DNA of 64,000 nt from Halieaceae bacterium (GTDB taxonomy: Bacteria; Pseudomonadota; Gammaproteobacteria; Pseudomonadales; Halieaceae), in the NCBI GenBank assembly GCA_902520195.1, contig CABYND010000005.1:1-64000 (forward strand), in the 5' to 3' direction. Below the pieces are notes generated by a model. The model saw only the letters and a program-made list of their open reading frames with translations. It did no database searches and had not been told where the DNA came from. How positions within the stretch are numbered: position 1 is the stretch's first letter; the number at the start of each line of letters is the position of its first letter. Position numbers and translations under genes: made by a program. Positions 1-64,000 of the stretch are shown one piece after another.

Positions 1-1039
1 CCGCGTTAATGCTGTCCAGGAATCGCGATCCTGGGCACAGCTCACGCTGACTCATTTTGTTTAATGGCTTGGTCGCCGTTTGCAGCACGTCGTGCAGTTC
101 GTCGCTATCGCGATTGATGTACAGCAGCCCAGTGAGAATGCGCTCTTCTTTGGCATGGTAGGCAATGGCCTCCAGCGCCGACTGCGGGTCTTCTATGTCG
201 TACTCTTCATTCACCTTCTGAAGCCGCAGCACTGAACCATCGTGCATGCAGACCTCGTGCACCACACCGGCGTCGTAGCTGGTGGTGATGGCTTCCCTAC
301 GAGGAATGAAGTCCACGGGCATGGCGTCGTTATGCTCGCGGAAGCTCGCGTAGCTCTTTGTCGAGCCCTGATGGTTGTTGAAGGTCACGCAGGGTGAAAT
401 CACATCGAGTAGGGCAAAACCGCGGTGGCTGATTGCTGCTTTGATGAGCGGTACGAGCTGCGCCTTGTCGCCCGAGAAGCTGCGGCCAACAAAGGTCGCA
501 CCGACCTCAATCCCTACTCGGACCAGGTCTATCGGCATGTAGGGATTGATGTCGCCTTTCTTGCTGACGGAGTCAGTGTCCATCGTTGCGGAGTCTTGGC
601 CCTTGGTTAGCCCATAGCAACCATTGTTCTCCACGATGTAGGTCATGTTCAGGTTGCGGCGCATCACGTGAGCAAACTGTCCCATGCCAATTGAGGCGGT
701 GTCCCCGTCGCCCGATACGCCGATGTAGATCAGGTCACGGTTGGCGAGATTGGCCCCGGTAGCCACAGAAGGCATGCGCCCATGCACGCTATTAAAGCTG
801 TGCGAGCCGCTGAGAAAGTAGGCGGGCGTTTTCGACGAGCAGCCGATGCCGGAGAGCTTCGCGACCCGATGGGGCTCGATGGACAGCTCAAAACAGGCGT
901 CGATGATGGCGGTGCTGATGGAGTCGTGGCCGCAGCCGGCGCAGAGCGTGGACAGGCCGCCCTCATAGTCGCGCCGCGTACAGCCGACCTCATTGGTACG
1001 TGCATCAGGGTGCCGGAAAGCGGGTTTGGCGTAAGTCAA
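1..1039 (-). CDS. korB: 2-oxoacid:ferredoxin oxidoreductase beta subunit (3' end outside window)
   Basis: Beta subunit of a thiamine-diphosphate 2-oxoacid:ferredoxin oxidoreductase, which oxidatively decarboxylates a 2-oxoacid (2-oxoglutarate is likeliest) to acyl-CoA and passes electrons to ferredoxin. The open frame has no stop before the left edge, so the ORF track misses it. I read LCAGCGHDSIS and GIGCSSKTP near the N-terminus and the ThDP signature GDGDTASIG followed by NNGCYGLTKGQ. No in-frame ATG lies near the start. The best start is a TTG whose TTGA overlaps the korA stop, implying translational coupling. Substrate cannot be fixed from sequence alone. Confidence 0.88.
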   Translation of the reverse strand, partial: MTYAKPAFRHPDARTNEVGCTRRDYEGGLSTLCAGCGHDSISTAIIDACFELSIEPHRVAKLSGIGCSSKTPAYFLSGSHSFNSVHGRMPSVATGANLANRDLIYIGVSGDGDTASIGMGQFAHVMRRNLNMTYIVENNGCYGLTKGQDSATMDTDSVSKKGDINPYMPIDLVRVGIEVGATFVGRSFSGDKAQLVPLIKAAISHRGFALLDVISPCVTFNNHQGSTKSYASFREHNDAMPVDFIPRREAITTSYDAGVVHEVCMHDGSVLRLQKVNEEYDIEDPQSALEAIAYHAKEERILTGLLYINRDSDELHDVLQTATKPLNKMSQRELCPGSRFLDSINA

Positions 1040-2913
1040 GAGGCGAGCTCCTTTTCTTTTGGCACAAGCGGTGTGACGTTGTTAATGCCCATCGCGCCGC
1101 GTATCACGCTGGCGATTTTCCGGGCCGTCACAGGCAGGCCGTCATACTCCACTACAGAAATCAGTTTGGCATTGGCTTCTACATTGGTCTCGTTGAGCAG
1201 CAGGCGGCGCATCTGGCCGTCGCGGTTCTGCTCAATCACAAAGATGCGGTCGTGCTCCTCGATGAAGTCCTCCACCTCTTGGGTGAAGGGGAAGGAGCGG
1301 AGTCGCAACGTGTCGAGATGTATGCCTTCTTTCTCTAGTGTCTCGAGCGCCTCATAGGCGGGCGAGGCGGTTGTGCCGAAGAACAGCAGTGCGTCTTTGG
1401 TGAGCTCTGCTGCAGGCTTGATCTTCGCCTCGGGGACCAATGACTTGGCGGTTTCGAACTTCTTAAGCAGCCGGTCCATGTTGCGGACATAGACATCACC
1501 GTCTTCAGTATAGGCGGCGTACTCGTCTCGGGAGCTGCCCCGGGTGAAGTAGGCGCCCTTTGTGGGGTGCGCGCCCGGGTAGGTGCGATAGGGGATGCCG
1601 TCACCGTCGACGTCGAGATATCGCCCGAAGCGCTCGGTCATAGCCTCGAGGTCCTCACCACTCAGCACTTTACCGCGGTCATAGCGGTAGCTGTCGTCGA
1701 ACTCTAGCGGCGGTGACATCCACTCATTCATCCCAAGATCAAGGTCACTCATGATGATGATCGGCGTTTGCAGCCGTTCGGCGAGATCAAACGCTTCCAC
1801 GGTCATGCTGAAGCACTCCGCCGGCGTGGCCGGGAAGAACAGTACGTGTTTGGTGTCACCGTGGCTGGCATAGGCCGCCGCAAGAATGTCGGATTGCTGG
1901 GTGCGAGTGGGCATACCGGTAGAGGGACCGGCACGTTGTACGTCCACCAGTACCGCGGGTACCTCGGCAAAGTAGGCAAGGCCCAGGAACTCGCTCATCA
2001 GTGACACGCCAGGGCCACTGGTGGCCGTGAACGCGCGAGCGCCATTCCAGTTGGCGCCAATGACCATGCCCATTGCAGAGAGCTCGTCCTCCGCCTGGAC
2101 GATGGCGTAGTTCTTTTTGCCCGTGCCCGGATCGATGCGCAGGCGGCGGCAGTATTTTTCAAAGGCATCAACGACTGAGGTCGAGGGCGTAATGGGGTAC
2201 CAGGCAGCGACGGTGGCGCCCGCATAAACCGCGCCCAGAGCGGTTGCGGTGTTGCCGTCCATCAGGATCTGATCGAACTCCTGAATATGCTTGGGCGTTT
2301 GCTCACCGGCTTTGAGGTGGATTCCCAGAGGGCACTGGAAGTGCGTGGAGGCGTACTGGTGACCCATCTCTAGTGCATGAATGTTTGGAGTAATGAGCTT
2401 TTCTTTGCCCTTGAACTGCTCGCTGACGAGGTCCTTGAGGATCGCAAAGTCGATGTTGAGCAGCGCCGACAGTGCGCCCACGTAAATCACGTTCTTGAAC
2501 AGCTGACGCTGTCGTGAGTCGGTATACTCGCGCAGGCACATCTCGGTCAGCGGAATGCCAAGATAATGGATGTCGCGCCGCACGTGACGCAAGTCGAGGG
2601 GTTTGGTGGAGTCATAAAGCATGTATCCACCGGGCTCCACCTCGCCGACGTCTTTAGCAAAGCTTTGCGGGTTCACGCTGACCATCATGTCGATGCCGCC
2701 GCGGCGGCCCAAATAGCCGTCCTGACTGATGCGCACCTCGTACCAGGTGGGTAGTCCCTGAATATTTGAGGGGAAGATGTTTCTCGGGCTCACCGGAATG
2801 CCCATGCGGAAAATCGCCTTGGCGAACATGCCGTTGGCGCTGGCAGAGCCGGTGCCGTTCACATTGGCAAACTTGATGACAAAGTCGTTGATCGTTTCCT
2901 TAGGCTGCATCAT
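1036..2913 (-). CDS. korA: 2-oxoacid:ferredoxin oxidoreductase alpha subunit, gamma domain fused
   Basis: Partner of the downstream beta subunit. The first ~190 residues are the gamma domain (NVNGTGSASANGMFAKAI), followed by the pyrimidine-binding domain (ALGAVYAGATVAAWYPITPS) and the C-terminal transketolase-like domain. This fused architecture of ~620 residues is usual for KorA. I chose the ATG at 2913, which overlaps the upstream stop as TAATG; the 20 extra residues in the ORF track lie inside the upstream gene. Cotranscription with the GltD-like gene and korB is implied by overlaps at both ends. 2-Oxoglutarate is the most probable substrate; pyruvate or branched-chain oxoacids are alternatives. 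Confidence 0.88.
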   Translation of the reverse strand: MMQPKETINDFVIKFANVNGTGSASANGMFAKAIFRMGIPVSPRNIFPSNIQGLPTWYEVRISQDGYLGRRGGIDMMVSVNPQSFAKDVGEVEPGGYMLYDSTKPLDLRHVRRDIHYLGIPLTEMCLREYTDSRQRQLFKNVIYVGALSALLNIDFAILKDLVSEQFKGKEKLITPNIHALEMGHQYASTHFQCPLGIHLKAGEQTPKHIQEFDQILMDGNTATALGAVYAGATVAAWYPITPSTSVVDAFEKYCRRLRIDPGTGKKNYAIVQAEDELSAMGMVIGANWNGARAFTATSGPGVSLMSEFLGLAYFAEVPAVLVDVQRAGPSTGMPTRTQQSDILAAAYASHGDTKHVLFFPATPAECFSMTVEAFDLAERLQTPIIIMSDLDLGMNEWMSPPLEFDDSYRYDRGKVLSGEDLEAMTERFGRYLDVDGDGIPYRTYPGAHPTKGAYFTRGSSRDEYAAYTEDGDVYVRNMDRLLKKFETAKSLVPEAKIKPAAELTKDALLFFGTTASPAYEALETLEKEGIHLDTLRLRSFPFTQEVEDFIEEHDRIFVIEQNRDGQMRRLLLNETNVEANAKLISVVEYDGLPVTARKIASVIRGAMGINNVTPLVPKEKELAS

Positions 2914-4691
2914 TAACCTGCCTTGGTCACCGAGTAGAGGAATCGCTGCATGTCCCAGGCGCCAGTGGGGCACCGTTCTGCGCAGAGCCCGCAGTGCAGG
3001 CAGACGTTCTCGTCTTTCACCATGACCCGCTCGGTTTGTGCGAGCCGCTCCGACACATACAAATCCTGTGCTTCGTTGCCGGCGGGGGCCCGCAGTGAGC
3101 GGCGCATAACCGGCTCTTCAGCGTTGTCGATGAAGTTAATGCAGTCGGTGGGGCAGATGTCGGTGCAGCCGTCGCACTCAATGCATTTGGCGCCATCGAA
3201 AACTGTTTGCACGTCGCAGTTCAGGCAGCGTTCGGCCTCACGGTATGCGGTATCGATATCGAAGCCCAGTTCGACCTCGACCTTGCGGTCTTTGAGCGCC
3301 ACTTTTTTATCGACGTGCGGCACTTTCTGGCGCAGGTCGAGGGTGACCAGGTTGTCATAGCTCCACTCGTGTACGCCCATTTTCTGGCTGATCAGGTTGA
3401 CACCCGGTGCCGGCCGTTGCTGCACGGACTTGCCCGACAAGAACAGGTCGATGGAGACCGCAGCCTGATGCCCGTGGGCAACCGCCGTAATAATATTCTC
3501 GGGACCAAAGGCAGCATCACCGCCAAAGAACACCTTGGGGTTACTGGACTGGAAAGACTGCTCATCAACCTGCGGCATATCCCACTTGCCAAACTCAATG
3601 CCCAGATTCCGCTCGATCCAAGGGAAGGCGTTGTCCTGACCAATGGCTATCAGCACCTCGTCGGCTTCAAAGAATACCTCGTTGCCGGTGGGTACCAGAC
3701 TGCGCTTACCCGCATCGTCGTAGACGACCTCGACCTGATCGAAGCTCATGCCCAATAGCTTGCCGCCTTCGTGAACGAAGGCCTTGGGTACGTGATTATT
3801 GATGATCGGAATATCTTCGGCTTGGGCGTCTTCGATCTCCCAGGGAGAGGCCTTCATTTTGGCAAACTCGGAACGCACGACAACTTTGACATCTTCACCG
3901 CCTAGGCGGCGCGCGGTGCGGCAGCAGTCCATGGCCGTGTTACCGCCACCAAGGACCAGCACGCGCTTGCCAATTTTATGAATGTGCTCGAAGGCGACTG
4001 AGCCAAGCCACTCGATGCCGACATGAATATGCTTCTCGCATTCGGCACGACCCGGCAGTTCTAGGTCGCTGCCACGGGGCGCGCCAGTACCAACAAACAC
4101 CGCGTCATAGCCCTTGTCCAAGACGCCCTTCAGGCTGTCGACATAGGTCTCGAAGTGTGTAGTGATGCCCATGTCGAGGATATAGTGGACCTCTTCATCT
4201 AGGACCGTGGGTGGCAGTCGGAAGGAGGGGATTTGGCTGCGCATAAAGCCGCCACCGGCCGGCTGGTCATCGTAGAGATCTAGCTGGTAGCCCAGTGGCG
4301 CGAGATCTCGTGCTACGGTGAGTGAAGCAGGCCCGCCGCCAATTAGGGCGATTTTCTTGCCGTTCTTGCGCTTCGGGATTTTGGGCAGGCGATCTATAAT
4401 TGAATGTTTGTTGTCTGCGGCGACCCGTTTGAGTCGGCAAATAGCCACCGGTTCTTCTTCTACTCTGCCGCGACGGCAAGCGGGTTCACAGGGGCGATCG
4501 CATGTGCGTCCCAGAATGCCCGGGAACACATTGGACTCCCAATTGACCATGTAGGCGTCGTCGTAACGCTCTTGGGCAATCAGTCGGATATATTCAGGGA
4601 CAGGTGTATGCGCCGGACATGCGTACTGGCAATCGACGACCTTGTGGAAATATTCCGGGTCTCGGATATCAGTTGGTTTCACTTCGCTCAC
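2913..4691 (-). CDS. GltD-like FAD/NAD(P)-binding oxidoreductase with extra 4Fe-4S clusters
   Basis: Flavoprotein of the glutamate synthase small-subunit family, first gene of the korAB operon. The N-terminal Fe-S region shows CQYACPAHTP and CDRPCEPACRRG. An FAD Rossmann motif (GGGPASLTVARDLA) sits near residue 115 and an NAD(P) motif (GGGNTAMDC) near 245. Two ferredoxin-like clusters close the protein: CIECDGCTDICP and CLHCGLCAERCP. At 592 residues it is longer than plain GltD (~470) because of that tail. Its role is inferred to be electron transfer between NAD(P)H and the ferredoxin used by KorAB, not glutamate synthesis, since no gltB is present. The start is a GTG. Confidence 0.82.
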   Translation of the reverse strand: MSEVKPTDIRDPEYFHKVVDCQYACPAHTPVPEYIRLIAQERYDDAYMVNWESNVFPGILGRTCDRPCEPACRRGRVEEEPVAICRLKRVAADNKHSIIDRLPKIPKRKNGKKIALIGGGPASLTVARDLAPLGYQLDLYDDQPAGGGFMRSQIPSFRLPPTVLDEEVHYILDMGITTHFETYVDSLKGVLDKGYDAVFVGTGAPRGSDLELPGRAECEKHIHVGIEWLGSVAFEHIHKIGKRVLVLGGGNTAMDCCRTARRLGGEDVKVVVRSEFAKMKASPWEIEDAQAEDIPIINNHVPKAFVHEGGKLLGMSFDQVEVVYDDAGKRSLVPTGNEVFFEADEVLIAIGQDNAFPWIERNLGIEFGKWDMPQVDEQSFQSSNPKVFFGGDAAFGPENIITAVAHGHQAAVSIDLFLSGKSVQQRPAPGVNLISQKMGVHEWSYDNLVTLDLRQKVPHVDKKVALKDRKVEVELGFDIDTAYREAERCLNCDVQTVFDGAKCIECDGCTDICPTDCINFIDNAEEPVMRRSLRAPAGNEAQDLYVSERLAQTERVMVKDENVCLHCGLCAERCPTGAWDMQRFLYSVTKAG

Positions 4692-4801
4692 TTTGCTCGG
4701 CCTTTGACCAAGCCCCCCAAGTGATGAATTTTTGTATGCTCTATATTGAAGGTTATTGTGTCACCGTTTGCCCGTGATCGGTAGCCTTACTGTGTAAATT
4801 T

Positions 4802-4826
4802 GCCCTATCCACAGCGTAGATAGGGC
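4802..4826 (-). terminator. Hairpin between DUF3604 gene and kor operon
   Basis: An 8-bp perfect stem, GCCCTATC and GATAGGGC, encloses a 9-nt loop about 50 bases past the DUF3604 stop. The U-rich tail is weak (AAATTT), so this may be an inefficient terminator or a structure in the kor leader. Confidence 0.4.
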
Positions 4827-4876
4827 GGATTAAAGGCGCACATTTTTGTCGGCCTAGTCGCGCGCGATTGGGTGAC

Positions 4877-6760
4877 TCAGGGGCGGTACCAAATGGGTGA
4901 AGAGTAGGCGCGGTCCTGAACGGTTCGCGGCGCGTCTTTAAAATCCATACCAAAGGCCTTGCGATCGTGCTCGCTCCAGCGGGGTCGGGGTATCTCGATG
5001 GCCCGTGCGTAGTAAAATGCAGCCTGCTCGGCGTCGAAGTCAGGGTCAGTCCATTGCGCGCTCAACTGAACCGCGCCGATGGTGTTGGTGAAGTTGACGT
5101 TCTCCAGATCGACGGTGCTCCCCACCGGCTCCGGCAGCCCTGTCTCAGGGTCAACGCTTCGGTTATCTGAGAGCGCCACATAGAAAATCTGCTCATGGGT
5201 TTCCCCATGTTCGTCGATCCAGCCCTTGATGATTTGAACCTGATCTAGGTTGGCGGCGTCTGGGTCCTTCATAGCCTGAACCATGAAAGTAGGTGCACCA
5301 TCTGACTCGGATGTCAACTCGCCGCCCATAGGCACGCCGTCGCGATAACCGATGGTCTCGAAGTAGGGGCTGTGCACGCTGTCTGGCGCGTAATTCCAGC
5401 CGCCAAAGAAGCGCAACACGATGCGCGAGCCGGTGGTGGCGTAGACCTCGCGGCGCTTCATGCTGGCAAACAAGTCTTCGCGGGTGTTTTGCGGTGCCCA
5501 CACCGCAGCAAGCCCGGAGGCACCTAACTCCCAATCAGCATTGAGGCCCGCCATCCGAGAGTCGCCGGTGCGCACACCGGGCTCAGAGTTGGCGAACTTG
5601 CCAAAGAAGTTGTCCTCTTCAGCAGTTGCGAGGGAGGTGTGGTCATCGGTGCTGCCGATCATGCCAAACGCATAGGGATTGGCGCCGGCACTCCTCTCCA
5701 ACTCAAGACCGCGTTTTAGGGCTGATCGGGCGTAGGATCCCGGGTACATGTCGGGTGTGGTTCTGATTGTGTTGGAGATGTTGAACTCATCCCAGCGTTC
5801 AAAGTCAGCAAAAGGATCATCAGGCGAGAGAGTGGGGTGAGTCTCGCTGTCGCCTTTGATTTGCGTCACTTCGGCAATTGGTTCCCAGCGCATGCGACGC
5901 TCCGCATAGTCATTGTTAATCGCATCACCGTCGTAGGTGACGTTATCCCACATGAGGCCGTTGCTGAGGTTGCCGTTGTGAGGAATTGAAAGCGCTTCTC
6001 CGCCCGTTGTTTCTTCGTACTCCAGTAGCGCCGCCCACAAGTCTTCGGGGTTGCTCGAGGATTGCGCAGAGTAGGGGATCCACTGACTAACACTGTCAGC
6101 ATCGTCTTTCAGGATCACGCAGCGATGAAGGTTGTTACCTGCGTACATTGCGGTCCATTCATAGGCGCTGAACGCCGTGAAGATGCCGGGGTTGTTAAAT
6201 TCATCTGCCGTGCGTGCCACGTCGCTCCAAATGGCGCTCTTCAGTGCAGTGGGGTACGCATCCCTTTGCGGGTCTGGATGGTTGATACTCGTGACGAATT
6301 CAACAATGGGGTTGGCGTTGCCTTCGACAATGGGACCCTGTTCCATGGTCTCCTTCGTGATGCTCTCTCCGTATTTATTCTTCCATGCCCGCCCGAGTGC
6401 TGTTGCCATCAGTCTCGGGTCTTGGAGATTGAACATGCGGTAGATGCCCAAGAATTCCGCGTGGTCGGTTACAGCCAAGAAGTCCAAAGGGCGCTTCAAT
6501 CGAGCGGGCAGTCCGTTAGAGGCCATAACCTGCTCACCTCGCGCAAATCGATACGCGTCGGCACTGGTGAGCAGGAGATTGCCCATCGATTGGGCATCAG
6601 CGGAAATGTTCGAATGTAAGTGCAGGTCACCGAAGAACACCTGCTTGGGGTAATCAGTCCCCACGCCGGTGGAATAGGTGTCAGTGTTGGCGTAACTGTT
6701 TGGTTGTGCCACCAATGCGGTAGCTGCAAGTGCAGCGGCAAGAACTCTCAGGCGAGGCAT
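4877..6760 (-). CDS. DUF3604 domain protein, secreted
   Basis: Full-length DUF3604 protein (~627 residues), a PHP-like putative metallohydrolase family of unknown substrate. The motif GDLHLHSNIS just after the signal peptide and TDHAEFLG further on are the expected metal ligands; DDHTS lies near the middle. I chose the internal ATG at 6760 because it gives a clean signal peptide (MPRLRVLAAALAATALVAQ) and follows AGACGGA, a plausible ribosome site; the ORF track start adds 11 basic residues. Export to the periplasm is inferred. It stands alone between tRNA-Cys and the kor operon. Confidence 0.85.
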   Translation of the reverse strand: MPRLRVLAAALAATALVAQPNSYANTDTYSTGVGTDYPKQVFFGDLHLHSNISADAQSMGNLLLTSADAYRFARGEQVMASNGLPARLKRPLDFLAVTDHAEFLGIYRMFNLQDPRLMATALGRAWKNKYGESITKETMEQGPIVEGNANPIVEFVTSINHPDPQRDAYPTALKSAIWSDVARTADEFNNPGIFTAFSAYEWTAMYAGNNLHRCVILKDDADSVSQWIPYSAQSSSNPEDLWAALLEYEETTGGEALSIPHNGNLSNGLMWDNVTYDGDAINNDYAERRMRWEPIAEVTQIKGDSETHPTLSPDDPFADFERWDEFNISNTIRTTPDMYPGSYARSALKRGLELERSAGANPYAFGMIGSTDDHTSLATAEEDNFFGKFANSEPGVRTGDSRMAGLNADWELGASGLAAVWAPQNTREDLFASMKRREVYATTGSRIVLRFFGGWNYAPDSVHSPYFETIGYRDGVPMGGELTSESDGAPTFMVQAMKDPDAANLDQVQIIKGWIDEHGETHEQIFYVALSDNRSVDPETGLPEPVGSTVDLENVNFTNTIGAVQLSAQWTDPDFDAEQAAFYYARAIEIPRPRWSEHDRKAFGMDFKDAPRTVQDRAYSSPIWYRP

Positions 6761-6859
6761 AATCCGTCTCTTATTATCTTTTGGGTGCGCCAACTATAGC
6801 GGCTGCCCGGACGAAGTCATCCCCGAAAAATCGTCAGCAATTCCCCGATTTGATCGGCG

Positions 6860-6897
6860 GGTGTGTATAATCCGCGGCCTCGGCGGGGGCCCCCGCC
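6860..6897 (+). promoter_or_regulatory. Probable tRNA-Cys promoter region with GC palindrome
   Basis: A perfect -10 hexamer TATAAT lies at 6866-6871 and is followed by a GC-rich stretch holding the 16-bp palindrome GGCGGGGGCCCCCGCC (6882-6897). A GC-rich discriminator fits stringently controlled stable-RNA promoters. No good -35 is seen at 16-18 bp. Confidence 0.4.
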
Positions 6898-6923
6898 ATT
6901 AGTCGTCTTTAGACGGCCCCCTT

Positions 6924-6997
6924 GGCTCGGTGGCAGAGTGGTTATGCAGCGGATTGCAAATCCGTCTACGCCGGTTCGATTCCGACCCGAGCCTCCA
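6924..6997 (+). tRNA. tRNA-Cys (GCA)
   Basis: The acceptor stem GGCTCGG pairs fully with CCGAGCC. The anticodon loop TTGCAAA carries GCA (6956-6958), the discriminator is T73 (the cysteine identity base), and CCA is encoded. The T arm carries TTCGATT but its stem has one C:A mismatch. The 3' end borders a stretch of very small ORFs, which suggests a former integration site. Confidence 0.95.
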
Positions 6998-7115
6998 ATA
7001 TCTGAGAAAATATCCATTCAAGATCAACATGTTAGGAATTTTCCGATACCCTCACTCCCCAAGTGACTCGCCAAGTGACTCCCCAACTTCGGGGTTCAAG
7101 AGCCTCGATTTGGGG

Positions 7116-7277
7116 CTATTCGTCGGGGAGTTTCTTCATCGCCTCAAACAGGGCATCCATGATGTCGGCCACATCACCGGCAAGCTCCTCTCGTTCAGTC
7201 ATAGGTGCATTACCGAAGTCGATCGCGCCTTGAAGCTTCCGCAACATATTCATCACTTCTTGTAGTTCAGCCTTCAT
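7116..7277 (-). CDS. Small acidic helical protein (53 aa), unknown
   Basis: Not in the ORF track because of its size. The frame begins MKAELQEVMNMLRKLQGAID and ends MKKLPDE; it is charged, without membrane segments, and probably helical. Its start overlaps the end of the upstream 42-residue ORF, so the two look coupled. They sit 120-400 bases past the 3' end of tRNA-Cys, a usual place for phage or island debris. I do not recognise a family. Confidence 0.42.
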   Translation of the reverse strand: MKAELQEVMNMLRKLQGAIDFGNAPMTEREELAGDVADIMDALFEAMKKLPDE

Positions 7278-7395
7278 ATTCAATGCCTAATGCCACGGAT
7301 ATGTGGAGCAATATATCAGGGTCGGTAAGATAGGCTTTGGTTGATGGGCCGGGCCTGCATAGCTGGATACGGCCAGCCTCAGTCACGTGGAACAC
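7267..7395 (-). CDS. Small ORF or gene remnant (42 aa), unknown
   Basis: Starts with GTG and reads FHVTEAGRIQLCRPGPSTKA at its N-terminus. The frame stays open upstream through the terminator stem at 7398-7421, so this may be the tail of a truncated gene. It overlaps the next ORF by 11 bases. Composition is protein-like, with no membrane segment. A phage-type remnant is a guess based on position beside tRNA-Cys. Confidence 0.35.
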   Translation of the reverse strand: MFHVTEAGRIQLCRPGPSTKAYLTDPDILLHISVALGIEYEG

Positions 7396-7397
7396 AT

Positions 7398-7421
7398 AAA
7401 AAAGCCCGCACGAGGCGGGCT
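7398..7421 (-). terminator. Rho-independent terminator of the 7451-7885 gene
   Basis: On the minus strand the stem AGCCCGC / GCGGGCT with loop CTCGT is followed by a run of T, 30 bases past the stop of the upstream gene. Confidence 0.85.
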
Positions 7422-7450
7422 CCAAAAGTCGTTAGCAGATTTTTCTGAGC

Positions 7451-7885
7451 TCACATCACGATGTAAACGTCGTGGGTCACTTCACCTGTGGCGGCATCAA
7501 AAACAATCTTGTCCAAATTCTGTGTACCGTCACTGATTTTGAACAAAATATGCATCGTGAATGTCGTTCCTTCACGGTAGTAGGAACCGGAACCTGACCC
7601 TGATGCGAAGGTGCCATCCTCCATTGCGCCCCGGCCCTCGCCAAGAACGGTGCCTTGCAGACCACCCGGATCAGCGGTCAGCGTGTAAGTGGTGTATACC
7701 CTGCCATACTCGCCCATGTCGCCGACTGCAGTGATCACGCCGCCACCTTTATTGAGGTGTATTGACGTCAGTGTCATAGGTGCGCTGTCCTGGCGCGGTT
7801 CAAAAACCAGATTCTCACTGTGGTCGTCTGCAATGACTGAACCGGCAATGCATAGGGCAAAAAATGCCGTTACGAAGTATTTCAT
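7451..7885 (-). CDS. Secreted hypothetical protein, allene-oxide-cyclase-like size
   Basis: A 144-residue protein with a clear signal peptide (MKYFVTAFFALCIAGSVIA, then DDHSEN). The mature part is glycine-rich beta-type sequence with GQ-poor repeats such as GMEDGTFASGSG-like stretches; no cysteines and no recognisable catalytic motif. Export to the periplasm is supported; function is unknown. Monocistronic, with its own terminator downstream. A small beta-barrel fold is possible but only a guess. Confidence 0.7.
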   Translation of the reverse strand: MKYFVTAFFALCIAGSVIADDHSENLVFEPRQDSAPMTLTSIHLNKGGGVITAVGDMGEYGRVYTTYTLTADPGGLQGTVLGEGRGAMEDGTFASGSGSGSYYREGTTFTMHILFKISDGTQNLDKIVFDAATGEVTHDVYIVM

Positions 7886-8072
7886 ATTTAGCTCCTGGAA
7901 AAAGAGAGTGTGGGTTCAAGCCCATCCAAGATAGCTGAAACGCGTCCCACACTGGCGAGCTTCAGCTTTCATGGCCGCTGTCCGACGAATTGGATTGAGG
8001 GTGCGAGCATATCAGGCCCATTCAGGTCGGCGGTGAATCGTCCGCCATGAACACCCCGCACCCCCCCGGGGG

Positions 8073-8123
8073 GGGGGCTAACTGCCGTTGTGATTGTGAT
8101 GGTTGCCGCCCGGATGCAATGGG
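8073..8123 (+). repeat. Module B copy 1 of the intergenic repeat family
   Basis: Shares GCTAACTGCCGTTGTGATTG and a GGTTNCCGCC end with six other copies (8.8-13.3 kb). It is preceded by C7 then G10. The surrounding 360-base gap (7886-8249) holds no other gene that I can support. Confidence 0.8.
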
Positions 8124-8249
8124 AGGTCCTACCTAAACTAAGCCTAGTTATTGATCTTTTTTAATAGGGCGATGATCTAATTTTTCAAAAGCAGCTAGAC
8201 TTGTTTACCCGATATCAACCCCTATTTCTTGCGAGGAGACGCAATAATA

Positions 8250-8747
8250 GTGGCGAACCTTATAAACTGGTTATTGGCAACCCTCTTGGCAGCGCTTCTG
8301 CACTCTCCTTTTACTGAAGCATTGCAAGGGTCTTTTGACATTGTGCGGGTCAGAGCCGATGACGATATAGCCACTCGCACACTTCGTTATTACCTCGACG
8401 AAAACGGCGTGCCGCGGATTACCTGCAGTGCCCTTGGAGAAACGGTGTCGTCGTATTCATATACGCTGGCGTATTTCAAGGCAGACGTCGAGAGGATGCT
8501 TTCTTGGATACAGCTTAGCTCAGATCAGCGCATAACTGTGAGCCGCATCCATAACAGACCGGCAGCAACAGACCAGAGCCGTTTGCGATGGCTTTTTTTT
8601 GGTGGTGTAGAGGGCAAAAGCTATGTGTCACTGCTCGGTTGCCATTTGAGGCGTCCAGAACTGAACTCCCTCCTAGAAGAGCTAGATGAAAACTATTCAC
8701 TAGCGCAACGAAGATTAGCCGATTGGCGACAGAGGCAATTAATCTAA
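8250..8747 (+). CDS. Hypothetical protein with N-terminal membrane/signal segment
   Basis: Unknown protein of ~165 residues. After the GTG start comes a hydrophobic segment (NLINWLLATLLAALLHSPF), then a soluble part rich in charged residues with two cysteines. I prefer GTG 8250, which follows GAGGAG, over the TTG at 8229 used in the ORF track, because the latter places the ribosome site inside the gene. It lies alone between two module B repeats. No family recognised. Confidence 0.55.
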   Translation: MANLINWLLATLLAALLHSPFTEALQGSFDIVRVRADDDIATRTLRYYLDENGVPRITCSALGETVSSYSYTLAYFKADVERMLSWIQLSSDQRITVSRIHNRPAATDQSRLRWLFFGGVEGKSYVSLLGCHLRRPELNSLLEELDENYSLAQRRLADWRQRQLI

Positions 8748-8770
8748 ATCATTTGAGCAGCTCGCTATTA

Positions 8771-8820
8771 TGGGGATCTTGCGGCTGTTATGATTGTAAA
8801 GGTTACCGCCCAAGGCTACG
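8771..8820 (+). repeat. Degenerate module B copy
   Basis: Keeps TGATTGT and GGTTACCGCCCA of module B, but the left half is diverged. It sits between the convergent ends of the 8250 and 8840 genes. Confidence 0.6.
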
Positions 8821-8839
8821 AATAAGTAATTTTCCAAGG

Positions 8840-9727
8840 CTAGTTGCCCTTGAACTCTGGATCTCCGGGCGCTCGGTAGGTATCGAGTGGACTTCTTTTG
8901 CAATCGCTGCCTAGATACCAGCCCGTAGTCGTCGGTGCCGCAGCCATAAGAAGAAATAGAGTTGATTCGACTCCATCGCGCGGAAGTTTCATGTCCATGT
9001 CCGCTGGATCACGCCCAGTCATTGAGGCGAGTTGTCGGGTTAGGTCAGTGTCTATGAAACCGGGGGTACAGGCATTGATCGCCACCGAGGGGAAAAGCCT
9101 CGCTTGAAGGACAGTTAAGGCATTTGCACAAGCCTTGGAGAATCCATAAGCGGAGGATGCCTTTTGGGCTTGGTCGACTATAGCGGCGTTTTCAATATTT
9201 TGTAAAAACAATTGCACAACGTGCTGTATGTCGTCCCAAGTCACCTGACTATCCGTCAAGACTCTCCGAACTAGGGGATCCGCTGAACTGAGATAATTTG
9301 GCCCTGACGCAGATGTGATATTCACTACTCTCGCGTCCTCAGTATCTAAAATGCTGTAGAAATGATCTAAAACTCGCTTAATTCCGAAAAGATTGACTTC
9401 CAATACTTCTGCAATACCTGCCGGTAAGCTGTAAACCCCAGCATTATTCACAATGCCGTATAAAGCGGTGCCAGCTGCCTCACATTCCCTACGGACACCT
9501 TTTTCCGCCTCACAGACGGACTGTTCAGAGGTTACATCTAATTCAACAACTTTGGTGCGCGATAGGTACTCGTGATTTTTAGCTCCCAATAGATTCCGGG
9601 CATCCGTCCCCCTTTCAAGGTTTCGACAGCCTAGGTAAACGAACACATCTGTGTACCTATCAAGAACGGCTTCTGCCACCGCGCGCCCGATTCCCTTATT
9701 CGCGCCTGTCACCAGTACCCTTTTCAT
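8840..9727 (-). CDS. Short-chain dehydrogenase/reductase
   Basis: NAD(P)-dependent oxidoreductase of the classical SDR family, resembling carbonyl reductases. It has the cofactor motif TGANKGIG (residues 7-14), NNAG near residue 93, a catalytic serine in NITSASG and YGFSK near 197 as the YxxxK pair. At 295 residues it is slightly long for a classical SDR, with an insertion before the active-site tyrosine like that of eukaryotic carbonyl reductases. Substrate is unknown. It is a single gene flanked by repeats on both sides. Confidence 0.85.
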   Translation of the reverse strand: MKRVLVTGANKGIGRAVAEAVLDRYTDVFVYLGCRNLERGTDARNLLGAKNHEYLSRTKVVELDVTSEQSVCEAEKGVRRECEAAGTALYGIVNNAGVYSLPAGIAEVLEVNLFGIKRVLDHFYSILDTEDARVVNITSASGPNYLSSADPLVRRVLTDSQVTWDDIQHVVQLFLQNIENAAIVDQAQKASSAYGFSKACANALTVLQARLFPSVAINACTPGFIDTDLTRQLASMTGRDPADMDMKLPRDGVESTLFLLMAAAPTTTGWYLGSDCKRSPLDTYRAPGDPEFKGN

Positions 9728-9800
9728 AATTTGGTAGCGTCCACTCGAGTGTGATGAGGAAATAACCGCGCGAAAATGAGAAGCAGCGGACTCATTTCAG

Positions 9801-9899
9801 CTTACCGCAAGACTATCTCAATGTGAGAGGTCATTTCAGTGCATATCGGGTACGGGGGGCTAACTGCCGTTGTGATGGTTACCGCCCAGATATATTAGG
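9801..9899 (+). repeat. Module A plus module B repeat, copy at 9.8 kb
   Basis: Module A contains the small inverted repeat TCTCAATGTGAGA with GAC and GTC just outside it. Module B lacks one TGATTG unit. The composite is bounded by TTACCGC on the left and TTACCGC on the right. Confidence 0.85.
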
Positions 9900-9976
9900 G
9901 ATGGGATTGGCTTGGCCCGTTACCTTTTTTGGTATTATGGGAACTAGCGAGTAAAGCACGGTGCAGAGTTAATCCG

Positions 9977-10414
9977 TCAATCAGTCCCGACGGTAATGGG
10001 ATTCACAAAAAACATGCTTTGAATCTTCCAGCCATGATCGGTATTAATAAGCCCGTAATGGCCAGTGGCTTCAAAGAACGGATTCCCAGAGGAATTCATC
10101 CTTACGAATGAAAACTCAACCATCGCGGCTTTAGGAGACTCAGATAGAACCTTGACGTAGCCGATTCGAGAGGTGTCCCATCCTGTCTTTTTGAGGTTCT
10201 CGAAATTAGCCATTGGAACGGATGGATCAGAGAGAATTTCTAAAACTCCGCCGACGGAACGTATTGCAGGAAATTCGAACATCTCCTGATACTGCTCCGA
10301 ATCCTCGGCATTGAAGTAACCAACATAACGCTCCATGAATTGTGTTGGTGTCTCCCTAGCACTCGGAGAGATTGATGCCACCAGTGCGGCAATTGCTATT
10401 ACTGATCTGAACAT
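9977..10414 (-). CDS. Secreted NTF2-like (SnoaL/DUF4440-type) protein
   Basis: A 145-residue protein with a signal peptide (MFRSVIAIAALVASISPSA). The remainder follows the NTF2-like pattern: an N-terminal helix (PTQFMERYVGYFNAEDSEQY), then strands ending in HGWKIQSMFF, typical of SnoaL/DUF4440 proteins. Members are enzymes or small-ligand binders, so function is open. The neighbour at 10589-11056 has the same fold, and the pair is separated only by an A+B repeat. Confidence 0.65.
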   Translation of the reverse strand: MFRSVIAIAALVASISPSARETPTQFMERYVGYFNAEDSEQYQEMFEFPAIRSVGGVLEILSDPSVPMANFENLKKTGWDTSRIGYVKVLSESPKAAMVEFSFVRMNSSGNPFFEATGHYGLINTDHGWKIQSMFFVNPITVGTD

Positions 10415-10450
10415 TATTCGGGCGTTTTCAGCACTGCAGATGCACTGAGT

Positions 10451-10553
10451 TTACCTCAGAACTATCTTAATGTGAGAGGTCGTGTCAGAGCAAATAGGGT
10501 AGCGAGGGGGCTAACCGTCGTTGTGATTGTAATGGTTACCCCTCGCATACATC
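10451..10553 (+). repeat. Module A plus module B repeat, copy at 10.5 kb
   Basis: Module A reads ATCTTAATGTGAGAGGTC; module B reads CTAACCGTCGTTGTGATTG. The right border is diverged (GGTTACCCCTC). It separates the two NTF2-like genes. Confidence 0.85.
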
Positions 10554-10588
10554 AGACGACAAACAACAACGCTAACTCGTCTACCATC

Positions 10589-11056
10589 TCACCTAACAAC
10601 AGTCTGGGAGGTACCAGCACCACCAACAAGCGGCGACCAATGCGCGGCTCGAATCTTCCACTCCCCATCCTCTTTAACGAACACTTGCGTAACTCTAGTT
10701 CGGTAATCGGGTACCTTTGCGGACCCTTGTGGTTGCATAACAGCTTCTTGATAGTAATGAGCCACCGCAGCTTGGCCTTCTACGATCACCGTAATATCAA
10801 CATGTTTAATGTTTCCGGAGAAGGAAACAAAAGTATTGTCAGTAGTATTCCGCGAAATTTCATTTAGAAGTCCTCCGCTTGAGAAAAACTCTTTAGACCC
10901 TTTTTTTGAAATCCGCATGGGGTCTTGCTTCAACTCTTGGTTGGTGAATTGAATGTTGTCTAGCAGGACCTGTTTGATCTCAGAAACAGTATCGGCACTA
11001 ACGCTCGCTGATACTCCGACAAAAATAAACCCGAGCGCTTTAATAAACTTGGACAT
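10589..11056 (-). CDS. Secreted NTF2-like protein
   Basis: A 155-residue protein with a signal peptide (MSKFIKALGFIFVGVSASVSA) and an NTF2-like body: TVSEIKQVLLDNIQFTNQEL helix, central strands AAVAHYYQEAV and the late strand EDGEWKIRAAHWSP, the usual ending of DUF4440 proteins. Probably periplasmic. It is similar in plan to the 9977-10414 gene, but not close enough by eye to call a recent duplicate. Function unknown. Confidence 0.68.
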   Translation of the reverse strand: MSKFIKALGFIFVGVSASVSADTVSEIKQVLLDNIQFTNQELKQDPMRISKKGSKEFFSSGGLLNEISRNTTDNTFVSFSGNIKHVDITVIVEGQAAVAHYYQEAVMQPQGSAKVPDYRTRVTQVFVKEDGEWKIRAAHWSPLVGGAGTSQTVVR

Positions 11057-11140
11057 TGATCTCCCCTTAAATGATCTTGATGTATGACCGCGACTTTAAT
11101 ACGAAGTCGCGATGTGGCGCCAGATCTAGCCTCTGATGCT

Positions 11141-11248
11141 GAACGCAGAACTATCTCAATGTGAAAGGTCATGTCAGAGCAAATAGGGTACTGAGGGGGC
11201 TGACCGTCGTTGTGATTGTGATGGTTACCGCCCAGATACATTAGGGGA
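11141..11248 (+). repeat. Module A plus module B repeat, copy at 11.2 kb
   Basis: Lies in the 310-base divergent gap 11057-11366. Module A has one arm mutated (GTGAAAGG), and module B reads CTGACCGTCGTTGTGATTG. The spurious minus-strand ORF 10960-11241 is a read-through of this repeat. Confidence 0.85.
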
Positions 11249-11366
11249 TGGAATTGGGGTTAAGGTAAGTAACCGCGGGTGCCAACCAACACGCATGTGA
11301 GAGGCTCTCTGCTGGATTGACCTCCTATTGGGCTAACGAATAAACATTAATTTAGGACACAGCAAG

Positions 11367-12152
11367 ATGGACAGATACAAAAGTAAGGTAATAGTCGTAA
11401 CGGGCGCTGGCGGGGGTATCGGACGTGCGTCTGCTATTCGATTTGCAAGTGAGGGTGGATCTGTTCTGGCCGTTGATTTTCAGGAGGAAGCGCTCTCGGA
11501 AACCTTACAAATAGTTAAAGACGCGGGGGGAGACATACATGGTGTGCAAAGTGACGTCGGTGACGCCGAGCAGGTGCAGCATTACCTAGAGGAGTGTGTT
11601 TCAGTTTTTGGAGGTGTCGACGTTCTGTTTAATAACGCTGGCATTGTTGGAGGTATAGGGCCACTTGAAGCTCTCGACGAGGCAACTTTTGATGAACTTT
11701 TTAGAGTGAATGTGAAAAGCGTTTGGCTCGGCATGCGATTTGCTAAACCAATCATAGCCGAGCGTGGTGGTGGCGCCATCATAAATACAGCGTCGGCAGC
11801 GGGTTTGACAGCGACACCAACATTAATGGGTTACGGAGCAAGCAAGCACGCTGTTGTTGGCATGACCAAAACTGCGGCTGTGGAAATGGCCCCGATGGGT
11901 ATTCGAGTGAACTGTATCTGCCCCGGGATAGTTTCTACACAAATGATCCAGACCATTGAAAACAAGTCCGTTTCACTAGGCCTTGTCTCAAGTGCTGATC
12001 AGTATCAGCAAGCTTACAGTGACAGGACTCCGCTAAAGCGTTATGTAGAGGCATCAGAAGTAGCGGCTCTCGCGGCTTTTCTTGGATCGGATGAGGGCGG
12101 CATGATCACAGGGGAAACATCTGTAATCGATGGAGGGTTTCTGCAATCTTAG
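11367..12152 (+). CDS. Short-chain dehydrogenase/reductase (FabG/glucose-1-dehydrogenase type)
   Basis: Classical SDR of 261 residues, the usual length. It shows the cofactor site TGAGGGIG (12-19), acidic D39 in AVDFQ suggesting NAD preference, NNAG near 90, the catalytic serine in NTASAAG, YGASK near 155-159 and the C-terminal GETSVIDGG. Substrate is not deducible. Single gene between two A+B repeats, oriented opposite to most neighbours. Confidence 0.88.
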   Translation: MDRYKSKVIVVTGAGGGIGRASAIRFASEGGSVLAVDFQEEALSETLQIVKDAGGDIHGVQSDVGDAEQVQHYLEECVSVFGGVDVLFNNAGIVGGIGPLEALDEATFDELFRVNVKSVWLGMRFAKPIIAERGGGAIINTASAAGLTATPTLMGYGASKHAVVGMTKTAAVEMAPMGIRVNCICPGIVSTQMIQTIENKSVSLGLVSSADQYQQAYSDRTPLKRYVEASEVAALAAFLGSDEGGMITGETSVIDGGFLQS

Positions 12153-12173
12153 GAATTATCTGATCTGCTTTTG

Positions 12174-12292
12174 GCTTACCAACGGATTGTCTCAATGTGA
12201 GAGGTCATATCAGAGCAAATGTGACGCTTGCAGGGGGGCCGGGGGGGGCTAAACGTCCTTGTGATGGTGATGGTTACCGCCCAGATATATTA
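12174..12292 (+). repeat. Module A plus module B repeat, copy at 12.2 kb
   Basis: Module A keeps TCTCAATGTGAGAGGTCAT. A G6-CC-G8 tract separates it from module B (CTAAACGTCCTTGTGATGG). It begins 22 bases after the SDR stop. Confidence 0.85.
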
Positions 12293-12378
12293 GAAAATGC
12301 GAAAAGTTCGCCGACTCTCCCTCTTAGCCGTAATCAAGACAGAAAGTGAATAGGCTTTTTTTGTTGATCAAACGGCCT

Positions 12379-13107
12379 TCAGTGTTGGGCCCTTGGCTTT
12401 TGAAAAACAAGCACGTGTTGCTGCGGCAGGTAGCTCTCCGTCCTGACCCAATCGAGGCCAATGGCCGCCATTTCTTGCCTCACCTGCACCTCACTCATCT
12501 TGTGCAGCCGCTTGATGGGAACGCGTGGGTCTTCTGCTCGGTACTCCACGAGCACGAGTTGTCCGCCTGGCTTCAAGGACTCTTTCAGACGCTCGCCCAT
12601 CTCTCTGGGAAACGAAAACTCGTGGTATGCGTCCACGATGAAAGCCAGGTCAATCGCATTGTCGGGTAGCTTGGGGTCATCCGCCTCGCCCAGAACGGTT
12701 TCCACGTTGGCTACATTTTCCAAAGCCTTCCGCCGCGCTATGCGGGCCAACATCTCGGGTTGAATATCAACCGAGAACACCTGCCCCCGACTTACCCTCT
12801 GTGCGACAGGGAATGTAAAGTAACCCGTGCCCGCGCCAATGTCTGCGACGACAGAATCTTCTGTCAGGCTGAGTCCGGCGATCAAAAGATCTGTGCGCTC
12901 CTGACGCTCCCGCTCTGGCCGCTCCAGCCAACCAGCGCCCAAGTGACCCATGACATGGGAAATCTCTCTTCCCATATAGAATTTGCCTATTCCGTCACGG
13001 CTAGGCTGACCAGTGGTGTAGTAAGAATTTTCTGAGTCGCCATCCGCTCTTACACTCCCTGCCCCAGCGGCTAGGCAAAAGCAAATCATCCACCTTACTA
13101 TTAGCAT
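12379..13107 (-). CDS. Secreted class I SAM-dependent methyltransferase
   Basis: A 242-residue Rossmann methyltransferase with motif I DIGAGTGYF near residue 89, VDIQPEM as the acidic motif II and a later DLAFIVDAYHEF motif. A signal-like N-terminus (MLIVRWMICFCLAAGAGSVRA) precedes it, which is unusual for an enzyme needing cytosolic SAM but recurs in this family. The family resembles the UbiE/Mod-type enzymes. Target unknown. Flanked by repeats on both sides. Confidence 0.78.
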   Translation of the reverse strand: MLIVRWMICFCLAAGAGSVRADGDSENSYYTTGQPSRDGIGKFYMGREISHVMGHLGAGWLERPERERQERTDLLIAGLSLTEDSVVADIGAGTGYFTFPVAQRVSRGQVFSVDIQPEMLARIARRKALENVANVETVLGEADDPKLPDNAIDLAFIVDAYHEFSFPREMGERLKESLKPGGQLVLVEYRAEDPRVPIKRLHKMSEVQVRQEMAAIGLDWVRTESYLPQQHVLVFQKPRAQH

Positions 13108-13215
13108 CCCGCCTCCAGACTTGACGTTTCATTTCAATAATAGAGAAATCGCAGTCTTAGACAGCGCTGTTTAAATCTGAAATACCAATGAAGTTATCTT
13201 CTGCCGATAAGCTCA

Positions 13216-13283
13216 GGGGGGGGGGAGGGGGCTAACTGCTGTTGTGATTGTGATGGTTACCGCCTTGATACATCAGGGGGGGG
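13216..13283 (+). repeat. Module B copy at 13.2 kb with G tracts
   Basis: G10-A-G5 leads into CTAACTGCTGTTGTGATTG and GGTTACCGCC, ending in G8. No module A is recognisable here. The wider gap 13108-13599 holds this repeat and the two tiny ORFs listed next. Confidence 0.82.
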
Positions 13284-13312
13284 AGTTGGATTGGCCCCTT
13301 TTCCCTTCGGAG

Positions 13313-13456
13313 TTATGGCCGCCGGCTAGTTATCCAGCTAGTCTCGCCATCATCGAAGAGTAATGTTGTGGAGCCAGTGAACCTCACAGTGCCACTGCCG
13401 ACTGCTACTTCTTCCAGCGGAATAATTTCCCACTCTGGTTTCGTCGGTGGCGCCAT
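13313..13456 (-). CDS. Possible small protein (47 aa), unknown
   Basis: The frame starts ATG right after the stop of the 28-residue membrane ORF (TAGATG) and reads MAPPTKPEWEIIPLEEVAVG, then a beta-like stretch. The sequence looks protein-like, but I recognise no family. Coupling to the preceding ORF and to the symporter upstream is inferred. Confidence 0.33.
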   Translation of the reverse strand: MAPPTKPEWEIIPLEEVAVGSGTVRFTGSTTLLFDDGETSWITSRRP

Positions 13457-13543
13457 CTACAAATTATTAACGCCATAATTCACAGCCCAAAGCGACAGAC
13501 CTACAAACATAGCTGTGACTGCTAGTTTGGTTCGCAATGTCAT
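13457..13543 (-). CDS. Possible single-pass membrane miniprotein (28 aa)
   Basis: Begins 57 bases past the symporter stop and reads MTLRTKLAVTAMFVGLSLWA, one membrane helix with a positive N-terminus. It could be a symporter-associated miniprotein or chance. No clear ribosome site. Confidence 0.3.
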   Translation of the reverse strand: MTLRTKLAVTAMFVGLSLWAVNYGVNNL

Positions 13544-13599
13544 CACACCAGCCTAGCCGCCTTCCGTATTCTCAGCTATATCTGCGGATACATCGCGTA

Positions 13600-15012
13600 T
13601 CATTTTAGCTTTCGTCCTCTCAGGCTGATAGCAGAGAAGACAACTATCGAAACTGTAAGGCCGGGCCAAAGCGGGTCGTACTGAAACACGGGCGCAATTT
13701 TCATCGCTGACGCGCCATACCAAGCGACAACAGCGAATAAGGCGAGACTTATACTCCAGAATGCAGCGTCAGTACTGACTATTTTCAAGGTCACCATCGC
13801 TATGGTCGGCACAAACAAGGCTGCGGCATTGACCGTATATGCGAGCACCAATATGCCTACGATATCCTGCATCTGCCATGCCATGAGCGCGGAGGCAACG
13901 CCAACGATGGCCGCAAGTATCATGCTGATCCGGAACAGTCGCTTTGGCTCGACGTCCGGGTTCATGTAGCGCTGGTAGATATCACGGCTACCGTTCGCAG
14001 CGGCCGTCAAAATACAGACATCGGCGGAGGACATAAGTGCGGCCAGAAGACCAACCATTAATAGCCCCTTTAGGCCAACCGGGAAGATGTCGATGATCAG
14101 CCGGGACAGTATGTCACCTTCACTCTCGACACCCGGATAGAGTATAGCGGCGGTCAGCCCTAACCAGGTTGATCCGATGACAAGCGGTACCAGCATTGCG
14201 GCTGCCAGATACGTACCGCGCTGTGCAACGGCCTCATCTTTCGCAGCAAACATCCTTGTGTAGTTATCCATCGCGACAAAAAATGCCAACGGCAGCGAAA
14301 TACCCAGCGCCAGCATGGTCGGTAGCCCCAACCCAATTGGATTGAAGTGCCCAGTAGGGAGCTCCGTTGCAAATGCTTCCACGGTACCGCCATTGGCAAT
14401 GGAAACGGGTATCCCGGCAATTGCCACACCGACGAGAAGCAAAGTAACTTGCGCCCAGTCCGTGTAAGTAACGGCAAGAAAGCCGCCACACGCGGTGTAG
14501 ACAACAATGATGGTACTTGCGAGCAGCAATGATGAAGAATAATCCCAGCCCAGCAGCGTGCTGAGAACCGCGCCAGCTGCGGTGAGCTGAGCGGCTGCGT
14601 AACCGGTGTACGCGAGAATGGTCGTGATAGTCGCGACGATGCGCGTCCGACTGTCGTAGCGAGTCTCGATGAATTCCGGATAGGTCAACAGATTGCGTTT
14701 ACTACCCTCACGTTTCACCCGAGCTGCAAGAAAAAAGCCGAATAACAGGCAACCTATGAGCATGCAGGTGGTGTACCACCCACCGGAAATACCAAACTCA
14801 AAGGCCTGGTTCGTGCCAGCGACGACAGCGGCACCACCAACCCAGCTGGCCAGCCACAGACAAGCAATTGAAAATGAGCCAAGCTTGCCGCCGGCAACAA
14901 AGTAGTCTTCGACACTATCCTGTCGACGACTCGCGTATATTCCTATGGCTGTCATTAGTACTAGGTACGCGAAAATGATGCCGGTATCGATGGGTCCAAG
15001 CATATCGTGCAA
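13600..15012 (-). CDS. Sodium:solute symporter (SSS family)
   Basis: Secondary transporter of 470 residues, inner membrane, about 13 hydrophobic segments. The N-terminal IYASRRQDSVEDYFVAGGKL and the later SSADVCILTAAANGSRDIY are characteristic SSS (PF00474) sequences; the latter contributes Na+ binding. Substrate could be a sugar, amino acid, or nucleobase-like compound; context does not say. It is followed by two tiny ORFs and preceded by a truncated secreted ORF. Confidence 0.88.
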   Translation of the reverse strand: MHDMLGPIDTGIIFAYLVLMTAIGIYASRRQDSVEDYFVAGGKLGSFSIACLWLASWVGGAAVVAGTNQAFEFGISGGWYTTCMLIGCLLFGFFLAARVKREGSKRNLLTYPEFIETRYDSRTRIVATITTILAYTGYAAAQLTAAGAVLSTLLGWDYSSSLLLASTIIVVYTACGGFLAVTYTDWAQVTLLLVGVAIAGIPVSIANGGTVEAFATELPTGHFNPIGLGLPTMLALGISLPLAFFVAMDNYTRMFAAKDEAVAQRGTYLAAAMLVPLVIGSTWLGLTAAILYPGVESEGDILSRLIIDIFPVGLKGLLMVGLLAALMSSADVCILTAAANGSRDIYQRYMNPDVEPKRLFRISMILAAIVGVASALMAWQMQDIVGILVLAYTVNAAALFVPTIAMVTLKIVSTDAAFWSISLALFAVVAWYGASAMKIAPVFQYDPLWPGLTVSIVVFSAISLRGRKLK

Positions 15013-15018
15013 CTTACA

Positions 15019-15123
15019 TTATTGTGACCGCAGACTCTCGCAAACAACACCTTTCCCACCCAACTCCTCAGCACTAACGGACAACGGCAGTAACAGCAGA
15101 ATGGCGAGTAGTGGTTTAGTCAT
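15019..15123 (-). pseudogene. Signal-peptide stub (34 aa), probably the start of a lost gene
   Basis: Reads MTKPLLAILLLLPLSVSAEE and stops 14 residues later. A perfect signal peptide with almost no mature protein points to a truncated gene, though a tiny exported peptide is possible. It lies between the GFA gene and the symporter on the same strand. Confidence 0.35.
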
Positions 15124-15150
15124 AATCAATACGTTGACTCACTCTAAGAC

Positions 15151-15546
15151 CTAAACCTCCTCGAGAGCACGGTCAATTGAACACCATGGTGGCGCACTAT
15201 CACTCAAATGATTGAATTGTGGTTTGAAGTGGTTTTTGTCGTCAAACGCGAAGCCGTTGATACTCGCGAAACCTTGTTCAGGCACCTCTGCCCAAACCCT
15301 AGAACCACAGTTAGGGCAAAACTTATGGTACTTAGCCCGTCCCGAGTCAGCGACAATCTTGTGCGTCACAGGAGATCCCTTCAAGAGTTTAAATCCGGAT
15401 TCTAAATCTACCAGGTAGGCCGCATAGAATTGAGAGCCGCTAACGTGCTGACAATCCGTGCAATAACACAGGCCGGCCATCATAGGGGTGGCATCGGCCT
15501 CAAACCGAATTTCCCCGCATAAACACCCCGCTGTTATCTTCCCCAC
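15151..15546 (-). CDS. GFA/CENP-V family zinc protein
   Basis: Protein of the Gfa (PF04828) family, 131 residues, the normal length. Zinc ligands are visible in GCLCGEIRF, CYCTDCQH and CPNCGS. Some members were proposed to bind glutathione-formaldehyde adducts, but most have no proven reaction. Cytosolic. The closest relative in the window is the GFA gene at 21257-21667, which differs clearly in sequence. Confidence 0.85.
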   Translation of the reverse strand: MGKITAGCLCGEIRFEADATPMMAGLCYCTDCQHVSGSQFYAAYLVDLESGFKLLKGSPVTHKIVADSGRAKYHKFCPNCGSRVWAEVPEQGFASINGFAFDDKNHFKPQFNHLSDSAPPWCSIDRALEEV

Positions 15547-15574
15547 ATCAATCTCTCCGAAAGCCAGATCATGC

Positions 15575-15632
15575 CCTCAGCTTACCGCAGGACTACCTCA
15601 ATGTGAGAGGTCATGCCTGAGCAAATGTGACA
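15575..15632 (+). repeat. Module A copy at 15.6 kb
   Basis: Reads CTTACCGCAGGACTACCTCA followed by ATGTGAGAGGTCATGCC. No clear module B follows. It lies between the divergent GFA and YbjQ genes. Confidence 0.82.
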
Positions 15633-15718
15633 GGGGTGGTCAGTTCAGATCTTTGGTGGGCGATTGTAAAAGCGGTGGTTAGTGGCGTAGGGTTTCCCAT
15701 GTACACAGGAGTTCAGAT

Positions 15719-16054
15719 ATGTCTCAGAGAATTGTGTTGACGACCACGGCCAGCGTCCCAAACAGAGAAATAAAAGAAGTAGTGGACATTGTCTCTGCGG
15801 AAGTCGCAGTAGGGATGAATATCTTTAAAGATATGTTTTCAGCAGTCCGTGATGTCGTCGGAGGCCGCGCTGGCGCTATTCAGGACACGCTGCGGGATTT
15901 ACGTGGTCAGGCGTTAGAGGAACTCCGCCAAGAAGCCTCAAGAGTAGGTGCCGATGCCGTAGTAAGTGTTGACTTGGATTACTCTGAATTTAGTGGTGGA
16001 GGTCGTTCTATGCTTTTTATAGTTGCAAACGGCACCGCCGTTAGACTGAAATAA
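15719..16054 (+). CDS. YbjQ family (UPF0145) protein
   Basis: A 111-residue protein of the YbjQ/DUF74 family, which forms small pentameric assemblies and was once called heavy-metal-binding. The recognisable stretches are EVAVGMNIFKDMFSAVRDVVGG, split here by eye into strand and helix, then EEASRVGADAVVSV-like LRQEASRVGADAVVSVDLDY. Cytosolic, function unknown. A 35-residue membrane ORF follows at 18 bases, so the two may form an operon. Confidence 0.85.
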   Translation: MSQRIVLTTTASVPNREIKEVVDIVSAEVAVGMNIFKDMFSAVRDVVGGRAGAIQDTLRDLRGQALEELRQEASRVGADAVVSVDLDYSEFSGGGRSMLFIVANGTAVRLK

Positions 16055-16072
16055 AAAAGCTGTCCAGTAGGT

Positions 16073-16180
16073 ATGGCTAACGCATTTATCCTGTTTGGTT
16101 TACTCATCGCAGCCAACGCTTATTTCTCTATTAGGATTAGACGCAAGGCTCGTGAGTCTGAAGATGGTACAGAGGCGTAA
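16073..16180 (+). CDS. Small membrane protein (35 aa)
   Basis: Reads MANAFILFGLLIAANAYFSI, then a basic RIRRKARESEDGTEA tail: one membrane helix with a positive inside anchor. It follows the YbjQ gene by 18 bases on the same strand with a GTAGGT upstream. Too short for the ORF track. Likely real, function unknown. Confidence 0.48.
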   Translation: MANAFILFGLLIAANAYFSIRIRRKARESEDGTEA

Positions 16181-16189
16181 ATCGCAGTG

Positions 16190-16480
16190 ATGAAAGCCCA
16201 TTGCTCTGTTGCACTGCTGTTTCTCTATGTGTTCGTGTTGCCTGTGCAAGCTAAGGATGTCACAGATACTCCATCATCTGAATCAAACGACTCACCTCTA
16301 GTCTCAGATCTTTCGGTAGATCAGTTCTCAGAGGTGGTGAAAAGGATCGTTCAGCAGACGCTAGAGGAATGTGCTGTTAAGGGAGGTATGGAAGGGAAAG
16401 CGAAGTTGAATCTAGATGTAACCGGTGATGTTACGGCGAAGATTGTTTGCAAGACTAATGACGACAGCGAAGCAGAATAG
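16190..16480 (+). CDS. Small secreted hypothetical protein
   Basis: About 96 residues. Signal peptide (MKAHCSVALLFLYVFVLPVQ, then AKDVTD), a serine/aspartate-rich linker, and a compact domain with two cysteines (ECAVKGG and IVCKTN). I prefer the ATG at 16190 to the GTG one codon earlier. It begins 9 bases after the membrane miniprotein, so it may be the third gene of the YbjQ operon. Family not recognised. Confidence 0.55.
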   Translation: MKAHCSVALLFLYVFVLPVQAKDVTDTPSSESNDSPLVSDLSVDQFSEVVKRIVQQTLEECAVKGGMEGKAKLNLDVTGDVTAKIVCKTNDDSEAE

Positions 16481-16524
16481 TAGGCACCAAATGCTTGGAT
16501 AACCACCTGTAACACCCAAATACG

Positions 16525-16570
16525 CCACCAGCGGCCGTCTCAATCTGAGAGGTAATGTCTTAGCGAGTCG
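16525..16570 (+). repeat. Degenerate module A copy
   Basis: Keeps GTCTCAATCTGAGAGGTAAT, a module A hairpin with substitutions. It separates two plus-strand genes. Confidence 0.55.
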
Positions 16571-16681
16571 CCCTCTATCCTAGGTGAACCAATGTAATTT
16601 CTCAGTAGAGCGGGGTTTACACCTTGGGCAAACTGGGCGAGAACGTGATTTTGAGACAAAAAATTTTAAGGGTGCTAAAAA

Positions 16682-17014
16682 ATGCGCTTAGCTGTCATTC
16701 CACTGATCATCAGCGCCACTCTGCATTTGGTGGGATTTTTCTTAGTGGGATTTGCACAGGAAAGTGTGTTTCTCGTTTTCCCAGCATGCCTCTACTGCCT
16801 ACTTGCCGTCTTCCTGATGCGGGGCGTGACCGTAATCGCATGGTTAACGCTGGTGTGCATGATTGGAGGCATAGCGGGCACGTGCATTGAATTTATGGGA
16901 CCGCTCATGGCTCCTCGGCTTGTGTTAATCGGGATTATTGCATCGGACGCTGTAGCGGCCGGCCTACTGGCGCGAGGACTTTGGCTGGGTCGGGAGGCGC
17001 AAACGATCGAGTAA
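16682..17014 (+). CDS. Small four-helix membrane protein
   Basis: A 110-residue inner-membrane protein with four hydrophobic segments, starting MRLAVIPLIISATLHLVGFF. It contains three cysteines and few charged residues apart from the C-terminus (GREAQTIE). No family recognised. It lies alone between a degenerate module A copy and a deleted module A copy. Confidence 0.62.
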   Translation: MRLAVIPLIISATLHLVGFFLVGFAQESVFLVFPACLYCLLAVFLMRGVTVIAWLTLVCMIGGIAGTCIEFMGPLMAPRLVLIGIIASDAVAAGLLARGLWLGREAQTIE

Positions 17015-17040
17015 CTCGAGACAGATCTTACGCCACCGCA

Positions 17041-17075
17041 AATGCCCCGAGCTTACGGGGAATGTGAGAGGCAGA
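17041..17075 (+). repeat. Deleted module A copy
   Basis: Shares ATGCCCCGAGCTTAC with the 19.7-kb copy, then jumps to AATGTGAGAGG, as if about 13 bases of the left arm had been lost. Confidence 0.55.
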
Positions 17076-17116
17076 CAAAGTCGCGCAGACGCCATCGAAC
17101 AGGAAAGAGTATTTAT

Positions 17117-17265
17117 TCAATAGTTGTCGACTTTGCCGCGATTTTTCTTAACAGAGCCTTGCTTCTTCTTGCTGTCTAGACGCTTTCGTACCGATGACCT
17201 AGAGGGATGAGTTTTCCTTCCAGGTTTATCGACATATTGGGATTTTTGAAGCAACTCATCAGATA
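17117..17265 (-). pseudogene. C-terminal tail remnant of ArfB-type peptidyl-tRNA hydrolase
   Basis: The reading frame after the oxygenase stop encodes KPGRKTHPSRSSVRKRLDSK, then KKKQGSVKKNRGKV. This matches the basic tail of ArfB/YaeJ release factors, which inserts into the ribosomal mRNA channel. The GGQ catalytic domain is absent; upstream of this point the frame lies inside the oxygenase gene. So it is either a fragment left by recombination or a tail-only product without its own obvious start. The match is from memory of the family tail, not from a search. Confidence 0.55.
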
Positions 17266-18147
17266 TCAACGGTGACTGGCCCGCAACTTGGCGAGAATGT
17301 GTTCTCCGGCCGTCGTAGGAGGATAGCGGGCAGGATTCCGCTCTGACACGCAGCTCGGTAGACACGACACCTCGACAGTATCATCCGGGTCCAGGAATAG
17401 GGCCAGTGAATAGCGGTCGCCAGCACCTGTTTGCGGTTGCACCCGGTGACAGGTGGAGCGGAAGCGGCCGTTGGTCCAGCGCTCCATCAGATCACCCGTG
17501 TTTACCACGATTTCACCAGCACGGGGCGCCACAGGTATCCAGGTGTCGCTTTGCTGCCCCAAGACCTGCAAACCACCTACCTGGTCCTGAAACAGGAGGG
17601 TTAGCAGCCCGTAGTCCGTATGCGCGCCGGCACCAAGTTGCCCGGACTTCCTGGCGGCCAGTGGCGGGTAGTGCAGCAGTCTCAGTGTTACGTTCTCGCC
17701 AGTGATGCGTGAATGAAAGTAATCACGGGGTACGTCCAGTAACGTCGCGGTGTCGCCCTGCAGCTTGTGGGCCACGACCAAGCAGCGCTGGTAAAAGTCG
17801 AGTAACAGGTCGCGGAGACCTGCCGAGGGCCAGTCTGCGTCGCGACGCGCAGAGGGGTTGCGTACCGTAAGCGCCTCCTTCAGATCCGGTGGACGGTCGG
17901 GGTCCAGTGATTCCATACCCACAGACTGGTAACCGAAGTTATCTGTGGCACCGTGATAACGGAAGCGCTGTTTGAACTCGTCGGAGCACTGGAAAAAACT
18001 TCGACTCGCCTCAAATACAGCGCTGATCTGTGCTACTTCGATACCGGTATCGCTGAGTAACATAAAGCCTGTATCAGCAAGAGCCGCCTCGAGATTGGCG
18101 AGCCGCGTCGCGTCCCTTGACGCGAAACTGATGGTTGGTATCTGCAT
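17266..18147 (-). CDS. 2-oxoglutarate/Fe(II) oxygenase, isopenicillin N synthase family
   Basis: Non-heme iron oxygenase of 293 residues. The N-terminal DIOX_N-like half starts MQIPTISFASRDATRL. Iron ligands are H and D of HTDYG (~178) and H of STCHRV (~233); RYSLALF supplies the 2-oxoglutarate arginine. It starts 30 bases downstream of an AzgA-type purine permease, so a role on a purine or related base is plausible. That role is inferred from neighbours; alternatives include any small hydrophobic substrate. Its 3' end abuts the ArfB-tail remnant. Confidence 0.82.
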   Translation of the reverse strand: MQIPTISFASRDATRLANLEAALADTGFMLLSDTGIEVAQISAVFEASRSFFQCSDEFKQRFRYHGATDNFGYQSVGMESLDPDRPPDLKEALTVRNPSARRDADWPSAGLRDLLLDFYQRCLVVAHKLQGDTATLLDVPRDYFHSRITGENVTLRLLHYPPLAARKSGQLGAGAHTDYGLLTLLFQDQVGGLQVLGQQSDTWIPVAPRAGEIVVNTGDLMERWTNGRFRSTCHRVQPQTGAGDRYSLALFLDPDDTVEVSCLPSCVSERNPARYPPTTAGEHILAKLRASHR

Positions 18148-18177
18148 GGTCTCTAGCCGATCCTCTATACGGGAAAG

Positions 18178-19491
18178 CTAACGCAGCAGGAAATACAGTG
18201 CGAAACTTGAGGCTAGCAGGTAAGCCATCCAGTGCACAGAGCGCCACCGTCCGACCAAAGACATAGCCAGTACATAAACGATGAGCCCAATGGCCATGCC
18301 GTTGCTGATGGAGGTAAGTGCCATAAGCAGGACGGTCAAGGCAGCCGCGGCGCCGGTAACCCGATCGGAAAAGTCTATATCCGCGGCTTCGCTGAACATT
18401 ATCAGGCCAACCACGACCAGCGCTGGTGCCACGGCCTGTGGCGGGATTACGGCGAGCAGCGGATGGGTAAACATGGCCAGCAAGAACAGCAAGCCCACCA
18501 GAATCGCTACAAGGCCTGTTCGGCCACCGCTTTCCACCCCCGCCGCCGACTCTCCGTAAACATTGGTTGTGGTGGTGCCGGCCAGCGAGGCGCCCATGGT
18601 GGCCAGGGCGTCCGCGGACAGTATCCGCATCGGGCGCAGCATGTTGCCCTCGTCGTCAGTCAGTCCCGCGCGCTGGCATACCGCATTGGCGGCAGCCAGT
18701 GAACTGAACAGATCGATGAACACGAGTGATAGCAAGGCTGGAAAAGCTGCACCAAGGTGCCGCCATAGATAGCCAGGGTCCAGTGCTAACCACAGTTGGT
18801 CGATTGCAGCCGGCGCAGCCAGCCATTGAGCAGGGGGCGCAGCTAGCGTCTCGGAGCCGCTGGGTATCGAGAAGGCGACAAACGTCAGAGCCAGAATCAC
18901 GATTAGTATCGCTCCCGGCACCCCTAAGGCAAGCAGGGCCGCGGTTAGTGGAATGCCAGCCAGAGCCAGCAGGACAGCGGGTTCTGACAAGCTGCCGAGC
19001 TTTAAAAGAATTGGCTCTGGCGCGGCAACCACGATACCAGCTGACTTCAGGCCGATGAACATGATGAACACGCCAATACCGGCGGTCAGGGCCCGCTTAA
19101 GGTCGCTAGGATAGGCATCCAACAGGATCTTGCGAATGCCGGTAACGGTAAGCAGCAGAAAGAAGACGCCGCTCCAGAACACGAGTCCTAGGGCTCCCTG
19201 CCAGGGTACACCCATGCCCAGCACCAGCGTGTAGGCGACGAGGCCATTGGAGCCCATGCCAGGCGCCTGCGCGATCGGCACATTGGCCATAAGGCCAATC
19301 AGGATGGAAGCCAATCCGGCCACCAGGGCCGTCACGGTAATGACTTGGGCCCGGTCCATACCGGCGTCTGCCATGATCATGGGATGCACCGCAAGAACAT
19401 AAGCCATAGTGGCAAAGGTAGTGAGCGAGGCCAGCAGCTCTCTGAGCGGCGTGCTGCCTCTGGATCCGATTTCAAAAAAGTCAGTTTTCAC
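18178..19491 (-). CDS. NCS2 family permease, AzgA (guanine/hypoxanthine) type
   Basis: Inner-membrane nucleobase:H+ symporter, 437 residues, about 13 hydrophobic segments. LTTFATMAYVLAVHP and QAPGMGSNGLVAYTLVLG are characteristic of the AzgA-like branch (adenine, guanine, hypoxanthine). It is shorter than the second AzgA-type gene at 40.5 kb only in loops, and the two differ widely in sequence. The operon with the downstream oxygenase and the divergent apt gene point to purine uptake and salvage. Confidence 0.85.
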   Translation of the reverse strand: MKTDFFEIGSRGSTPLRELLASLTTFATMAYVLAVHPMIMADAGMDRAQVITVTALVAGLASILIGLMANVPIAQAPGMGSNGLVAYTLVLGMGVPWQGALGLVFWSGVFFLLLTVTGIRKILLDAYPSDLKRALTAGIGVFIMFIGLKSAGIVVAAPEPILLKLGSLSEPAVLLALAGIPLTAALLALGVPGAILIVILALTFVAFSIPSGSETLAAPPAQWLAAPAAIDQLWLALDPGYLWRHLGAAFPALLSLVFIDLFSSLAAANAVCQRAGLTDDEGNMLRPMRILSADALATMGASLAGTTTTNVYGESAAGVESGGRTGLVAILVGLLFLLAMFTHPLLAVIPPQAVAPALVVVGLIMFSEAADIDFSDRVTGAAAALTVLLMALTSISNGMAIGLIVYVLAMSLVGRWRSVHWMAYLLASSFALYFLLR

Positions 19492-19712
19492 TGCATATCT
19501 TGCGTTAATTGATCTCAGGCCAGGGACTTAAAAATGTAGCGAATGCAGGGGAAGGAAGTATTAGCGACCGGTGGAGAGGAGACACCAACTCTAATTATCT
19601 CGACACGACCCGCTACCCTGCAAAATAATATGCTGTTGCTTGGAAATCCTGTCCGCCGAGTTGAGCGAGCCATACAGGTTCGGTCAGTCCTTAGTGGGTG
19701 AGCAAGAGATCT

Positions 19713-19775
19713 CATGCCCCGAGCTTACCGCAGGACTATCTCAATGTGAGAGGTCATGTCGAAGCAAATATGAGA
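19713..19775 (+). repeat. Module A copy at 19.7 kb
   Basis: The cleanest module A copy: CATGCCCCGAGCTTACCGCA, then TCTCAATGTGAGAGGTCATG. It is followed by GAGGCTAACGC, which may be a trace of module B. The rest of the 457-base gap 19492-19948 holds nothing that I can support as a gene. Confidence 0.85.
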
Positions 19776-19948
19776 GGCTAACGCAAGCGGCTGCCAGCTG
19801 ACCCAAAGCGATAAGGTCGCCCCGAACGAGCATGGTGACCAGATGCCTGCCATGAACTCGACAACAAAGAACCCAAAGAAGATCCTCGGGACCTTTGACT
19901 GTTAATATATGGGTCAGGCCATTGTCACCCCGAAATGCAAAATAGAAG

Positions 19949-20476
19949 ATGTTACTGAGCGAACATATACGAACGATTCCAGATTATCCGAAACCCGGCA
20001 TTCTCTTTCGCGATGTGACCACTCTCCTGCTAGATCCGATCGCTTTTCACCAGACAGTTTCAGCGCTCGCTAAGCCATTTGAGGGCAACGAGATAGACAA
20101 GGTGGTGGGTATCGAAGCTAGAGGGTTTATTTTTGGTGCTGCAGTTGCATATGAACTCAACGTGGGTTTTGTCCCTGCTCGGAAGGCGGGCAATTTGCCG
20201 TCCGAAGTTTTTCAACAACACTACGAACTTGAATACGGTTCGAGCACCCTAGAGATTCATAAAGATGCAATTAAACCCAAAGATAGCATTATTGTAATTG
20301 ATGATCTCTTAGCGACCGGCGGTAGCGCGTGCGCCGCAATTGACCTTATTTTGGGTGCCGGTGGCAGCGTCGCGAGTTGTGGCTTTGTCGTTGAGCTACC
20401 AGATTTAACGGGCCGGCAACGGATAGAAAGCAAATCCATCGCGGTGCACTCCCTATGCCAGTTTCAAGATATCTGA
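19949..20476 (+). CDS. apt: Adenine phosphoribosyltransferase
   Basis: Converts adenine and PRPP to AMP and pyrophosphate in the cytosol. The 175-residue length is normal for Apt. The N-terminus (IRTIPDYPKPGILFRDVTTL) and VVGIEARGFIFG are hallmarks, and IIVIDDLLATGGSA (~117) is the PRPP-binding loop. It is divergent from the AzgA-type permease, so import and salvage genes face each other across a module A repeat. Confidence 0.95.
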   Translation: MLLSEHIRTIPDYPKPGILFRDVTTLLLDPIAFHQTVSALAKPFEGNEIDKVVGIEARGFIFGAAVAYELNVGFVPARKAGNLPSEVFQQHYELEYGSSTLEIHKDAIKPKDSIIVIDDLLATGGSACAAIDLILGAGGSVASCGFVVELPDLTGRQRIESKSIAVHSLCQFQDI

Positions 20477-20539
20477 ACGCTGTGAAAAAAGGGGCGCTAC
20501 TTTTCAGACGCGGTCGGCGCGCCGAGATCAAAATCGCGC

Positions 20540-21055
20540 TCATGGTTGCTTGTGGTCCGACACCTCTAGGTCATCTATGGCTATAAAATCCCCCGAGTCA
20601 TTCCTACTTACTTTGTGAATTGCTAAGACCGCGTCCGGAGTGATACCTCCCAAAATATGTGGGTACAGCTCATCATCTGATCCCTCGAAGTCAGCCGGCT
20701 TGTCTCCTACTGGCGCAGTGCCCTCAAAAACCACCTCCACGCCCGATCTTTTTAGTGACTCCGAAGTCATGCGTAAACACAGCCAGTCCCCATCTACCTC
20801 TCGATAAAAGTGGTTGGCCACAACTAACAGTTTGTTGGGATTAGCAGTTCCATGTGTGAAACCATCTAAGTCATAAGTTGGCGGGTAATATACGCCGCCA
20901 TTTGTAGACACAGTGGATTGCCACAGTTTTGCTTGCACCAAATGAAAGATGTAAGGATGTGATGTCCGCGAGTATCCCTCATCTGTAACTGCTGTTATTG
21001 CGTGTGAATTGAAAAGGATAAAAGACATAAGGATTAAAAAATTCTTTATCGGCAT
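20540..21055 (-). CDS. Secreted DUF952 domain protein
   Basis: About 171 residues. The body matches DUF952: YIFHLVQAKLWQ, GFTHGTANPNKLL, ANHFYRE, then VVFEGT and ELYPHILGGI. DUF952 proteins are usually cytosolic and ~110 residues; this one carries a signal peptide (MPIKNFLILMSFILFNSHA). I chose the internal ATG at 21055 for that reason, dropping 22 basic residues from the ORF track version. Function unknown. Confidence 0.72.
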   Translation of the reverse strand: MPIKNFLILMSFILFNSHAITAVTDEGYSRTSHPYIFHLVQAKLWQSTVSTNGGVYYPPTYDLDGFTHGTANPNKLLVVANHFYREVDGDWLCLRMTSESLKRSGVEVVFEGTAPVGDKPADFEGSDDELYPHILGGITPDAVLAIHKVSRNDSGDFIAIDDLEVSDHKQP

Positions 21056-21099
21056 AAAGCTGTTTCCCCAGACCTGAACAAAGATCCTATTTCTCACGC

Positions 21100-21145
21100 G
21101 CTTAGTGTACCGTAGGACCATCTCTATGAGAGATCATGTCAGCGC
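21100..21145 (+). repeat. Degenerate module A copy at 21.1 kb
   Basis: Reads GTACCGTAGGACCATCTCTA, then TGAGAGATCATGTC. The hairpin arms are kept by paired changes (ATCTC and GAGAT). It lies just upstream of the DUF952 gene. Confidence 0.6.
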
Positions 21146-21256
21146 TGGCTTCTCCCTTTTCGGCATAAGGTCTGGACTGACTGAGGTGATGTTGATGCTA
21201 ATGGCCTTTTTGGTGTCAGCATTCTTTTCATCACTGCTTGAAGTTCAGCTTTCAGA

Positions 21257-21667
21257 TCAAAAACCGGGGGGCAGTTCCTCGAAGCTTGGGACGCCGTTGG
21301 GGATGTGATGAAAAGGCGCCGCGTCCTTGGCGAAAATCGCCATGTCAGGTTGAAAAAATGCGGCGTTATCCATTGTGCCCACCTTCATTACGAAAACATC
21401 AGGGGCGCCGGGTGTGGTTGTCCCGACGGCGGTGCCGCATTTTGGGCAGAAGTGTCGGGTCACAGCAGTTTCAATATCCGTGCGCTGGAATGAGCTCAGC
21501 TCACCTTGAGTGAATTGAAGCCCGGACTTGGGAATCATGACAAATACGTTGGGATTTCCCCCCGTGATGTACTGGCACTCCCTGCAGTGGCATTGCATCG
21601 CTGGCCCTGGTTCGCCATCAAAGCGATAGCGGACCTCGCCGCAATAACATCCCCCTTCAATTTTCAT
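21257..21667 (-). CDS. GFA/CENP-V family zinc protein
   Basis: A 136-residue Gfa-family protein with zinc ligands in GGCYCGEVRY, CHCRECQ and CPKCGT, and the common ending FEELPPG. Reaction unproven for most members. It overlaps by 4 bases the end of a long open frame with no start (21664-21996), which may be the remnant of a coupled upstream gene. Confidence 0.86.
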   Translation of the reverse strand: MKIEGGCYCGEVRYRFDGEPGPAMQCHCRECQYITGGNPNVFVMIPKSGLQFTQGELSSFQRTDIETAVTRHFCPKCGTAVGTTTPGAPDVFVMKVGTMDNAAFFQPDMAIFAKDAAPFHHIPNGVPSFEELPPGF

Positions 21668-21996
21668 CTCTTTGGCTCCTTAGTGATGGGTAATCGCGTC
21701 ATTTTTTGCCACGGCAAGATTCTGGGTGCCCCTGTGACTACATAATTGAGCAGCCAAGTGACGGGTGACGTGGCGGACGCGATGGTCTTCTCGCAGACGA
21801 ATACGGTTGACAGGTCGTCTCTGTAAAAGCAGCCCACTCCGCTGGTCGGGATCGGCAGGAAGTTAATGTCCCACTCAGCGCGCCGGCCAGCACAACCATT
21901 GCATGAGCAAACGCGATCTGATACGGCACGACAAATACCCGAGTTTAATAGCTTACCCCTTCTTTGTCGCTTCTTCGATTCCAGCCACGGATCAAG
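21664..21996 (-). pseudogene. 110-codon open frame without a usual start, possible decayed gene
   Basis: The minus-strand frame has no ATG, GTG or TTG start near its 5' end, so the ORF track omits it. It reads CSCNGCAGRRAEWDINFLPI, then GVGCFYRDDLSTVFVCEKTI and VTWLLNYVVTG, which looks like real protein. Its stop overlaps the GFA start as ATGA, a normal operon junction. It could be a gene whose 5' end was lost or frameshifted (another frame nearby gives MPYQIAFAHAM). Family not recognised. Confidence 0.33.
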
Positions 21997-22090
21997 CTAA
22001 ATTAATTAGTAGAAGGTGGCCGCAACCTTCAATCTTGCTTGCTCTTAAGCCTTCCGTGTCGTCGCAAGCCTGTTGGCCGGGATAGACGCC

Positions 22091-22297
22091 TTACGGCACG
22101 AGGCCCAGCCAAATAATCGTTTGGGTGGCGAGATACAGTGCAATGCCCGCCCAAATGACGAAAGCAATTACTCCAACGATTCCGTCCTTTAGCCAGTTGG
22201 GCCACTGAACATTAAGTTTTGTCAGGAAGATCCAGGGTCCGGTGATGAACGCCACGACGATCACTACATCAAGGATCAAAAAAAGAAATTGCAGCAT
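22091..22297 (-). CDS. Small two-helix membrane protein
   Basis: About 68 residues starting MLQFLFLILDVVIVVAFITG, with a second hydrophobic segment (IVGVIAFVIWAGIALYLATQ). I chose the ATG at 22297 because the ORF track start adds a cysteine-rich N-terminus that breaks the membrane pattern. It follows nei by 93 bases. Function unknown. Confidence 0.6.
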   Translation of the reverse strand: MLQFLFLILDVVIVVAFITGPWIFLTKLNVQWPNWLKDGIVGVIAFVIWAGIALYLATQTIIWLGLVP

Positions 22298-22390
22298 CGG
22301 GGGATCCCAACAGGAGTAAAGGCCAGGAAAGCATGACATGCCTCACCGGCCATACGAACAGTCAGCAAAGCGATCTTGCGACGGGCGCGC

Positions 22391-23215
22391 TCATTCATTG
22401 GGTTGGCAGGTGGCGCAGGTATAAATTCGCCGGGAGTTGGCGGTTGAACGCTTAATCTTAGTTTTGCATACTCGGCATGGTTGGTTGGCACGGCTGAAGA
22501 CAAAGAAACGAGCTTTACCGAAGCTGACACCGTTCTTTTTTAGTGCTTTGTATTGTTGATCCGGGATTGTCACGCCCTGCGAGGCATAGCTGCGTTGGCT
22601 GATATCCAGCGTGATGCGGGCCAACTTGCCGATCTCGCCTTTGCTCAGCTCTCGGGCTTTTCTCGCTGGATGAATACCCGCGATAAATAAAATCTCGCTC
22701 CTCAGGTAGTTACCTAATCCAGCAAGGAATGCCTGATCCAGATAGACAGAGCTCAGGGCTCTGCCTGCAAACGTCCTGCTCTGCAGTCGTTCTGCGACTT
22801 CCCGCCAGGTGAGGTTGGGATTGAGAATATCGGGGCCAATACGCTGCAGAAACGGATGCTCCTCGATCTTTTCTGTGTTCCACACGCTGATGTCTGATGC
22901 GCTGTAGAGGAGGGCGCTATGCTGGTCAGTATGCAGAGCTAGTCTGAGCTGACGGTTAGTCTTAGGCAGTTTGTCGCGTTTCACGACGCGCCAAACGCCG
23001 TAAAGCTGATTATGGGAGTAGATGGTATGACCAGAGTCGAAATGGGTCAGGAGCGCCTTGCCACGGGTCTCTAACTGCAACACCGTGGTGCCAGTCAGCG
23101 CCTTTGAAAACTTTTTAAGCGGCTGCAGCCCGAACTCGATCCGTTCGACAGTCTTGTCTTTCAATACCGCCTCTACTTTGTCGGCGGCTCGACGTATTTC
23201 GGGACCTTCAGGCAT
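22391..23215 (-). CDS. nei: Endonuclease VIII (Nei), Fpg/Nei family DNA glycosylase
   Basis: Removes oxidised pyrimidines from DNA and nicks the abasic site. The N-terminus MPEGPEIRRAADK provides the catalytic proline and glutamate. The helix-two-turn-helix region FLAGLGNYLRSEIL is present, and the C-terminal zinc finger CRVC...CATC (CxxC-x16-CxxC spacing) is intact. Length (274) is normal. Fpg is the alternative, but PEGPEIRR and overall pattern favour Nei. Confidence 0.93.
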   Translation of the reverse strand: MPEGPEIRRAADKVEAVLKDKTVERIEFGLQPLKKFSKALTGTTVLQLETRGKALLTHFDSGHTIYSHNQLYGVWRVVKRDKLPKTNRQLRLALHTDQHSALLYSASDISVWNTEKIEEHPFLQRIGPDILNPNLTWREVAERLQSRTFAGRALSSVYLDQAFLAGLGNYLRSEILFIAGIHPARKARELSKGEIGKLARITLDISQRSYASQGVTIPDQQYKALKKNGVSFGKARFFVFSRANQPCRVCKTKIKRSTANSRRIYTCATCQPNE

Positions 23216-23277
23216 CAGGCAGGATGCTCACTTCCTTACCGACGCCTTAGTTAGCGCACGCCGAGACTGCTGTGCAT

Positions 23278-23415
23278 TCATTCGTTAGCGTCGTTGTTGT
23301 TCTCGGCCTCTTTCTGTTGATGCTCTTTCAGTTTCTGCTGGTACTCCTCCTCAGATAGGTTGTGCCAGCCAATACATTGCCCTGTAGGGCTGCGTCCGCA
23401 TCCGCAATCAGCCAT
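23278..23415 (-). CDS. Small cysteine-rich protein (45 aa)
   Basis: Too short for the ORF track. Reads MADCGCGRSPTGQCIGWHNL, then an acidic, glutamine-rich helix. The CGCGRSPTGxCxGWH pattern seems to recur as a short stand-alone protein in marine gammaproteobacteria and may bind metal through its three cysteines and histidine; this is from memory, not a search. Located between nei and puuE. Confidence 0.58.
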   Translation of the reverse strand: MADCGCGRSPTGQCIGWHNLSEEEYQQKLKEHQQKEAENNNDANE

Positions 23416-23656
23416 GTTTCAGTTCCTTCTCTCTTCGCTGTCGATATGCCCTTGGTACACCACCGCAGGCCGTTATGTATGTTTACGCAGTTCTTACAAA
23501 ATAGATGCCACGGCGGGTTAAGGAAAATATTGCGGCATTGCACAACCAGTTAAGCGATGATGTTATGGCGGCTTGGAGGCCGGAAATTGTGGCTCATTCT
23601 GCGCCTAGTTGATGTTTCGGCGGCGAGCGATCTCAATAGTATTTAGGAACCAACAG

Positions 23657-24586
23657 ATGAACTCTGATTACCCTCGTGATTTGATTGGCTACGGGCCTAC
23701 ACCACCTCACGCCAAATGGCCCGATAATGCCCGTATTGCCGTCCAATTTGTATTGAATTACGAGGAAGGTGGTGAGAATAACGTACTGCATGGCGACGAG
23801 CATTCAGAGCAATTTTTATCGGAGATTATCGGCGCGCTGCCCTATAAAGATCGCCACATGAGTATGGAGTCGATTTACGAATACGGCTCCCGGGTTGGGG
23901 TTTGGCGTATCCTGAGAGAATTTGAGCGGCGTGATCTGCGATTGACCGTGTTTGCGGTCGCTACAGCATTGCAACGTAATCGGGACTTAACTTCCGAATT
24001 CCAACGCCTTGGGCATGAAATCGCCTGTCATGGTTTAAAGTGGATTCACTACCAAAACATGGAAATTGATACCGAGCGCGAACACATGCGCGAGGCCGTT
24101 GAGATTCTTCGAGAACTCACTGGCGAGCACCCGCTCGGCTGGTACACCGGGCGTGACAGTCCAAACACACGATCTTTGGTGGTCGAGCACGGTGGCTTTT
24201 TGTATGACTCAGACAATTACAGCGATGATTTGCCGTTCTGGACCAAAGTGGATTTGCCTCACGGCGGCGGAGAGGAGCCACTGCTGGTGGTGCCATATTC
24301 TCTAGATACCAACGATATGCGCTTTGCCACACCTCAGGGCTTTAATTCTGGCGAGCAGTTTTTCGGTTATTTGAAAGACGCGTTTGACGTGCTGTATAAG
24401 GAAGGTGAAGAAGCCCCAAAGATGATGTCGATTGGCCTGCACTGCCGGTTGGCCGGGCGGCCGGGCCGGTTCGCTGCGCTACAGCGTTTCCTCGACCACA
24501 TAGAACAACACGATCAAGTCTGGATCTGCCGCCGCGTGGATATCGCGAAGCATTGGTACAAATACCATCCCTTTCATGCCTTATGA
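23657..24586 (+). CDS. puuE: Allantoinase, PuuE type (polysaccharide-deacetylase fold)
   Basis: Hydrolyses allantoin to allantoate; this is the metal-independent PuuE class, unrelated to AllB. The sequence begins MNSDYPRDLIGYGPTPPHAK and carries LNYEEGGENNVLHGD, IACHGLKW and the closing IGLHCRLAGRPGRF, all typical of PuuE. I chose ATG 23657, preceded by AGGAA, over the track start 48 bases upstream. Length (~309) is normal. The ATGA overlap with ureD puts allantoin hydrolysis in the same operon as urease. It probably replaces the decayed AllB at 35.6 kb. Confidence 0.93.
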   Translation: MNSDYPRDLIGYGPTPPHAKWPDNARIAVQFVLNYEEGGENNVLHGDEHSEQFLSEIIGALPYKDRHMSMESIYEYGSRVGVWRILREFERRDLRLTVFAVATALQRNRDLTSEFQRLGHEIACHGLKWIHYQNMEIDTEREHMREAVEILRELTGEHPLGWYTGRDSPNTRSLVVEHGGFLYDSDNYSDDLPFWTKVDLPHGGGEEPLLVVPYSLDTNDMRFATPQGFNSGEQFFGYLKDAFDVLYKEGEEAPKMMSIGLHCRLAGRPGRFAALQRFLDHIEQHDQVWICRRVDIAKHWYKYHPFHAL

Positions 24587-25476
24587 TCCCCCCCCCCAGA
24601 ATAGACCGCAGCCAATTCGAAGACGGAGACGACTGTAGCCACCAATCTAGTGTTTGGCCTGCGAGTATTGATTGTGATTTCCAAAGAACTGCTGCTGGAA
24701 AAACTGCGCTCGTAAGACTCTCACATAAGGGCCCGTTGCGAATTCAAAAGTTGTTTCATGATGGTGAGCTTGCACATTGCTATGTTTTACACCCACCTGG
24801 AGGTATGGTGTCGGGAGATAGTTTGCAGTCGCGATTCAAAGTGAATCCGGGGGCCAAGGTATTGATTACAACTCCTGCTTCAGGAAAGTTGTATCAGGCT
24901 CGCCAGAATCAAATACCGCAAAGAGCAAGCACTCATATAGACGTAACATCCGACGGTTTTTGTGCACACTTGCCTCAGGATACGATCGTTTTTAACGGAG
25001 CATTTGGAGAGCTGGAAACTTTTGTTAATGTGGATTCGAGGGCATTATTTTTTGGCTGGGAGCATCTTATTTTTGGGCGGCGTGCTGGCGGCCATCCTTT
25101 TGAAAATGGACAGCTAATACAGTCTCTCAGAGTTTCCCGGGAGGATCGGCTACTGTTTCGAGAGAATTTGAGGCTCACCCCTCAAACTGTAAACGCCGTC
25201 AGTGGATTAAACGGTATGGTCAGTTTCGCCTCTGTGACTGTAGTTCTTCCCGTGAACTCTGGCACTACATCCGATGTGGTGTCGGTCGCTCGCGAGTTGT
25301 TGAAGTCTTTCGACGTCCATTCTGGCGTCTCGGCCATTAGAGAATGCCTGATAACTGCTCGAATTCTGTCTGGCGTGGAAGAAGAGACGAAATCCGCACT
25401 CGAGCAATTGTGGACAGCTATTGGTCCAAAACTAGTGGATAGGCCTGTAGCCAGCCCACGCATATGGAGAACTTAG
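24583..25476 (+). CDS. ureD: Urease accessory protein UreD
   Basis: Scaffold protein that helps load nickel into urease together with UreF and UreG. The start ATG overlaps the puuE stop as ATGA; ten residues in the ORF track version lie inside puuE. Typical UreD features are HPPGGMVSGDSL, LITTPASGKLY and LPQDTIVFNGA. Length (~297) is normal. A run of ten C follows two codons after the start, encoding three prolines, a possible slippage site. UreA starts directly after its stop. Confidence 0.92.
   Translation: MIPPPRIDRSQFEDGDDCSHQSSVWPASIDCDFQRTAAGKTALVRLSHKGPLRIQKLFHDGELAHCYVLHPPGGMVSGDSLQSRFKVNPGAKVLITTPASGKLYQARQNQIPQRASTHIDVTSDGFCAHLPQDTIVFNGAFGELETFVNVDSRALFFGWEHLIFGRRAGGHPFENGQLIQSLRVSREDRLLFRENLRLTPQTVNAVSGLNGMVSFASVTVVLPVNSGTTSDVVSVARELLKSFDVHSGVSAIRECLITARILSGVEEETKSALEQLWTAIGPKLVDRPVASPRIWRT
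24588..24597 (+). repeat. C10 homopolymer in the start of ureD
   Basis: Ten consecutive C lie five bases after the A of the ureD ATG. A one-base change here would frameshift the whole gene. Confidence 0.9.
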
Positions 25477-25794
25477 ATGGATTTAACGCCGCGCGAGAAA
25501 GACAAGTTGTTGTTATTCACCGCAGGCTTAGTAGCCGAGCGCCGTTTGGCAAGAGGACTCCCACTCAACTACCCAGAAGCGGTAGCGTTGATCAGCATGG
25601 AGATTCTGGAAGGGGCTCGCGATGGAAAGACCGTCGCCCAGTTAATGCAACTCGGCAGGACGATTATCACCCGAGATCAGGTGATGGAGGGGGTGGCGGA
25701 GATGGTAGATGAGGTGCAAGTAGAAGCCACGTTTCCAGACGGTACAAAATTGGTAACTGTTCACGAACCCATACAGGAGGGTTTGAACCCATGA
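25477..25794 (+). CDS. ureA: Urease gamma subunit
   Basis: Structural subunit of urease, 105 residues rather than the usual 100. [20 protein letters not shown] and [14 protein letters not shown] are diagnostic. It starts immediately after the ureD stop and overlaps ureB as ATGA. Confidence 0.96.
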
Positions 25795-26108
25795 TTCCAG
25801 GAGAAATGAAAATTGAGCAGGGCGAAATCACGCTTAATGAAGGTAGGCAAATTTTGACAATATTTGTTGCAAACGCTGGAGATCGTCCTATTCAAGTCGG
25901 CTCTCATTACCACTTCTTCGAGGTGAATCCCTGTTTGACGTTTGAGCGTGACGACACAAGAGGGTTCCGGCTCAACATACCAGCTGGCACTGCGGTGCGG
26001 TTTGAGCCTGGGCAGCAACGAACAGTTGAACTAGTAGCGATGGCGGGAAAACGTGAGATTTATGGGTTCCGCGGTTTGATAAACGGGACCATAGAGAGCT
26101 CGATATGA
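25791..26108 (+). CDS. ureB: Urease beta subunit
   Basis: Structural subunit, 105 residues, normal length. It starts [13 protein letters not shown] and contains the diagnostic [12 protein letters not shown] and [19 protein letters not shown] overlaps tie it to ureA before and ureC after. Confidence 0.96.
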
Positions 26109-27805
26109 AGATTTCACGGCAGGCGTACTCTGAGCTCTACGGCCCAACAGTTGGTGACTCAGTCCGACTTGGAGATACCAACCTCTGGGTTTCCCCAGAA
26201 TCTGACCACGCGGTTCCAGGTGAGGAGGTCACGTTTGGTGGCGGCAAGGTAATTCGTGACGGAATGGGCCAGTCACAAGCCGCAGATTCGGAATGTATGG
26301 ATCTGGTCATAACCAATGCATTGATCGTTGACTATTCGGCGATAGTGAAGGCGGATGTGGGCGTGAAGCATGGTCGCATAGCTGGCATTGGAAAGGCGGG
26401 CAATCCTGATATTCAGGCTGGTGTGAATATCGTGATTGGGCCTGCAACAGAGGTGGTAGCAGGTGAGGGTAAAATCTTAACCGCGGGAGGTATTGACTCT
26501 CACATTCATTTCATCTGTCCCCAACAGATTGATGAAGCGCTCGCCAGTGGCATAACGACGATGATTGGAGGTGGGACAGGGCCTGCAACAGGCACCAACG
26601 CAACCACTTGCACTCCTGGGCGTTTCAATTTGGGAATGATGATGCGAGCCATCGAAGACCAACCCATGAACTTTGGCTTTCTGGGCAAGGGGAACTCAAG
26701 TCGGCGCGATCCGTTGGTCGAGCAAATTCGCGCGGGAGCTTGCGGCCTCAAACTTCATGAAGACTGGGGTACCACGCCCCAAGCCATAGATACGTGCCTT
26801 GCTGTTGCGGAAGAGACAGACACACAAGTTGCTATTCATACGGACACTCTCAACGAGAGTGGTTTCGTGGAAGAGACGATTAAGGCGATTAACGGTCGGA
26901 CAATCCACACTTACCACACGGAGGGGGCCGGTGGCGGGCATGCGCCTGACATTATCAAAGCTGCCGGTTTGGCAAACGTGCTGCCCTCCTCAACAAACCC
27001 AACGCGCCCCTACACTATAAATACTGTAGATGAACATTTGGATATGTTGATGGTCTGTCATCATCTCTCACCTAATATTCCTGAGGATGTTGCGTTTGCG
27101 GATAGTCGGATTCGAAAAGAGACTATCGCCGCAGAGGATATTCTTCACGATAAAGGCGCGTTTAGTATGATTGCCTCAGATTCACAGGCTATGGGTCGTG
27201 TTGGAGAGGTGGTTACGCGAACATGGCAAACCGCCCACAAGATGAAGGACCAATTTGGTTCACTAGCAGAGGATCCGAGTTGGCACGATAACTTCAGGGC
27301 AAAGCGGTATATCGCTAAGTACACCATTAATCCTGCCATCGCACATGGGATATCTCACGAAGTTGGGTCAATCGAAATTGGGAAGATGGCAGACCTCGTC
27401 CTTTGGAAGCCTGCCTTCTTCGGAACAAAGCCGAGTTTGATTATCAAAAGCGGATTCATCGCAGCCGCGCCTATGGGGGACCCGAATGCGTCCATACCAA
27501 CGCCGCAACCGACACACTTTAGGCCGATGTTTGGTTCGATGGGATCGTCTGCGTCCGCGCTCTCGGCCACTTTCGTCTCTCAACTTTCGTTGGACACAGA
27601 TAATCCATGGATGAAAAACACTAAGCGGAATATATCAGTCGTTAGAGATATTCGTTCGGTAACCAAGACTGATATGAAGCTAAACTCTGCTCAGCCAGTA
27701 ATTGAAGTGCATCCAGAGACTTATGAAGTTAGAGCTGACGGTGAGCTTTTGATCTGTGAACCGGCGTCTTCATTGCCTTTGGCACAGAGATATTTTTTAT
27801 TTTGA
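26105..27805 (+). CDS. ureC: Urease alpha (catalytic) subunit
   Basis: Hydrolyses urea to ammonia and carbamate at a di-nickel centre. Ligands are all present: HIH in [10 protein letters not shown], the carbamylated lysine in [10 protein letters not shown] in AIHTDTLNE and [11 protein letters not shown], the flap histidine in MVCHHLSP and D in [11 protein letters not shown]. Length of 566 matches the family (566-570). It yields the ammonia from two urea molecules released by alc and allA. Very confident. Confidence 0.98.
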
Positions 27806-28264
27806 GTGGGAAATCGCGTGCTTGAATTTACCCAGAGGATAGAGGAGGGGACGGCGTATGACTGTGTTATCTCTCTTGACTACGATTCCCGAAAACGTGG
27901 TCGACTCAAAGTTGTCACTGACTCTGGTGAATCTGCGGGTATATTTTTAAAGCGTGGCACGGTGTTGCTTGACGGGGATCGTTTAAGAAGTGAGGACGGA
28001 AGAACTGTAATTATTCGAGCAGCCCCTGAGCCGCTCGTTGAGGCTACAACAGATAACTCACTCATATTTGCGAAGACCTGTTATCACTTGGGTAACCGCC
28101 ACACTCCTATCGAGATCACCGAATTAATTGTGCGTTTTCAGCCAGACCACGTGTTAGCGAACATGTGCAGTGATTGGGGTTTAACGGTCAAAAATGTCGA
28201 GCGGCCGTTTTATCCTGAGAGTGGAGCTTATGCCAAACACGCTGAGCATCGTCATGGACACTGA
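27806..28264 (+). CDS. ureE: Urease accessory nickel chaperone UreE
   Basis: Delivers nickel for urease maturation. 152 residues with GTG start directly after the ureC stop. The peptide-binding N-domain is followed by the metal-binding domain with CYHLGNRHTPIEI, and a short histidine tail (KHAEHRHGH) closes it. The last codons run into a hexamer repeat shared with the start of ureF. Confidence 0.94.
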   Translation: MGNRVLEFTQRIEEGTAYDCVISLDYDSRKRGRLKVVTDSGESAGIFLKRGTVLLDGDRLRSEDGRTVIIRAAPEPLVEATTDNSLIFAKTCYHLGNRHTPIEITELIVRFQPDHVLANMCSDWGLTVKNVERPFYPESGAYAKHAEHRHGH

Positions 28265-28925
28265 CACTGACACTGACACTGACAGAGCAATTTTGGGCGC
28301 ATTGCATTTGTTTTCTCCCAGCTTACCCATTGGCGCATTCGCGTTCAGTCAGGGTTTGGAAGCGGCGATCGAGTCAGGTCACGTTGCGGGAGCGGTGGCA
28401 CTGGAAACTTGGTGTGATAACGTGCTCAGGGACTCACTTCAAACTTTAGATTGCCACTACTTACGAAAGGCCTATCAAGCTGAGACTAGTGCCGCATGGG
28501 CAGTCGTAAACGAGCAAATCCTTGCATCTAGAGAGACAGCGGAGCTCCTAAGTGAGGATTTATTGCTTGGGTCCTCTTTGAAGAAGTGGGCAGAAAACCT
28601 AGAGATAGATACTCCTAACGTCGTTGAATATTCGGTCGTTTCTCTTTACGGATGGCTTGCGAGAAAATTGGAGGTGCCCGAGGAGTGGACAGTGACTGCA
28701 TTCCTGTGGTCCTGGCTGGAAAATCAAATAACTGTTGCGGCGAAGGCTGTGCCGCTAGGGCAGAACGTCTTACAGAAGGTGTTAATGTCCCTAAAGCCTA
28801 GAATACTTGAATGTTTAACCCAATCTAAACTTACGAAGCTCGATACCGCTTTTTCGACAGCGCCCAACCTTGCCATATTGAGTGCGCAGCACGAGACCCA
28901 GTACTCACGACTTTTTCGTTCATAG
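28230..28925 (+). CDS. ureF: Urease accessory protein UreF
   Basis: Forms the UreDFG maturation complex. Diagnostic region: [20 protein letters not shown]. Of several possible starts I chose ATG 28230 because GAGAG lies upstream; ATG 28254, directly before the DT repeats, is the alternative. It overlaps ureE by up to 35 bases. Length (~231) is normal. The acidic DTDT repeat at the N-terminus is not usual for UreF. Confidence 0.9.
28257..28283 (+). repeat. (GACACT)4 tandem repeat at the ureE/ureF junction
   Basis: Four copies of GACACT plus GAC encode DTDTDTDTD near the UreF N-terminus. The ureE stop lies inside the first unit. Length change would be in frame for ureF and leave UreE unaltered. 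Confidence 0.88.
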
Positions 28926-28933
28926 GAGATTCG

Positions 28934-29572
28934 ATGCAAACATTACGTGTGGGGATTGGTGGTCCAGTTGGCTCGGGAAAAACCGCGCTTACCCTGCTCT
29001 TATGTAAAGCGATGCGCGACAACTACGACATGGCTGTAGTGACTAACGACATCTACACTCAAGAGGATGCTCAATTTCTGACAAACCATGGTGCTCTCGA
29101 GAAAGATCGAATATTGGGTGTAGAGACAGGTGGATGCCCTCACACCGCGATTCGCGAGGATGCGTCAATGAATCTTGCCGCCATAGATCATTTAAGCAGT
29201 CAGTACAAAAACCTTGAGCTGGTGATCGTCGAATCGGGCGGGGACAACCTTAGTGCAACTTTTTCTCCGGAGTTGTCTGATCTCACAATTTACGTAATCG
29301 ATGTCAGTGCGGGTGACAAGATTCCTCGTAAAGGTGGTCCTGGCATCACGAAAAGCGATTTGCTCGTCATTAATAAGGTTGATATCGCGCCGCTAGTGGG
29401 TGCTTCGTTGGACGTCATGGAACGCGATGCAAAAAAAATGCGAGGAGACCGTCCATTTGTTTTCAGCAACATGAAGACGGGCCAGGGGATACAAGAGATC
29501 TTAGCTTTCATCGTAGATCGTGGGATGTTAAACCCACAATCAAGTTCGTTGCAGGAGGAGAAGGTAAAATGA
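28934..29572 (+). CDS. ureG: Urease accessory GTPase UreG
   Basis: SIMIBI-class GTPase driving nickel insertion. P-loop GPVGSGKTA (10-18), the metal-binding [22 protein letters not shown] and the GTP-specificity NKVD are intact. 212 residues. Its stop overlaps the next ORF as ATGA. Confidence 0.97.
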
Positions 29573-29784
29573 AAATGTTGCTGTTAAGTTTGGTGCTCCC
29601 ACTAACCGTTTTCGCACACCCGGGCCATCAGCATGCAGATTGGATTGCTTCACTAACGCATAACCCTATGGTTATCGTGCTTAGTTTACTTGGCGTGGCC
29701 CTCTTGGGAGCGCCGGTGTTGGCCTACCTCCCACGACGCAAGCGAGCGTTGAGTTTTTATGGGAAATTTGAGAGGCGATCGTAG
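29569..29784 (+). CDS. Small secreted/membrane protein at the end of the urease operon
   Basis: 71 residues: signal-like [20 protein letters not shown], a histidine cluster (HPGHQHAD), then one membrane helix and a basic tail. The start resembles the mature N-terminus of HupE/UreJ nickel transporters (AHPGH), but the other five helices are missing. It could be a nickel-related miniprotein or a stub left from a hupE/ureJ gene. ATGA overlap with ureG supports cotranslation. Confidence 0.55.
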
Positions 29785-29855
29785 GTTTAATTGCCCAGAT
29801 TCAGCCGCAGCGATGTGGCTTGATTCCTTGTCACCAGATGTGTGCGGTTAGGAGC

Positions 29856-30449
29856 CTATTCAGACGCACCTAGGGCTGTTTTTAGGATAGCGGCCGCCTC
29901 GGGTTTATGTAGCTTGATGTCCTCTAGGCACAGGCCCTGAAGTTCATAGGGGAGCACCAACCAGCTTTCAGTAGTATGCAGATAGTAGTCTGGAACGCGG
30001 CCTGTTTGGTTTTTGGTTGGCTTATAGTACGGAACGGCGATTCGAACATCGCCCGGCATATTACGCTTGCACTTTTGAGTTAGTCGCCTTATCACGGCCT
30101 CTATATTTTGGCCCGAGCCGAACACATCATCCACAATGAGCAAATTGTCTTGGTGATTGAGGTTTTCGAACAAATACTGCAACCCATGCACCCGAATGGT
30201 CTCGGGCTTGCTTATCGTGTCCGCATAGCTTTGCACCCCTTGGTATGATGTGCGTATAGAAATGTGGTCGGTTTTGAACCCCAAGAATTGTAGGCACTCT
30301 TGGACGTAGATTCCGATCGAAGACCCACCACGCCAAATGCCAACGATAAAATCGGGTTTGAAACCGCTGTCGAATACCGATACTGCTAAGCGAAATGAGT
30401 CAACCAGCAGGTCCTCTTCATTTACATACTGCTTCGATGGTGATTCCAA
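29856..30449 (-). CDS. Phosphoribosyltransferase, purine-related
   Basis: Type I PRTase of 197 residues with the PRPP loop LLIVDDVFGSGQNI near 108 and IVGIWRGGSSIG as the pyrophosphate loop. The family is often annotated hypoxanthine/xanthine PRTase. A clear paralogue lies at 51860-52438 (shared LLIVDDVF, RIAVPYYKPT, VHGL). The two bracket the purine operons. Likely salvages hypoxanthine, xanthine or guanine; specificity not deducible. Confidence 0.8.
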   Translation of the reverse strand: MESPSKQYVNEEDLLVDSFRLAVSVFDSGFKPDFIVGIWRGGSSIGIYVQECLQFLGFKTDHISIRTSYQGVQSYADTISKPETIRVHGLQYLFENLNHQDNLLIVDDVFGSGQNIEAVIRRLTQKCKRNMPGDVRIAVPYYKPTKNQTGRVPDYYLHTTESWLVLPYELQGLCLEDIKLHKPEAAAILKTALGASE

Positions 30450-30750
30450 TGCGATCCTCCGCCTTTGGGGTTTGAACCGTTAAGTGCAGGTTTGCTCTAC
30501 CCCGAGTCTATCGAACGGGCGCGAAATTATTAATTGGTAGCTTCTGCGATTTGACCAAGTTGTCGCGGTGTGTGTCACTGATTTTTTACTATGCCTATGA
30601 GATCAACGGATACCGTGACTATGATCCCTATTTTCCATGGGGCTAGCGGTTGCGATAAATCTGTCAGTCAGGGTTTCCAACTAGCATCATCACTGAGTAA
30701 GCGGTGGGTAATGGGCAGCCATGAACAAATTATTACCCAATCAAGAGAGG
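30450..30750. other. Intergenic gap upstream of the PRTase gene
   Basis: No gene of confidence. A plus-strand open frame ending FYYAYEINGYRDYDPYFPWG before a stop looks protein-like, but has no start and no partner, and a 57-codon ORF in another frame is equally unsupported. The PRTase promoter must lie here; I see no clear sigma-70 or sigma-54 boxes. Confidence 0.3.
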
Positions 30751-31944
30751 CTAGCGCTTAGCGGTTTTCTCTATCCATTGCCCGAGCGCCTGTCGTTCGT
30801 CCGCTGTCATGTTAGTGCTGTTAACCATGGGCATATCTTCGGTGTCCACTGCCACTGCCCTAATCTGAGTTGACCATCTTTTGATCTGTGCGATGGTTTC
30901 TAATGCTATACCGCCAGGGGCAGAGGTAAACGCTGGATGGGAAGGCTGAGCTGCGTGACAGGCGACACAATGCTTAGATATCAAGGCAGTTACCTCCACA
31001 TCGCTAATGGAATTCGCGGGCTTTGTCTCAGGAATTGCTCTCACAGGCATTAGTACCCAAGCAAGAGCCGATGTGGCGATTACTGAGGTAACTAGAATAG
31101 ACGGCCTAAATATCCCACGGTGCCGCAGGTTAAAAAAGTGACGCGCAAACGCGGATATCATAATAAGAGCGAGCAGTATTAACCAATTATGCGTGTGTGC
31201 ATATGTCATCGGATAATGGTTGCTGACCATAATAAAGAGAATCGGCAACGTGAAATAGTTGTTGTGCGTAGAACGAAGTTTTGCCTTTGCACCCCAAGCC
31301 GGATCGAGTTCCTTGCCTGCCTCGATTGCAGCGACTAATGCTCGCTGCGAGGGAATTATCACTCTGAAAACGTTCCCAGCCATTATTGTTCCGATCATCG
31401 CGCCTAAATGAATAAAGGCACCTCGTCCACTAAACAGGCTGGTCAGAGCCCATGACGCGACAGCGGCGCTAAATGTTAAACACAAAGCGATGGCGGGACC
31501 ATTTGTAACGATTGCAGTGGAGCACAGCAGCTCGTATAGCAACCAACCCCCTACAATGAAGCTAATGCCAAAGACGATCGCTTCTATACGCGATAATTCA
31601 GCAATTCTTGGGTCAATGAGATAAGTGTCGGCACCCACGTAAAAGATGAGCACCATTAGAACCATGCCACTCAACCACGTGCTGTAAGCTTCCCATTTAA
31701 ACCAGTGAAGGGTTTCAGGTAGCTTGGCTGGACCAAGACGATATTTACCGACTTCGTAGATTCCTCCGCCGTGAACTGCCCACAGCTCGCCCTTCACGCC
31801 ATTATCTATTTTCCACCTAGGCGGCTCTTCCAGGCTATTGTCCAGCCAGACAAAGTAAAAGGATGCCCCTATCCAGGCGATGCCTGTTATGACATGGAGC
31901 CATCTAAGGACTAACTCTAGCCAGTCAAGAAAATAAGTTTCCAT
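30751..31944 (-). CDS. puuD: Membrane urate hydroxylase with cytochrome c domain (PuuD)
   Basis: Oxidises urate to 5-hydroxyisourate in the inner membrane, passing electrons to a fused cytochrome c instead of O2 directly. The N-terminus LRWLHVITGIAWIGASFYFV opens about eight membrane helices, and CVACH near residue 326 is the heme site, with a distal methionine probably in EDMPMVN. About 397 residues, normal. Start ATG 31944 overlaps the guaD stop as TGATG. No soluble uricase is present, so this is the urate-oxidising step. Confidence 0.94.
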   Translation of the reverse strand: METYFLDWLELVLRWLHVITGIAWIGASFYFVWLDNSLEEPPRWKIDNGVKGELWAVHGGGIYEVGKYRLGPAKLPETLHWFKWEAYSTWLSGMVLMVLIFYVGADTYLIDPRIAELSRIEAIVFGISFIVGGWLLYELLCSTAIVTNGPAIALCLTFSAAVASWALTSLFSGRGAFIHLGAMIGTIMAGNVFRVIIPSQRALVAAIEAGKELDPAWGAKAKLRSTHNNYFTLPILFIMVSNHYPMTYAHTHNWLILLALIMISAFARHFFNLRHRGIFRPSILVTSVIATSALAWVLMPVRAIPETKPANSISDVEVTALISKHCVACHAAQPSHPAFTSAPGGIALETIAQIKRWSTQIRAVAVDTEDMPMVNSTNMTADERQALGQWIEKTAKR

Positions 31945-33257
31945 CAACTTTCTTCGTCAATGTCTCGGTCGTGAACGCAATGACCATTCGCGTATGTCGC
32001 TGAAATAGCTCGATCATCTCCGAGCAGGACTATTACGGCTAACCTTTCTTCCAGAGATTTACAGTTTTGCATGCGATAGCTCATCAAGGGCGTGGATTCA
32101 GGGTCCAAGACGGTGAAGTCAGCTTCCTTACCGATTTTAAAGTTTCCAATGTCTGCATCACAGTCCAGACTTTTAGCGCCACCAAGTGTTGCCATATAAA
32201 GACCACTCAATGGACTTAAATCGTTGCCCGCAAGCCGCTGAGTCTTGTAAGCATCGGCAATCGTCTGCAGCATCGAGAGTGAAGTGCCAGCTCCGACGTC
32301 TGTGCCGATGCCCACCTTCACGTCGGCAAACTGTAGGCGCGGTAGATCAAATAATCCGCTGCCTAAAAATAAGTTTGATGAAGGACAAAAAGCTACGCTG
32401 CACCTCTCATCCTGTAAAATTTCCCAATCAGCCTCTGTTAAATGAAGACAGTGGGCGAAAGTACTTCGCTTCCCTAGCAGGCCAGCTCGTTTGTAAACAT
32501 CAAGATAGTTTTTACAACTGGGAAACAAAGACTTGACCCAGTTAATTTCCTCCTTGTCCTCAGACAAATGTGTTTGTAGGTGTGTGCCGGGATACTCGCG
32601 CAGTAACTGGCACGCAGTGGCTAGTTGATCAGGGGTAGATGTCGGCGCGAAGCGTGGCGATACCGCGTAGCGAAGACGGCCCCGGCCATGCCAGCGCTCT
32701 ATTAAATTTTTGCTATCGATGTAGCTAGTTTCAGGCGTATCTAGAAGCCCTAGTGGGCCGTTGCGGTCCATCAGAACCTTCCCGCAGATCATGCGGAGAT
32801 CTCTTTGCTCCGCTGCAGTAAAGAAGCCTTCTACTGACTCAGGGTGAACCGTTCCAAACACCTGTGCTGTCGTGGTCCCGCAGCGCAGCAGCTCGTCAAG
32901 GAAATGATTAGCGGTCGTGAGCGAGTGGTCGGCATCGTCGAACTTCTTCTCCTCATCGAATGCGTAACACTCAAGCCAATCAAGCAAGCTCTCACCGTAG
33001 GAGGCAATTATTGCCAGTTGCGGGTAGTGGACATGTGTGTCAACGAAGCCTGGGCAGATTATCTTCCCTGCATATTCGTGAATCCTGACGCTAATATCGA
33101 GTTCATCAACTAACGGCTCGGCATCACCGAGCTGAGTAATTCGTCCATTTTCAACCACAAGGAGGCCGTCCTCAAAGAATTCATAGCACCCCGTAACGCC
33201 GTCTTTAGGATCCGACAAGAAATGAAAAATCCCGCCACGGAATGCTTCACCGATCAA
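31944..33257 (-). CDS. guaD: Guanine deaminase
   Basis: Amidohydrolase that converts guanine to xanthine and ammonia. Zinc ligands: PGFVDTHVHYPQ, HTHLSED-like THLSEDKEE, HCLHL and GIGTDVGAGTS, the guanine deaminase version. 437 residues, normal. The TTG start is chosen because GGAGG lies just upstream inside the allA end. Sits between allA and puuD with overlaps on both sides. Confidence 0.95.
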   Translation of the reverse strand: MIGEAFRGGIFHFLSDPKDGVTGCYEFFEDGLLVVENGRITQLGDAEPLVDELDISVRIHEYAGKIICPGFVDTHVHYPQLAIIASYGESLLDWLECYAFDEEKKFDDADHSLTTANHFLDELLRCGTTTAQVFGTVHPESVEGFFTAAEQRDLRMICGKVLMDRNGPLGLLDTPETSYIDSKNLIERWHGRGRLRYAVSPRFAPTSTPDQLATACQLLREYPGTHLQTHLSEDKEEINWVKSLFPSCKNYLDVYKRAGLLGKRSTFAHCLHLTEADWEILQDERCSVAFCPSSNLFLGSGLFDLPRLQFADVKVGIGTDVGAGTSLSMLQTIADAYKTQRLAGNDLSPLSGLYMATLGGAKSLDCDADIGNFKIGKEADFTVLDPESTPLMSYRMQNCKSLEERLAVIVLLGDDRAISATYANGHCVHDRDIDEES

Positions 33258-33259
33258 AC

Positions 33260-33757
33260 CTACTCCTCCACGGAAAAGATGAGGTGCGGATCAAGCTTGA
33301 CCTCTTCGCAGTTAGTGCCCGGACCTTGCCTATCTATGACAAGGAACCGACTTGCTTCACGAAGCGCGAGAAGATGGTGGTGCCAGACACCCTTGTGATA
33401 ATTGACGCCTTGATTAGGCTGCGCAATGAATAATTCAACCGACTGCGGCTTTAACTGGCCCGCCGGCGCGACCGCTACTAGGTAGGGGCTATCACTCAAA
33501 GGAATGAAGGCCTGACTGCCCAAGGGGTGGCACTCCATCGCCTCTGCAGTAAAAGGCAAAGCAGCTCGCTCTGTGAGGAAGATACTTACTATCGCCTCGT
33601 CATTCGCGTCTGAAAGCTCCACTTTCGACAATGCATGGTGCCTCACTGCCGTTCCCTGATTTATCGAGAACTTTAAGTTGTCTTCTCTCAATTCAATGAC
33701 ATCGCCATAGAGCGAGAATTCCAACGCATTAAGTGGTTTGGCATACAACGAGTTCAA
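33260..33757 (-). CDS. allA: Ureidoglycolate lyase
   Basis: Splits ureidoglycolate into glyoxylate and urea. The body matches AllA (NALEFSLYGDVIEL, HPLGSQAFIPLS, VWHHHLLAL). The ORF track start runs through uraH in another frame; the real start is probably TTG 33757, five bases after the uraH stop, giving 165 residues like E. coli AllA (160). TTG 33748 is possible. The weak start may keep AllA levels low. Confidence 0.9.
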   Translation of the reverse strand: MNSLYAKPLNALEFSLYGDVIELREDNLKFSINQGTAVRHHALSKVELSDANDEAIVSIFLTERAALPFTAEAMECHPLGSQAFIPLSDSPYLVAVAPAGQLKPQSVELFIAQPNQGVNYHKGVWHHHLLALREASRFLVIDRQGPGTNCEEVKLDPHLIFSVEE

Positions 33758-33762
33758 TATCT

Positions 33763-34104
33763 TTAAGTGCCTCGATAGGTGGTGTAGCCATGACCGGAGA
33801 GTAGTAGGGGGATATGATATTTTTCGTTTGCATCCTTTATTCCAAAGACAACATCCACCCATGGGTACAGCGCCTCAGTGTTGAGCGCGGAAAAATATTT
33901 CTCTGTGGCGAATTGCAGTCTGTACAAACCCTGTTCACCATGCGTTGTACCTTGGAGCAAGTCTGTGATCCGTCCGTTCTCGTCTGTCACAGCTTTGCTT
34001 AGAGTCTTCCAGCGGTTTCCAGTCCATTGGCTGAGGGTAACCTCCACCCCAGTCGCAGGGCGCCCCCGAGACGTATCTAAGATGTGGGTGCTGATTTCTG
34101 GCAT
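33763..34104 (-). CDS. uraH: 5-Hydroxyisourate hydrolase (transthyretin-like)
   Basis: Hydrolyses 5-hydroxyisourate to OHCU. Signature N-terminus STHILDTSRGRPA and C-terminal YTTYRGT (usually YRGS). Conserved H of THIL, R in the middle, and terminal YRGT form the active site. 113 residues, normal and without signal peptide, so cytosolic. Its start overlaps the end of uraD by 28 bases. Confidence 0.96.
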   Translation of the reverse strand: MPEISTHILDTSRGRPATGVEVTLSQWTGNRWKTLSKAVTDENGRITDLLQGTTHGEQGLYRLQFATEKYFSALNTEALYPWVDVVFGIKDANEKYHIPLLLSGHGYTTYRGT

Positions 34105-34601
34105 AGAAAGCTGTCCAGTCGAAGGTGAAAAATTTGCCGCTGTTGCTCACATGCGGTTTTCAGTTCTGCTGCCCGCTCCCCCTCAAGGCGATCTTGAAGT
34201 ATCGCCAGCATTTCAGGCGCGCTTTTACCTGTGGCACAGACGATAAAAATAAATCCAAATTTCTCTTCGTAAGCATGATTAGCTGCTGAGAGCTTTTGCA
34301 GTATTTCGGGAGATGCGGATTCGACTCCAGACTGTTCCGATCTGGCGAGATTGGCGGAATCAGAATATTTTTTTTGGAGCGACTGGATATCTCCAATCTT
34401 AGGGTGACCGCTAAATGCTTCTAAATAATCTTGCTCTCCGAGATCAATCCAAGCGCTGTCTGCTGCCGCATGCACGGCATCAGAATCACGAAAAGGTCTT
34501 TGCCGCAACATGCGAGTTATCCACTCCTCACTTGAACAACATTTTCTTAAATAAGTCGCTGCAGTGTCTTGGGACGCAGAGTTTAGAAGGGGCAGGCTCA
34601 T
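34077..34601 (-). CDS. uraD: OHCU decarboxylase
   Basis: Decarboxylates OHCU to S-allantoin. The motif SGHPKIGD with catalytic histidine is present, plus YEEKFGFIFIVCATGKSA. I chose ATG 34601, nine bases after GGAG, instead of the TTG in the track. About 174 residues, normal. Partner of uraH, overlapping it. Confidence 0.95.
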   Translation of the reverse strand: MSLPLLNSASQDTAATYLRKCCSSEEWITRMLRQRPFRDSDAVHAAADSAWIDLGEQDYLEAFSGHPKIGDIQSLQKKYSDSANLARSEQSGVESASPEILQKLSAANHAYEEKFGFIFIVCATGKSAPEMLAILQDRLEGERAAELKTACEQQRQIFHLRLDSFLCQKSAPTS

Positions 34602-34603
34602 TC

Positions 34604-35617
34604 TCAATCTCCATATTCAGGTGCACCATAAACTCTCAGTCGACTGACGCCACCGTCGGGATATATGTTCAATCGGATATGACTGAATTGCTGGCCGACG
34701 CAATTCAAAAAACCGCCTGTGAAGATGTGTGCTCTGTCAGCTTGGAGCCGGGTAGCTGGGAGAATTGTCTGCCAGCCGCTATCTCCAGGCTCGACGTCCC
34801 CATTTGCCGAATTTATACCGTCTACTGAACAGCTGTCGGGGAAATTCCCTCGAAAGTGGCTGGTATCAACGATGATTTTACGAACGTCGCCATTGCAACC
34901 GAGTCTGACTATGCACCAATCATACTTCTCATCCCGGCGTCGTTTTGTCTCCCAACCATCCCCCATATGTCTTGCCATATTTGGCATCAGCATGTTCGCA
35001 GGAGTGCTGAAAAATTGGTTTGAACATTGTTGAGGTCTGGCGCCGTTTGAGATGCTAGCAAGATCTACTAATTCATCCATCGCAAACTGTTCCCGCGCCA
35101 GCCTTACCACCCCAAATGCTCTCAGGCGCGCAACTCCGCCATCAGGATAGATTTTTAGTCGGAGATGGGACACAGGTTGGTCTGACAGGGCTTCAAAATA
35201 GTTGGGGGTATCAGGCTCTATTGCCGAGGGTGGGAGTAAGTCGAACCAGTTCAGGTCTGTCTCTTCGCCAAATGGCCGCCATGCGCCATCAACTGATGCA
35301 TACTCCGGTGCATTGCCTTTGAAGTGAGAGGTGTCAATGTTAAGAGCACGTAAGGTACCTGGAGCGCCCAACCGTAAGACGCACCAATCGTGGTCAACTG
35401 TCCGCGCACGTCTCCCAAAGGCCCGGCGAGATTCCCATCCATCCATCCACTGGCCCGTCGAGATGAAATGACGATCTTTATATATGGGTGGGTCGGGGTT
35501 AACTAGATTCTCGCAACCGGCAAACCATTGGTCAGAGCACTCGATGGCTCTGCCGCCGAGACGTGCGTCGAGCAGATCAGTGAAGTAGGTCCTGAGTTCA
35601 CCAAAGTCAACTTCCAT
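34604..35617 (-). CDS. alc: Allantoicase
   Basis: Hydrolyses allantoate to ureidoglycolate and urea. Two homologous beta-sandwich domains are visible as duplicated motifs: DTSHFKGNAPEYASVDG and DTSHFRGNFPDSCSVDG, and twice RLKIYPDGGVARLR / RLNIYPDGGVSRLR. Length (337) is normal. Upstream is a remnant of allB, so the ancestral order was probably allB-alc. Confidence 0.95.
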   Translation of the reverse strand: MEVDFGELRTYFTDLLDARLGGRAIECSDQWFAGCENLVNPDPPIYKDRHFISTGQWMDGWESRRAFGRRARTVDHDWCVLRLGAPGTLRALNIDTSHFKGNAPEYASVDGAWRPFGEETDLNWFDLLPPSAIEPDTPNYFEALSDQPVSHLRLKIYPDGGVARLRAFGVVRLAREQFAMDELVDLASISNGARPQQCSNQFFSTPANMLMPNMARHMGDGWETKRRRDEKYDWCIVRLGCNGDVRKIIVDTSHFRGNFPDSCSVDGINSANGDVEPGDSGWQTILPATRLQADRAHIFTGGFLNCVGQQFSHIRLNIYPDGGVSRLRVYGAPEYGD

Positions 35618-35621
35618 TTAT

Positions 35622-35810
35622 CTATCCCGGGTGTCCTGGCATGCGTCTATTGGTTGGGCCGCCACATATCTCTCCATCCTGGTAGATAATTTGTCCCGGG
35701 GGGACTGTGGTGGCTAAAGCACCTTTTATTTGGCGACCTTCGTACGGTTTTAGTTTATGAAGATGTTTAATAATTTCAAAAGTTATTGTGAATTCATCTG
35801 AGGCATCCAC
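35622..35810 (-). pseudogene. allB: C-terminal remnant of allantoinase AllB
   Basis: The 62-codon frame DASDEFTITFEIIKHLHKLK followed by PYEGRQIKG and QIIYQDGEI matches the end of AllB/dihydropyrimidinase proteins (xDPDxEFTVTxExLxHRHKxxPYxGR). The 380-residue catalytic barrel with its metal ligands is absent. So allB was deleted, and PuuE at 23.7 kb supplies allantoin hydrolysis. A short product could still be made from GTG but would be inactive. Confidence 0.78.
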
Positions 35811-35849
35811 TATGCACCGTGATTTCCAAATTTCATATGGTTGTTACAC

Positions 35850-36713
35850 TCACGCCTGTCTTGAGATGCTGTCGAGATTTAGCCGGGTCAAATCTTTCCC
35901 TTGTATCCCCCTGGAGACGTTATTCACAGATTTGGCCTCGTAGTGTTTTACAAGTTGCGCCGCAATAGATATGGCAACTTCCATCGGCCTCTTGCCTTTC
36001 ACCTCGGAGAGTCCTATGGGGCAATGCACATGCTTGTAGCTTTCAGCCGCATAGCCATGATGCTCTAGGCGCATTTGAAAGCGTCGCCATTTAGTCTCAG
36101 AGCCGATCAGCCCGACAAAATCTGCGTCTCGACGATCAATTACAGCGCGTAGAATTTCGTAATCAACCTGGTGGTTGTGAGTCAAAATAATATAGGCGCT
36201 CTCTGGCGGCATCGCTGCAACCTCTGAAGCTGGTTGCTCAGTATCAATAAGCTGTGCACTACCGCCACCAGAGGGTTGTAGTTCAGCCATGCGCGAATCG
36301 ACCCAGCGTAATGCTATCGGAAGCCGATTTAATAAAGGTACAAGAGCCTGGCCAACATGACCGGCTCCGAAAAGCATGAGTGGAAGTCTCGTGGGCATGA
36401 AGCATTCGAACAGGAGATTAACCCTGCCACCACAGCATTGACCCAAGCTTGGCCCTAGCGGAAAGGCCTCAATTCTTTGCGACTGTTTTCCTTCGGCGAG
36501 GAGCTCCGCTGCAATCTTACCTGCACTATATTCGAGGTGTCCCCCTCCGATGGTGCCGCAACTGCTTTCAGTGTTAAACACCATTTTAGTGCCCACATCA
36601 CGCGGTGTTGAACCTTTAGTGCCGAGTACTGTAACTAAGACAAAGGCCTCGCCTTTGGCTTCCAACTCTTGCACTGCGTCTATCCAGTCTGTGTTGGTAT
36701 CAATGTGTGGCAT
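35850..36713 (-). CDS. xdhC: Xanthine dehydrogenase accessory protein XdhC
   Basis: Binds molybdenum cofactor and inserts its sulfurated form into XdhB. N-terminal XdhC/CoxI region has GTKGSTPRDVGTKM and CGTIGGGHLEY; the C-terminal Rossmann part has LMLFGAGHVGQAL and the late CPIGL and RPMEVAISIAAQL. I chose ATG 36713, just past the xdhB stop, over the track start. ~287 residues, normal. Confidence 0.93.
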   Translation of the reverse strand: MPHIDTNTDWIDAVQELEAKGEAFVLVTVLGTKGSTPRDVGTKMVFNTESSCGTIGGGHLEYSAGKIAAELLAEGKQSQRIEAFPLGPSLGQCCGGRVNLLFECFMPTRLPLMLFGAGHVGQALVPLLNRLPIALRWVDSRMAELQPSGGGSAQLIDTEQPASEVAAMPPESAYIILTHNHQVDYEILRAVIDRRDADFVGLIGSETKWRRFQMRLEHHGYAAESYKHVHCPIGLSEVKGKRPMEVAISIAAQLVKHYEAKSVNNVSRGIQGKDLTRLNLDSISRQA

Positions 36714-36720
36714 TTGCTCG

Positions 36721-39048
36721 TCACTCGTTACGCAGACCGTCACAAGAAAGCAACACTTTTTCTGGTGTCGCGGGCACAGGCAGATGTGGACTCACTCTGT
36801 AGTCCTCTAGGCTGGCTATCGCATGACGAAGCGCTGCCCAGACAGAGATACCCAGCATGAGTGGCGGTTCACCCACTGCCTTCGAATGAAATATTGTGGC
36901 TTCAATATTAGGGCTGTCCGGCAACAGCTCGACATTAAATTCTACAGGTGTATCGCCGACGCCCGGGATTTTATAGTTAGCCGGCCCATCTGTCAGGAGC
37001 CTGCCTTCGTCGTCCCAAACCAATTCTTCGTTGGTCACCCACCCCATCCCCTGAATAAATCCTCCCTCGATCTGACCCAAATCTAAGGCGGGGTTCAGTG
37101 ACTCGCCTACATCATGGCAGATGTCGACCCTATGAACTTTGTATTCTCCAGTAAGGGTGTCGACAATGACTTCCGATACTGCCGCACCATAGGCAAAGTA
37201 ATAGAAGGGTCGCCCGCGTGCGAGGCTTCTATCATAGTGAATCTTGGGAGTACGGTAATAGCCGACCGCTGACAGCGATACTCTATTGACGTACGCGAGG
37301 CGCGCTAATTCTGCGAAGGTGAGTGTATGACCACCTATATGAATATGTCCGCTGGCGAATTGAACGGCAGAGGTATCAACAGCGAAGTGTTTTGCCGCAA
37401 ATTCGCTTAAGCGGTGTTTTAGAGTTTCAGCGGCTTGCTTTGCGGCCATGCCGTTTAGGTCAGAGCCTGACGAAGCAGCTGTCGGGGAAGTATTTGGTAC
37501 CTTGTCAGTGCGAGTGGCAGTGCAGCTGATGTCCCCTACGTCAACTTGCAATGTAGTCGCGACAATCTGGACAACCTTGGTGTACAGCCCCTGACCCATC
37601 TCGGTGCCGCCATGATTTAGTTGCACACTCCCGTCTGTGTAAACATGAAGCAGCGCGCCAGCTTGATTAAGGTGCGTGACGGTAAAGGAAATGCCGAACT
37701 TAACAGGAGTGATAGCGATGCCGCGTTTTAATACGGCACTCGTTTTGTTGAATTGATGAATTTCATTTTTGCGTTTGTGATACTCGCTGTTGATGATCAG
37801 GCGGGCCACCAGCGGTTGAATGATATGCTGCTCGATGCGTTGACCATAGTGGGTTGTGTCCCTGTTATCCGAGGGCCGATAGAAATTCCTCTGCCTAACC
37901 ACAAGTGGGTCTAAGCCTGTAGCACTGGCTATTTCTTCAATAACATTCTCAATTGCTAGGATCCCCTGAGGTCCACCGAAGCCACGGAAAGCGGTATTGG
38001 AAACTTTATTGGTTTTGACGCGATATCCTCTGACCGTTACTGAAGCAAGGTAGTAGCAGTTATCGATATGGAACATTGCGCGGTCCACGATAGCGTCGGA
38101 CAGGTCGGGAGACATGCCACAGTCGCCAAATAAATCTATTTCTAGACCTAGTATCTCCCCACTTGGTGAAAAGCCGACTTTGTACTTTGAAAGGAAGGGG
38201 TGACGTTTTCCAGTCAATATGAAATCCTCAGCCCTCGACAGCTTGAGACGCACTGGCCGCGACGTCTTATTTGCGAGAAGGGCAGCTAGGCATGCCCATT
38301 GATTGGCATTGGTTTCCTTGCCTCCAAACGCTCCGCCCATCCTTCTGACTTGCACCGTGACATGCGAAAGGGGGATGTTGAGAACTTCAGCCACTAGTTT
38401 TTGGCCTTCCGAAGGATGTTGGGTTGAGGAATACACGAGCATTTTCCCGTCCTCATCTGGAATGGCGAGCGACACCTGTCCTTCGAGATACATTTGCTCT
38501 TGCCCGCCACTTTGAAACGCGCCCTCCAGCTTCATGGGTGCCTCGGCTATGGCCGCATTTGCGTCTCCACGCCGCTGGCAATGCATAGGCCTCACGTAGC
38601 TCTCCAGCTCATGTCCTGTCTGGCTGTCTAAAACGGCGGGCAACATTTCGTATTCAATTTCAGCAAGCCGTGCTGCGCGGCGAGCGGCCTTGTTGCTGAC
38701 AGCTGCAACTGCAAACAGGATTTGACCCCGGAATTCGACGGTGTCGCTTGCAAGCAGCGGGTCGCCTGGGTAAACCGGGCCAATGTCTGATGAGCCGGGT
38801 ATGTCACTTGCTGTCAAAACACACACTACACCGGGAGCATTACGCACTGCATCAAGGTTCAAATTTTTGATCCGGGCGTGTGTAGCTTGAGACAGTCCAA
38901 CATATGCGTGAAGTGCACTCGCTGGAGTGCCTATATCATCAGTGTAAAGAGCTTCTCCTGTTACATGTAACTTGGCGCTCTCATGAGGAAGCGGCTCACC
39001 AGTTTGAGGTTTAGACGTTCGAGCTGTTATTTTTGCTGGCTCAACCAT
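36721..39048 (-). CDS. xdhB: Xanthine dehydrogenase molybdopterin subunit
   Basis: Large subunit that hydroxylates hypoxanthine and xanthine to urate. Seen: MGGAFGGKETNANQW, AFRGFGGPQG, TEMGQGLYTKVVQ and the catalytic glutamate in KAVGEPPLMLG. 775 residues, normal for the bacterial two-subunit enzyme. Start overlaps xdhA by 8 bases, and xdhC follows 8 bases after the stop. Confidence 0.96.
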   Translation of the reverse strand: MVEPAKITARTSKPQTGEPLPHESAKLHVTGEALYTDDIGTPASALHAYVGLSQATHARIKNLNLDAVRNAPGVVCVLTASDIPGSSDIGPVYPGDPLLASDTVEFRGQILFAVAAVSNKAARRAARLAEIEYEMLPAVLDSQTGHELESYVRPMHCQRRGDANAAIAEAPMKLEGAFQSGGQEQMYLEGQVSLAIPDEDGKMLVYSSTQHPSEGQKLVAEVLNIPLSHVTVQVRRMGGAFGGKETNANQWACLAALLANKTSRPVRLKLSRAEDFILTGKRHPFLSKYKVGFSPSGEILGLEIDLFGDCGMSPDLSDAIVDRAMFHIDNCYYLASVTVRGYRVKTNKVSNTAFRGFGGPQGILAIENVIEEIASATGLDPLVVRQRNFYRPSDNRDTTHYGQRIEQHIIQPLVARLIINSEYHKRKNEIHQFNKTSAVLKRGIAITPVKFGISFTVTHLNQAGALLHVYTDGSVQLNHGGTEMGQGLYTKVVQIVATTLQVDVGDISCTATRTDKVPNTSPTAASSGSDLNGMAAKQAAETLKHRLSEFAAKHFAVDTSAVQFASGHIHIGGHTLTFAELARLAYVNRVSLSAVGYYRTPKIHYDRSLARGRPFYYFAYGAAVSEVIVDTLTGEYKVHRVDICHDVGESLNPALDLGQIEGGFIQGMGWVTNEELVWDDEGRLLTDGPANYKIPGVGDTPVEFNVELLPDSPNIEATIFHSKAVGEPPLMLGISVWAALRHAIASLEDYRVSPHLPVPATPEKVLLSCDGLRNE

Positions 39049-40480
39049 ATTCGGTGACTCTTAGCTCTGAGTCTGAGCATGTTTCCGCCAAAAAAGCTCT
39101 TCGCAGTAAATTGCTTGCGAGCCTTTTTCTGTATGTCGCGCTTGCCCTGAGGTCATCGATAGGCGAGAAGTCCTCTGAGAGAGCTAAGGCAGCCTTATCG
39201 ATTGTTTGAAGGTCAAAAGAAGACCCCTCCAACACTGATTCGCATGCCTTACCTCGGCTTGGTATTTCGGCCATGCCCCCGAAGGCAATTCTCACGTCAG
39301 CAAATCGATTATTTACCTTGCTCCAATGAGCCACCATGCACACTGCGGAGATGTCGTCCTCGAAACGCTTAGTAACTTTATAGGCTCTAACGGTCGCATC
39401 ATTGTGGTTGAAGGGGATGAATATCGATACGATAAATTCTCCGCTCTCAAGCGCTGTTTTTTTATATGAATGGAAAAACTCCCTGATTGGCAGAGTTCGT
39501 GTCGCGACGCCTTTTCGCAATTCAACACTTGCGCCAAGAGCTAATAGCACAGGTGGTGTGTCGCCAACTGGAGACGCATTAGCCACATTTCCACCTATGG
39601 TGGCTTGGTTTCGAATTTGCGGAGAACCGAATCGGAGCAGTAGCTCTTCTAGGGACGGCCAGTGCTGAAGTAGTAAAGGCGTTGCTTCGTTAAGTGTCGC
39701 AGCCGCGCCAATGCGAAGACCTCCACTTACAGCTCCACAAGTGTTCATTTCTTTCACCCTGCCCACGGAAATCAGTAATTCAGGTTCAGCAAGGCCTTGC
39801 GTGATCTCAAGGCTATAATCTGTGCTGCCGGCGACTAATCGCGCTTGGGGGGAACGCTCCAAGGCGGTTGCGACTTCCGCAATGTCAGTGCAGATCTTGA
39901 ACTCTCTGCCATCGGCGTCTTCCGTACTGTCAAATGGTTGTATGGCACGCAATTCCTTTAAAACCTCAAGCTCTAGAGAATCAAAGTGGTCTCCTCCAGA
40001 GTGCATGTTTATTAAGGAGCCTGCCGAGAGGATTGGTTTATAGCCTGTGCACCGGCAAAGGTTCCCAGACAGTGAGTGTAATAAAGCGTTTCTGCCTTGA
40101 TCAGCGCCAGATTTTGAATGTGCGAAGAGAGACATCACTATCCCGGGAGTGCAAAATCCGCATTGTGAGCCGTGCTCATCGATCATAGCCTGCTGGCAAA
40201 TATGCAAGTTTCCGCCGCACGCTAGATTTTCAATGGTCAGAAGCTGTTTGCCATGGATTGTGCCCAGCAAAGTTATGCACGCGTTGATACTTCGATAACG
40301 TAATTTGTTACCTTCCGTTTCCTCGGCTAATACCACAGTGCAAGCTCCACAATCTCCCGAGGCGCACCCTTCCTTTGTGCCGGTTCTGTGAAGTGTCTCG
40401 CGCAGGTACTCGAGGACAGTAGTTTCTGGGCACTGGTCGCTCGCTGTGTGCAAAGCCCCATCTAAAATAAAAGTGGTCAC
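39041..40480 (-). CDS. xdhA: Xanthine dehydrogenase small subunit (2Fe-2S, FAD)
   Basis: Electron-transfer subunit. The plant-type 2Fe-2S cluster is CASGDCGACTVV, the second is CGFCTPG with CRCTGYKPI, and the FAD domain has IRNQATIGGNVANASPVGD. 479 residues, normal. GTG start preceded by GAGG. It follows the AzgA-type permease by 75 bases. Confidence 0.96.
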   Translation of the reverse strand: MTTFILDGALHTASDQCPETTVLEYLRETLHRTGTKEGCASGDCGACTVVLAEETEGNKLRYRSINACITLLGTIHGKQLLTIENLACGGNLHICQQAMIDEHGSQCGFCTPGIVMSLFAHSKSGADQGRNALLHSLSGNLCRCTGYKPILSAGSLINMHSGGDHFDSLELEVLKELRAIQPFDSTEDADGREFKICTDIAEVATALERSPQARLVAGSTDYSLEITQGLAEPELLISVGRVKEMNTCGAVSGGLRIGAAATLNEATPLLLQHWPSLEELLLRFGSPQIRNQATIGGNVANASPVGDTPPVLLALGASVELRKGVATRTLPIREFFHSYKKTALESGEFIVSIFIPFNHNDATVRAYKVTKRFEDDISAVCMVAHWSKVNNRFADVRIAFGGMAEIPSRGKACESVLEGSSFDLQTIDKAALALSEDFSPIDDLRASATYRKRLASNLLRRAFLAETCSDSELRVTEYG

Positions 40481-40555
40481 GTAAACCTCAAAAACATAGC
40501 TTTAAAACTTTCAATATAGGTTCAGTCCCGTAATTCAGTCATGTGTTCACGCTGG

Positions 40556-41845
40556 TTAGGAAAACGCGAATTTAGTGGCAAAAATTGCCGTCAGAAACCA
40601 AGCTCCGCCGGTGACTTCGTGGTGTTTTCCCGAGACCACTTTAAATGTCACATAGCTAACAAAACCCAGGGCAATACCATCTGCTATTGAAAATGACAGC
40701 GGAATCATAATTATAGTGACCAGGGCGGGCAGCAGCTCGGCAGGATCACTCCAAGGCAAATTTTCCATTCCGTCCATCATGAGGAGTGCCACATAGACAA
40801 GGGCGCCTGCAGTAGCAAATGCTGGCACCATGCCAGCTAAGGGAGAAAGGAAAGTAGCGAGTAAAAATAGCAGGCCAACAATACAAGCGGTTAGGCCGGT
40901 GCGACCACCAGCTGAAACTCCAGCCGCGCTTTCCACGTAAGACGTGACTGGCGCACATCCAATTAGCGCACCAGCGACACTACTGGTGCTGTCTGCTCTT
41001 AGCGCCAGATCTAAATCTCGAATATTCCCTCTCTCATCCGCGATACCTGCCTTTGTTGCAACTCCCAATAGTGTCCCGGCTGTATCAAAAAGGTTCACAA
41101 AAAGGATGGAAAGAATAATGCTTACCATGCCGAGCTCGAGAGCGGATACGATATCCAGCTGCATGAATATCGGCGCTATCGTTGGTGGCGCTGAAAAAAT
41201 ACCCTCATAAGTGACAAGGCCTGATGCAAGGCCTAGCACAGTGATAGTCAATACGCCGATTAGGATTGCGCCAGGCACCTTTTTAATTGAGAGCCCCGTA
41301 ATAAGCAGAAAGCCGAATGCTGCCAAAATTGTGTCGACCGTTGTTAATTCCCCAAGTGTCAATAACGTTGAGGGATGGTCTGCGATAATCCCTCCGCTTT
41401 GGAGTCCAATCATTCCGATAAACAACCCAACCCCGGCTCCCATTCCGATCCGCAGGCTCATGGGAATGCTTCCAAGAATCCAAGCTCTTAGCGGGGTCAC
41501 ACTCATCACGACGAACAACACGCCTGCGATAAAAACGGCGCCTAAAGCCACGTTCCAGGAGTAACCCATTTCGGCAACGATGGTGTAAGTGAAAAAAGCA
41601 TTTAAGCCCATGCCCGGTGCAAGACCCACAGGCCAGTTTGCGTAGACGCCCATGACTAAGCAAGCCAATGCAGCGGCAACACAGGTGGCTACAAAACTTG
41701 CACCTTGGTCCATCCCCGCCGCTGCCATCATCTGCGGGTTTACGAAAATGATATAGGCCATGGTAATGAAAGTCGTGAACCCTGCACCGACCTCTCGCCA
41801 CAGAGTTGTATTGTTTTCCTTAAGCCTGAAAAAACTCTCTATCAC
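40556..41845 (-). CDS. NCS2 family permease, AzgA type
   Basis: Inner-membrane purine:H+ symporter of 429 residues. FTTFITMAYIIFVNP and LAPGMGLNAFFTYTIV are AzgA/PbuG marks, and VESAAGVSAGGRTGLTA is the second half signature. It is embedded in the catabolic operon, 16 bases past the deaminase, so guanine or hypoxanthine is the probable cargo. Confidence 0.9.
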   Translation of the reverse strand: MIESFFRLKENNTTLWREVGAGFTTFITMAYIIFVNPQMMAAAGMDQGASFVATCVAAALACLVMGVYANWPVGLAPGMGLNAFFTYTIVAEMGYSWNVALGAVFIAGVLFVVMSVTPLRAWILGSIPMSLRIGMGAGVGLFIGMIGLQSGGIIADHPSTLLTLGELTTVDTILAAFGFLLITGLSIKKVPGAILIGVLTITVLGLASGLVTYEGIFSAPPTIAPIFMQLDIVSALELGMVSIILSILFVNLFDTAGTLLGVATKAGIADERGNIRDLDLALRADSTSSVAGALIGCAPVTSYVESAAGVSAGGRTGLTACIVGLLFLLATFLSPLAGMVPAFATAGALVYVALLMMDGMENLPWSDPAELLPALVTIIMIPLSFSIADGIALGFVSYVTFKVVSGKHHEVTGGAWFLTAIFATKFAFS

Positions 41846-41861
41846 GTGCCAAGCCCCCCGA

Positions 41862-43226
41862 TCATCCCGCTTTAGTCAGCTGACGCGAGAGTTCTCTTTG
41901 TCTAGCTACTAATCTTTCGACATCCACCCCAATTACCTCCCGATCTTTTACTCTCCATTGCCCTCCAACCATTACGCAATCAGCTCGATGAGCTTGGCAA
42001 AGTAGCAGCGCCGCTAGTGGGTCATGACTGCCAGCAAAGTCAAGTTCATCCAATTTGAATAGTGTAAGATCTGCGCAGGCTCCAACCTCTAGTCTACCTA
42101 TATCCGTGCGGCCCAGAACTGACGCAGACCCTGACGTAGCCCACCTCAAAGCGTCTAAATGGGTGAAATTCTCAGAAGAATACCGAAGTTTTTGCAGGTA
42201 CATCGCTTGTCTGACCTCAGCTATCATGTTGCTGGAGTCGTTTGATGCGGAGCCGTCTACGCCAATACCCATTATTGCGCCAGCATGCTCCAGTTCTACT
42301 CCCCGGCAAATACCTGACCCCAGCAGCATATTTGAAGTTGGACAGTGAGTGATTCCTACTTTGGCAGAACCAAGCTGAGCGATTTCTTCCTGATTAAAGT
42401 GAATGCCATGTGCGACCCAAGTGCCGCTGTGCAGCCAGCCCACTTTTTCAAGATATTCCAGAGGCCGTAATCCAAACCTCTGCAGACAAAAAGTTTCCTC
42501 ATCTTGAGTCTCGGCGAGGTGCGTGTGTAGCCGAACATCCAGTTCTTTGGCTAATTCAGCCGTGCTCTTCATTAAATCCTGTGATACTGAAAACGGCGAG
42601 CAGGGTGCTAAGGCGATTTGGACAAGAGCGCCTGAACCTCTGTCATGGAACTTTTTTATCACTCTCTCTGAGTCTTCCATTATCGTTCTCGCACATTGAA
42701 CAGTCTGACTTGGCGGGAGACCTCCGTGTTCGCGGCCAAGTGACATAGACCCCCTCGCCAGTACGACTCGGCAACCTATGGCTTTTGCCGCTTCGACTTG
42801 GATATCGATTGCATTTTCGAGTTGATTTGAAAAGATGTAGTGGTGATCTGCGGTGGTAGTGCAGCCCGACTGAAGGAGTTCCACTAAAGCGACTTGTGAT
42901 GAGGAGCAAATCATCTCTGGGGTGAGCCGGGCCCAGACGGAATATAGGCTTGTTAGCCAATCAAAAAGCTTTTTGTTAATTGCTTCTGGCATTGCACGGG
43001 TCAGTGTTTGGTAGAAGTGATGGTGAGTGTTTACCAAACCAGGTAGTACAACATGTTGCCGAGCGTCAAAAACGGTATCGATTTGTCTTGAGGGTGATTG
43101 CCCCCGCCTCAAAATCTCTGTGATCACGCCGTTGGATACCACTATGCCCTCAGACGCGTCGGCCGTTGTGCCGTTGAATGTGGCGAGTGGCTGTTTGATC
43201 CAAAGGCGGTGTCTTCCACTTTTCAA
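41862..43226 (-). CDS. 8-Oxoguanine deaminase (amidohydrolase)
   Basis: Zinc amidohydrolase of 454 residues that resembles the PA0142 type 8-oxoguanine deaminase, which gives urate plus ammonia. Marks are PGLVNTHHHFYQTLTRA, LFDWLTSLYSVWARL, GCTTTADHHYIF, HTHLAETQDEE and GVDGSASND. The deaminase would feed oxidised guanine directly into the urate step of the same operon. S-adenosylhomocysteine or other guanine-like deaminases are alternatives, less likely given the NTHHHFYQ motif. Confidence 0.85.
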   Translation of the reverse strand: MKSGRHRLWIKQPLATFNGTTADASEGIVVSNGVITEILRRGQSPSRQIDTVFDARQHVVLPGLVNTHHHFYQTLTRAMPEAINKKLFDWLTSLYSVWARLTPEMICSSSQVALVELLQSGCTTTADHHYIFSNQLENAIDIQVEAAKAIGCRVVLARGSMSLGREHGGLPPSQTVQCARTIMEDSERVIKKFHDRGSGALVQIALAPCSPFSVSQDLMKSTAELAKELDVRLHTHLAETQDEETFCLQRFGLRPLEYLEKVGWLHSGTWVAHGIHFNQEEIAQLGSAKVGITHCPTSNMLLGSGICRGVELEHAGAIMGIGVDGSASNDSSNMIAEVRQAMYLQKLRYSSENFTHLDALRWATSGSASVLGRTDIGRLEVGACADLTLFKLDELDFAGSHDPLAALLLCQAHRADCVMVGGQWRVKDREVIGVDVERLVARQRELSRQLTKAG

Positions 43227-43349
43227 GGGCTTAAACTCACTTTTAACGAAGCCGATTTCATTCTATCGGAGCCTACATCCAATGCTCAAAATCTGATCTC
43301 ACTCAACGCCCTAGTTTTAGCGCGCACTGCTAGCGCTCCGCCAACTCAC

Positions 43350-44699
43350 CTATTTCGATCTTGCCTTCACTGTCAGACGATCTGGCAACAACGCGTGTAA
43401 TAGAATCGCGGTGAGTCCTGCAGTTGCTGCAGCAGAGCCGAGTACGGTTTTAAGTAAGGTGGGCAGCCCATCGACGGCTCCAGGCACCAAGCTTGGGCCT
43501 AAGCCCAGGCCGAGCGAAATGCCGATGATCATGAGTTGTCGCCTGTTGAGTTCCAAGCTACCCAATATAGCCAGCCCCGTTGCGGCGACCGACCCAAACA
43601 TGAGCATCGTGGCACCTCCAATGACAGGTTTTGGTATCAGTTGCAGGATGTCACCCAAACTCTGAACGAGGCCCAGTATCATGAGCATACAGGCAACGTA
43701 AATGCCCACATGCCTGCTCGCTATGCCCGTTAGCTGGATGACGCCGTTATTTTGGCTGAAGGTTGTGTTAGGAAATGAGTTAATTGTGGCGGATATGAGG
43801 GAATTTATTCCGTCAGCTAAGACGCCTCGGCGGACTCGATCTAGGTAAGCACTACCGCGCACTGGTTGGTCGCAAATGGAGCAGTTCGCGGTGATGTCTC
43901 CTGCAGTTTCCACCGAGCTAATTAAAAAAATCACCGCTATTGGAATGAATGCCAGAGCGTCAAAATCAAGGCCGTATAAAAATGGGGTTGGCACCGATAC
44001 GTTTGTGCTCACGTGAAATTCAGATGGTGAGAGCTCACCCATCAACAAAGCCAAGATTAAGCCCACGATCAGCCCAGCAAGGATAGACGACAGTCTTACC
44101 CAATCATTATTGGAACAGTTCAAGACTATTACTGTCACGATCACTGCAAGGCCCAGGAACAAGTTAGCAGGGCTACCAAAGCTTTCAGCGGCAAGCCCAC
44201 CTGCTAAATCTGTCATGGCGACCTTAATTAGACTGACACCAATACTTGTCACCACAATGCCCGTAACGAGAGGTGTGATGAATTTCTTCAATTTTGGAAT
44301 AAACGGACTCAAGGCAATCTGCAAGACTGAACCTGCTATGCATAAACCGAAAATCAAACTCAGCAGGTCTGTCGAGGTACCTCCAGACTCTCTGACATAC
44401 AGCCCAATAGTTATGATTACTCCCACAAATGTGAAGCTAGTGCCTTGCAAGCAAAGCATTTTTGCTCCTATGCCAAAAGGTTGGGTGGCTTGAATCAATG
44501 TGCCGATACCCGAGGCAATTAGCGACATGCTGATCAGGTAAGAAATCTCAGCACCAAGGTCGAGCACGTCCCCAATAATGAGGGCGGGTGTTACTATGCC
44601 AACAAACGATGCTAGCAGGTGTTGAACGCCCGCAAACAGAGATTTTAGGGGAGGGGGGCGATCTTCAAGGGCGTAGATCAACTCTGAATTAATCGACAT
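43350..44699 (-). CDS. NCS2 family uric acid/xanthine permease
   Basis: Inner-membrane nucleobase symporter of the NAT branch (UraA/XanQ/PbuX), about 449 residues. NAT features include LQGTSFTFVGVI, ISSVETAGDITANC and the signature QNNGVIQLTG. I chose ATG 44699 after GGTGA. It appears to be the first gene of the purine catabolic operon. Cargo is probably xanthine or urate. Confidence 0.88.
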   Translation of the reverse strand: MSINSELIYALEDRPPPLKSLFAGVQHLLASFVGIVTPALIIGDVLDLGAEISYLISMSLIASGIGTLIQATQPFGIGAKMLCLQGTSFTFVGVIITIGLYVRESGGTSTDLLSLIFGLCIAGSVLQIALSPFIPKLKKFITPLVTGIVVTSIGVSLIKVAMTDLAGGLAAESFGSPANLFLGLAVIVTVIVLNCSNNDWVRLSSILAGLIVGLILALLMGELSPSEFHVSTNVSVPTPFLYGLDFDALAFIPIAVIFLISSVETAGDITANCSICDQPVRGSAYLDRVRRGVLADGINSLISATINSFPNTTFSQNNGVIQLTGIASRHVGIYVACMLMILGLVQSLGDILQLIPKPVIGGATMLMFGSVAATGLAILGSLELNRRQLMIIGISLGLGLGPSLVPGAVDGLPTLLKTVLGSAAATAGLTAILLHALLPDRLTVKARSK

Positions 44700-44871
44700 T
44701 GCGAAATCACCGTCTAGTTCTCCCAATTCACTGCGGAGCGAGTTTTCGGCGCCTAATCAGATCGAAAGTCTGGACCAAGCCAATAAAAAAGTGTGGTTAG
44801 ATCGGCTCGTTAGGGCGGAACTGGTTCTCAAGTAGTGACCGAATCGGTTGTGGGCACAGGCCTCGTCCACA

Positions 44872-45588
44872 TCATCTTGTTGCAGGGTAGGAAAGCTTGT
44901 CAATCAAGTCGCCGTGTTGCGGAAAGTCTCTTTTCAACAAAGTGCTCGAGCCTAGCGTCATATCGTCGTAGTTGAAACTTGGGCTGACAGCTTCACTGAT
45001 CAAACCATAACCAAAAGCGCCATTTTCTTTTAGGAGTGAGGCTTTCCAGACGCCCCCTGGAACTACCAGCTGGAGCTGGTGACCATCTTCAATGTTGTGC
45101 CCGAGTGTCACCTCTTCCAGTACTCCGTCCGGATGTATCAAGAAATAAACGATTGCGTCACCCATGTGGAAAAAGTGAACAATGTCTGATTTGTTACGGT
45201 GGAAGTGTCCGACTGGTGATTCTGAGTTGAGGAGATAATAAATCGAGCTCATGGCCTTTCTGCCAAGAGAGGTCTCCCCCTCGCTGGCAGAGTAATCTGA
45301 TATGAAGGTGCGTCTGAAATAACCCCCCTCTATGTGCTTCACCAACCCTAAAGCCTTGATTACCGACTCGGATATAGATGAGGGAGCCCCGACCGCCGTC
45401 ATGTCTTCGGATGTTGATGCATGACTGAAGGTTGAGAGGACTATCGCCATCCAGAGCAGTGTGCGGGGTGGGCTGCTTCGAATGCGGCGAGGAGAAATTT
45501 GTCCACACCTTTCAGTTCGAATTCCGCCAGCACTCCCTTTGCTGCTCATACTTGCCCTTCGTTGCAATCTGCATAACTTAAACATCAC
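44872..45588 (-). CDS. DUF985 cupin-like protein, probably secreted
   Basis: 238 residues. The C-terminal two-thirds match the DUF985 (YML079w-like) cupin family: LGLVKHIEGGYFRRT, SIYYLLNSESPVGHFHRN, LVVPGGVWKAS and FGYGLISEAVSPSF. A hydrophobic stretch (TLLWMAIVLSTFSHAS) after a basic N-terminus suggests export; starts at MSSKGS or MAIVLS are possible. Function unknown. Same strand as, and just upstream of, the purine operon. Confidence 0.72.
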   Translation of the reverse strand: MMFKLCRLQRRASMSSKGSAGGIRTERCGQISPRRIRSSPPRTLLWMAIVLSTFSHASTSEDMTAVGAPSSISESVIKALGLVKHIEGGYFRRTFISDYSASEGETSLGRKAMSSIYYLLNSESPVGHFHRNKSDIVHFFHMGDAIVYFLIHPDGVLEEVTLGHNIEDGHQLQLVVPGGVWKASLLKENGAFGYGLISEAVSPSFNYDDMTLGSSTLLKRDFPQHGDLIDKLSYPATR

Positions 45589-45692
45589 CCCATTAAGGTG
45601 TACCGTTCTGCTTACGGCTAGCTGCCAGCTCTGGGCCTAGGCGATGTATAAGTGATAAGTGCTGCCCCTATGTTGATCAGAGAGCCTAAATC

Positions 45693-45728
45693 GTCATGAA
45701 ATCGAGCCAATTGGCTCGATCTCATGAC
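45693..45728. repeat. 36-bp near-perfect palindrome after the TonB receptor gene
   Basis: Arms of 18 bases with one mismatch around the core ATCGAGCCAATTGGCTCGAT. It lies 24 bases past the receptor stop. There is no U-tract, so it is not a standard terminator; an operator-type protein site or a 3' end stabiliser is possible. Confidence 0.7.
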
Positions 45729-45752
45729 CATCATGCTCACCACAAGCCCTGT

Positions 45753-48269
45753 CTAAAAACGATACTCCATTTTGAAGACGTAGTGCCGTGGAAGCTCTGG
45801 AAGCACAATCATAGATCCGAACAGATTGGGGAAATTTGATCGGAAATATAGCTCGTCAGACAGGTTTTTGCCTGTGAGTGTGAAACTCCACTGCTCAGTC
45901 TCGTACCCTATGCTCGCGTTGACGAGAGTGTAAGAAGGCAAAGTGATACTGTTAGAAAATCCGGATGGGACCGACTCGACGTCAGCGACGCTAGCGCTCA
46001 CATTTATGCCGTTGTCGAAGAGATAAGTTCCATAAACTGAAAAAATATTCTCTGGCATGCCGGCCCTTCTGCCCCCGCTTGCCGCTACGTTTACAGGGCC
46101 TCCAATCACTCCACCAATGTGTAACTCTGGGGGGATGTTAGGCAAGTCGTCGATGCCATAATGACTGTAACGGCTGCCGTTCTCTAGACTATTCAGGTTG
46201 ACCGCTTCAACGTCAGTGTACGTGGCACCAACAAATAGGGCGTCAGTGACGGCCCACCTCAACTCAAACTCTATCCCTTCAGTCCTTACTGACTGGTTGG
46301 TCACCGTCGATTGCGCAGAGAAATCAGTTCTTTCCTGTTCATAAAATGAAAGTGAGAAGTATAGGTTCTTATCTTTAAGTATTTGCCCTTTTACACCAAA
46401 CTCGGTGAGCTCGGAGGTATCAAATGCCTCGCCACTCATAATGTTGCTGACAGTAATTTCAGCTCCCTGGCCTGCAATGACGGTAGCTTGCTCTGACAAG
46501 GTGACGTAGGGGATTATGCCCGTGTCACCAATTTCGTAAGACGCGCTGAACGTCCAGGAGGTTCCATCAACGTCGTCACTCGCCGCTAAGTCGACACAAC
46601 TCCCGTCCACACAGGGGTTTTGCGCTCCGTTAGCAAGTAACAGCTTGTCCAGCGGCTGCATGCTCTCCATGTCGATAAAGTCATGTCGGGCACCAAACAT
46701 GACTGAAAATCCATTATTCCAAACAAGGTCTGCCATGAAACCGATGGCTACGTCGGTGTACTCACCAATGTAGTACTCCACGTAATCATCGTCGATACGC
46801 GTAGCTAACAACCGAGCATCGAGGGCGCCGCTGGGCATGGTTAGGTCTCGTCTATTGAAATACTCGTTTATCCAGTCGTCTGCGTGGGCAAAATCTGTAA
46901 ACCGAATTGAGGGGGATATCTGAACAGACGCAGTAAGGTTATTGAATTCCTTAGTGGTACCAAAGATGAGCTTTTCTTCGATGACATAACTATCGTGAAA
47001 TTGCGAAAAGCCATACGCGTTCTCATTCAGATTGTCATATTCTTCGTAAAAAAGTTTGTTCGTTATCGTCCACTCGCTTGCTGTTTCATACACGAGGTCA
47101 AAGTACAGAGTAGTTACTTCGTTCTCGAGTGTGTCGTCGGCTGCGATAAGGGTGACGCTAGGGTCCAGCGTTGTGGTACCAACATTTTCTAGCGCCATAG
47201 CGTCAAACTGCTCGGCAGATAAGAACTGATCATTGATTGTCTGACTGGAATTTGCAGTTAAGCCTCCGGTGCCGAAGTTCCACCAGGCGAAAGGGTTAAG
47301 ATCATCGACAAACCCATCATTATTTATATCGAATTCCTGGTGTGAGATCTTACCGTCACCATTAGTGTCTAACGGTTTGGCGGTGCCGGTAATGTAGGTA
47401 CCGTTGTCTACCAAATCTTGTGTGATTCGATTCCATCCCGCGTTCTGAGAGCCTTGGTAATCGTGGTACATGGCGCCGAACTGGATACGCAGGTTATCTG
47501 ACAGGTCTACTTCAAAGCTGGCTTGGATCAGAGTCTGCTCGACTCCTGGATGATTTACATAGTAAGAATCCGAGTTCTCCAACTCGCCATAGATGTAATA
47601 ACCCATTGGCTTTCCGAATAGCTCGCCCGGTCCACCAATTTCTGCTGTTAAGACACTTCGGTCCCAAGAGCCTCCAGAGTAGGAGATAGCGCCAGTCACG
47701 TCCTCGATAAACGCGCCGGTCTCCTCGACTCTCGCCGACTTAGGATTAAAGTTTAAGTATCCCCCGATTTTCGCCGGTCCATAAATTGGAGAAGCCGGGC
47801 CCCTGACAATGTCGACCCGATCCGAAGCGCCAATCGGCGTGGGGTAGTTGCCTGGGTTGTCCAACCGCCGCATTCCCCTAAAGTATGTTTCTCCGGGAGT
47901 TCCCCTTACGTCAAGCGCTCCAGCAACACCAAAAAAAGACTGGGTGAAGGAGCCAGGCGTAACAACTACCAACTCGTCGATATCGCTCATGTTGAAACGG
48001 TCCATCATCTCTTCACTGATGGTTGACGCACTTCGAGGTGTCTCGACGATAGACTTGTTGAAGCCAAATATCGAGTCTACGTTCTCGCCGGGAAGACTAT
48101 TCAGAGTGCCGGTTACTACAACTTCTTCGATCTCTGGATCTTGTGCGGAAGCTGTGAGTGGGAGTGCAGTCAGGGAAGACAGAAGCGCTGCAATCACCCA
48201 TCGAGTCCACGATGAGGCGGCCGCCGTTGTTACAGCATTTGCGGTAGCTGAAAATATATTTTGCATCAT
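45753..48269 (-). CDS. TonB-dependent outer-membrane receptor with EF-hand-like loops
   Basis: 838-residue TonB receptor: long signal region ending PLTASA, TonB box-like EEVVVTG, plug domain (TPRSASTISEEMMDRF, RVDIVRGPASPIYGP), then a beta-barrel ending in an aromatic (FKMEYRF). Unusual are two calcium-loop sequences in an outer loop, DTNGDGKISHQE and DINNDGFVDDLN. The gene is transcribed from a sigma-54 type promoter (48373-48388). Given the purine neighbours, purine nucleosides, nucleotides or nucleic acid fragments are the inferred ligands; siderophore uptake is the default alternative. Confidence 0.9.
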   Translation of the reverse strand: MMQNIFSATANAVTTAAASSWTRWVIAALLSSLTALPLTASAQDPEIEEVVVTGTLNSLPGENVDSIFGFNKSIVETPRSASTISEEMMDRFNMSDIDELVVVTPGSFTQSFFGVAGALDVRGTPGETYFRGMRRLDNPGNYPTPIGASDRVDIVRGPASPIYGPAKIGGYLNFNPKSARVEETGAFIEDVTGAISYSGGSWDRSVLTAEIGGPGELFGKPMGYYIYGELENSDSYYVNHPGVEQTLIQASFEVDLSDNLRIQFGAMYHDYQGSQNAGWNRITQDLVDNGTYITGTAKPLDTNGDGKISHQEFDINNDGFVDDLNPFAWWNFGTGGLTANSSQTINDQFLSAEQFDAMALENVGTTTLDPSVTLIAADDTLENEVTTLYFDLVYETASEWTITNKLFYEEYDNLNENAYGFSQFHDSYVIEEKLIFGTTKEFNNLTASVQISPSIRFTDFAHADDWINEYFNRRDLTMPSGALDARLLATRIDDDYVEYYIGEYTDVAIGFMADLVWNNGFSVMFGARHDFIDMESMQPLDKLLLANGAQNPCVDGSCVDLAASDDVDGTSWTFSASYEIGDTGIIPYVTLSEQATVIAGQGAEITVSNIMSGEAFDTSELTEFGVKGQILKDKNLYFSLSFYEQERTDFSAQSTVTNQSVRTEGIEFELRWAVTDALFVGATYTDVEAVNLNSLENGSRYSHYGIDDLPNIPPELHIGGVIGGPVNVAASGGRRAGMPENIFSVYGTYLFDNGINVSASVADVESVPSGFSNSITLPSYTLVNASIGYETEQWSFTLTGKNLSDELYFRSNFPNLFGSMIVLPELPRHYVFKMEYRF

Positions 48270-48287
48270 AAGGGCTCTCGTTACTTT

Positions 48288-48331
48288 TTGTTGACGGTTT
48301 TATACCCGCTTGTTGACGGTTTTATACCCGC
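48288..48331. repeat. Perfect 22-bp tandem duplication in the TonB receptor leader
   Basis: Two adjoining copies of a 22-mer starting TTGTTGACGGTTTTATACCC. They lie between the sigma-54 promoter and the receptor ATG, so they would be in the transcript. Each transcript copy carries a CAACAA element next to GTATAAAA. Operator or RNA-level control site are both possible. Confidence 0.85.
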
Positions 48332-48372
48332 CTGAGATGCGGGTGAGTTTCAATGAGTTACAACAATGACCT

Positions 48373-48388
48373 TGCAGAAAACGTGCCA
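48373..48388 (-). promoter_or_regulatory. Sigma-54 (-24/-12) promoter for the TonB receptor
   Basis: Minus strand TGGCACGTTTTCTGCA: GG and GC are ten bases apart and ten of eleven consensus positions (TGGCACG-N4-TTGCA, one change) match. Predicted start lies about 90 bases upstream of the receptor ATG. Confidence 0.8.
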
Positions 48389-48549
48389 TTCAGTGCAATT
48401 TTCGATTGAGAATCCGCGAAAAAATGTGGAGCAGGCGTTAAGTGGAGAAAAACAAATGTTATTTTCAGCTAGTGCACTCTTTTTTCTCAGCGGTTTTTTT
48501 GAACATTCGTGCCGAGACAACCTTGCGCACCCGGCTGCCTCGAAAAAAA

Positions 48550-48566
48550 CGCACCGTGGTAGTGCA
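48550..48566. promoter_or_regulatory. NtrC-like enhancer site in the divergent region
   Basis: CGCACCGTGGTAGTGCA fits the palindromic NtrC consensus TGCACCA-N3-TGGTGCA closely. It is about 100 bases from the plus-strand promoter and about 165 from the minus-strand one, standard enhancer distances. A further half-site, CGGTGCA, follows at 48581. Confidence 0.62.
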
Positions 48567-48662
48567 GTAGAAGGCCCGAATCGGTGCATTTCTCAGCATT
48601 AGACCCCCCGGCAGATCTCGCAGTGTTGGTCCATTAACTCGACCACTAGGGGAATTTTTAAC

Positions 48663-48679
48663 TTGGCACGCTTCCTGCA
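48663..48679 (+). promoter_or_regulatory. Sigma-54 (-24/-12) promoter for the NUP/adenosine deaminase genes
   Basis: TTGGCACGCTTCCTGCA: canonical GG-N10-GC spacing and one mismatch to TGGCACG-N4-TTGCA. The predicted start is ~160 bases before the NUP ATG, and GCGGATTTCCGC right after it may form a leader hairpin. The whole 579-base gap 48270-48848 holds no gene that I can support. Confidence 0.82.
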
Positions 48680-48848
48680 AGCGGATTTCCGCGGGAGCGC
48701 TGAAGAGGGGCGTTCGCTTACCAGAGTGTCGCAGACCTCATGGCTAGTAGCCTAGAGGCTCTCGCTAAGATGCACGCATTTGCACTCCGTTCGCTGAAGG
48801 TTGAGGCCAAACTCCATATGATTACGTTTGTTCCGAGGTGAACAGTAA

Positions 48849-49994
48849 ATGACAAAGAACATAAAGATCCCACAGTCGCGCTACGTTCGACTCGTTTCTA
48901 TCTTATTGTATACCTTGTTTTTTACTTGCTTGAGTTCATGCGGTGTTGAGGATACTTCGCACGCCGCTGAACTACCGAATCCTCAATCGCAGCTCCCAGT
49001 CAAGATCGTCCTTGTGACGATGTTTGAGATTGGTGATGACCTTGGCGACGCGCCGGGAGAATTTCAGTTTTGGAGAGAGCGACGCAATCTTTATCAGAAA
49101 ATCGACTTTCCACATTCCCATCACGACCTTTTTTACAACCCTAACAGTCAAATTTTGGGACTGGTTACGGGCATAGGTACTGCGAAGGCTGCCAGTGCGA
49201 CGATGGCCCTAGGCCTTGACGATCGCTTCAACCTCTCAAAGGCCTATTGGCTGGTTGCAGGCATCGCTGGTATTGATCCTGAGGACGCTTCTATTGGCTC
49301 TGTGGTTTGGTCATCAGTTTTAGTTGATGGAGATCTAGGTTACGAGATTGACAGCCGCGAGATGCCAAGGGATTGGAGCACCGGGTATTTTTCTTTTAAG
49401 ACGAAGGAACCTTTTGCACAACCACGACCTGAGCTTCCTATGGGTGAGGTTTTCACAACTAATACTGGATTGCGAGACTGGGCTTTTGAGTTGACGAAAA
49501 ACCTTGAGCTGATGGACAGCTCCGAGTTTCAAGCGCTGCGGGAGGCCTATGTGGATCACCCTGCCGCGCTGAGACCGCCGTTTGTGTTAACGGGCGGTCA
49601 TCTGGCGGCGATGACCTATTGGCATGGCGCCCTTAAAAATGCGTGGGCGAATGAGCTGGTTAGATATTGGTCAGATGGCGAGGCTAACTTCGTAACTTCT
49701 GCGATGGAGGAAACTGGCACTTTCCAGTCTATTACTTACCTTGACAATGCAGGGTTGGTGGACAAAACGCGGTTCCTGGTGCTTAGAGGAGGAAGCAATT
49801 TCACTATGCAACCACCGACACTTACAGCCGCACAAAGCCTTCTAAGGGAATCGGATGGATATGCGGGGTTAGAGGCGTCTCTGGAAAACGTCTACCTTGC
49901 AGGGTCAGTTGTTATAGATGAGCTCCTGACTGGATGGGATCAGTACTCCGAGAATGTCCCTACAGCTGAGGGGCTTCCGGAGAACGCGGAATAA
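48849..49994 (+). CDS. Purine nucleoside permease (NUP) family lipoprotein
   Basis: 381 residues of the PF06516 family, named after a fungal purine nucleoside permease but with a nucleoside-phosphorylase-like fold. It has a lipoprotein signal (LLYTLFFTCLSSCG) and no other membrane helix, so it cannot be a channel; FNLSKAYWLVAGIAGIDPED and YWHGALKNAWANELV are family marks. I infer a periplasmic, membrane-anchored nucleoside-binding or cleaving protein. The TAATG overlap couples it to the secreted adenosine deaminase. Driven by a sigma-54 type promoter. Confidence 0.82.
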   Translation: MTKNIKIPQSRYVRLVSILLYTLFFTCLSSCGVEDTSHAAELPNPQSQLPVKIVLVTMFEIGDDLGDAPGEFQFWRERRNLYQKIDFPHSHHDLFYNPNSQILGLVTGIGTAKAASATMALGLDDRFNLSKAYWLVAGIAGIDPEDASIGSVVWSSVLVDGDLGYEIDSREMPRDWSTGYFSFKTKEPFAQPRPELPMGEVFTTNTGLRDWAFELTKNLELMDSSEFQALREAYVDHPAALRPPFVLTGGHLAAMTYWHGALKNAWANELVRYWSDGEANFVTSAMEETGTFQSITYLDNAGLVDKTRFLVLRGGSNFTMQPPTLTAAQSLLRESDGYAGLEASLENVYLAGSVVIDELLTGWDQYSENVPTAEGLPENAE

Positions 49995-51634
49995 TGGGCG
50001 GCAATGCTGAGAGTGCGACACGGAAACTAGTTAGGTTTTGTCGCGCTCGAGGATCTCGGAGTGCTTTGCGCGCGTCAGCTAGGTGGACAAATTTTGTCAT
50101 GCTGTCGCTGATCCTCTCTCCGGCATTAGCAAAGTCTGCGGATAATTTGAATTTCAGTGTTTCAGTGCTGTTCGAGGAAATTAAAGCAAAGCCTGTGGAG
50201 CTTAGGCATTTTTTGCAAAACTTTCCCAAGGGCGGCGATCTACACAGCCACCTCTCTGGTGCAGTTTACGCAGAGTCATATCTTGCAATCGCTTTAGAGC
50301 GCGATCTGTGTGTGAGCCTGGAGAGCAAAATATTGTTAAAGCCACCTTGCGATCCAGTAAAAAGCCCATTACTGCGATCAGTCCTAGACAATAAGGATGA
50401 ATTCGGCTTCGAAAACTTCAATCATCTAGTAAATGCGTTGTCCACTCGATATTACAGGCTGCAGTCTGTATCAGGGCGAGATCAATTCTTCTCAACTTTC
50501 CAAAGATTTTTCCAGGCTCTCGATGGAAGCAGAGGCGACATGCTTGCGGAAGTGGTCGCAAGGGCCGGCAGACAAAAAATCCTATATCTTGAGTTGATGC
50601 AAAGCCTGGGTATGTTTGAGGTAGCGCAAAAAGCTAGGTCACATGGTGATATAGACGCGCCTTTCGGTTCGAGAATTGACCACTCAATGATAGACGCTGA
50701 AGTCGTAAAGGTTGTTAAGCGGCTCGATAAAATTGAGGCACGAAGTGACGCATTACTTGGCTGCGGCAGTAGCTCTGCTGAACAAAGACAGGGGTGCTCG
50801 GTTGAGGTCAGATACCTCGCTCAGGTGATCAGAGAGCTATCGCCTATTGAGGTATACGCACAGGCTCTTTTGGCTTTTAAATTGATCGAATCAGACGACC
50901 GCGTGGTTGGCCTTAATTTTGTGGCTCCGGAAGACAGCCCCGTTGCCTTGCGTGACTACAAGCTCCACATGAAATGGATAGCTGAGTTGAATAAGAATTT
51001 TCCTGCGGCCGAGGCAGGAGTCTCGTTGCATGCCGGCGAGCTTACTTTGGGGCTAGTTCCGCCGCGTCACTTAGGTTGGCATATAAGGGAGGCCGTCATG
51101 GTGGCGGGAGCGGATCGTATCGGTCACGGAATCGATATTTCCCATGACGAGCAGATGTACGAGACGCTGACTTACATGGCCAAAAACAAAATCGCAGTGG
51201 AAATAAATTTAACCAGTAATGAAGTAATCTTGGGCGTCCAGGGTGAGGACCATCCGTTTACCACGTATAAGGCCAACGGTGTGCCTCTTACAATCTCTAC
51301 CGATGATGAGGGAGTATCCAGAACAGACTTGACGAACGAATATTACCGTTTGGTGAAGACTTATGATATTGACTACGCGACTCTGGTGTCGCTCTCTAGA
51401 AACTCCCTTCAGTACAGTTTTTTACCCGGCGCATCCCTGTTCGAAGATACGTACACTGGCCGAAAGACTGAGGAGTGTCGACAAATTGCGGATTCAAAGT
51501 CTTCAAAGCCGATAGACTCTTGCGCCGAATTCCTATCAGGCAGCTATAAGGCGTCGTTACAATGGGAGCTAGAGCAAAATTTTTCTTCGTTCGAGGCCTA
51601 CATCAAAAGTCAGTTTGATATGTTGAACCCTTAA
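49994..51634 (+). CDS. Secreted adenosine deaminase (ADGF/ADA2-like)
   Basis: 546-residue adenosine deaminase family protein, longer than cytosolic Add (~330). Zinc and catalytic residues: HSH in GGDLHSHLSGA, HAGE, RIGHGI and STDDEGV. The N-terminus has a basic region then a hydrophobic segment (NFVMLSLILSPALA), and paired cysteines (CVSLESK...PPC, CGSSS...GC, CRQ...SC) fit an exported disulfide-bonded protein. It would turn external adenosine into inosine, releasing ammonia before uptake. Substrate could also be deoxyadenosine. Confidence 0.85.
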   Translation: MGGNAESATRKLVRFCRARGSRSALRASARWTNFVMLSLILSPALAKSADNLNFSVSVLFEEIKAKPVELRHFLQNFPKGGDLHSHLSGAVYAESYLAIALERDLCVSLESKILLKPPCDPVKSPLLRSVLDNKDEFGFENFNHLVNALSTRYYRLQSVSGRDQFFSTFQRFFQALDGSRGDMLAEVVARAGRQKILYLELMQSLGMFEVAQKARSHGDIDAPFGSRIDHSMIDAEVVKVVKRLDKIEARSDALLGCGSSSAEQRQGCSVEVRYLAQVIRELSPIEVYAQALLAFKLIESDDRVVGLNFVAPEDSPVALRDYKLHMKWIAELNKNFPAAEAGVSLHAGELTLGLVPPRHLGWHIREAVMVAGADRIGHGIDISHDEQMYETLTYMAKNKIAVEINLTSNEVILGVQGEDHPFTTYKANGVPLTISTDDEGVSRTDLTNEYYRLVKTYDIDYATLVSLSRNSLQYSFLPGASLFEDTYTGRKTEECRQIADSKSSKPIDSCAEFLSGSYKASLQWELEQNFSSFEAYIKSQFDMLNP

Positions 51635-51859
51635 AAAGAGAAGGGCCCTCAGAGAACGCAAATCGAGATGTAGATTTGAAGGTTCTAACCCCTACAAACA
51701 TGCAGCTTGAGCACAAGGCGAGTAACCCCCAAATTAGACTGACACTCTTTTCCGCAAATTTTTTCTCAATCAGAGCCTTTTCAGACTAGTGTTTTGACGC
51801 CGCCATCTGTATATCTATCGAATGGAAAGCGTGCCCTTAGCGAAGGATATCTCGATACG

Positions 51860-52438
51860 ATGAGTAACAAGGTATACCTCTCGGCCGACAAGCTGTTACA
51901 TGACTCATTTCGTCTGGCTGGGCGTGTCTTTGCAAGCGGGTTTGCGCCAACAGTGATTATCGCGATATGGCGCGGAGGCGCGCCTATTGGTATCGCTGTC
52001 CAAGAGTTTCTTGCCTACTGTGGGATTGAGACCGACCATATCGCCATCCGCACTTCGTCCTACGGCCCAGGCATCGACGAGAGACTTGGTGGAATTCGGG
52101 TCCACGGCCTCAATTATCTGGTCAAAAACGTCACGGCTGAGGACAAGCTTTTGATTGTGGACGACGTGTTTGACACTGGACGTACTGTGGATGCGGTTAT
52201 TCACAGACTGTCCGAGTTGGCGCGCCTGAATACCCCCACTGAAATTCGCATAGCAGTGCCGTACTACAAACCTACTAGGCGGGAGGTTGATCGTGTACCC
52301 GAATATTTTCTCGAAGAAACCGATGCTTGGCTGATGTACCCGCATTCATTGGAAGGGCTTACTGTTGACGAAATTAGGGAGCATCGGCCAGCTTTGTTTG
52401 ACATTATCAAGGAGCGGCTGCCAGCACGCGCCCCTTGA
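51860..52438 (+). CDS. Phosphoribosyltransferase, paralogue of 29856-30449
   Basis: Type I PRTase, about 192 residues. PRPP loop LLIVDDVFDTGRTV near 110; IIAIWRGGAPIG is the pyrophosphate loop. I chose ATG 51860, ten bases after AAGGAT; the ORF track start adds 22 residues. Shares RIAVPYYKPT and VHGLNYL with the paralogue but differs at many sites, so the split is old. Presumably salvages a 6-oxopurine delivered by this locus. Confidence 0.82.
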   Translation: MSNKVYLSADKLLHDSFRLAGRVFASGFAPTVIIAIWRGGAPIGIAVQEFLAYCGIETDHIAIRTSSYGPGIDERLGGIRVHGLNYLVKNVTAEDKLLIVDDVFDTGRTVDAVIHRLSELARLNTPTEIRIAVPYYKPTRREVDRVPEYFLEETDAWLMYPHSLEGLTVDEIREHRPALFDIIKERLPARAP

Positions 52439-52497
52439 CTGACCATCTCCCGACTCTGTGTGCACTCAGGACAACACTAGCCTTCGCTCGCTCTAGT

Positions 52498-54774
52498 CTA
52501 AAAATCAATGCCCACTCTGGCCATTAGCACTCGCGGTGGAATGAATTGGTCACCAGTGGCGCCTACTCCAAATACATCAGTGAATCTGGCGTTTACACCG
52601 TCCTCGTCCGTCAGATTTTTCGCTATAAGCTCTAATCGCCAGTTGCTGTCAGAGGGTAGAATTCTTATCACGAGATCCAAAGTGTCGTAGCTGTCTACGT
52701 CGTCCGTCAGAGGGTTGTTAAACATTCGGTGTTTAAAATCTCCCCGATGTGTATAACTGAGGGTGCCGCCGATATCTCCAAAACCATCAATGCTTTTGTT
52801 GTAGGACAGGGCGAGATTCGCAGTAAAACTCGGAGTTTTTGGTAATTCGTTGCCTTCAACATCCGCTATCGCCTCAGCTCTGGCCATTTGAATTTCTGGA
52901 CCGAACTGAAAGACTCCCTGCGCGAGCAAAGCATTGGTTGCTGCATCTGACGCTACGTTGTCAATAGCAAGATGGCTCGCGGTTATTTCAGTCTCCAGTA
53001 ATGCAATTCTTGCATCGAAAACCAGCGAGTCGGTGAGAAACGCCCCAAGTTCGATCTCCGCCCCATAGATTTCCGATTCAGGAACATTGCCTACACCACC
53101 TTGGAACAATTCAGGGTCAGTGGCTTGATATTGTAAGTTGTCATACTCGTAAAAGAACATGGCGCCATTTAATCGGACCCTGCCGTCCGCAAGGTCGGTT
53201 TTGAGCCCGACCTCGTAAGCATCAATGGTCTCTTCCTCAAAAACAGGCAACACCACTATGGGGGCGATCACATCCTCCCTGCCGAAAGTGAGATTCGAGC
53301 CTCCCGGCTTGAATCCGCGTGTGTACGACGCGTATGCCATCGAAGCGTCGGATAGATCCATCTCGAAAGCTAGACGGCCTGTCACCTTCTCGGACTCAAT
53401 TTCCAGAATATCAGTGCCGCCCCTTCCGAAAAAGTTTGTTACGGAACTGTAAACCTCGTCCTCGGTGTACCGAAGGCCAGCAACAAGTCTAGAGCTGTCT
53501 GTCAAGCTCCAAGTGCCTTGTCCGTATATCGACATGGATTCCCGCTCTGGTTTTGAGTCAGATATGAAGCCCACCTCGCCACCATAGAACAGGACCTCTT
53601 CGACGACGATAGGGGCAAAGGCGCCGTCGAAGTTAAAATCTAAACGTTCTCTAATAAGAATGTCGACTTCGGTATCCAGATAGAAAATCCCGGCGACCCA
53701 ATCAAGCTTGCCAAAGGCTGGCTCATTCGAAATCAGGTTGAATTCCTGTGTCGTAGTTTTTTGTTCGTTTATTTCAGGATCGAAGTAGCTTTGAAGCAGG
53801 AAAAACGGAGGAAGTGTCCTGTAATCATGCCGATCATTGTCTCGTTGGATCGAAATTTCGTCATTTTGATAACTGGTTAGTGACTTGAGCGTAGCTCCTC
53901 CCAAGTCCCATTCGAGGGTAAGGCTATATAATTGAGATTCGAGGTCGTAGCTGGAGAGCGAATCTTGTGCAAGGTTCCTGGCACCAGGCGTAGGATCGAA
54001 AATGCCTTTTTGGGCCTGACCGTTCACGTCCTCCTCGAAGTGTTGCGCGGTGAAAGTGGCAGAGAAAGTGTCGCTAGGCTGAAATAGCAGTTTAAAACGC
54101 GCTGAAATGCTGTCGGCATCATCCAAGTCTTGTCCATTACCGACATTGTCCGAAAAACCATCATGCTGGTGTTTCATCACCGATACCCGCGCTGCGACGG
54201 TGTCGGACATGGGAATGTTCATCGCTGCTCTAGCTCTAATTAAGCTGTACTCACCCAGTGCCAAATCCGCGGTACCGTAAAAATCGTCGAAGGTGGGTGC
54301 TTTTGTGATGACATTGATGCCTCCTCCCGTCGAATTCTGGCCAAACAGCGTGCCCTGAGGCCCCCTTAAAACCTCTACACGCTCTAAATCTAGGAAGTCG
54401 GTTTGCAGTGCGAAGGGTGATGCTACGTAGACGCCGTCTAGGTGATAAGAGACAGAGGGGTTAGCTATCGCGTTTTGGTTGGCTTCGTTTCCAATACCGC
54501 GGATAGTGATGACCGTTTTGAAGCCTTCGTTTTTGGCCACATTGACGCCTGGTGCAATCGCGCTCAAATCTACAAAGGAGCTTAATTGTCGGTTCTCGAC
54601 GTCTTCGGCACTGAGCGCAGTAACCGCCTGTGACAGATCCTGCAGGCTTTCAGTTCGTTTCTCTGCAGTTACCAATACCTCCTCAAAAATGGGCGCTTGT
54701 TGTGCCCAGGTGCCGCATGTCAGCGAACCCATAAATAGGCCTAAAGCCGCAGTTGGATAGCGTAAGTTCGACAT
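52498..54774 (-). CDS. TonB-dependent outer-membrane receptor
   Basis: 758 residues with signal peptide (MSNLRYPTAALGLFMGSLTC...WAQ), TonB box-like FEEVLVTAEKR, plug (SLQDLSQAVTALSAEDVENR, LRGPQGTLFGQNSTGG) and barrel ending in GIDF. It belongs to the CirA/FyuA-like set common in marine gammaproteobacteria. A near-perfect sigma-54 promoter and two NtrC-like sites precede it, so nitrogen limitation should induce it. A purine-type ligand is inferred from position. Confidence 0.92.
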   Translation of the reverse strand: MSNLRYPTAALGLFMGSLTCGTWAQQAPIFEEVLVTAEKRTESLQDLSQAVTALSAEDVENRQLSSFVDLSAIAPGVNVAKNEGFKTVITIRGIGNEANQNAIANPSVSYHLDGVYVASPFALQTDFLDLERVEVLRGPQGTLFGQNSTGGGINVITKAPTFDDFYGTADLALGEYSLIRARAAMNIPMSDTVAARVSVMKHQHDGFSDNVGNGQDLDDADSISARFKLLFQPSDTFSATFTAQHFEEDVNGQAQKGIFDPTPGARNLAQDSLSSYDLESQLYSLTLEWDLGGATLKSLTSYQNDEISIQRDNDRHDYRTLPPFFLLQSYFDPEINEQKTTTQEFNLISNEPAFGKLDWVAGIFYLDTEVDILIRERLDFNFDGAFAPIVVEEVLFYGGEVGFISDSKPERESMSIYGQGTWSLTDSSRLVAGLRYTEDEVYSSVTNFFGRGGTDILEIESEKVTGRLAFEMDLSDASMAYASYTRGFKPGGSNLTFGREDVIAPIVVLPVFEEETIDAYEVGLKTDLADGRVRLNGAMFFYEYDNLQYQATDPELFQGGVGNVPESEIYGAEIELGAFLTDSLVFDARIALLETEITASHLAIDNVASDAATNALLAQGVFQFGPEIQMARAEAIADVEGNELPKTPSFTANLALSYNKSIDGFGDIGGTLSYTHRGDFKHRMFNNPLTDDVDSYDTLDLVIRILPSDSNWRLELIAKNLTDEDGVNARFTDVFGVGATGDQFIPPRVLMARVGIDF

Positions 54775-54826
54775 CTCAAATCTCCAGAAGGTGTTTTGGT
54801 GGGCTGTTGATCATTCGATAAGCACT

Positions 54827-54842
54827 TGCAATCTGCGTGCCA
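54827..54842 (-). promoter_or_regulatory. Perfect sigma-54 promoter for the second TonB receptor
   Basis: Minus strand TGGCACGCAGATTGCA matches TGGCACG-N4-TTGCA at every consensus position. The predicted start is about 40 bases upstream of the receptor ATG. Confidence 0.9.
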
Positions 54843-54938
54843 ACTGCACACTTGCGCCCAGTATCCAAAGAGCTACGGGATTTATTCTGAGGGCGACTTA
54901 AATGGACCTCACAGATGTCCTTAATCCTGAGCTGTTTT

Positions 54939-54955
54939 TGCACTGAAATGGTGCG
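54939..54955. promoter_or_regulatory. NtrC-like site 1 upstream of the second TonB receptor
   Basis: TGCACTGAAATGGTGCG matches TGCACYA-N3-TGGTGCA at all but two positions and lies about 100 bases upstream of the -24 element. Confidence 0.72.
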
Positions 54956-54958
54956 ATT

Positions 54959-54974
54959 CGGCACATTTTTTGCT
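54959..54974 (+). promoter_or_regulatory. Candidate sigma-54 promoter facing the ncRNA
   Basis: CGGCACATTTTTTGCT has the GG-N10-GC spacing on the plus strand, between the two NtrC-like sites. It is weaker than the others and points to the stretch ending in the ncRNA. Confidence 0.35.
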
Positions 54975-54987
54975 CTTAATTGGTGCG
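54971..54987. promoter_or_regulatory. NtrC-like site 2 upstream of the second TonB receptor
   Basis: TGCTCTTAATTGGTGCG has a full TGGTGCR half and a degenerate left half. It is 32 bases, three helical turns, from site 1, the spacing favourable for cooperative NtrC binding. Confidence 0.6.
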
Positions 54988-55132
54988 AGATAGTTTTAAA
55001 TGAAGCTCAGCTCGGTAGGGCTGGGTTTAACTCATTAGTCTCAGACACCTCAGATTAACCAACATTAAAGGGCAGCTTGAAAGGGCATTTGGCGGACTTT
55101 TGCTTCTCGCAAAATTTTTTAGGAAAAAGGTA

Positions 55133-55160
55133 TTGACGCCCGTTTGCTTTTTGGTATTAT
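55133..55160 (+). promoter_or_regulatory. Sigma-70 promoter of the ncRNA
   Basis: TTGACG, 16 bases, TATTAT. The -10 lies within a small inverted repeat TTGGTA / TACCAA, which could bind a repressor. Confidence 0.75.
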
Positions 55161-55166
55161 TACCAA

Positions 55167-55384
55167 TGCCACCGGCGACCGACGAGTGACCAACTGCAGA
55201 CGGGAGCGAGGGGGAAGTCGGAGGAAGAGTGCTCAGGTAGAAAAGCGTAGCGAAGGGCCGGCACAAACGCAGTTCGCTACCCACCAAGGGTGAGGGGATA
55301 CCACCCAAGGGGCCAGATGGAATCCCGGTCTGGACGCCTGAGAGGCTCGAATAAAAAAACAGAGGGCAACCTCTGTTTTTTTTT
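55167..55384 (+). ncRNA. Candidate structured small RNA (~218 nt)
   Basis: No ORF longer than a few codons runs in this direction. Helices that I can pair by eye: CCGAC/GTCGG near the 5' end; a long-range closing helix CTCAGG (55232) with CCTGAG (55337), extended by GAG/CTC; and inside it three hairpins, GTAGCGAA/TTCGCTAC, GGGTG/CACCC and CCAGA/TCTGG. A strong terminator ends it. It does not match 6S, SRP, tmRNA or RNase P as I know them. The rest of the gap 54775-55526 has no gene. Confidence 0.65.
55353..55384. terminator. Bidirectional rho-independent terminator
   Basis: CAGAGG-GCAA-CCTCTG with A7 before and T9 after, so it works for the ncRNA (plus) and for the MFS gene (minus). Confidence 0.92.
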
Positions 55385-55526
55385 GCTCGCCGTTTTTGCA
55401 AGGTTTAAAAGGTGCTTCGCTGACACTGTTCGTCGAAGGCTTGGTGCATTGCCCCGCAGCGATTGTCCTGGAAAAGCTCCTGTTACATCCCCCTGCTTTG
55501 CCGATAGGACCTGTATTCGTGTCATC

Positions 55527-57023
55527 TCAGCCCTCTGCCTTTCCCAGCTCGGCGACGAAATCCTGCTGTAGGGTTCTGGCGCATATCAAGAAGCAGGCCG
55601 AAGCGATTAGAAATATGCTGGCTGTGACCGCCATCGCGAACTTGAGCCCCTGGGAGTTAGCGTTTTGGCACACCGCGTCGTCAGTGACAGAGCGCATCAT
55701 ATCGGCTACTTTGCAGGCCTCTGGTGACAAAAGCGTGCCGGGATCAAGTGAGAGCAGTTCGCGCTGCATAAAAAAGTCACTCATGAATCCGACGAAATAA
55801 GGTCCGATGCCATTGCCTATGAGGGACACCAAAATTAAGAGTACCGCAATAGCTGTGGCGCGAGATCGGTTGCTGACCACGCCTTGGCCAATGGTGTACT
55901 GAGCGCCCAGGTAACTGTAATGAAAAACGGCGCCAATACCCCACAGGACAAAAACGGCAGTCAGGTCCTCTGAGAAGAAGGCCGCCGCGTAAGCGGGTAC
56001 GGCTATGGCGATCCCCAGAGCCGGTACCCAAGCCACTGCGGTAGGTGATCGCGCCGTCAGCCGCTCGGTAATGTACCCACCAAGGAAAGTGCCTATGGCT
56101 GCCAGTAACGAGAGAGGCGCACCGAATTGCAGTGCAGCGTCACGCACACTCAGGCCATGCTCCCGTTGTAGAAACGGCGCTTGAAACGATATCAAGCCGT
56201 AGCCCACAAAAGCGACCAACGACGCGGCAATCGCCATCCACCAAAACGAGGGTTTGTGTCTCAATTCGGTAAAAGTTTCTGACCAGTCGGGTGCGCGGTC
56301 AGCAGTTTGGCTGGGAGGGTCGGCATAACCCCGGGGCGGCTCTTTGATGCTGGCCCAGACCAGCCACGCAACTATTATCCCTGGCAGGCCGACTGCGACA
56401 AAGGCAATCCGCCACCCCTCGATATTTGCCCAGTCCAGCCCGCCAAACAGCCAGCCCAGACCAATACCGCTTAGCCAGCTGCCCACGTCCGCCCCCTGCA
56501 TCTGCGCGATAGGGCCGCCAAAGACGTTAGCCAGCACGCTCCCGAGGGTCACGCCCATGGAATACACCCCGAGTGCGGTGGCGCGCTTTCGAGCGATGAA
56601 GTAATCGCCGATGAGCGAGTTGGCGGGCGGTGTGCAACCGGCTTCGCCGATAGCCACACCAATCCTGAACAGGAGCAGGGTGAAAAAACCAATCGCCACA
56701 CCACATAACGCGGTCATGATCGACCACAGCACGATGCACAGGCTGATGATATGCACCCGATTGGAACGATCTGCCCAGAGTGCAATGGGCAGGCCCATCA
56801 CCGCATAAAAAATGGCGAAGGGCGGCCCGTAGAGCAAACCCCACTGGGCGTCGGTGAGTTGAAATGATTCGATGATGGGTTGGGCGACGACTGCTATTAA
56901 CGTGCGGTCGATGAAATTCAGCGTGTACACCAGCATCAGCAGGATCAACACGTAATGGCGATAGGAAGGTGAGCCGTATCCGGTCAAATGGCCGTTAGCG
57001 GCGTCACTTGCGGTGGTTTGCAT
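55527..57023 (-). CDS. MFS transporter, spinster-like
   Basis: 498 residues, 12 membrane segments with an added loop. LNFIDRTLIAVVAQPI, DAQWGLLYGPPFAIFYA and LWADRSNRVHII are marks of the Spns-like/hexuronate branch of MFS. The loop near residue 200 (MQGADVGSWLSGIGLGW) is longer than usual. Cargo unknown. Terminated by the shared terminator at 55.37 kb. Confidence 0.88.
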   Translation of the reverse strand: MQTTASDAANGHLTGYGSPSYRHYVLILLMLVYTLNFIDRTLIAVVAQPIIESFQLTDAQWGLLYGPPFAIFYAVMGLPIALWADRSNRVHIISLCIVLWSIMTALCGVAIGFFTLLLFRIGVAIGEAGCTPPANSLIGDYFIARKRATALGVYSMGVTLGSVLANVFGGPIAQMQGADVGSWLSGIGLGWLFGGLDWANIEGWRIAFVAVGLPGIIVAWLVWASIKEPPRGYADPPSQTADRAPDWSETFTELRHKPSFWWMAIAASLVAFVGYGLISFQAPFLQREHGLSVRDAALQFGAPLSLLAAIGTFLGGYITERLTARSPTAVAWVPALGIAIAVPAYAAAFFSEDLTAVFVLWGIGAVFHYSYLGAQYTIGQGVVSNRSRATAIAVLLILVSLIGNGIGPYFVGFMSDFFMQRELLSLDPGTLLSPEACKVADMMRSVTDDAVCQNANSQGLKFAMAVTASIFLIASACFLICARTLQQDFVAELGKAEG

Positions 57024-57082
57024 ACAACAATTCCTGCTGGGGGCGGTGAGTTTACCAATCAGAGCGCGTTGGTGTGGCGCAA

Positions 57083-57832
57083 TTAAAGGTCTATTGAGAT
57101 CTCCTGCCCTTTGACGAAGCGCACAAAGGGTGCGCTCTGCTTAAGTTGCTCCCGGGGGTTCAGCTGGATCCGTTGCTCGACCAGATCAATGGCCCATCGC
57201 GTTACCGCGGGTAGATTCAGTTGTCGCGCCTCATTCAGTGTGAGCCAATGGAGCTCATTGAGCTCGCCACTGGCATCGCTGATTTGCTTGGGATCGTTAT
57301 AAATGAACTGGTCACGGATCATGAAGAAGCGGGTATCGAAACGCCGGGTGCGATAGGCAGGTGTGATCGCCCGGGCGATAAAATCCATATGCTCCAAGGG
57401 TGGCTCCGCGCCGTTAGAGAAATAGTCCCGCCAAACTGGGTGAGTTGTTGTCGCAGGTTTTGAGGCAGGGCGGCCGACAATCAGACCCGTTTCCTCAAAG
57501 GTTTCCCTGATGGCGGCGAGGGCGAGGCCACGCAGCTTGCGATCAGTAACCGTTTTTCTTGTGGCCTTTCGCAGCCGTTCCATGACGGGTCGGCTCAGAT
57601 CGCCTGGTACTTTAAGCCGCTGGTCGATCAGATCTAGCCGGCCACCGGGGAAGACAAATTTATTGGGCATGAATCGGTGGCTGGCCGCGCGCTTACCCAT
57701 GAGTACAGTAGGTTGCGATCCGGCGCGCACCACGATGAGCGTTGCCGCCTCTTTGGGCCGAGCCAGTTCGGCCGTGCCCTCTCTATATTCACCCGGGCCG
57801 GTGGGTGTCCTGCCGTACTGATGGCGTGTCAT
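57083..57832 (-). CDS. Nudix hydrolase
   Basis: 249-residue Nudix protein. The FPGGRLD glycine pair and the box core RETFEETGLIVG are separated by a ~45-residue insertion instead of a few residues, as in some CoA or NADH-type Nudix proteins. Substrate is uncertain. Overlaps the upstream NAD(P)-binding gene as ATGA. Confidence 0.82.
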   Translation of the reverse strand: MTRHQYGRTPTGPGEYREGTAELARPKEAATLIVVRAGSQPTVLMGKRAASHRFMPNKFVFPGGRLDLIDQRLKVPGDLSRPVMERLRKATRKTVTDRKLRGLALAAIRETFEETGLIVGRPASKPATTTHPVWRDYFSNGAEPPLEHMDFIARAITPAYRTRRFDTRFFMIRDQFIYNDPKQISDASGELNELHWLTLNEARQLNLPAVTRWAIDLVEQRIQLNPREQLKQSAPFVRFVKGQEISIDL

Positions 57833-58485
57833 GAGGCAACCTGACCTTGCGGGGGGCTCTGAAGCACCCTCATGATGTCATCGAAGTGATGGGTATACAC
57901 ACCGGGCTCGTGATCTGCGGCCAGCCCGAGCATACATTGGGCAACATCAGCTGACTGTACGCTTCGATAGCGGCGCCATTTGCCGTGCATCAGTCGATCG
58001 GTGGCGGGGGCAATGCGTTGAAGGAGTGCTTCTATTGGCCGGCGCTCTGTCCTATCTCCAAGTAGCAGGCCAGGCCGAATAATGTCGAGCCGCTTAAAGC
58101 CCATTTCCACAAGCCGTTGTTCTGCTGCGCCTTTCACACGCGAATAAAAAACTGAGGCGTCGGGGTTTGCCCCAACTGCAGTGACGACGAGGAAGTGGCC
58201 GACGTTCGCTGCTTTTGCTGCCGCGGCAAATGACACGACGGCTTCTTCGTCGATTGCGCGAAAAGCGGCCTGTGAGCCCGCCTGCCGAATGGTGGTGCCG
58301 AGCGCGCAAATCGCGATATCTGCAGGTGGGAGCCGGGGTAAGTCGTCAAAGCCCGATACGATCTCGCTGGAGGCCATACCCGTAGGGCGTCTGCCGACGG
58401 TTGTGATTTCGTGACCGTCATTGAGGCCAAGTCTCAGCACTTTTCCGCCGATGAGGCCGGTGCCGCCAGCGAGTTGCAGTCTCAT
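57829..58485 (-). CDS. NAD(P)-binding (NmrA/HTATIP2-like) protein
   Basis: 218-residue atypical SDR: GGTGLIGGKVL cofactor motif at the N-terminus, VVTAVGAN and YSRVKGAAE (YxxxK) mid-protein, DIIRPGLLLGDR later. This pattern is that of HTATIP2/TIP30-like oxidoreductases. Substrate unknown. Translationally coupled to the Nudix gene. Confidence 0.84.
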   Translation of the reverse strand: MRLQLAGGTGLIGGKVLRLGLNDGHEITTVGRRPTGMASSEIVSGFDDLPRLPPADIAICALGTTIRQAGSQAAFRAIDEEAVVSFAAAAKAANVGHFLVVTAVGANPDASVFYSRVKGAAEQRLVEMGFKRLDIIRPGLLLGDRTERRPIEALLQRIAPATDRLMHGKWRRYRSVQSADVAQCMLGLAADHEPGVYTHHFDDIMRVLQSPPQGQVAS

Positions 58486-58546
58486 GCCAGTGCCATCGAG
58501 ATAGGCAAGGCCGGTACTAACACAGAAGGTTGATGCAGTGCAGAGG

Positions 58547-59107
58547 TCATGGTGAGACGGCCACTGATTGCTGTAATTGACGCGCTGCTTGCCACTCCCA
58601 TGTGCTCAGGTCCACGTCCACGACGAATACCTCAAAATCTTCCTGCCACCGCGCTGGGGCATAGAGCACGGATTCGCCTCTGAGCCAGGTGTGGCCATCG
58701 CGATCGGCGACGCAAAGCAGGACTATTGCCTCTCCGTTTTCAGGAGTCGATGCCACCTTTGTCGCACCCCGTTGGCACCCCGTGCGGTGGTAGACGCGCA
58801 CCACAAGCCCCGCGTCTTGATAGAGGGCATGGACCTGCAGGGATTCCGACAGGATGCGCCTTAGACGCACTGATTGCCGGCCATCATCGGCTTTCTCGTA
58901 GCCCCATCGTGTTTGCCTCGCGGAGTTCAGGTATTGCCAGTCTGTGAAATCGGTACCGTAGGTGAGCGCGCCGTCCAAGGTCACCTGTTCCGCTTCGGGC
59001 GTCGTGTTTTCGGGTAACCCGCCAAGCGACATGACGCCCAGCACAAATACGACCGCAACAGTGCCCAGAATCATGGCGGTCATCAATGCGGCAAAAAGTT
59101 TATTCAT
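58547..59107 (-). CDS. Hypothetical exported/anchored protein
   Basis: 186 residues with one N-terminal membrane segment (LFAALMTAMILGTVAVVFVL) and a periplasmic domain with WGYEK, two cysteines (GCQRG and LLCVADRD), no known motif. Overlaps the sterol-desaturase gene by 8 bases, so probably cotranscribed. Family not recognised. Confidence 0.65.
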   Translation of the reverse strand: MNKLFAALMTAMILGTVAVVFVLGVMSLGGLPENTTPEAEQVTLDGALTYGTDFTDWQYLNSARQTRWGYEKADDGRQSVRLRRILSESLQVHALYQDAGLVVRVYHRTGCQRGATKVASTPENGEAIVLLCVADRDGHTWLRGESVLYAPARWQEDFEVFVVDVDLSTWEWQAARQLQQSVAVSP

Positions 59108-60110
59108 GAAGCCCCGCCGATGAACTAGCTTTGCGTTTGATCATGGCGCTCCAGTCGCGAAAGGGTCCCGAAACGTTCTGCCAGAAGGACCGGTATTCCC
59201 CTTGGCTAGCCGGCCCCAATCCCCAGGGTGTGTACTCGTCTCTTTCGGGGATATACAGGGTACCGAACGCTCGATCCCAAATACTGGTGACTGCTGCCAG
59301 GTTCGTGTCCCAATGGTGCTCGAGGTAACTGTGGTGAGTGTGATGCATCACGGGGCTGTGCAGCCATTTCGAGAGCCAACGAGGGTAGTGAAAAGCCACG
59401 TGATAATGACGAAAGGAGCCGTTGAAGCCGAATAGCAATGCAAAAAAGCCAATATTGAACAGCGTGGCTTGCGCAATGCTGTCACTAAACAGCCAGCCAA
59501 ATAGACCAGCGGCGATGCCAAAGGACAGTGCCGCACCAATCGCGTAAATGGGTCCCTCAAGAAAATGCTCCCGGTAGCGAGTGAGCGGTGTAAGCACCTC
59601 TGCCGAATGGTGAACTTTGTGAATGGCCCACAGCACTGGGATTTTGTGTTCCGCGTAGTGGATGAGAAAAAACAGCAGATCGTATAGCAGCAGAGTGACC
59701 AGGCTGTAGAGCAACATCCAGCCGTAGTGGCTCTGCAGACCGGGCCCGCTGTCCAAGAGCGCATTGAGTGCGTCCATGACCAGGGCCTCAGTGCCCGGCG
59801 CTACGCCGACGAGCAGGGTGGTCACCCATAGCGGGCGCAGTAATCGCTCAAAGACGTAGAGCCCGACGTCGACACGCGCCGAGACATGGGTGTAGATCTC
59901 CGCAGGCAACAGGAACTGCCTCAGCGGCATTCTGCGAATGCGGCCGTCTGCGCCCTTTGCGCCAACACCCTTGCGCAAGAGCCAGATGGTGGTGGCAAGG
60001 CCGGCAGTCAGCAGCAGGATGGGCCACGTCAGATCTCGGGGCACATGCGGCGCTATCACGACAAGTGCGTCGGAGATGAGTTGGTTGAGTGGTCCGGCTG
60101 TGCTGTCCAT
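59100..60110 (-). CDS. Sterol desaturase / fatty acid hydroxylase family protein
   Basis: Di-iron membrane oxygenase, 336 residues. Histidine boxes: HYAEH, HKVHH, HHTHHS with HH nearby in YLEHHWD. Several membrane segments surround them. Such proteins hydroxylate or desaturate lipids (sterols, carotenoids, fatty acids). Substrate not deducible. Confidence 0.88.
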   Translation of the reverse strand: MDSTAGPLNQLISDALVVIAPHVPRDLTWPILLLTAGLATTIWLLRKGVGAKGADGRIRRMPLRQFLLPAEIYTHVSARVDVGLYVFERLLRPLWVTTLLVGVAPGTEALVMDALNALLDSGPGLQSHYGWMLLYSLVTLLLYDLLFFLIHYAEHKIPVLWAIHKVHHSAEVLTPLTRYREHFLEGPIYAIGAALSFGIAAGLFGWLFSDSIAQATLFNIGFFALLFGFNGSFRHYHVAFHYPRWLSKWLHSPVMHHTHHSYLEHHWDTNLAAVTSIWDRAFGTLYIPERDEYTPWGLGPASQGEYRSFWQNVSGPFRDWSAMIKRKASSSAGLHE

Positions 60111-60242
60111 CGAGTGAGTATACGATCAATATGCACTGGCAATGGCGGCTTTGCCTTCCTCTCAAGGTCTGGGCCTTAGCGGATGTTGTTCCGGTCGGGC
60201 TCGTGTCAAAATGTGGCGGTATCGTTATCGGGTGCTTTATTG

Positions 60243-60821
60243 ATGGAGCCTTTACACGGAACGGTCGCGAGCCTCTTCCTCGGTGATACGGGAACACTGA
60301 ATAAGGCCGCGCAGGACTCGCTCGAATTTGCTTTTGACGGAATCGTCGGTGACCGGCACCGGGGTCTCACCCGCAAAGCCTGGGAGCAGACTGACAAACA
60401 ACCCGGCGGCACCGAGCGGCGCAATGAGCGGCAGTGGTCCGCCGTGGCACAGGAAGACCTTGATCAGGCATCCCAGGTGTTGAGCCTTGCGCACCCGCTG
60501 AGCGCCGGCGATGTAGCGGTGAACCTGAGTCTCTTGGGTATACCGGATTTTTCCCGCTTGCCGCGCGGTACGACCCTCACCTTCGAAAAGGGTGTGGTGC
60601 TGATGGTGGAGGAGTACAACCCGCCCTGCAGCCGCATGGCACGTTACATATCAGAAGGCCATGAGACCACTCACGGTGGCGTGCTGGGAGAGACTGATTT
60701 TATCGAGGCGTCAAAGTTCAGCCGCGGTCTCGTGGGAGTCGTGGAGGTGCCGGGTGTGGTGTCAGTGGGTGAGGGCGTCTCGGCGACACCCGAAGTCTTG
60801 CCGAAATGGCTACGCAACTAA
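60243..60821 (+). CDS. MOSC domain protein
   Basis: About 192 residues. MOSC hallmarks: FDGIVGDRHRGLTRK, the cysteine in NPPCSRM and GVLGETDF-like ending. MOSC domains handle sulfur or molybdenum cofactor chemistry. I chose ATG 60243 over the ORF track start because it fits the MOSC N-terminus. Divergent from the sterol-desaturase gene. Confidence 0.86.
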   Translation: MEPLHGTVASLFLGDTGTLNKAAQDSLEFAFDGIVGDRHRGLTRKAWEQTDKQPGGTERRNERQWSAVAQEDLDQASQVLSLAHPLSAGDVAVNLSLLGIPDFSRLPRGTTLTFEKGVVLMVEEYNPPCSRMARYISEGHETTHGGVLGETDFIEASKFSRGLVGVVEVPGVVSVGEGVSATPEVLPKWLRN

Positions 60822-60848
60822 TAACAGATTGAAAGGGAGTCGAATGTC

Positions 60849-62276
60849 GTGGATAAGTTGCTGAAGTTTTATATCAACGGAGAGTGGGTGGACCCGCTTT
60901 CGACTGACAAGATGCCGGTTCTTAATCCGGCCTCGGCAAAGCAGGTGGGTGAGGTGGCGTTGGGCAATGATGCCGACGTTGACCGAGCGGTAGCCGCCGC
61001 TCAAGCCGCCTTTGAGCTCTACAGTCAAACCAGCAAAGCAGACAGATTGGCTTTGCTCGGTCGGATCCGGGAGGTGACAGAGCGACGTTTTGAAGAACTA
61101 GCCCAAGCGATGCGGCTCGAGATGGGCGCGCCTATCACGATGGCGCGGGACGCTCAGGCCGACGCGGCGATCGGGCATCTCGATGGTTTTGTTGCCGCGC
61201 TGGAAAAACTGGAGGAGCAGGAGCGCTTTGCTAACGGGGAGGTGCTCCTGCGTGAGCCGATCGGGGTATGTGGATTGATTACCCCCTGGAATTGGCCAAT
61301 GAATCAGGTGGTGCTCAAGGTGATACCTGTCATCGCAACCGGATGTGCTTGTGTCCTGAAGCCCAGTGAACATACCCCTATATCCGCCATGCTGTATGCA
61401 GAGATACTGCACGAGGCTGGCGTGCCCGCGGGCGTCTTCAATTTGGTGAACGGTGTCGGTCCAGTGGTGGGTTCGGCGCTGTCACGCCACCCCGATATAC
61501 AAATGATGTCGTTTACCGGATCCACACGGGCAGGCACAGCAGTCACTCATGACGCGGCAGATTCGGTAAAGCGTGTCACTCTGGAGTTGGGCGGCAAGTC
61601 GCCCAATCTGGTTTTTGCTGACTGTGATTTGGAGGAGCGGGTTACGCAATCCGTAGCCGAGTGCATGTTCAACACCGGGCAGTCTTGTGATGCGCCGACG
61701 CGACTGTTGGTTGAGCGGTCCTGTTATGACGAGGTCGTGGAGATTGCTCGACGCGCGGCGGGAGCCACTGCTGTTGGAAATCCCGAAGAGGAGGGCGATC
61801 ACATCGGACCCTTGTTTGATCAAATTCAGTTTGATCGAGTGCAAAACATGATTCAGGTCGGTATCGATGAGGGTGCTACATTACTCCTCGGAGGGCTCGG
61901 TCGCCCTGAGGGTTTTGATGCCGGTTGGTATGTGCGGCCCACGGTATTCTCTGATGTGAACAACACCATGCGGATTGCGCGAGAGGAAATCTTTGGGCCG
62001 GTGTTGGCGATCATTCCGTTTGATGACGAGGAAGCGGCGGTCGAAATAGCGAACGACACGCCCTATGGCCTTGCCGCGTATGTTCAGACCGGTAGCCCTG
62101 AGCGCGCAGCGAGATTGTCACGATCGCTGCGAGCGGGTGCGGTGCACATCAATGGCGGCGCCTACGAATATGGCTCCCCGTTTGGCGGCTACAAAGCCTC
62201 AGGTAACGGTCGGGAAGGCGGGGAAATGGGTCTCGAAGACTTCCTCGAGACCAAAATGGTGCACGGATTGGCGTAA
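60849..62276 (+). CDS. Aldehyde dehydrogenase
   Basis: NAD(P)-dependent aldehyde dehydrogenase, 475 residues. Catalytic cysteine in FNTGQSCDAPTRL, glutamate in LELGGKSPN, and the closing FGGYKASGNGREGG are intact. GTG start. It is convergent with the DmdA-like gene, 14 bases apart. Substrate unknown. Confidence 0.92.
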   Translation: MDKLLKFYINGEWVDPLSTDKMPVLNPASAKQVGEVALGNDADVDRAVAAAQAAFELYSQTSKADRLALLGRIREVTERRFEELAQAMRLEMGAPITMARDAQADAAIGHLDGFVAALEKLEEQERFANGEVLLREPIGVCGLITPWNWPMNQVVLKVIPVIATGCACVLKPSEHTPISAMLYAEILHEAGVPAGVFNLVNGVGPVVGSALSRHPDIQMMSFTGSTRAGTAVTHDAADSVKRVTLELGGKSPNLVFADCDLEERVTQSVAECMFNTGQSCDAPTRLLVERSCYDEVVEIARRAAGATAVGNPEEEGDHIGPLFDQIQFDRVQNMIQVGIDEGATLLLGGLGRPEGFDAGWYVRPTVFSDVNNTMRIAREEIFGPVLAIIPFDDEEAAVEIANDTPYGLAAYVQTGSPERAARLSRSLRAGAVHINGGAYEYGSPFGGYKASGNGREGGEMGLEDFLETKMVHGLA

Positions 62277-62290
62277 GCCCCGCGGCGAGT

Positions 62291-63412
62291 TTAATCCTCG
62301 TCGGTTTGCCAATCCTGATTTGCGATGCGTCCTGTCACGGTGCCGTCAGGCAGCGTAATCGTGAGTTCTGTGCCCACCTCAGCGTGATCGCTGGGAACGT
62401 AGCCCATGCCGACGCTGCATTCGAGCCGTGGCGAATAGGTGATGCTGGTCACGCAGCCGGTGAGGTCCGTTTTGGCTAAGGTAATCGGGTAGGTTTCCCG
62501 AGGATTGCGAACCGCATCGCCCTGTACCACTAGCCTGACTAGTTTTTGCGAGCAGCCCGCTTCTGCAATGCTTTCCAGCGCTTCCCGGCCTAAATAGTCG
62601 GCAACTTTACCTATCTTGAAGAAACGGTCCAGCCCGGACTCAATAGGGTTGTTGTCGAGCGTCATGTCGTTGCCGTGGGAGAGTAGGCCAGTCTCGATCC
62701 GATCGATCAAATTGGGGCAGCCTGGACGCAGAGACAGGTCGGCGCCGGCTTCGGTCACGATGTCCCACAAGCGTTCGCCTTCGGATGAATCGCTCAGGTA
62801 GAGCTCAAAGCCCCCCTGACCACTCCAGCCCGTGCGAGCAATAACCAGTGGTATTCCGGCAATCTGGGTTTCAATGAAGCGGAAGAACCGGATATCCCCG
62901 ACGGGCTCGTCGATCAGTCGGCTCAGCAGGGTCTCAGATTTAGGGCCCTGAATTGAGAGGGGGAAGACATCTGGGTCGCTGACTTCGACATCGAAGCCTG
63001 CCCCAGCAGCCAATCCTTTGACCCACAGCAATACGTCGGAGTCCGAGATCGACAGCCAGAATCGGTCGGGTGCCAGACACAAGATGATGGGGTCGTTGAC
63101 GATGCCGGCCTTTTCGTCGATCAGTGGCACATACATGCACTGCCCGGGCACAATCTTGGACAGATCTCTGGGGGTCAGATACTCAGCGAGCTTGAGTGCC
63201 TCAGGCCCTTTGATTTCGACCTGCACTTGACACGCGACGTCCCAGATCTGCACATGTTCTCTGAGGTGCCAATAATCCTCTTCAAGCGATGCATACACCG
63301 AGGGCAGCACCACATGGTTATAGACTGATGCTCCCGTAGCGCCCTTGTGGGAGCGCGTTTCGAATGGCGATTTACGAAGTCGTCGTGACAAAAAAAGAGC
63401 AGGTGCTGTCAT
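62291..63412 (-). CDS. dmdA: DmdA-like dimethylsulfoniopropionate demethylase (GcvT family)
   Basis: Tetrahydrofolate-dependent methyltransferase fold, 373 residues. SLEEDYWHLREHVQIWDVAC, KGPEALKLAEYLTPRDLSK, NDPIILCLAPDRFWLSISDS and GCPNLIDRIETGLLSHGNDM closely follow DmdA as I remember it, more than glycine-cleavage GcvT. I chose ATG 63412 after GAGAG. DMSP demethylation to methylmercaptopropionate is the proposed role. Other GcvT-like demethylases (for example of glycine betaine derivatives) are the alternative. Confidence 0.75.
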   Translation of the reverse strand: MTAPALFLSRRLRKSPFETRSHKGATGASVYNHVVLPSVYASLEEDYWHLREHVQIWDVACQVQVEIKGPEALKLAEYLTPRDLSKIVPGQCMYVPLIDEKAGIVNDPIILCLAPDRFWLSISDSDVLLWVKGLAAGAGFDVEVSDPDVFPLSIQGPKSETLLSRLIDEPVGDIRFFRFIETQIAGIPLVIARTGWSGQGGFELYLSDSSEGERLWDIVTEAGADLSLRPGCPNLIDRIETGLLSHGNDMTLDNNPIESGLDRFFKIGKVADYLGREALESIAEAGCSQKLVRLVVQGDAVRNPRETYPITLAKTDLTGCVTSITYSPRLECSVGMGYVPSDHAEVGTELTITLPDGTVTGRIANQDWQTDED

Positions 63413-63574
63413 GGATAACACTCTCGTGGCTGGTGGCGAAACTTCTGGGGCTTCCCAGATTCAGCCTTCATGGATGATGACATGCCGTGGCAGCGGTCTT
63501 GTGATTGAGCGCCCGAGAGGGCGTGGTATCTTTGCTCCAAGAGGCGCGGATTTTGGCGAAAATATAAGCAAAGC

Positions 63575-63611
63575 GCGCCGTCGATGCATTATTTTTTTCA
63601 TCGAATGGCGC
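63575..63611. repeat. Inverted repeat in the dmdA/alcohol dehydrogenase divergent region
   Basis: GCGCC and TCGATG on the left pair with CATCGA and GGCGC on the right around an AT-rich centre. It lies midway between two divergent starts, so an operator is plausible. Confidence 0.5.
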
Positions 63612-63676
63612 AGTTTTCTTAACCTCTGTCCGTGGTGTGAAATAGAGGTGAACTCGCGCTGAGGTATAAGTAGCAA

Positions 63677-64000
63677 ATGATTGATAATAAACATGAAAAT
63701 CTACTCGCAAATTATGATTGGTCGTTTCCCGTGCCGATTGCTTACGGGCCCGGTCGCCTTCGTGAAATGGGGGAGCACGCGACAAACTTTGAGCTGACAA
63801 AGCCACTGATCGTTACCGATCAAGGCTCGGCAGGGCTGCCTTTCATCGACACGCTGCAGCAGGCCCTGCTCAGCGCTGGTATCGGCAGTGAAGTTTTCGC
63901 CGAGGTTGCACCTAACCCGAGAGACTCTGACATTGTGCTGGCCCGAAATGCCTATCTGGAGGGAGGGCACGACAGCGTGATCGCCATTGGCGGCGGGAGC
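63677..64000 (+). CDS. Iron-containing alcohol dehydrogenase (5' part, cut by window edge)
   Basis: 108 codons to the right edge, open throughout and absent from the ORF track. FPVPIAYGPGRLREMGEHA is the family N-terminus, and VIAIGGGS is the NAD-binding GGGS motif. Oxidoreductase acting on a primary alcohol or aldehyde. The iron ligands lie beyond the window. Confidence 0.85.
   Translation, partial: MIDNKHENLLANYDWSFPVPIAYGPGRLREMGEHATNFELTKPLIVTDQGSAGLPFIDTLQQALLSAGIGSEVFAEVAPNPRDSDIVLARNAYLEGGHDSVIAIGGGS

Follow-up and report, generated by a model that had tools for sequence, protein, structure and literature searches.

TonB-dependent receptors are usually viewed as being under iron, vitamin or substrate control. 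The closest described counterparts of the promoters analyzed here belong to glnA (glnALG), GlnII and amtB-glnK, in which a GCAC-N7-GTGC palindrome lies upstream of a TGGCAY-N5-YTGCW sigma-54 element, often with a second, weaker site ~31-32 bp away. In the NtrC-RpoN regulon of Escherichia coli, the NtrC box has 17 bp, TGCACCAnnnTGGTGCA (PMC8743547), and is the counterpart of the palindromes described below; TonB does not appear in the main text of that study, and for xanthine it has a single entry, a peak of NtrC binding in vitro that lies between xdhB and xdhC (PMC8743547). In Flavobacteriia, predicted sigma-54 sites, called unconfirmed by the authors, have been located near TonB genes (COG0810) (PMC12316311); this case resembles ours in being a computed link of sigma-54 to TonB-dependent import, but it concerns the TonB energiser, and purines have no entry in that study. 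A literature search, with subscription journals mostly outside its reach, found no report of a purine TonB receptor under NtrC/sigma-54 control. Promoters of the NtrC/sigma-54 type are classic; a purine TonB receptor would be a new target for them.

We analyzed a window of 64,000 nucleotides (positions 1 to 64,000 of contig CABYND010000005.1 of a Halieaceae bacterium). The 580-bp region from which the genes of a TonB-dependent receptor (TBDR1) and of NUP-family and adenosine-deaminase-family proteins (NUP and ADA) diverge is very likely an enhancer-dependent, nitrogen-regulated divergent promoter, with a second module of this kind predicted to drive another receptor gene, TBDR2 (Table 1). The layout is similar to that of the glnA/GlnII region of the same genome, which is also divergent and has sigma-54 elements toward both genes. 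It differs from the glnA/GlnII/amtB-glnK promoters in its targets, a TonB-dependent receptor and NUP/ADA instead of genes for assimilation or inner-membrane transport, and in the unequal spacing of its arms, the palindrome being 98 bp from the NUP-facing element and 162 bp from the TBDR1-facing element.

Table 1. Genes and predicted regulatory sites of the purine locus, in window coordinates
Feature	Position	Strand	Remarks
Purine catabolic array downstream of TBDR1	30751-45588	-	no gap >232 bp
TBDR1, TonB-dependent receptor (Plug domain)	45753-48269	-	first gene of purine catabolic array
Sigma-54 promoter element TGGCACGTTTTCTGCA	48388->48373	-	faces TBDR1; one deviation (C for T)
NtrC-type palindrome CGCACCGTGGTAGTGCA	48550-48566	none	between TBDR1- and NUP-facing elements
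Weaker NtrC-type site AGGCCCGAATCGGTGCA	48572-48588		22 bp from CGCACCGTGGTAGTGCA
Sigma-54 promoter element TGGCACGCTTCCTGCA	48664->48679	+	faces NUP/ADA; one deviation (C for T)
NUP-family protein (PF06516)	48849-49994	+	lipoprotein-like N-terminus (FFTCLSSCG, by eye)
ADA, adenosine-deaminase-family protein (A_deaminase)	49994-51634	+	start codon overlaps NUP stop
TBDR2, TonB-dependent receptor	52498-54774	-	
Sigma-54 promoter element, perfect, TGGCACGCAGATTGCA	54842->54827	-	faces TBDR2; predicted start ~54816
NtrC-type palindrome TGCACTGAAATGGTGCG	54939-54955 (arms 54940-54954)	none	TBDR2
Weaker NtrC-type palindrome	54971-54987		32 bp upstream of TGCACTGAAATGGTGCG

The first-pass annotation had proposed TGGCACG-N4-CTGCA elements facing both ways with an NtrC-like palindrome between them. 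The two elements are found exactly where it had placed them; both have the GG-N10-GC spacing and, counted against TGGCACGN4TTGCW, deviate by having C in place of the first T in TTGC. The palindrome was confirmed as well, and its arms form a perfect GCAC-N7-GTGC (48551-48565). The predicted transcription starts are at ~48362 for TBDR1 (leader of ~93 nt) and at ~48690 for NUP/ADA (leader of ~159 nt). A third sigma-54 element, located before TBDR2 and accompanied by its own palindrome, had been overlooked; the distance between the two is 97 bp, compared to 98 bp at NUP. Relative to the sigma-54 consensus, TGGCAY-N5-TTGCW with GG-N10-GC spacing, there are thus two one-deviation sites and one perfect site, and GCAC-N7-GTGC enhancer-type sites lie upstream of a sigma-54 element both at 48551-48565 and at 54940-54954.

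We used a first-order Markov simulation of the same 579 bp to estimate chance occurrence. Of 20000 simulated sequences, 1 contained the forward element, 3 the reverse element and 34 the palindrome; the palindrome together with an element was never obtained (0/20000). Exact TGGCACGN4YTGCW sites number four in the 2.14-Mb genome, and three of these are located within 6.5 kb (48373-54842), each facing a receptor or NUP. There are 17 GCACYN5RGTGC palindromes genome-wide, versus 5 matches to the reversed control, and a sigma-54 site (at most 1 mismatch, within 60-260 bp) accompanies only those of glnA/GlnII, NUP/TBDR1 and TBDR2. These sites are best read as sigma-54 promoters with an NtrC-type enhancer, a reading that the data support.

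For comparison with other genomes, we defined a strict composite as GCACYN5RGTGC followed by TGGCAYN5YTGCW 75-105 bp later; the NUP-facing element together with CGCACCGTGGTAGTGCA satisfies this definition. Within the genus (57 genomes), the composite has 29 matches and the reversed pattern has none. The gene 3' of the composite, as assigned by BLAST, is glnA in 23 cases, GlnII in 2, NUP in 1 and TBDR2 in 2 (the source genome and G022), with one match lacking an assigned gene. Across the order (195 genomes), the count of matches beyond the window is 68 and, again, 0 for the reversed pattern; glutamine synthetases are downstream of 37 of the 68. From the other 31, we scanned 20, whereas the remaining 11 were judged by eye. 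The scanned genes include those for transport and signalling (TorF-type porins, ammonium transporters, P-II, a formate/nitrite transporter and an NMT1-like binding protein), for enzymes (nirB-like and molybdopterin reductases, urease gamma), and for a histidine kinase of NtrB layout, a chemoreceptor and one seemingly unrelated HAD/acyltransferase; by eye, the remaining 11 are like these, save one unassigned. TonB receptors are absent among the genes downstream of these 68 composites, under the same combination of scan and inspection. Since the downstream genes are nearly all nitrogen genes (glnA, GlnII, amtB/glnK, nirB, nas and ure among them), the composite, as judged from these matches, marks nitrogen genes specifically, and a TonB receptor is an uncommon predicted target. 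It should be noted that the CTGC form of the sigma-54 element, as in the divergent region, also occurs in relatives, in the promoters of amt/P-II and TorF porin genes.

The divergent TBDR1 / NUP-ADA order is kept in six gammaproteobacterial loci (L053-L058), one of which, L053, is titled as K189A clade, an OMG-group lineage; the TBDR1 orthologs in these loci are 72-74% identical. An alignment of the divergent regions with MAFFT was uninformative, and footprints were read from motif scans with fixed geometry. A TBDR1-facing sigma-54-like element is present in 6/6 loci, in five at no more than 2 mismatches and in L058 at 3, and an NtrC-like site lies upstream of it at 80-81 bp in five loci and at 71 bp in the sixth, the sites in L055 and L058 being weak (5 mismatches of 14). 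Among 28 TBDR1 relatives, 13 have the element at no more than 2 mismatches, versus 1.7% of shuffles, although the shuffles ignore relatedness and the contrast is only indicative; the relatives with the element include Alteromonadaceae and Pseudoalteromonas loci, and it is mostly missing in those of Novosphingobium and Solimonas. The putative TBDR1-facing promoter is conserved across genera. A NUP-facing element was found in 0/6 divergent loci even at 3 mismatches, save one poor, misplaced match in L057. NUP was not found in any other genus genome searched, so this arm cannot be footprinted within the genus, and the support for its predicted function comes solely from the sequence of the element and its spacing.

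TBDR2 has orthologs in 22 of 57 genus genomes, and all 20 with upstream DNA keep the -24/-12 core. In these 20 orthologs, only 9 of 450 bp upstream are invariant columns, and 8 of the 9 make up the TGGCA + TGC core. In most of the orthologs, NtrC-like sites lie ~100 bp farther upstream, often paired 31-32 bp apart. The next gene after TBDR2 is a Xan_ur_permease in 17 of the 18 genus contexts examined, which ties this receptor to purines or related nucleobases. In the exception, G022, TBDR2 is instead accompanied, as in the window, by a phosphoribosyltransferase gene and, at the contig edge, by the end of an ADA gene. In the source genome, a Xan_ur_permease (40556-41845) is ~11 kb from TBDR2, inside the catabolic array.

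Representing the locus as a nitrogen switch, we suggest the following sequence of events. Under nitrogen limitation, NtrB would phosphorylate NtrC, and NtrC~P would bind the palindrome at 48550-48566, oligomerise and contact the sigma-54 RNA polymerase bound at one or the other -24/-12 element. Transcription would start on the minus strand for TBDR1, with possible extension into the genes of the purine catabolic array, and on the plus strand for NUP-ADA; the module at 54827-54955, with the same layout, would start TBDR2. In this scheme, NtrC binding, sigma-54 dependence, the sharing of one palindrome between the two arms and read-through are inferred, as is the uptake of purines by the receptors. 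Both NtrC (TIGR01818, 733.9 bits versus a cut-off of 558.6) and NtrB (323.5 bits versus a cut-off of 240) are encoded, by genes beside glnA. The rpoN gene was not found in the assembly, which is 69% complete. It is present in 32/38 genus/order genomes and in 8/10 genomes with TBDR1-type loci; in G006, its position is between lptB and hpf, with kdsD, rapZ and mgtE nearby. Because these neighbours (kdsD, lptB, rapZ, mgtE and hpf) are likewise missing from the source assembly, including lptB, which is essential in E. coli, a gap in the assembly is the most likely cause, and a loss of rpoN was rejected. Another genome, G017, is rated 100% complete and yet is without the kdsD-lptB-rpoN-rapZ-mgtE block; thus, completeness figures can miss such gaps.

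Several observations count against the divergent-promoter model. They include the missing NUP-facing elements and the weak NtrC-like sites of some relatives, the TBDR1 relatives of Novosphingobium and Solimonas that mostly lack the elements, and the absence of rpoN from the assembly. In addition, 162 bp separate the TBDR1 arm from the full palindrome, versus 80-81 bp in relatives and 80-98 bp elsewhere, and CGCACCGTGGTAGTGCA is picked up as a terminator-like hairpin on the minus strand as well. We did not adopt the terminator as an explanation of the palindrome, since its counterpart at TBDR2 is without a T tail and has no gene running into it on that strand. Three other explanations were weighed. 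Coincidental matches in intergenic DNA are hardly credible: across the whole window, sigma-54 sites at no more than 2 mismatches show no excess (10 seen, 12.9 expected), so the case has to be made from near-exact sites and conservation, and the simulation, the zero counts of the reversed-pattern controls and the cross-species footprints all speak against coincidence. It is improbable that real sigma-54 promoters are driven here by a different enhancer-binding protein. Three sigma-54 activators are encoded, and the two that sit in the flagellar cluster would be the candidates; these two, however, score below the NtrC cut-off. The palindromes agree with the NtrC box, and in related bacteria they are seen again at glnA, amt and nir genes.

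It is somewhat less improbable, but still unlikely, that TBDR1 and TBDR2 alone are driven by NtrC and sigma-54, with a fortuitous or weak match facing NUP and NUP-ADA transcribed from another promoter. Such a reading would be consistent with a credible NUP-facing site in none of the six divergent loci, compared to a TBDR1-facing site in all of them, and the absence of NUP from the other genus genomes searched leaves this arm beyond the footprint there. On the other hand, the element is near-exact, with 0.00014 expected per strand in the region; its distance to the palindrome nearly equals that at TBDR2 (98 and 97 bp); and it belongs to a composite whose other matches are nearly all at nitrogen genes. 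The tie to nitrogen status proposed in the first-pass annotation is supported, within limits: the sigma-54/NtrC reading is favored by the nitrogen genes that the composite marks and by the encoded NtrB and NtrC, but conservation in the six loci does not extend to the NUP arm, and the TBDR1 arm has an unusual distance to the full palindrome. The same annotation had called the deamination external, for which N-terminal sequences read by eye are the entire basis.

Returning to the nitrogen-regulated divergent promoter, the genes that it would serve form a pathway. The array encodes a cupin, two Xan_ur_permeases, 8-oxoguanine deaminase, xdhA/B/C, guanine deaminase, urate oxidase (PF06181), OHCU decarboxylase, allantoicase and ureidoglycolate lyase, and a urease cluster (24553-29572) lies beyond it. 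Terminator-like sites are absent from the gaps of the array, although the scan itself performed at chance level. Between 24553 and 51634, the window contains a nearly full route from purine import to ammonia, from receptors, permeases and deaminases through xanthine dehydrogenase to urease.

The glutamine-synthetase switch is found at predicted purine import genes and recurs at their counterparts in relatives, which suggests that purine scavenging belongs to the response to nitrogen starvation. A broader proposal, for and against which we see about equal weight, is that purine import across the outer membrane is a nitrogen-starvation function in the OMG group and in some Alteromonadales-type marine bacteria, in which NtrC and sigma-54 would drive dedicated purine/nucleoside TonB receptors and, via read-through in this species, a 17.5-kb pathway from purine import to urea release. 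If this is true, a shortage of nitrogen would be the specific cue for some marine bacteria to let dissolved purines through the outer membrane, and the regulation by the conserved module would hint at substrates for receptors that otherwise have none assigned.

Several minor observations were made along with these analyses. TorF-family putative porins lie directly 3' of strict composites in L202, L214, L215, L228, L231, L239, L253 and L258, among others in the order, which suggests possible nitrogen control of a further outer-membrane protein. In L030 (5036-7905), genes for type II and type I glutamine synthetases are divergent, with sigma-54 elements toward both and NtrC-type sites between them. 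Within the predicted TBDR1 leader, there is a perfect 22-bp tandem duplication, TTGTTGACGGTTTTATACCCGC occurring twice (window positions 48288-48331).
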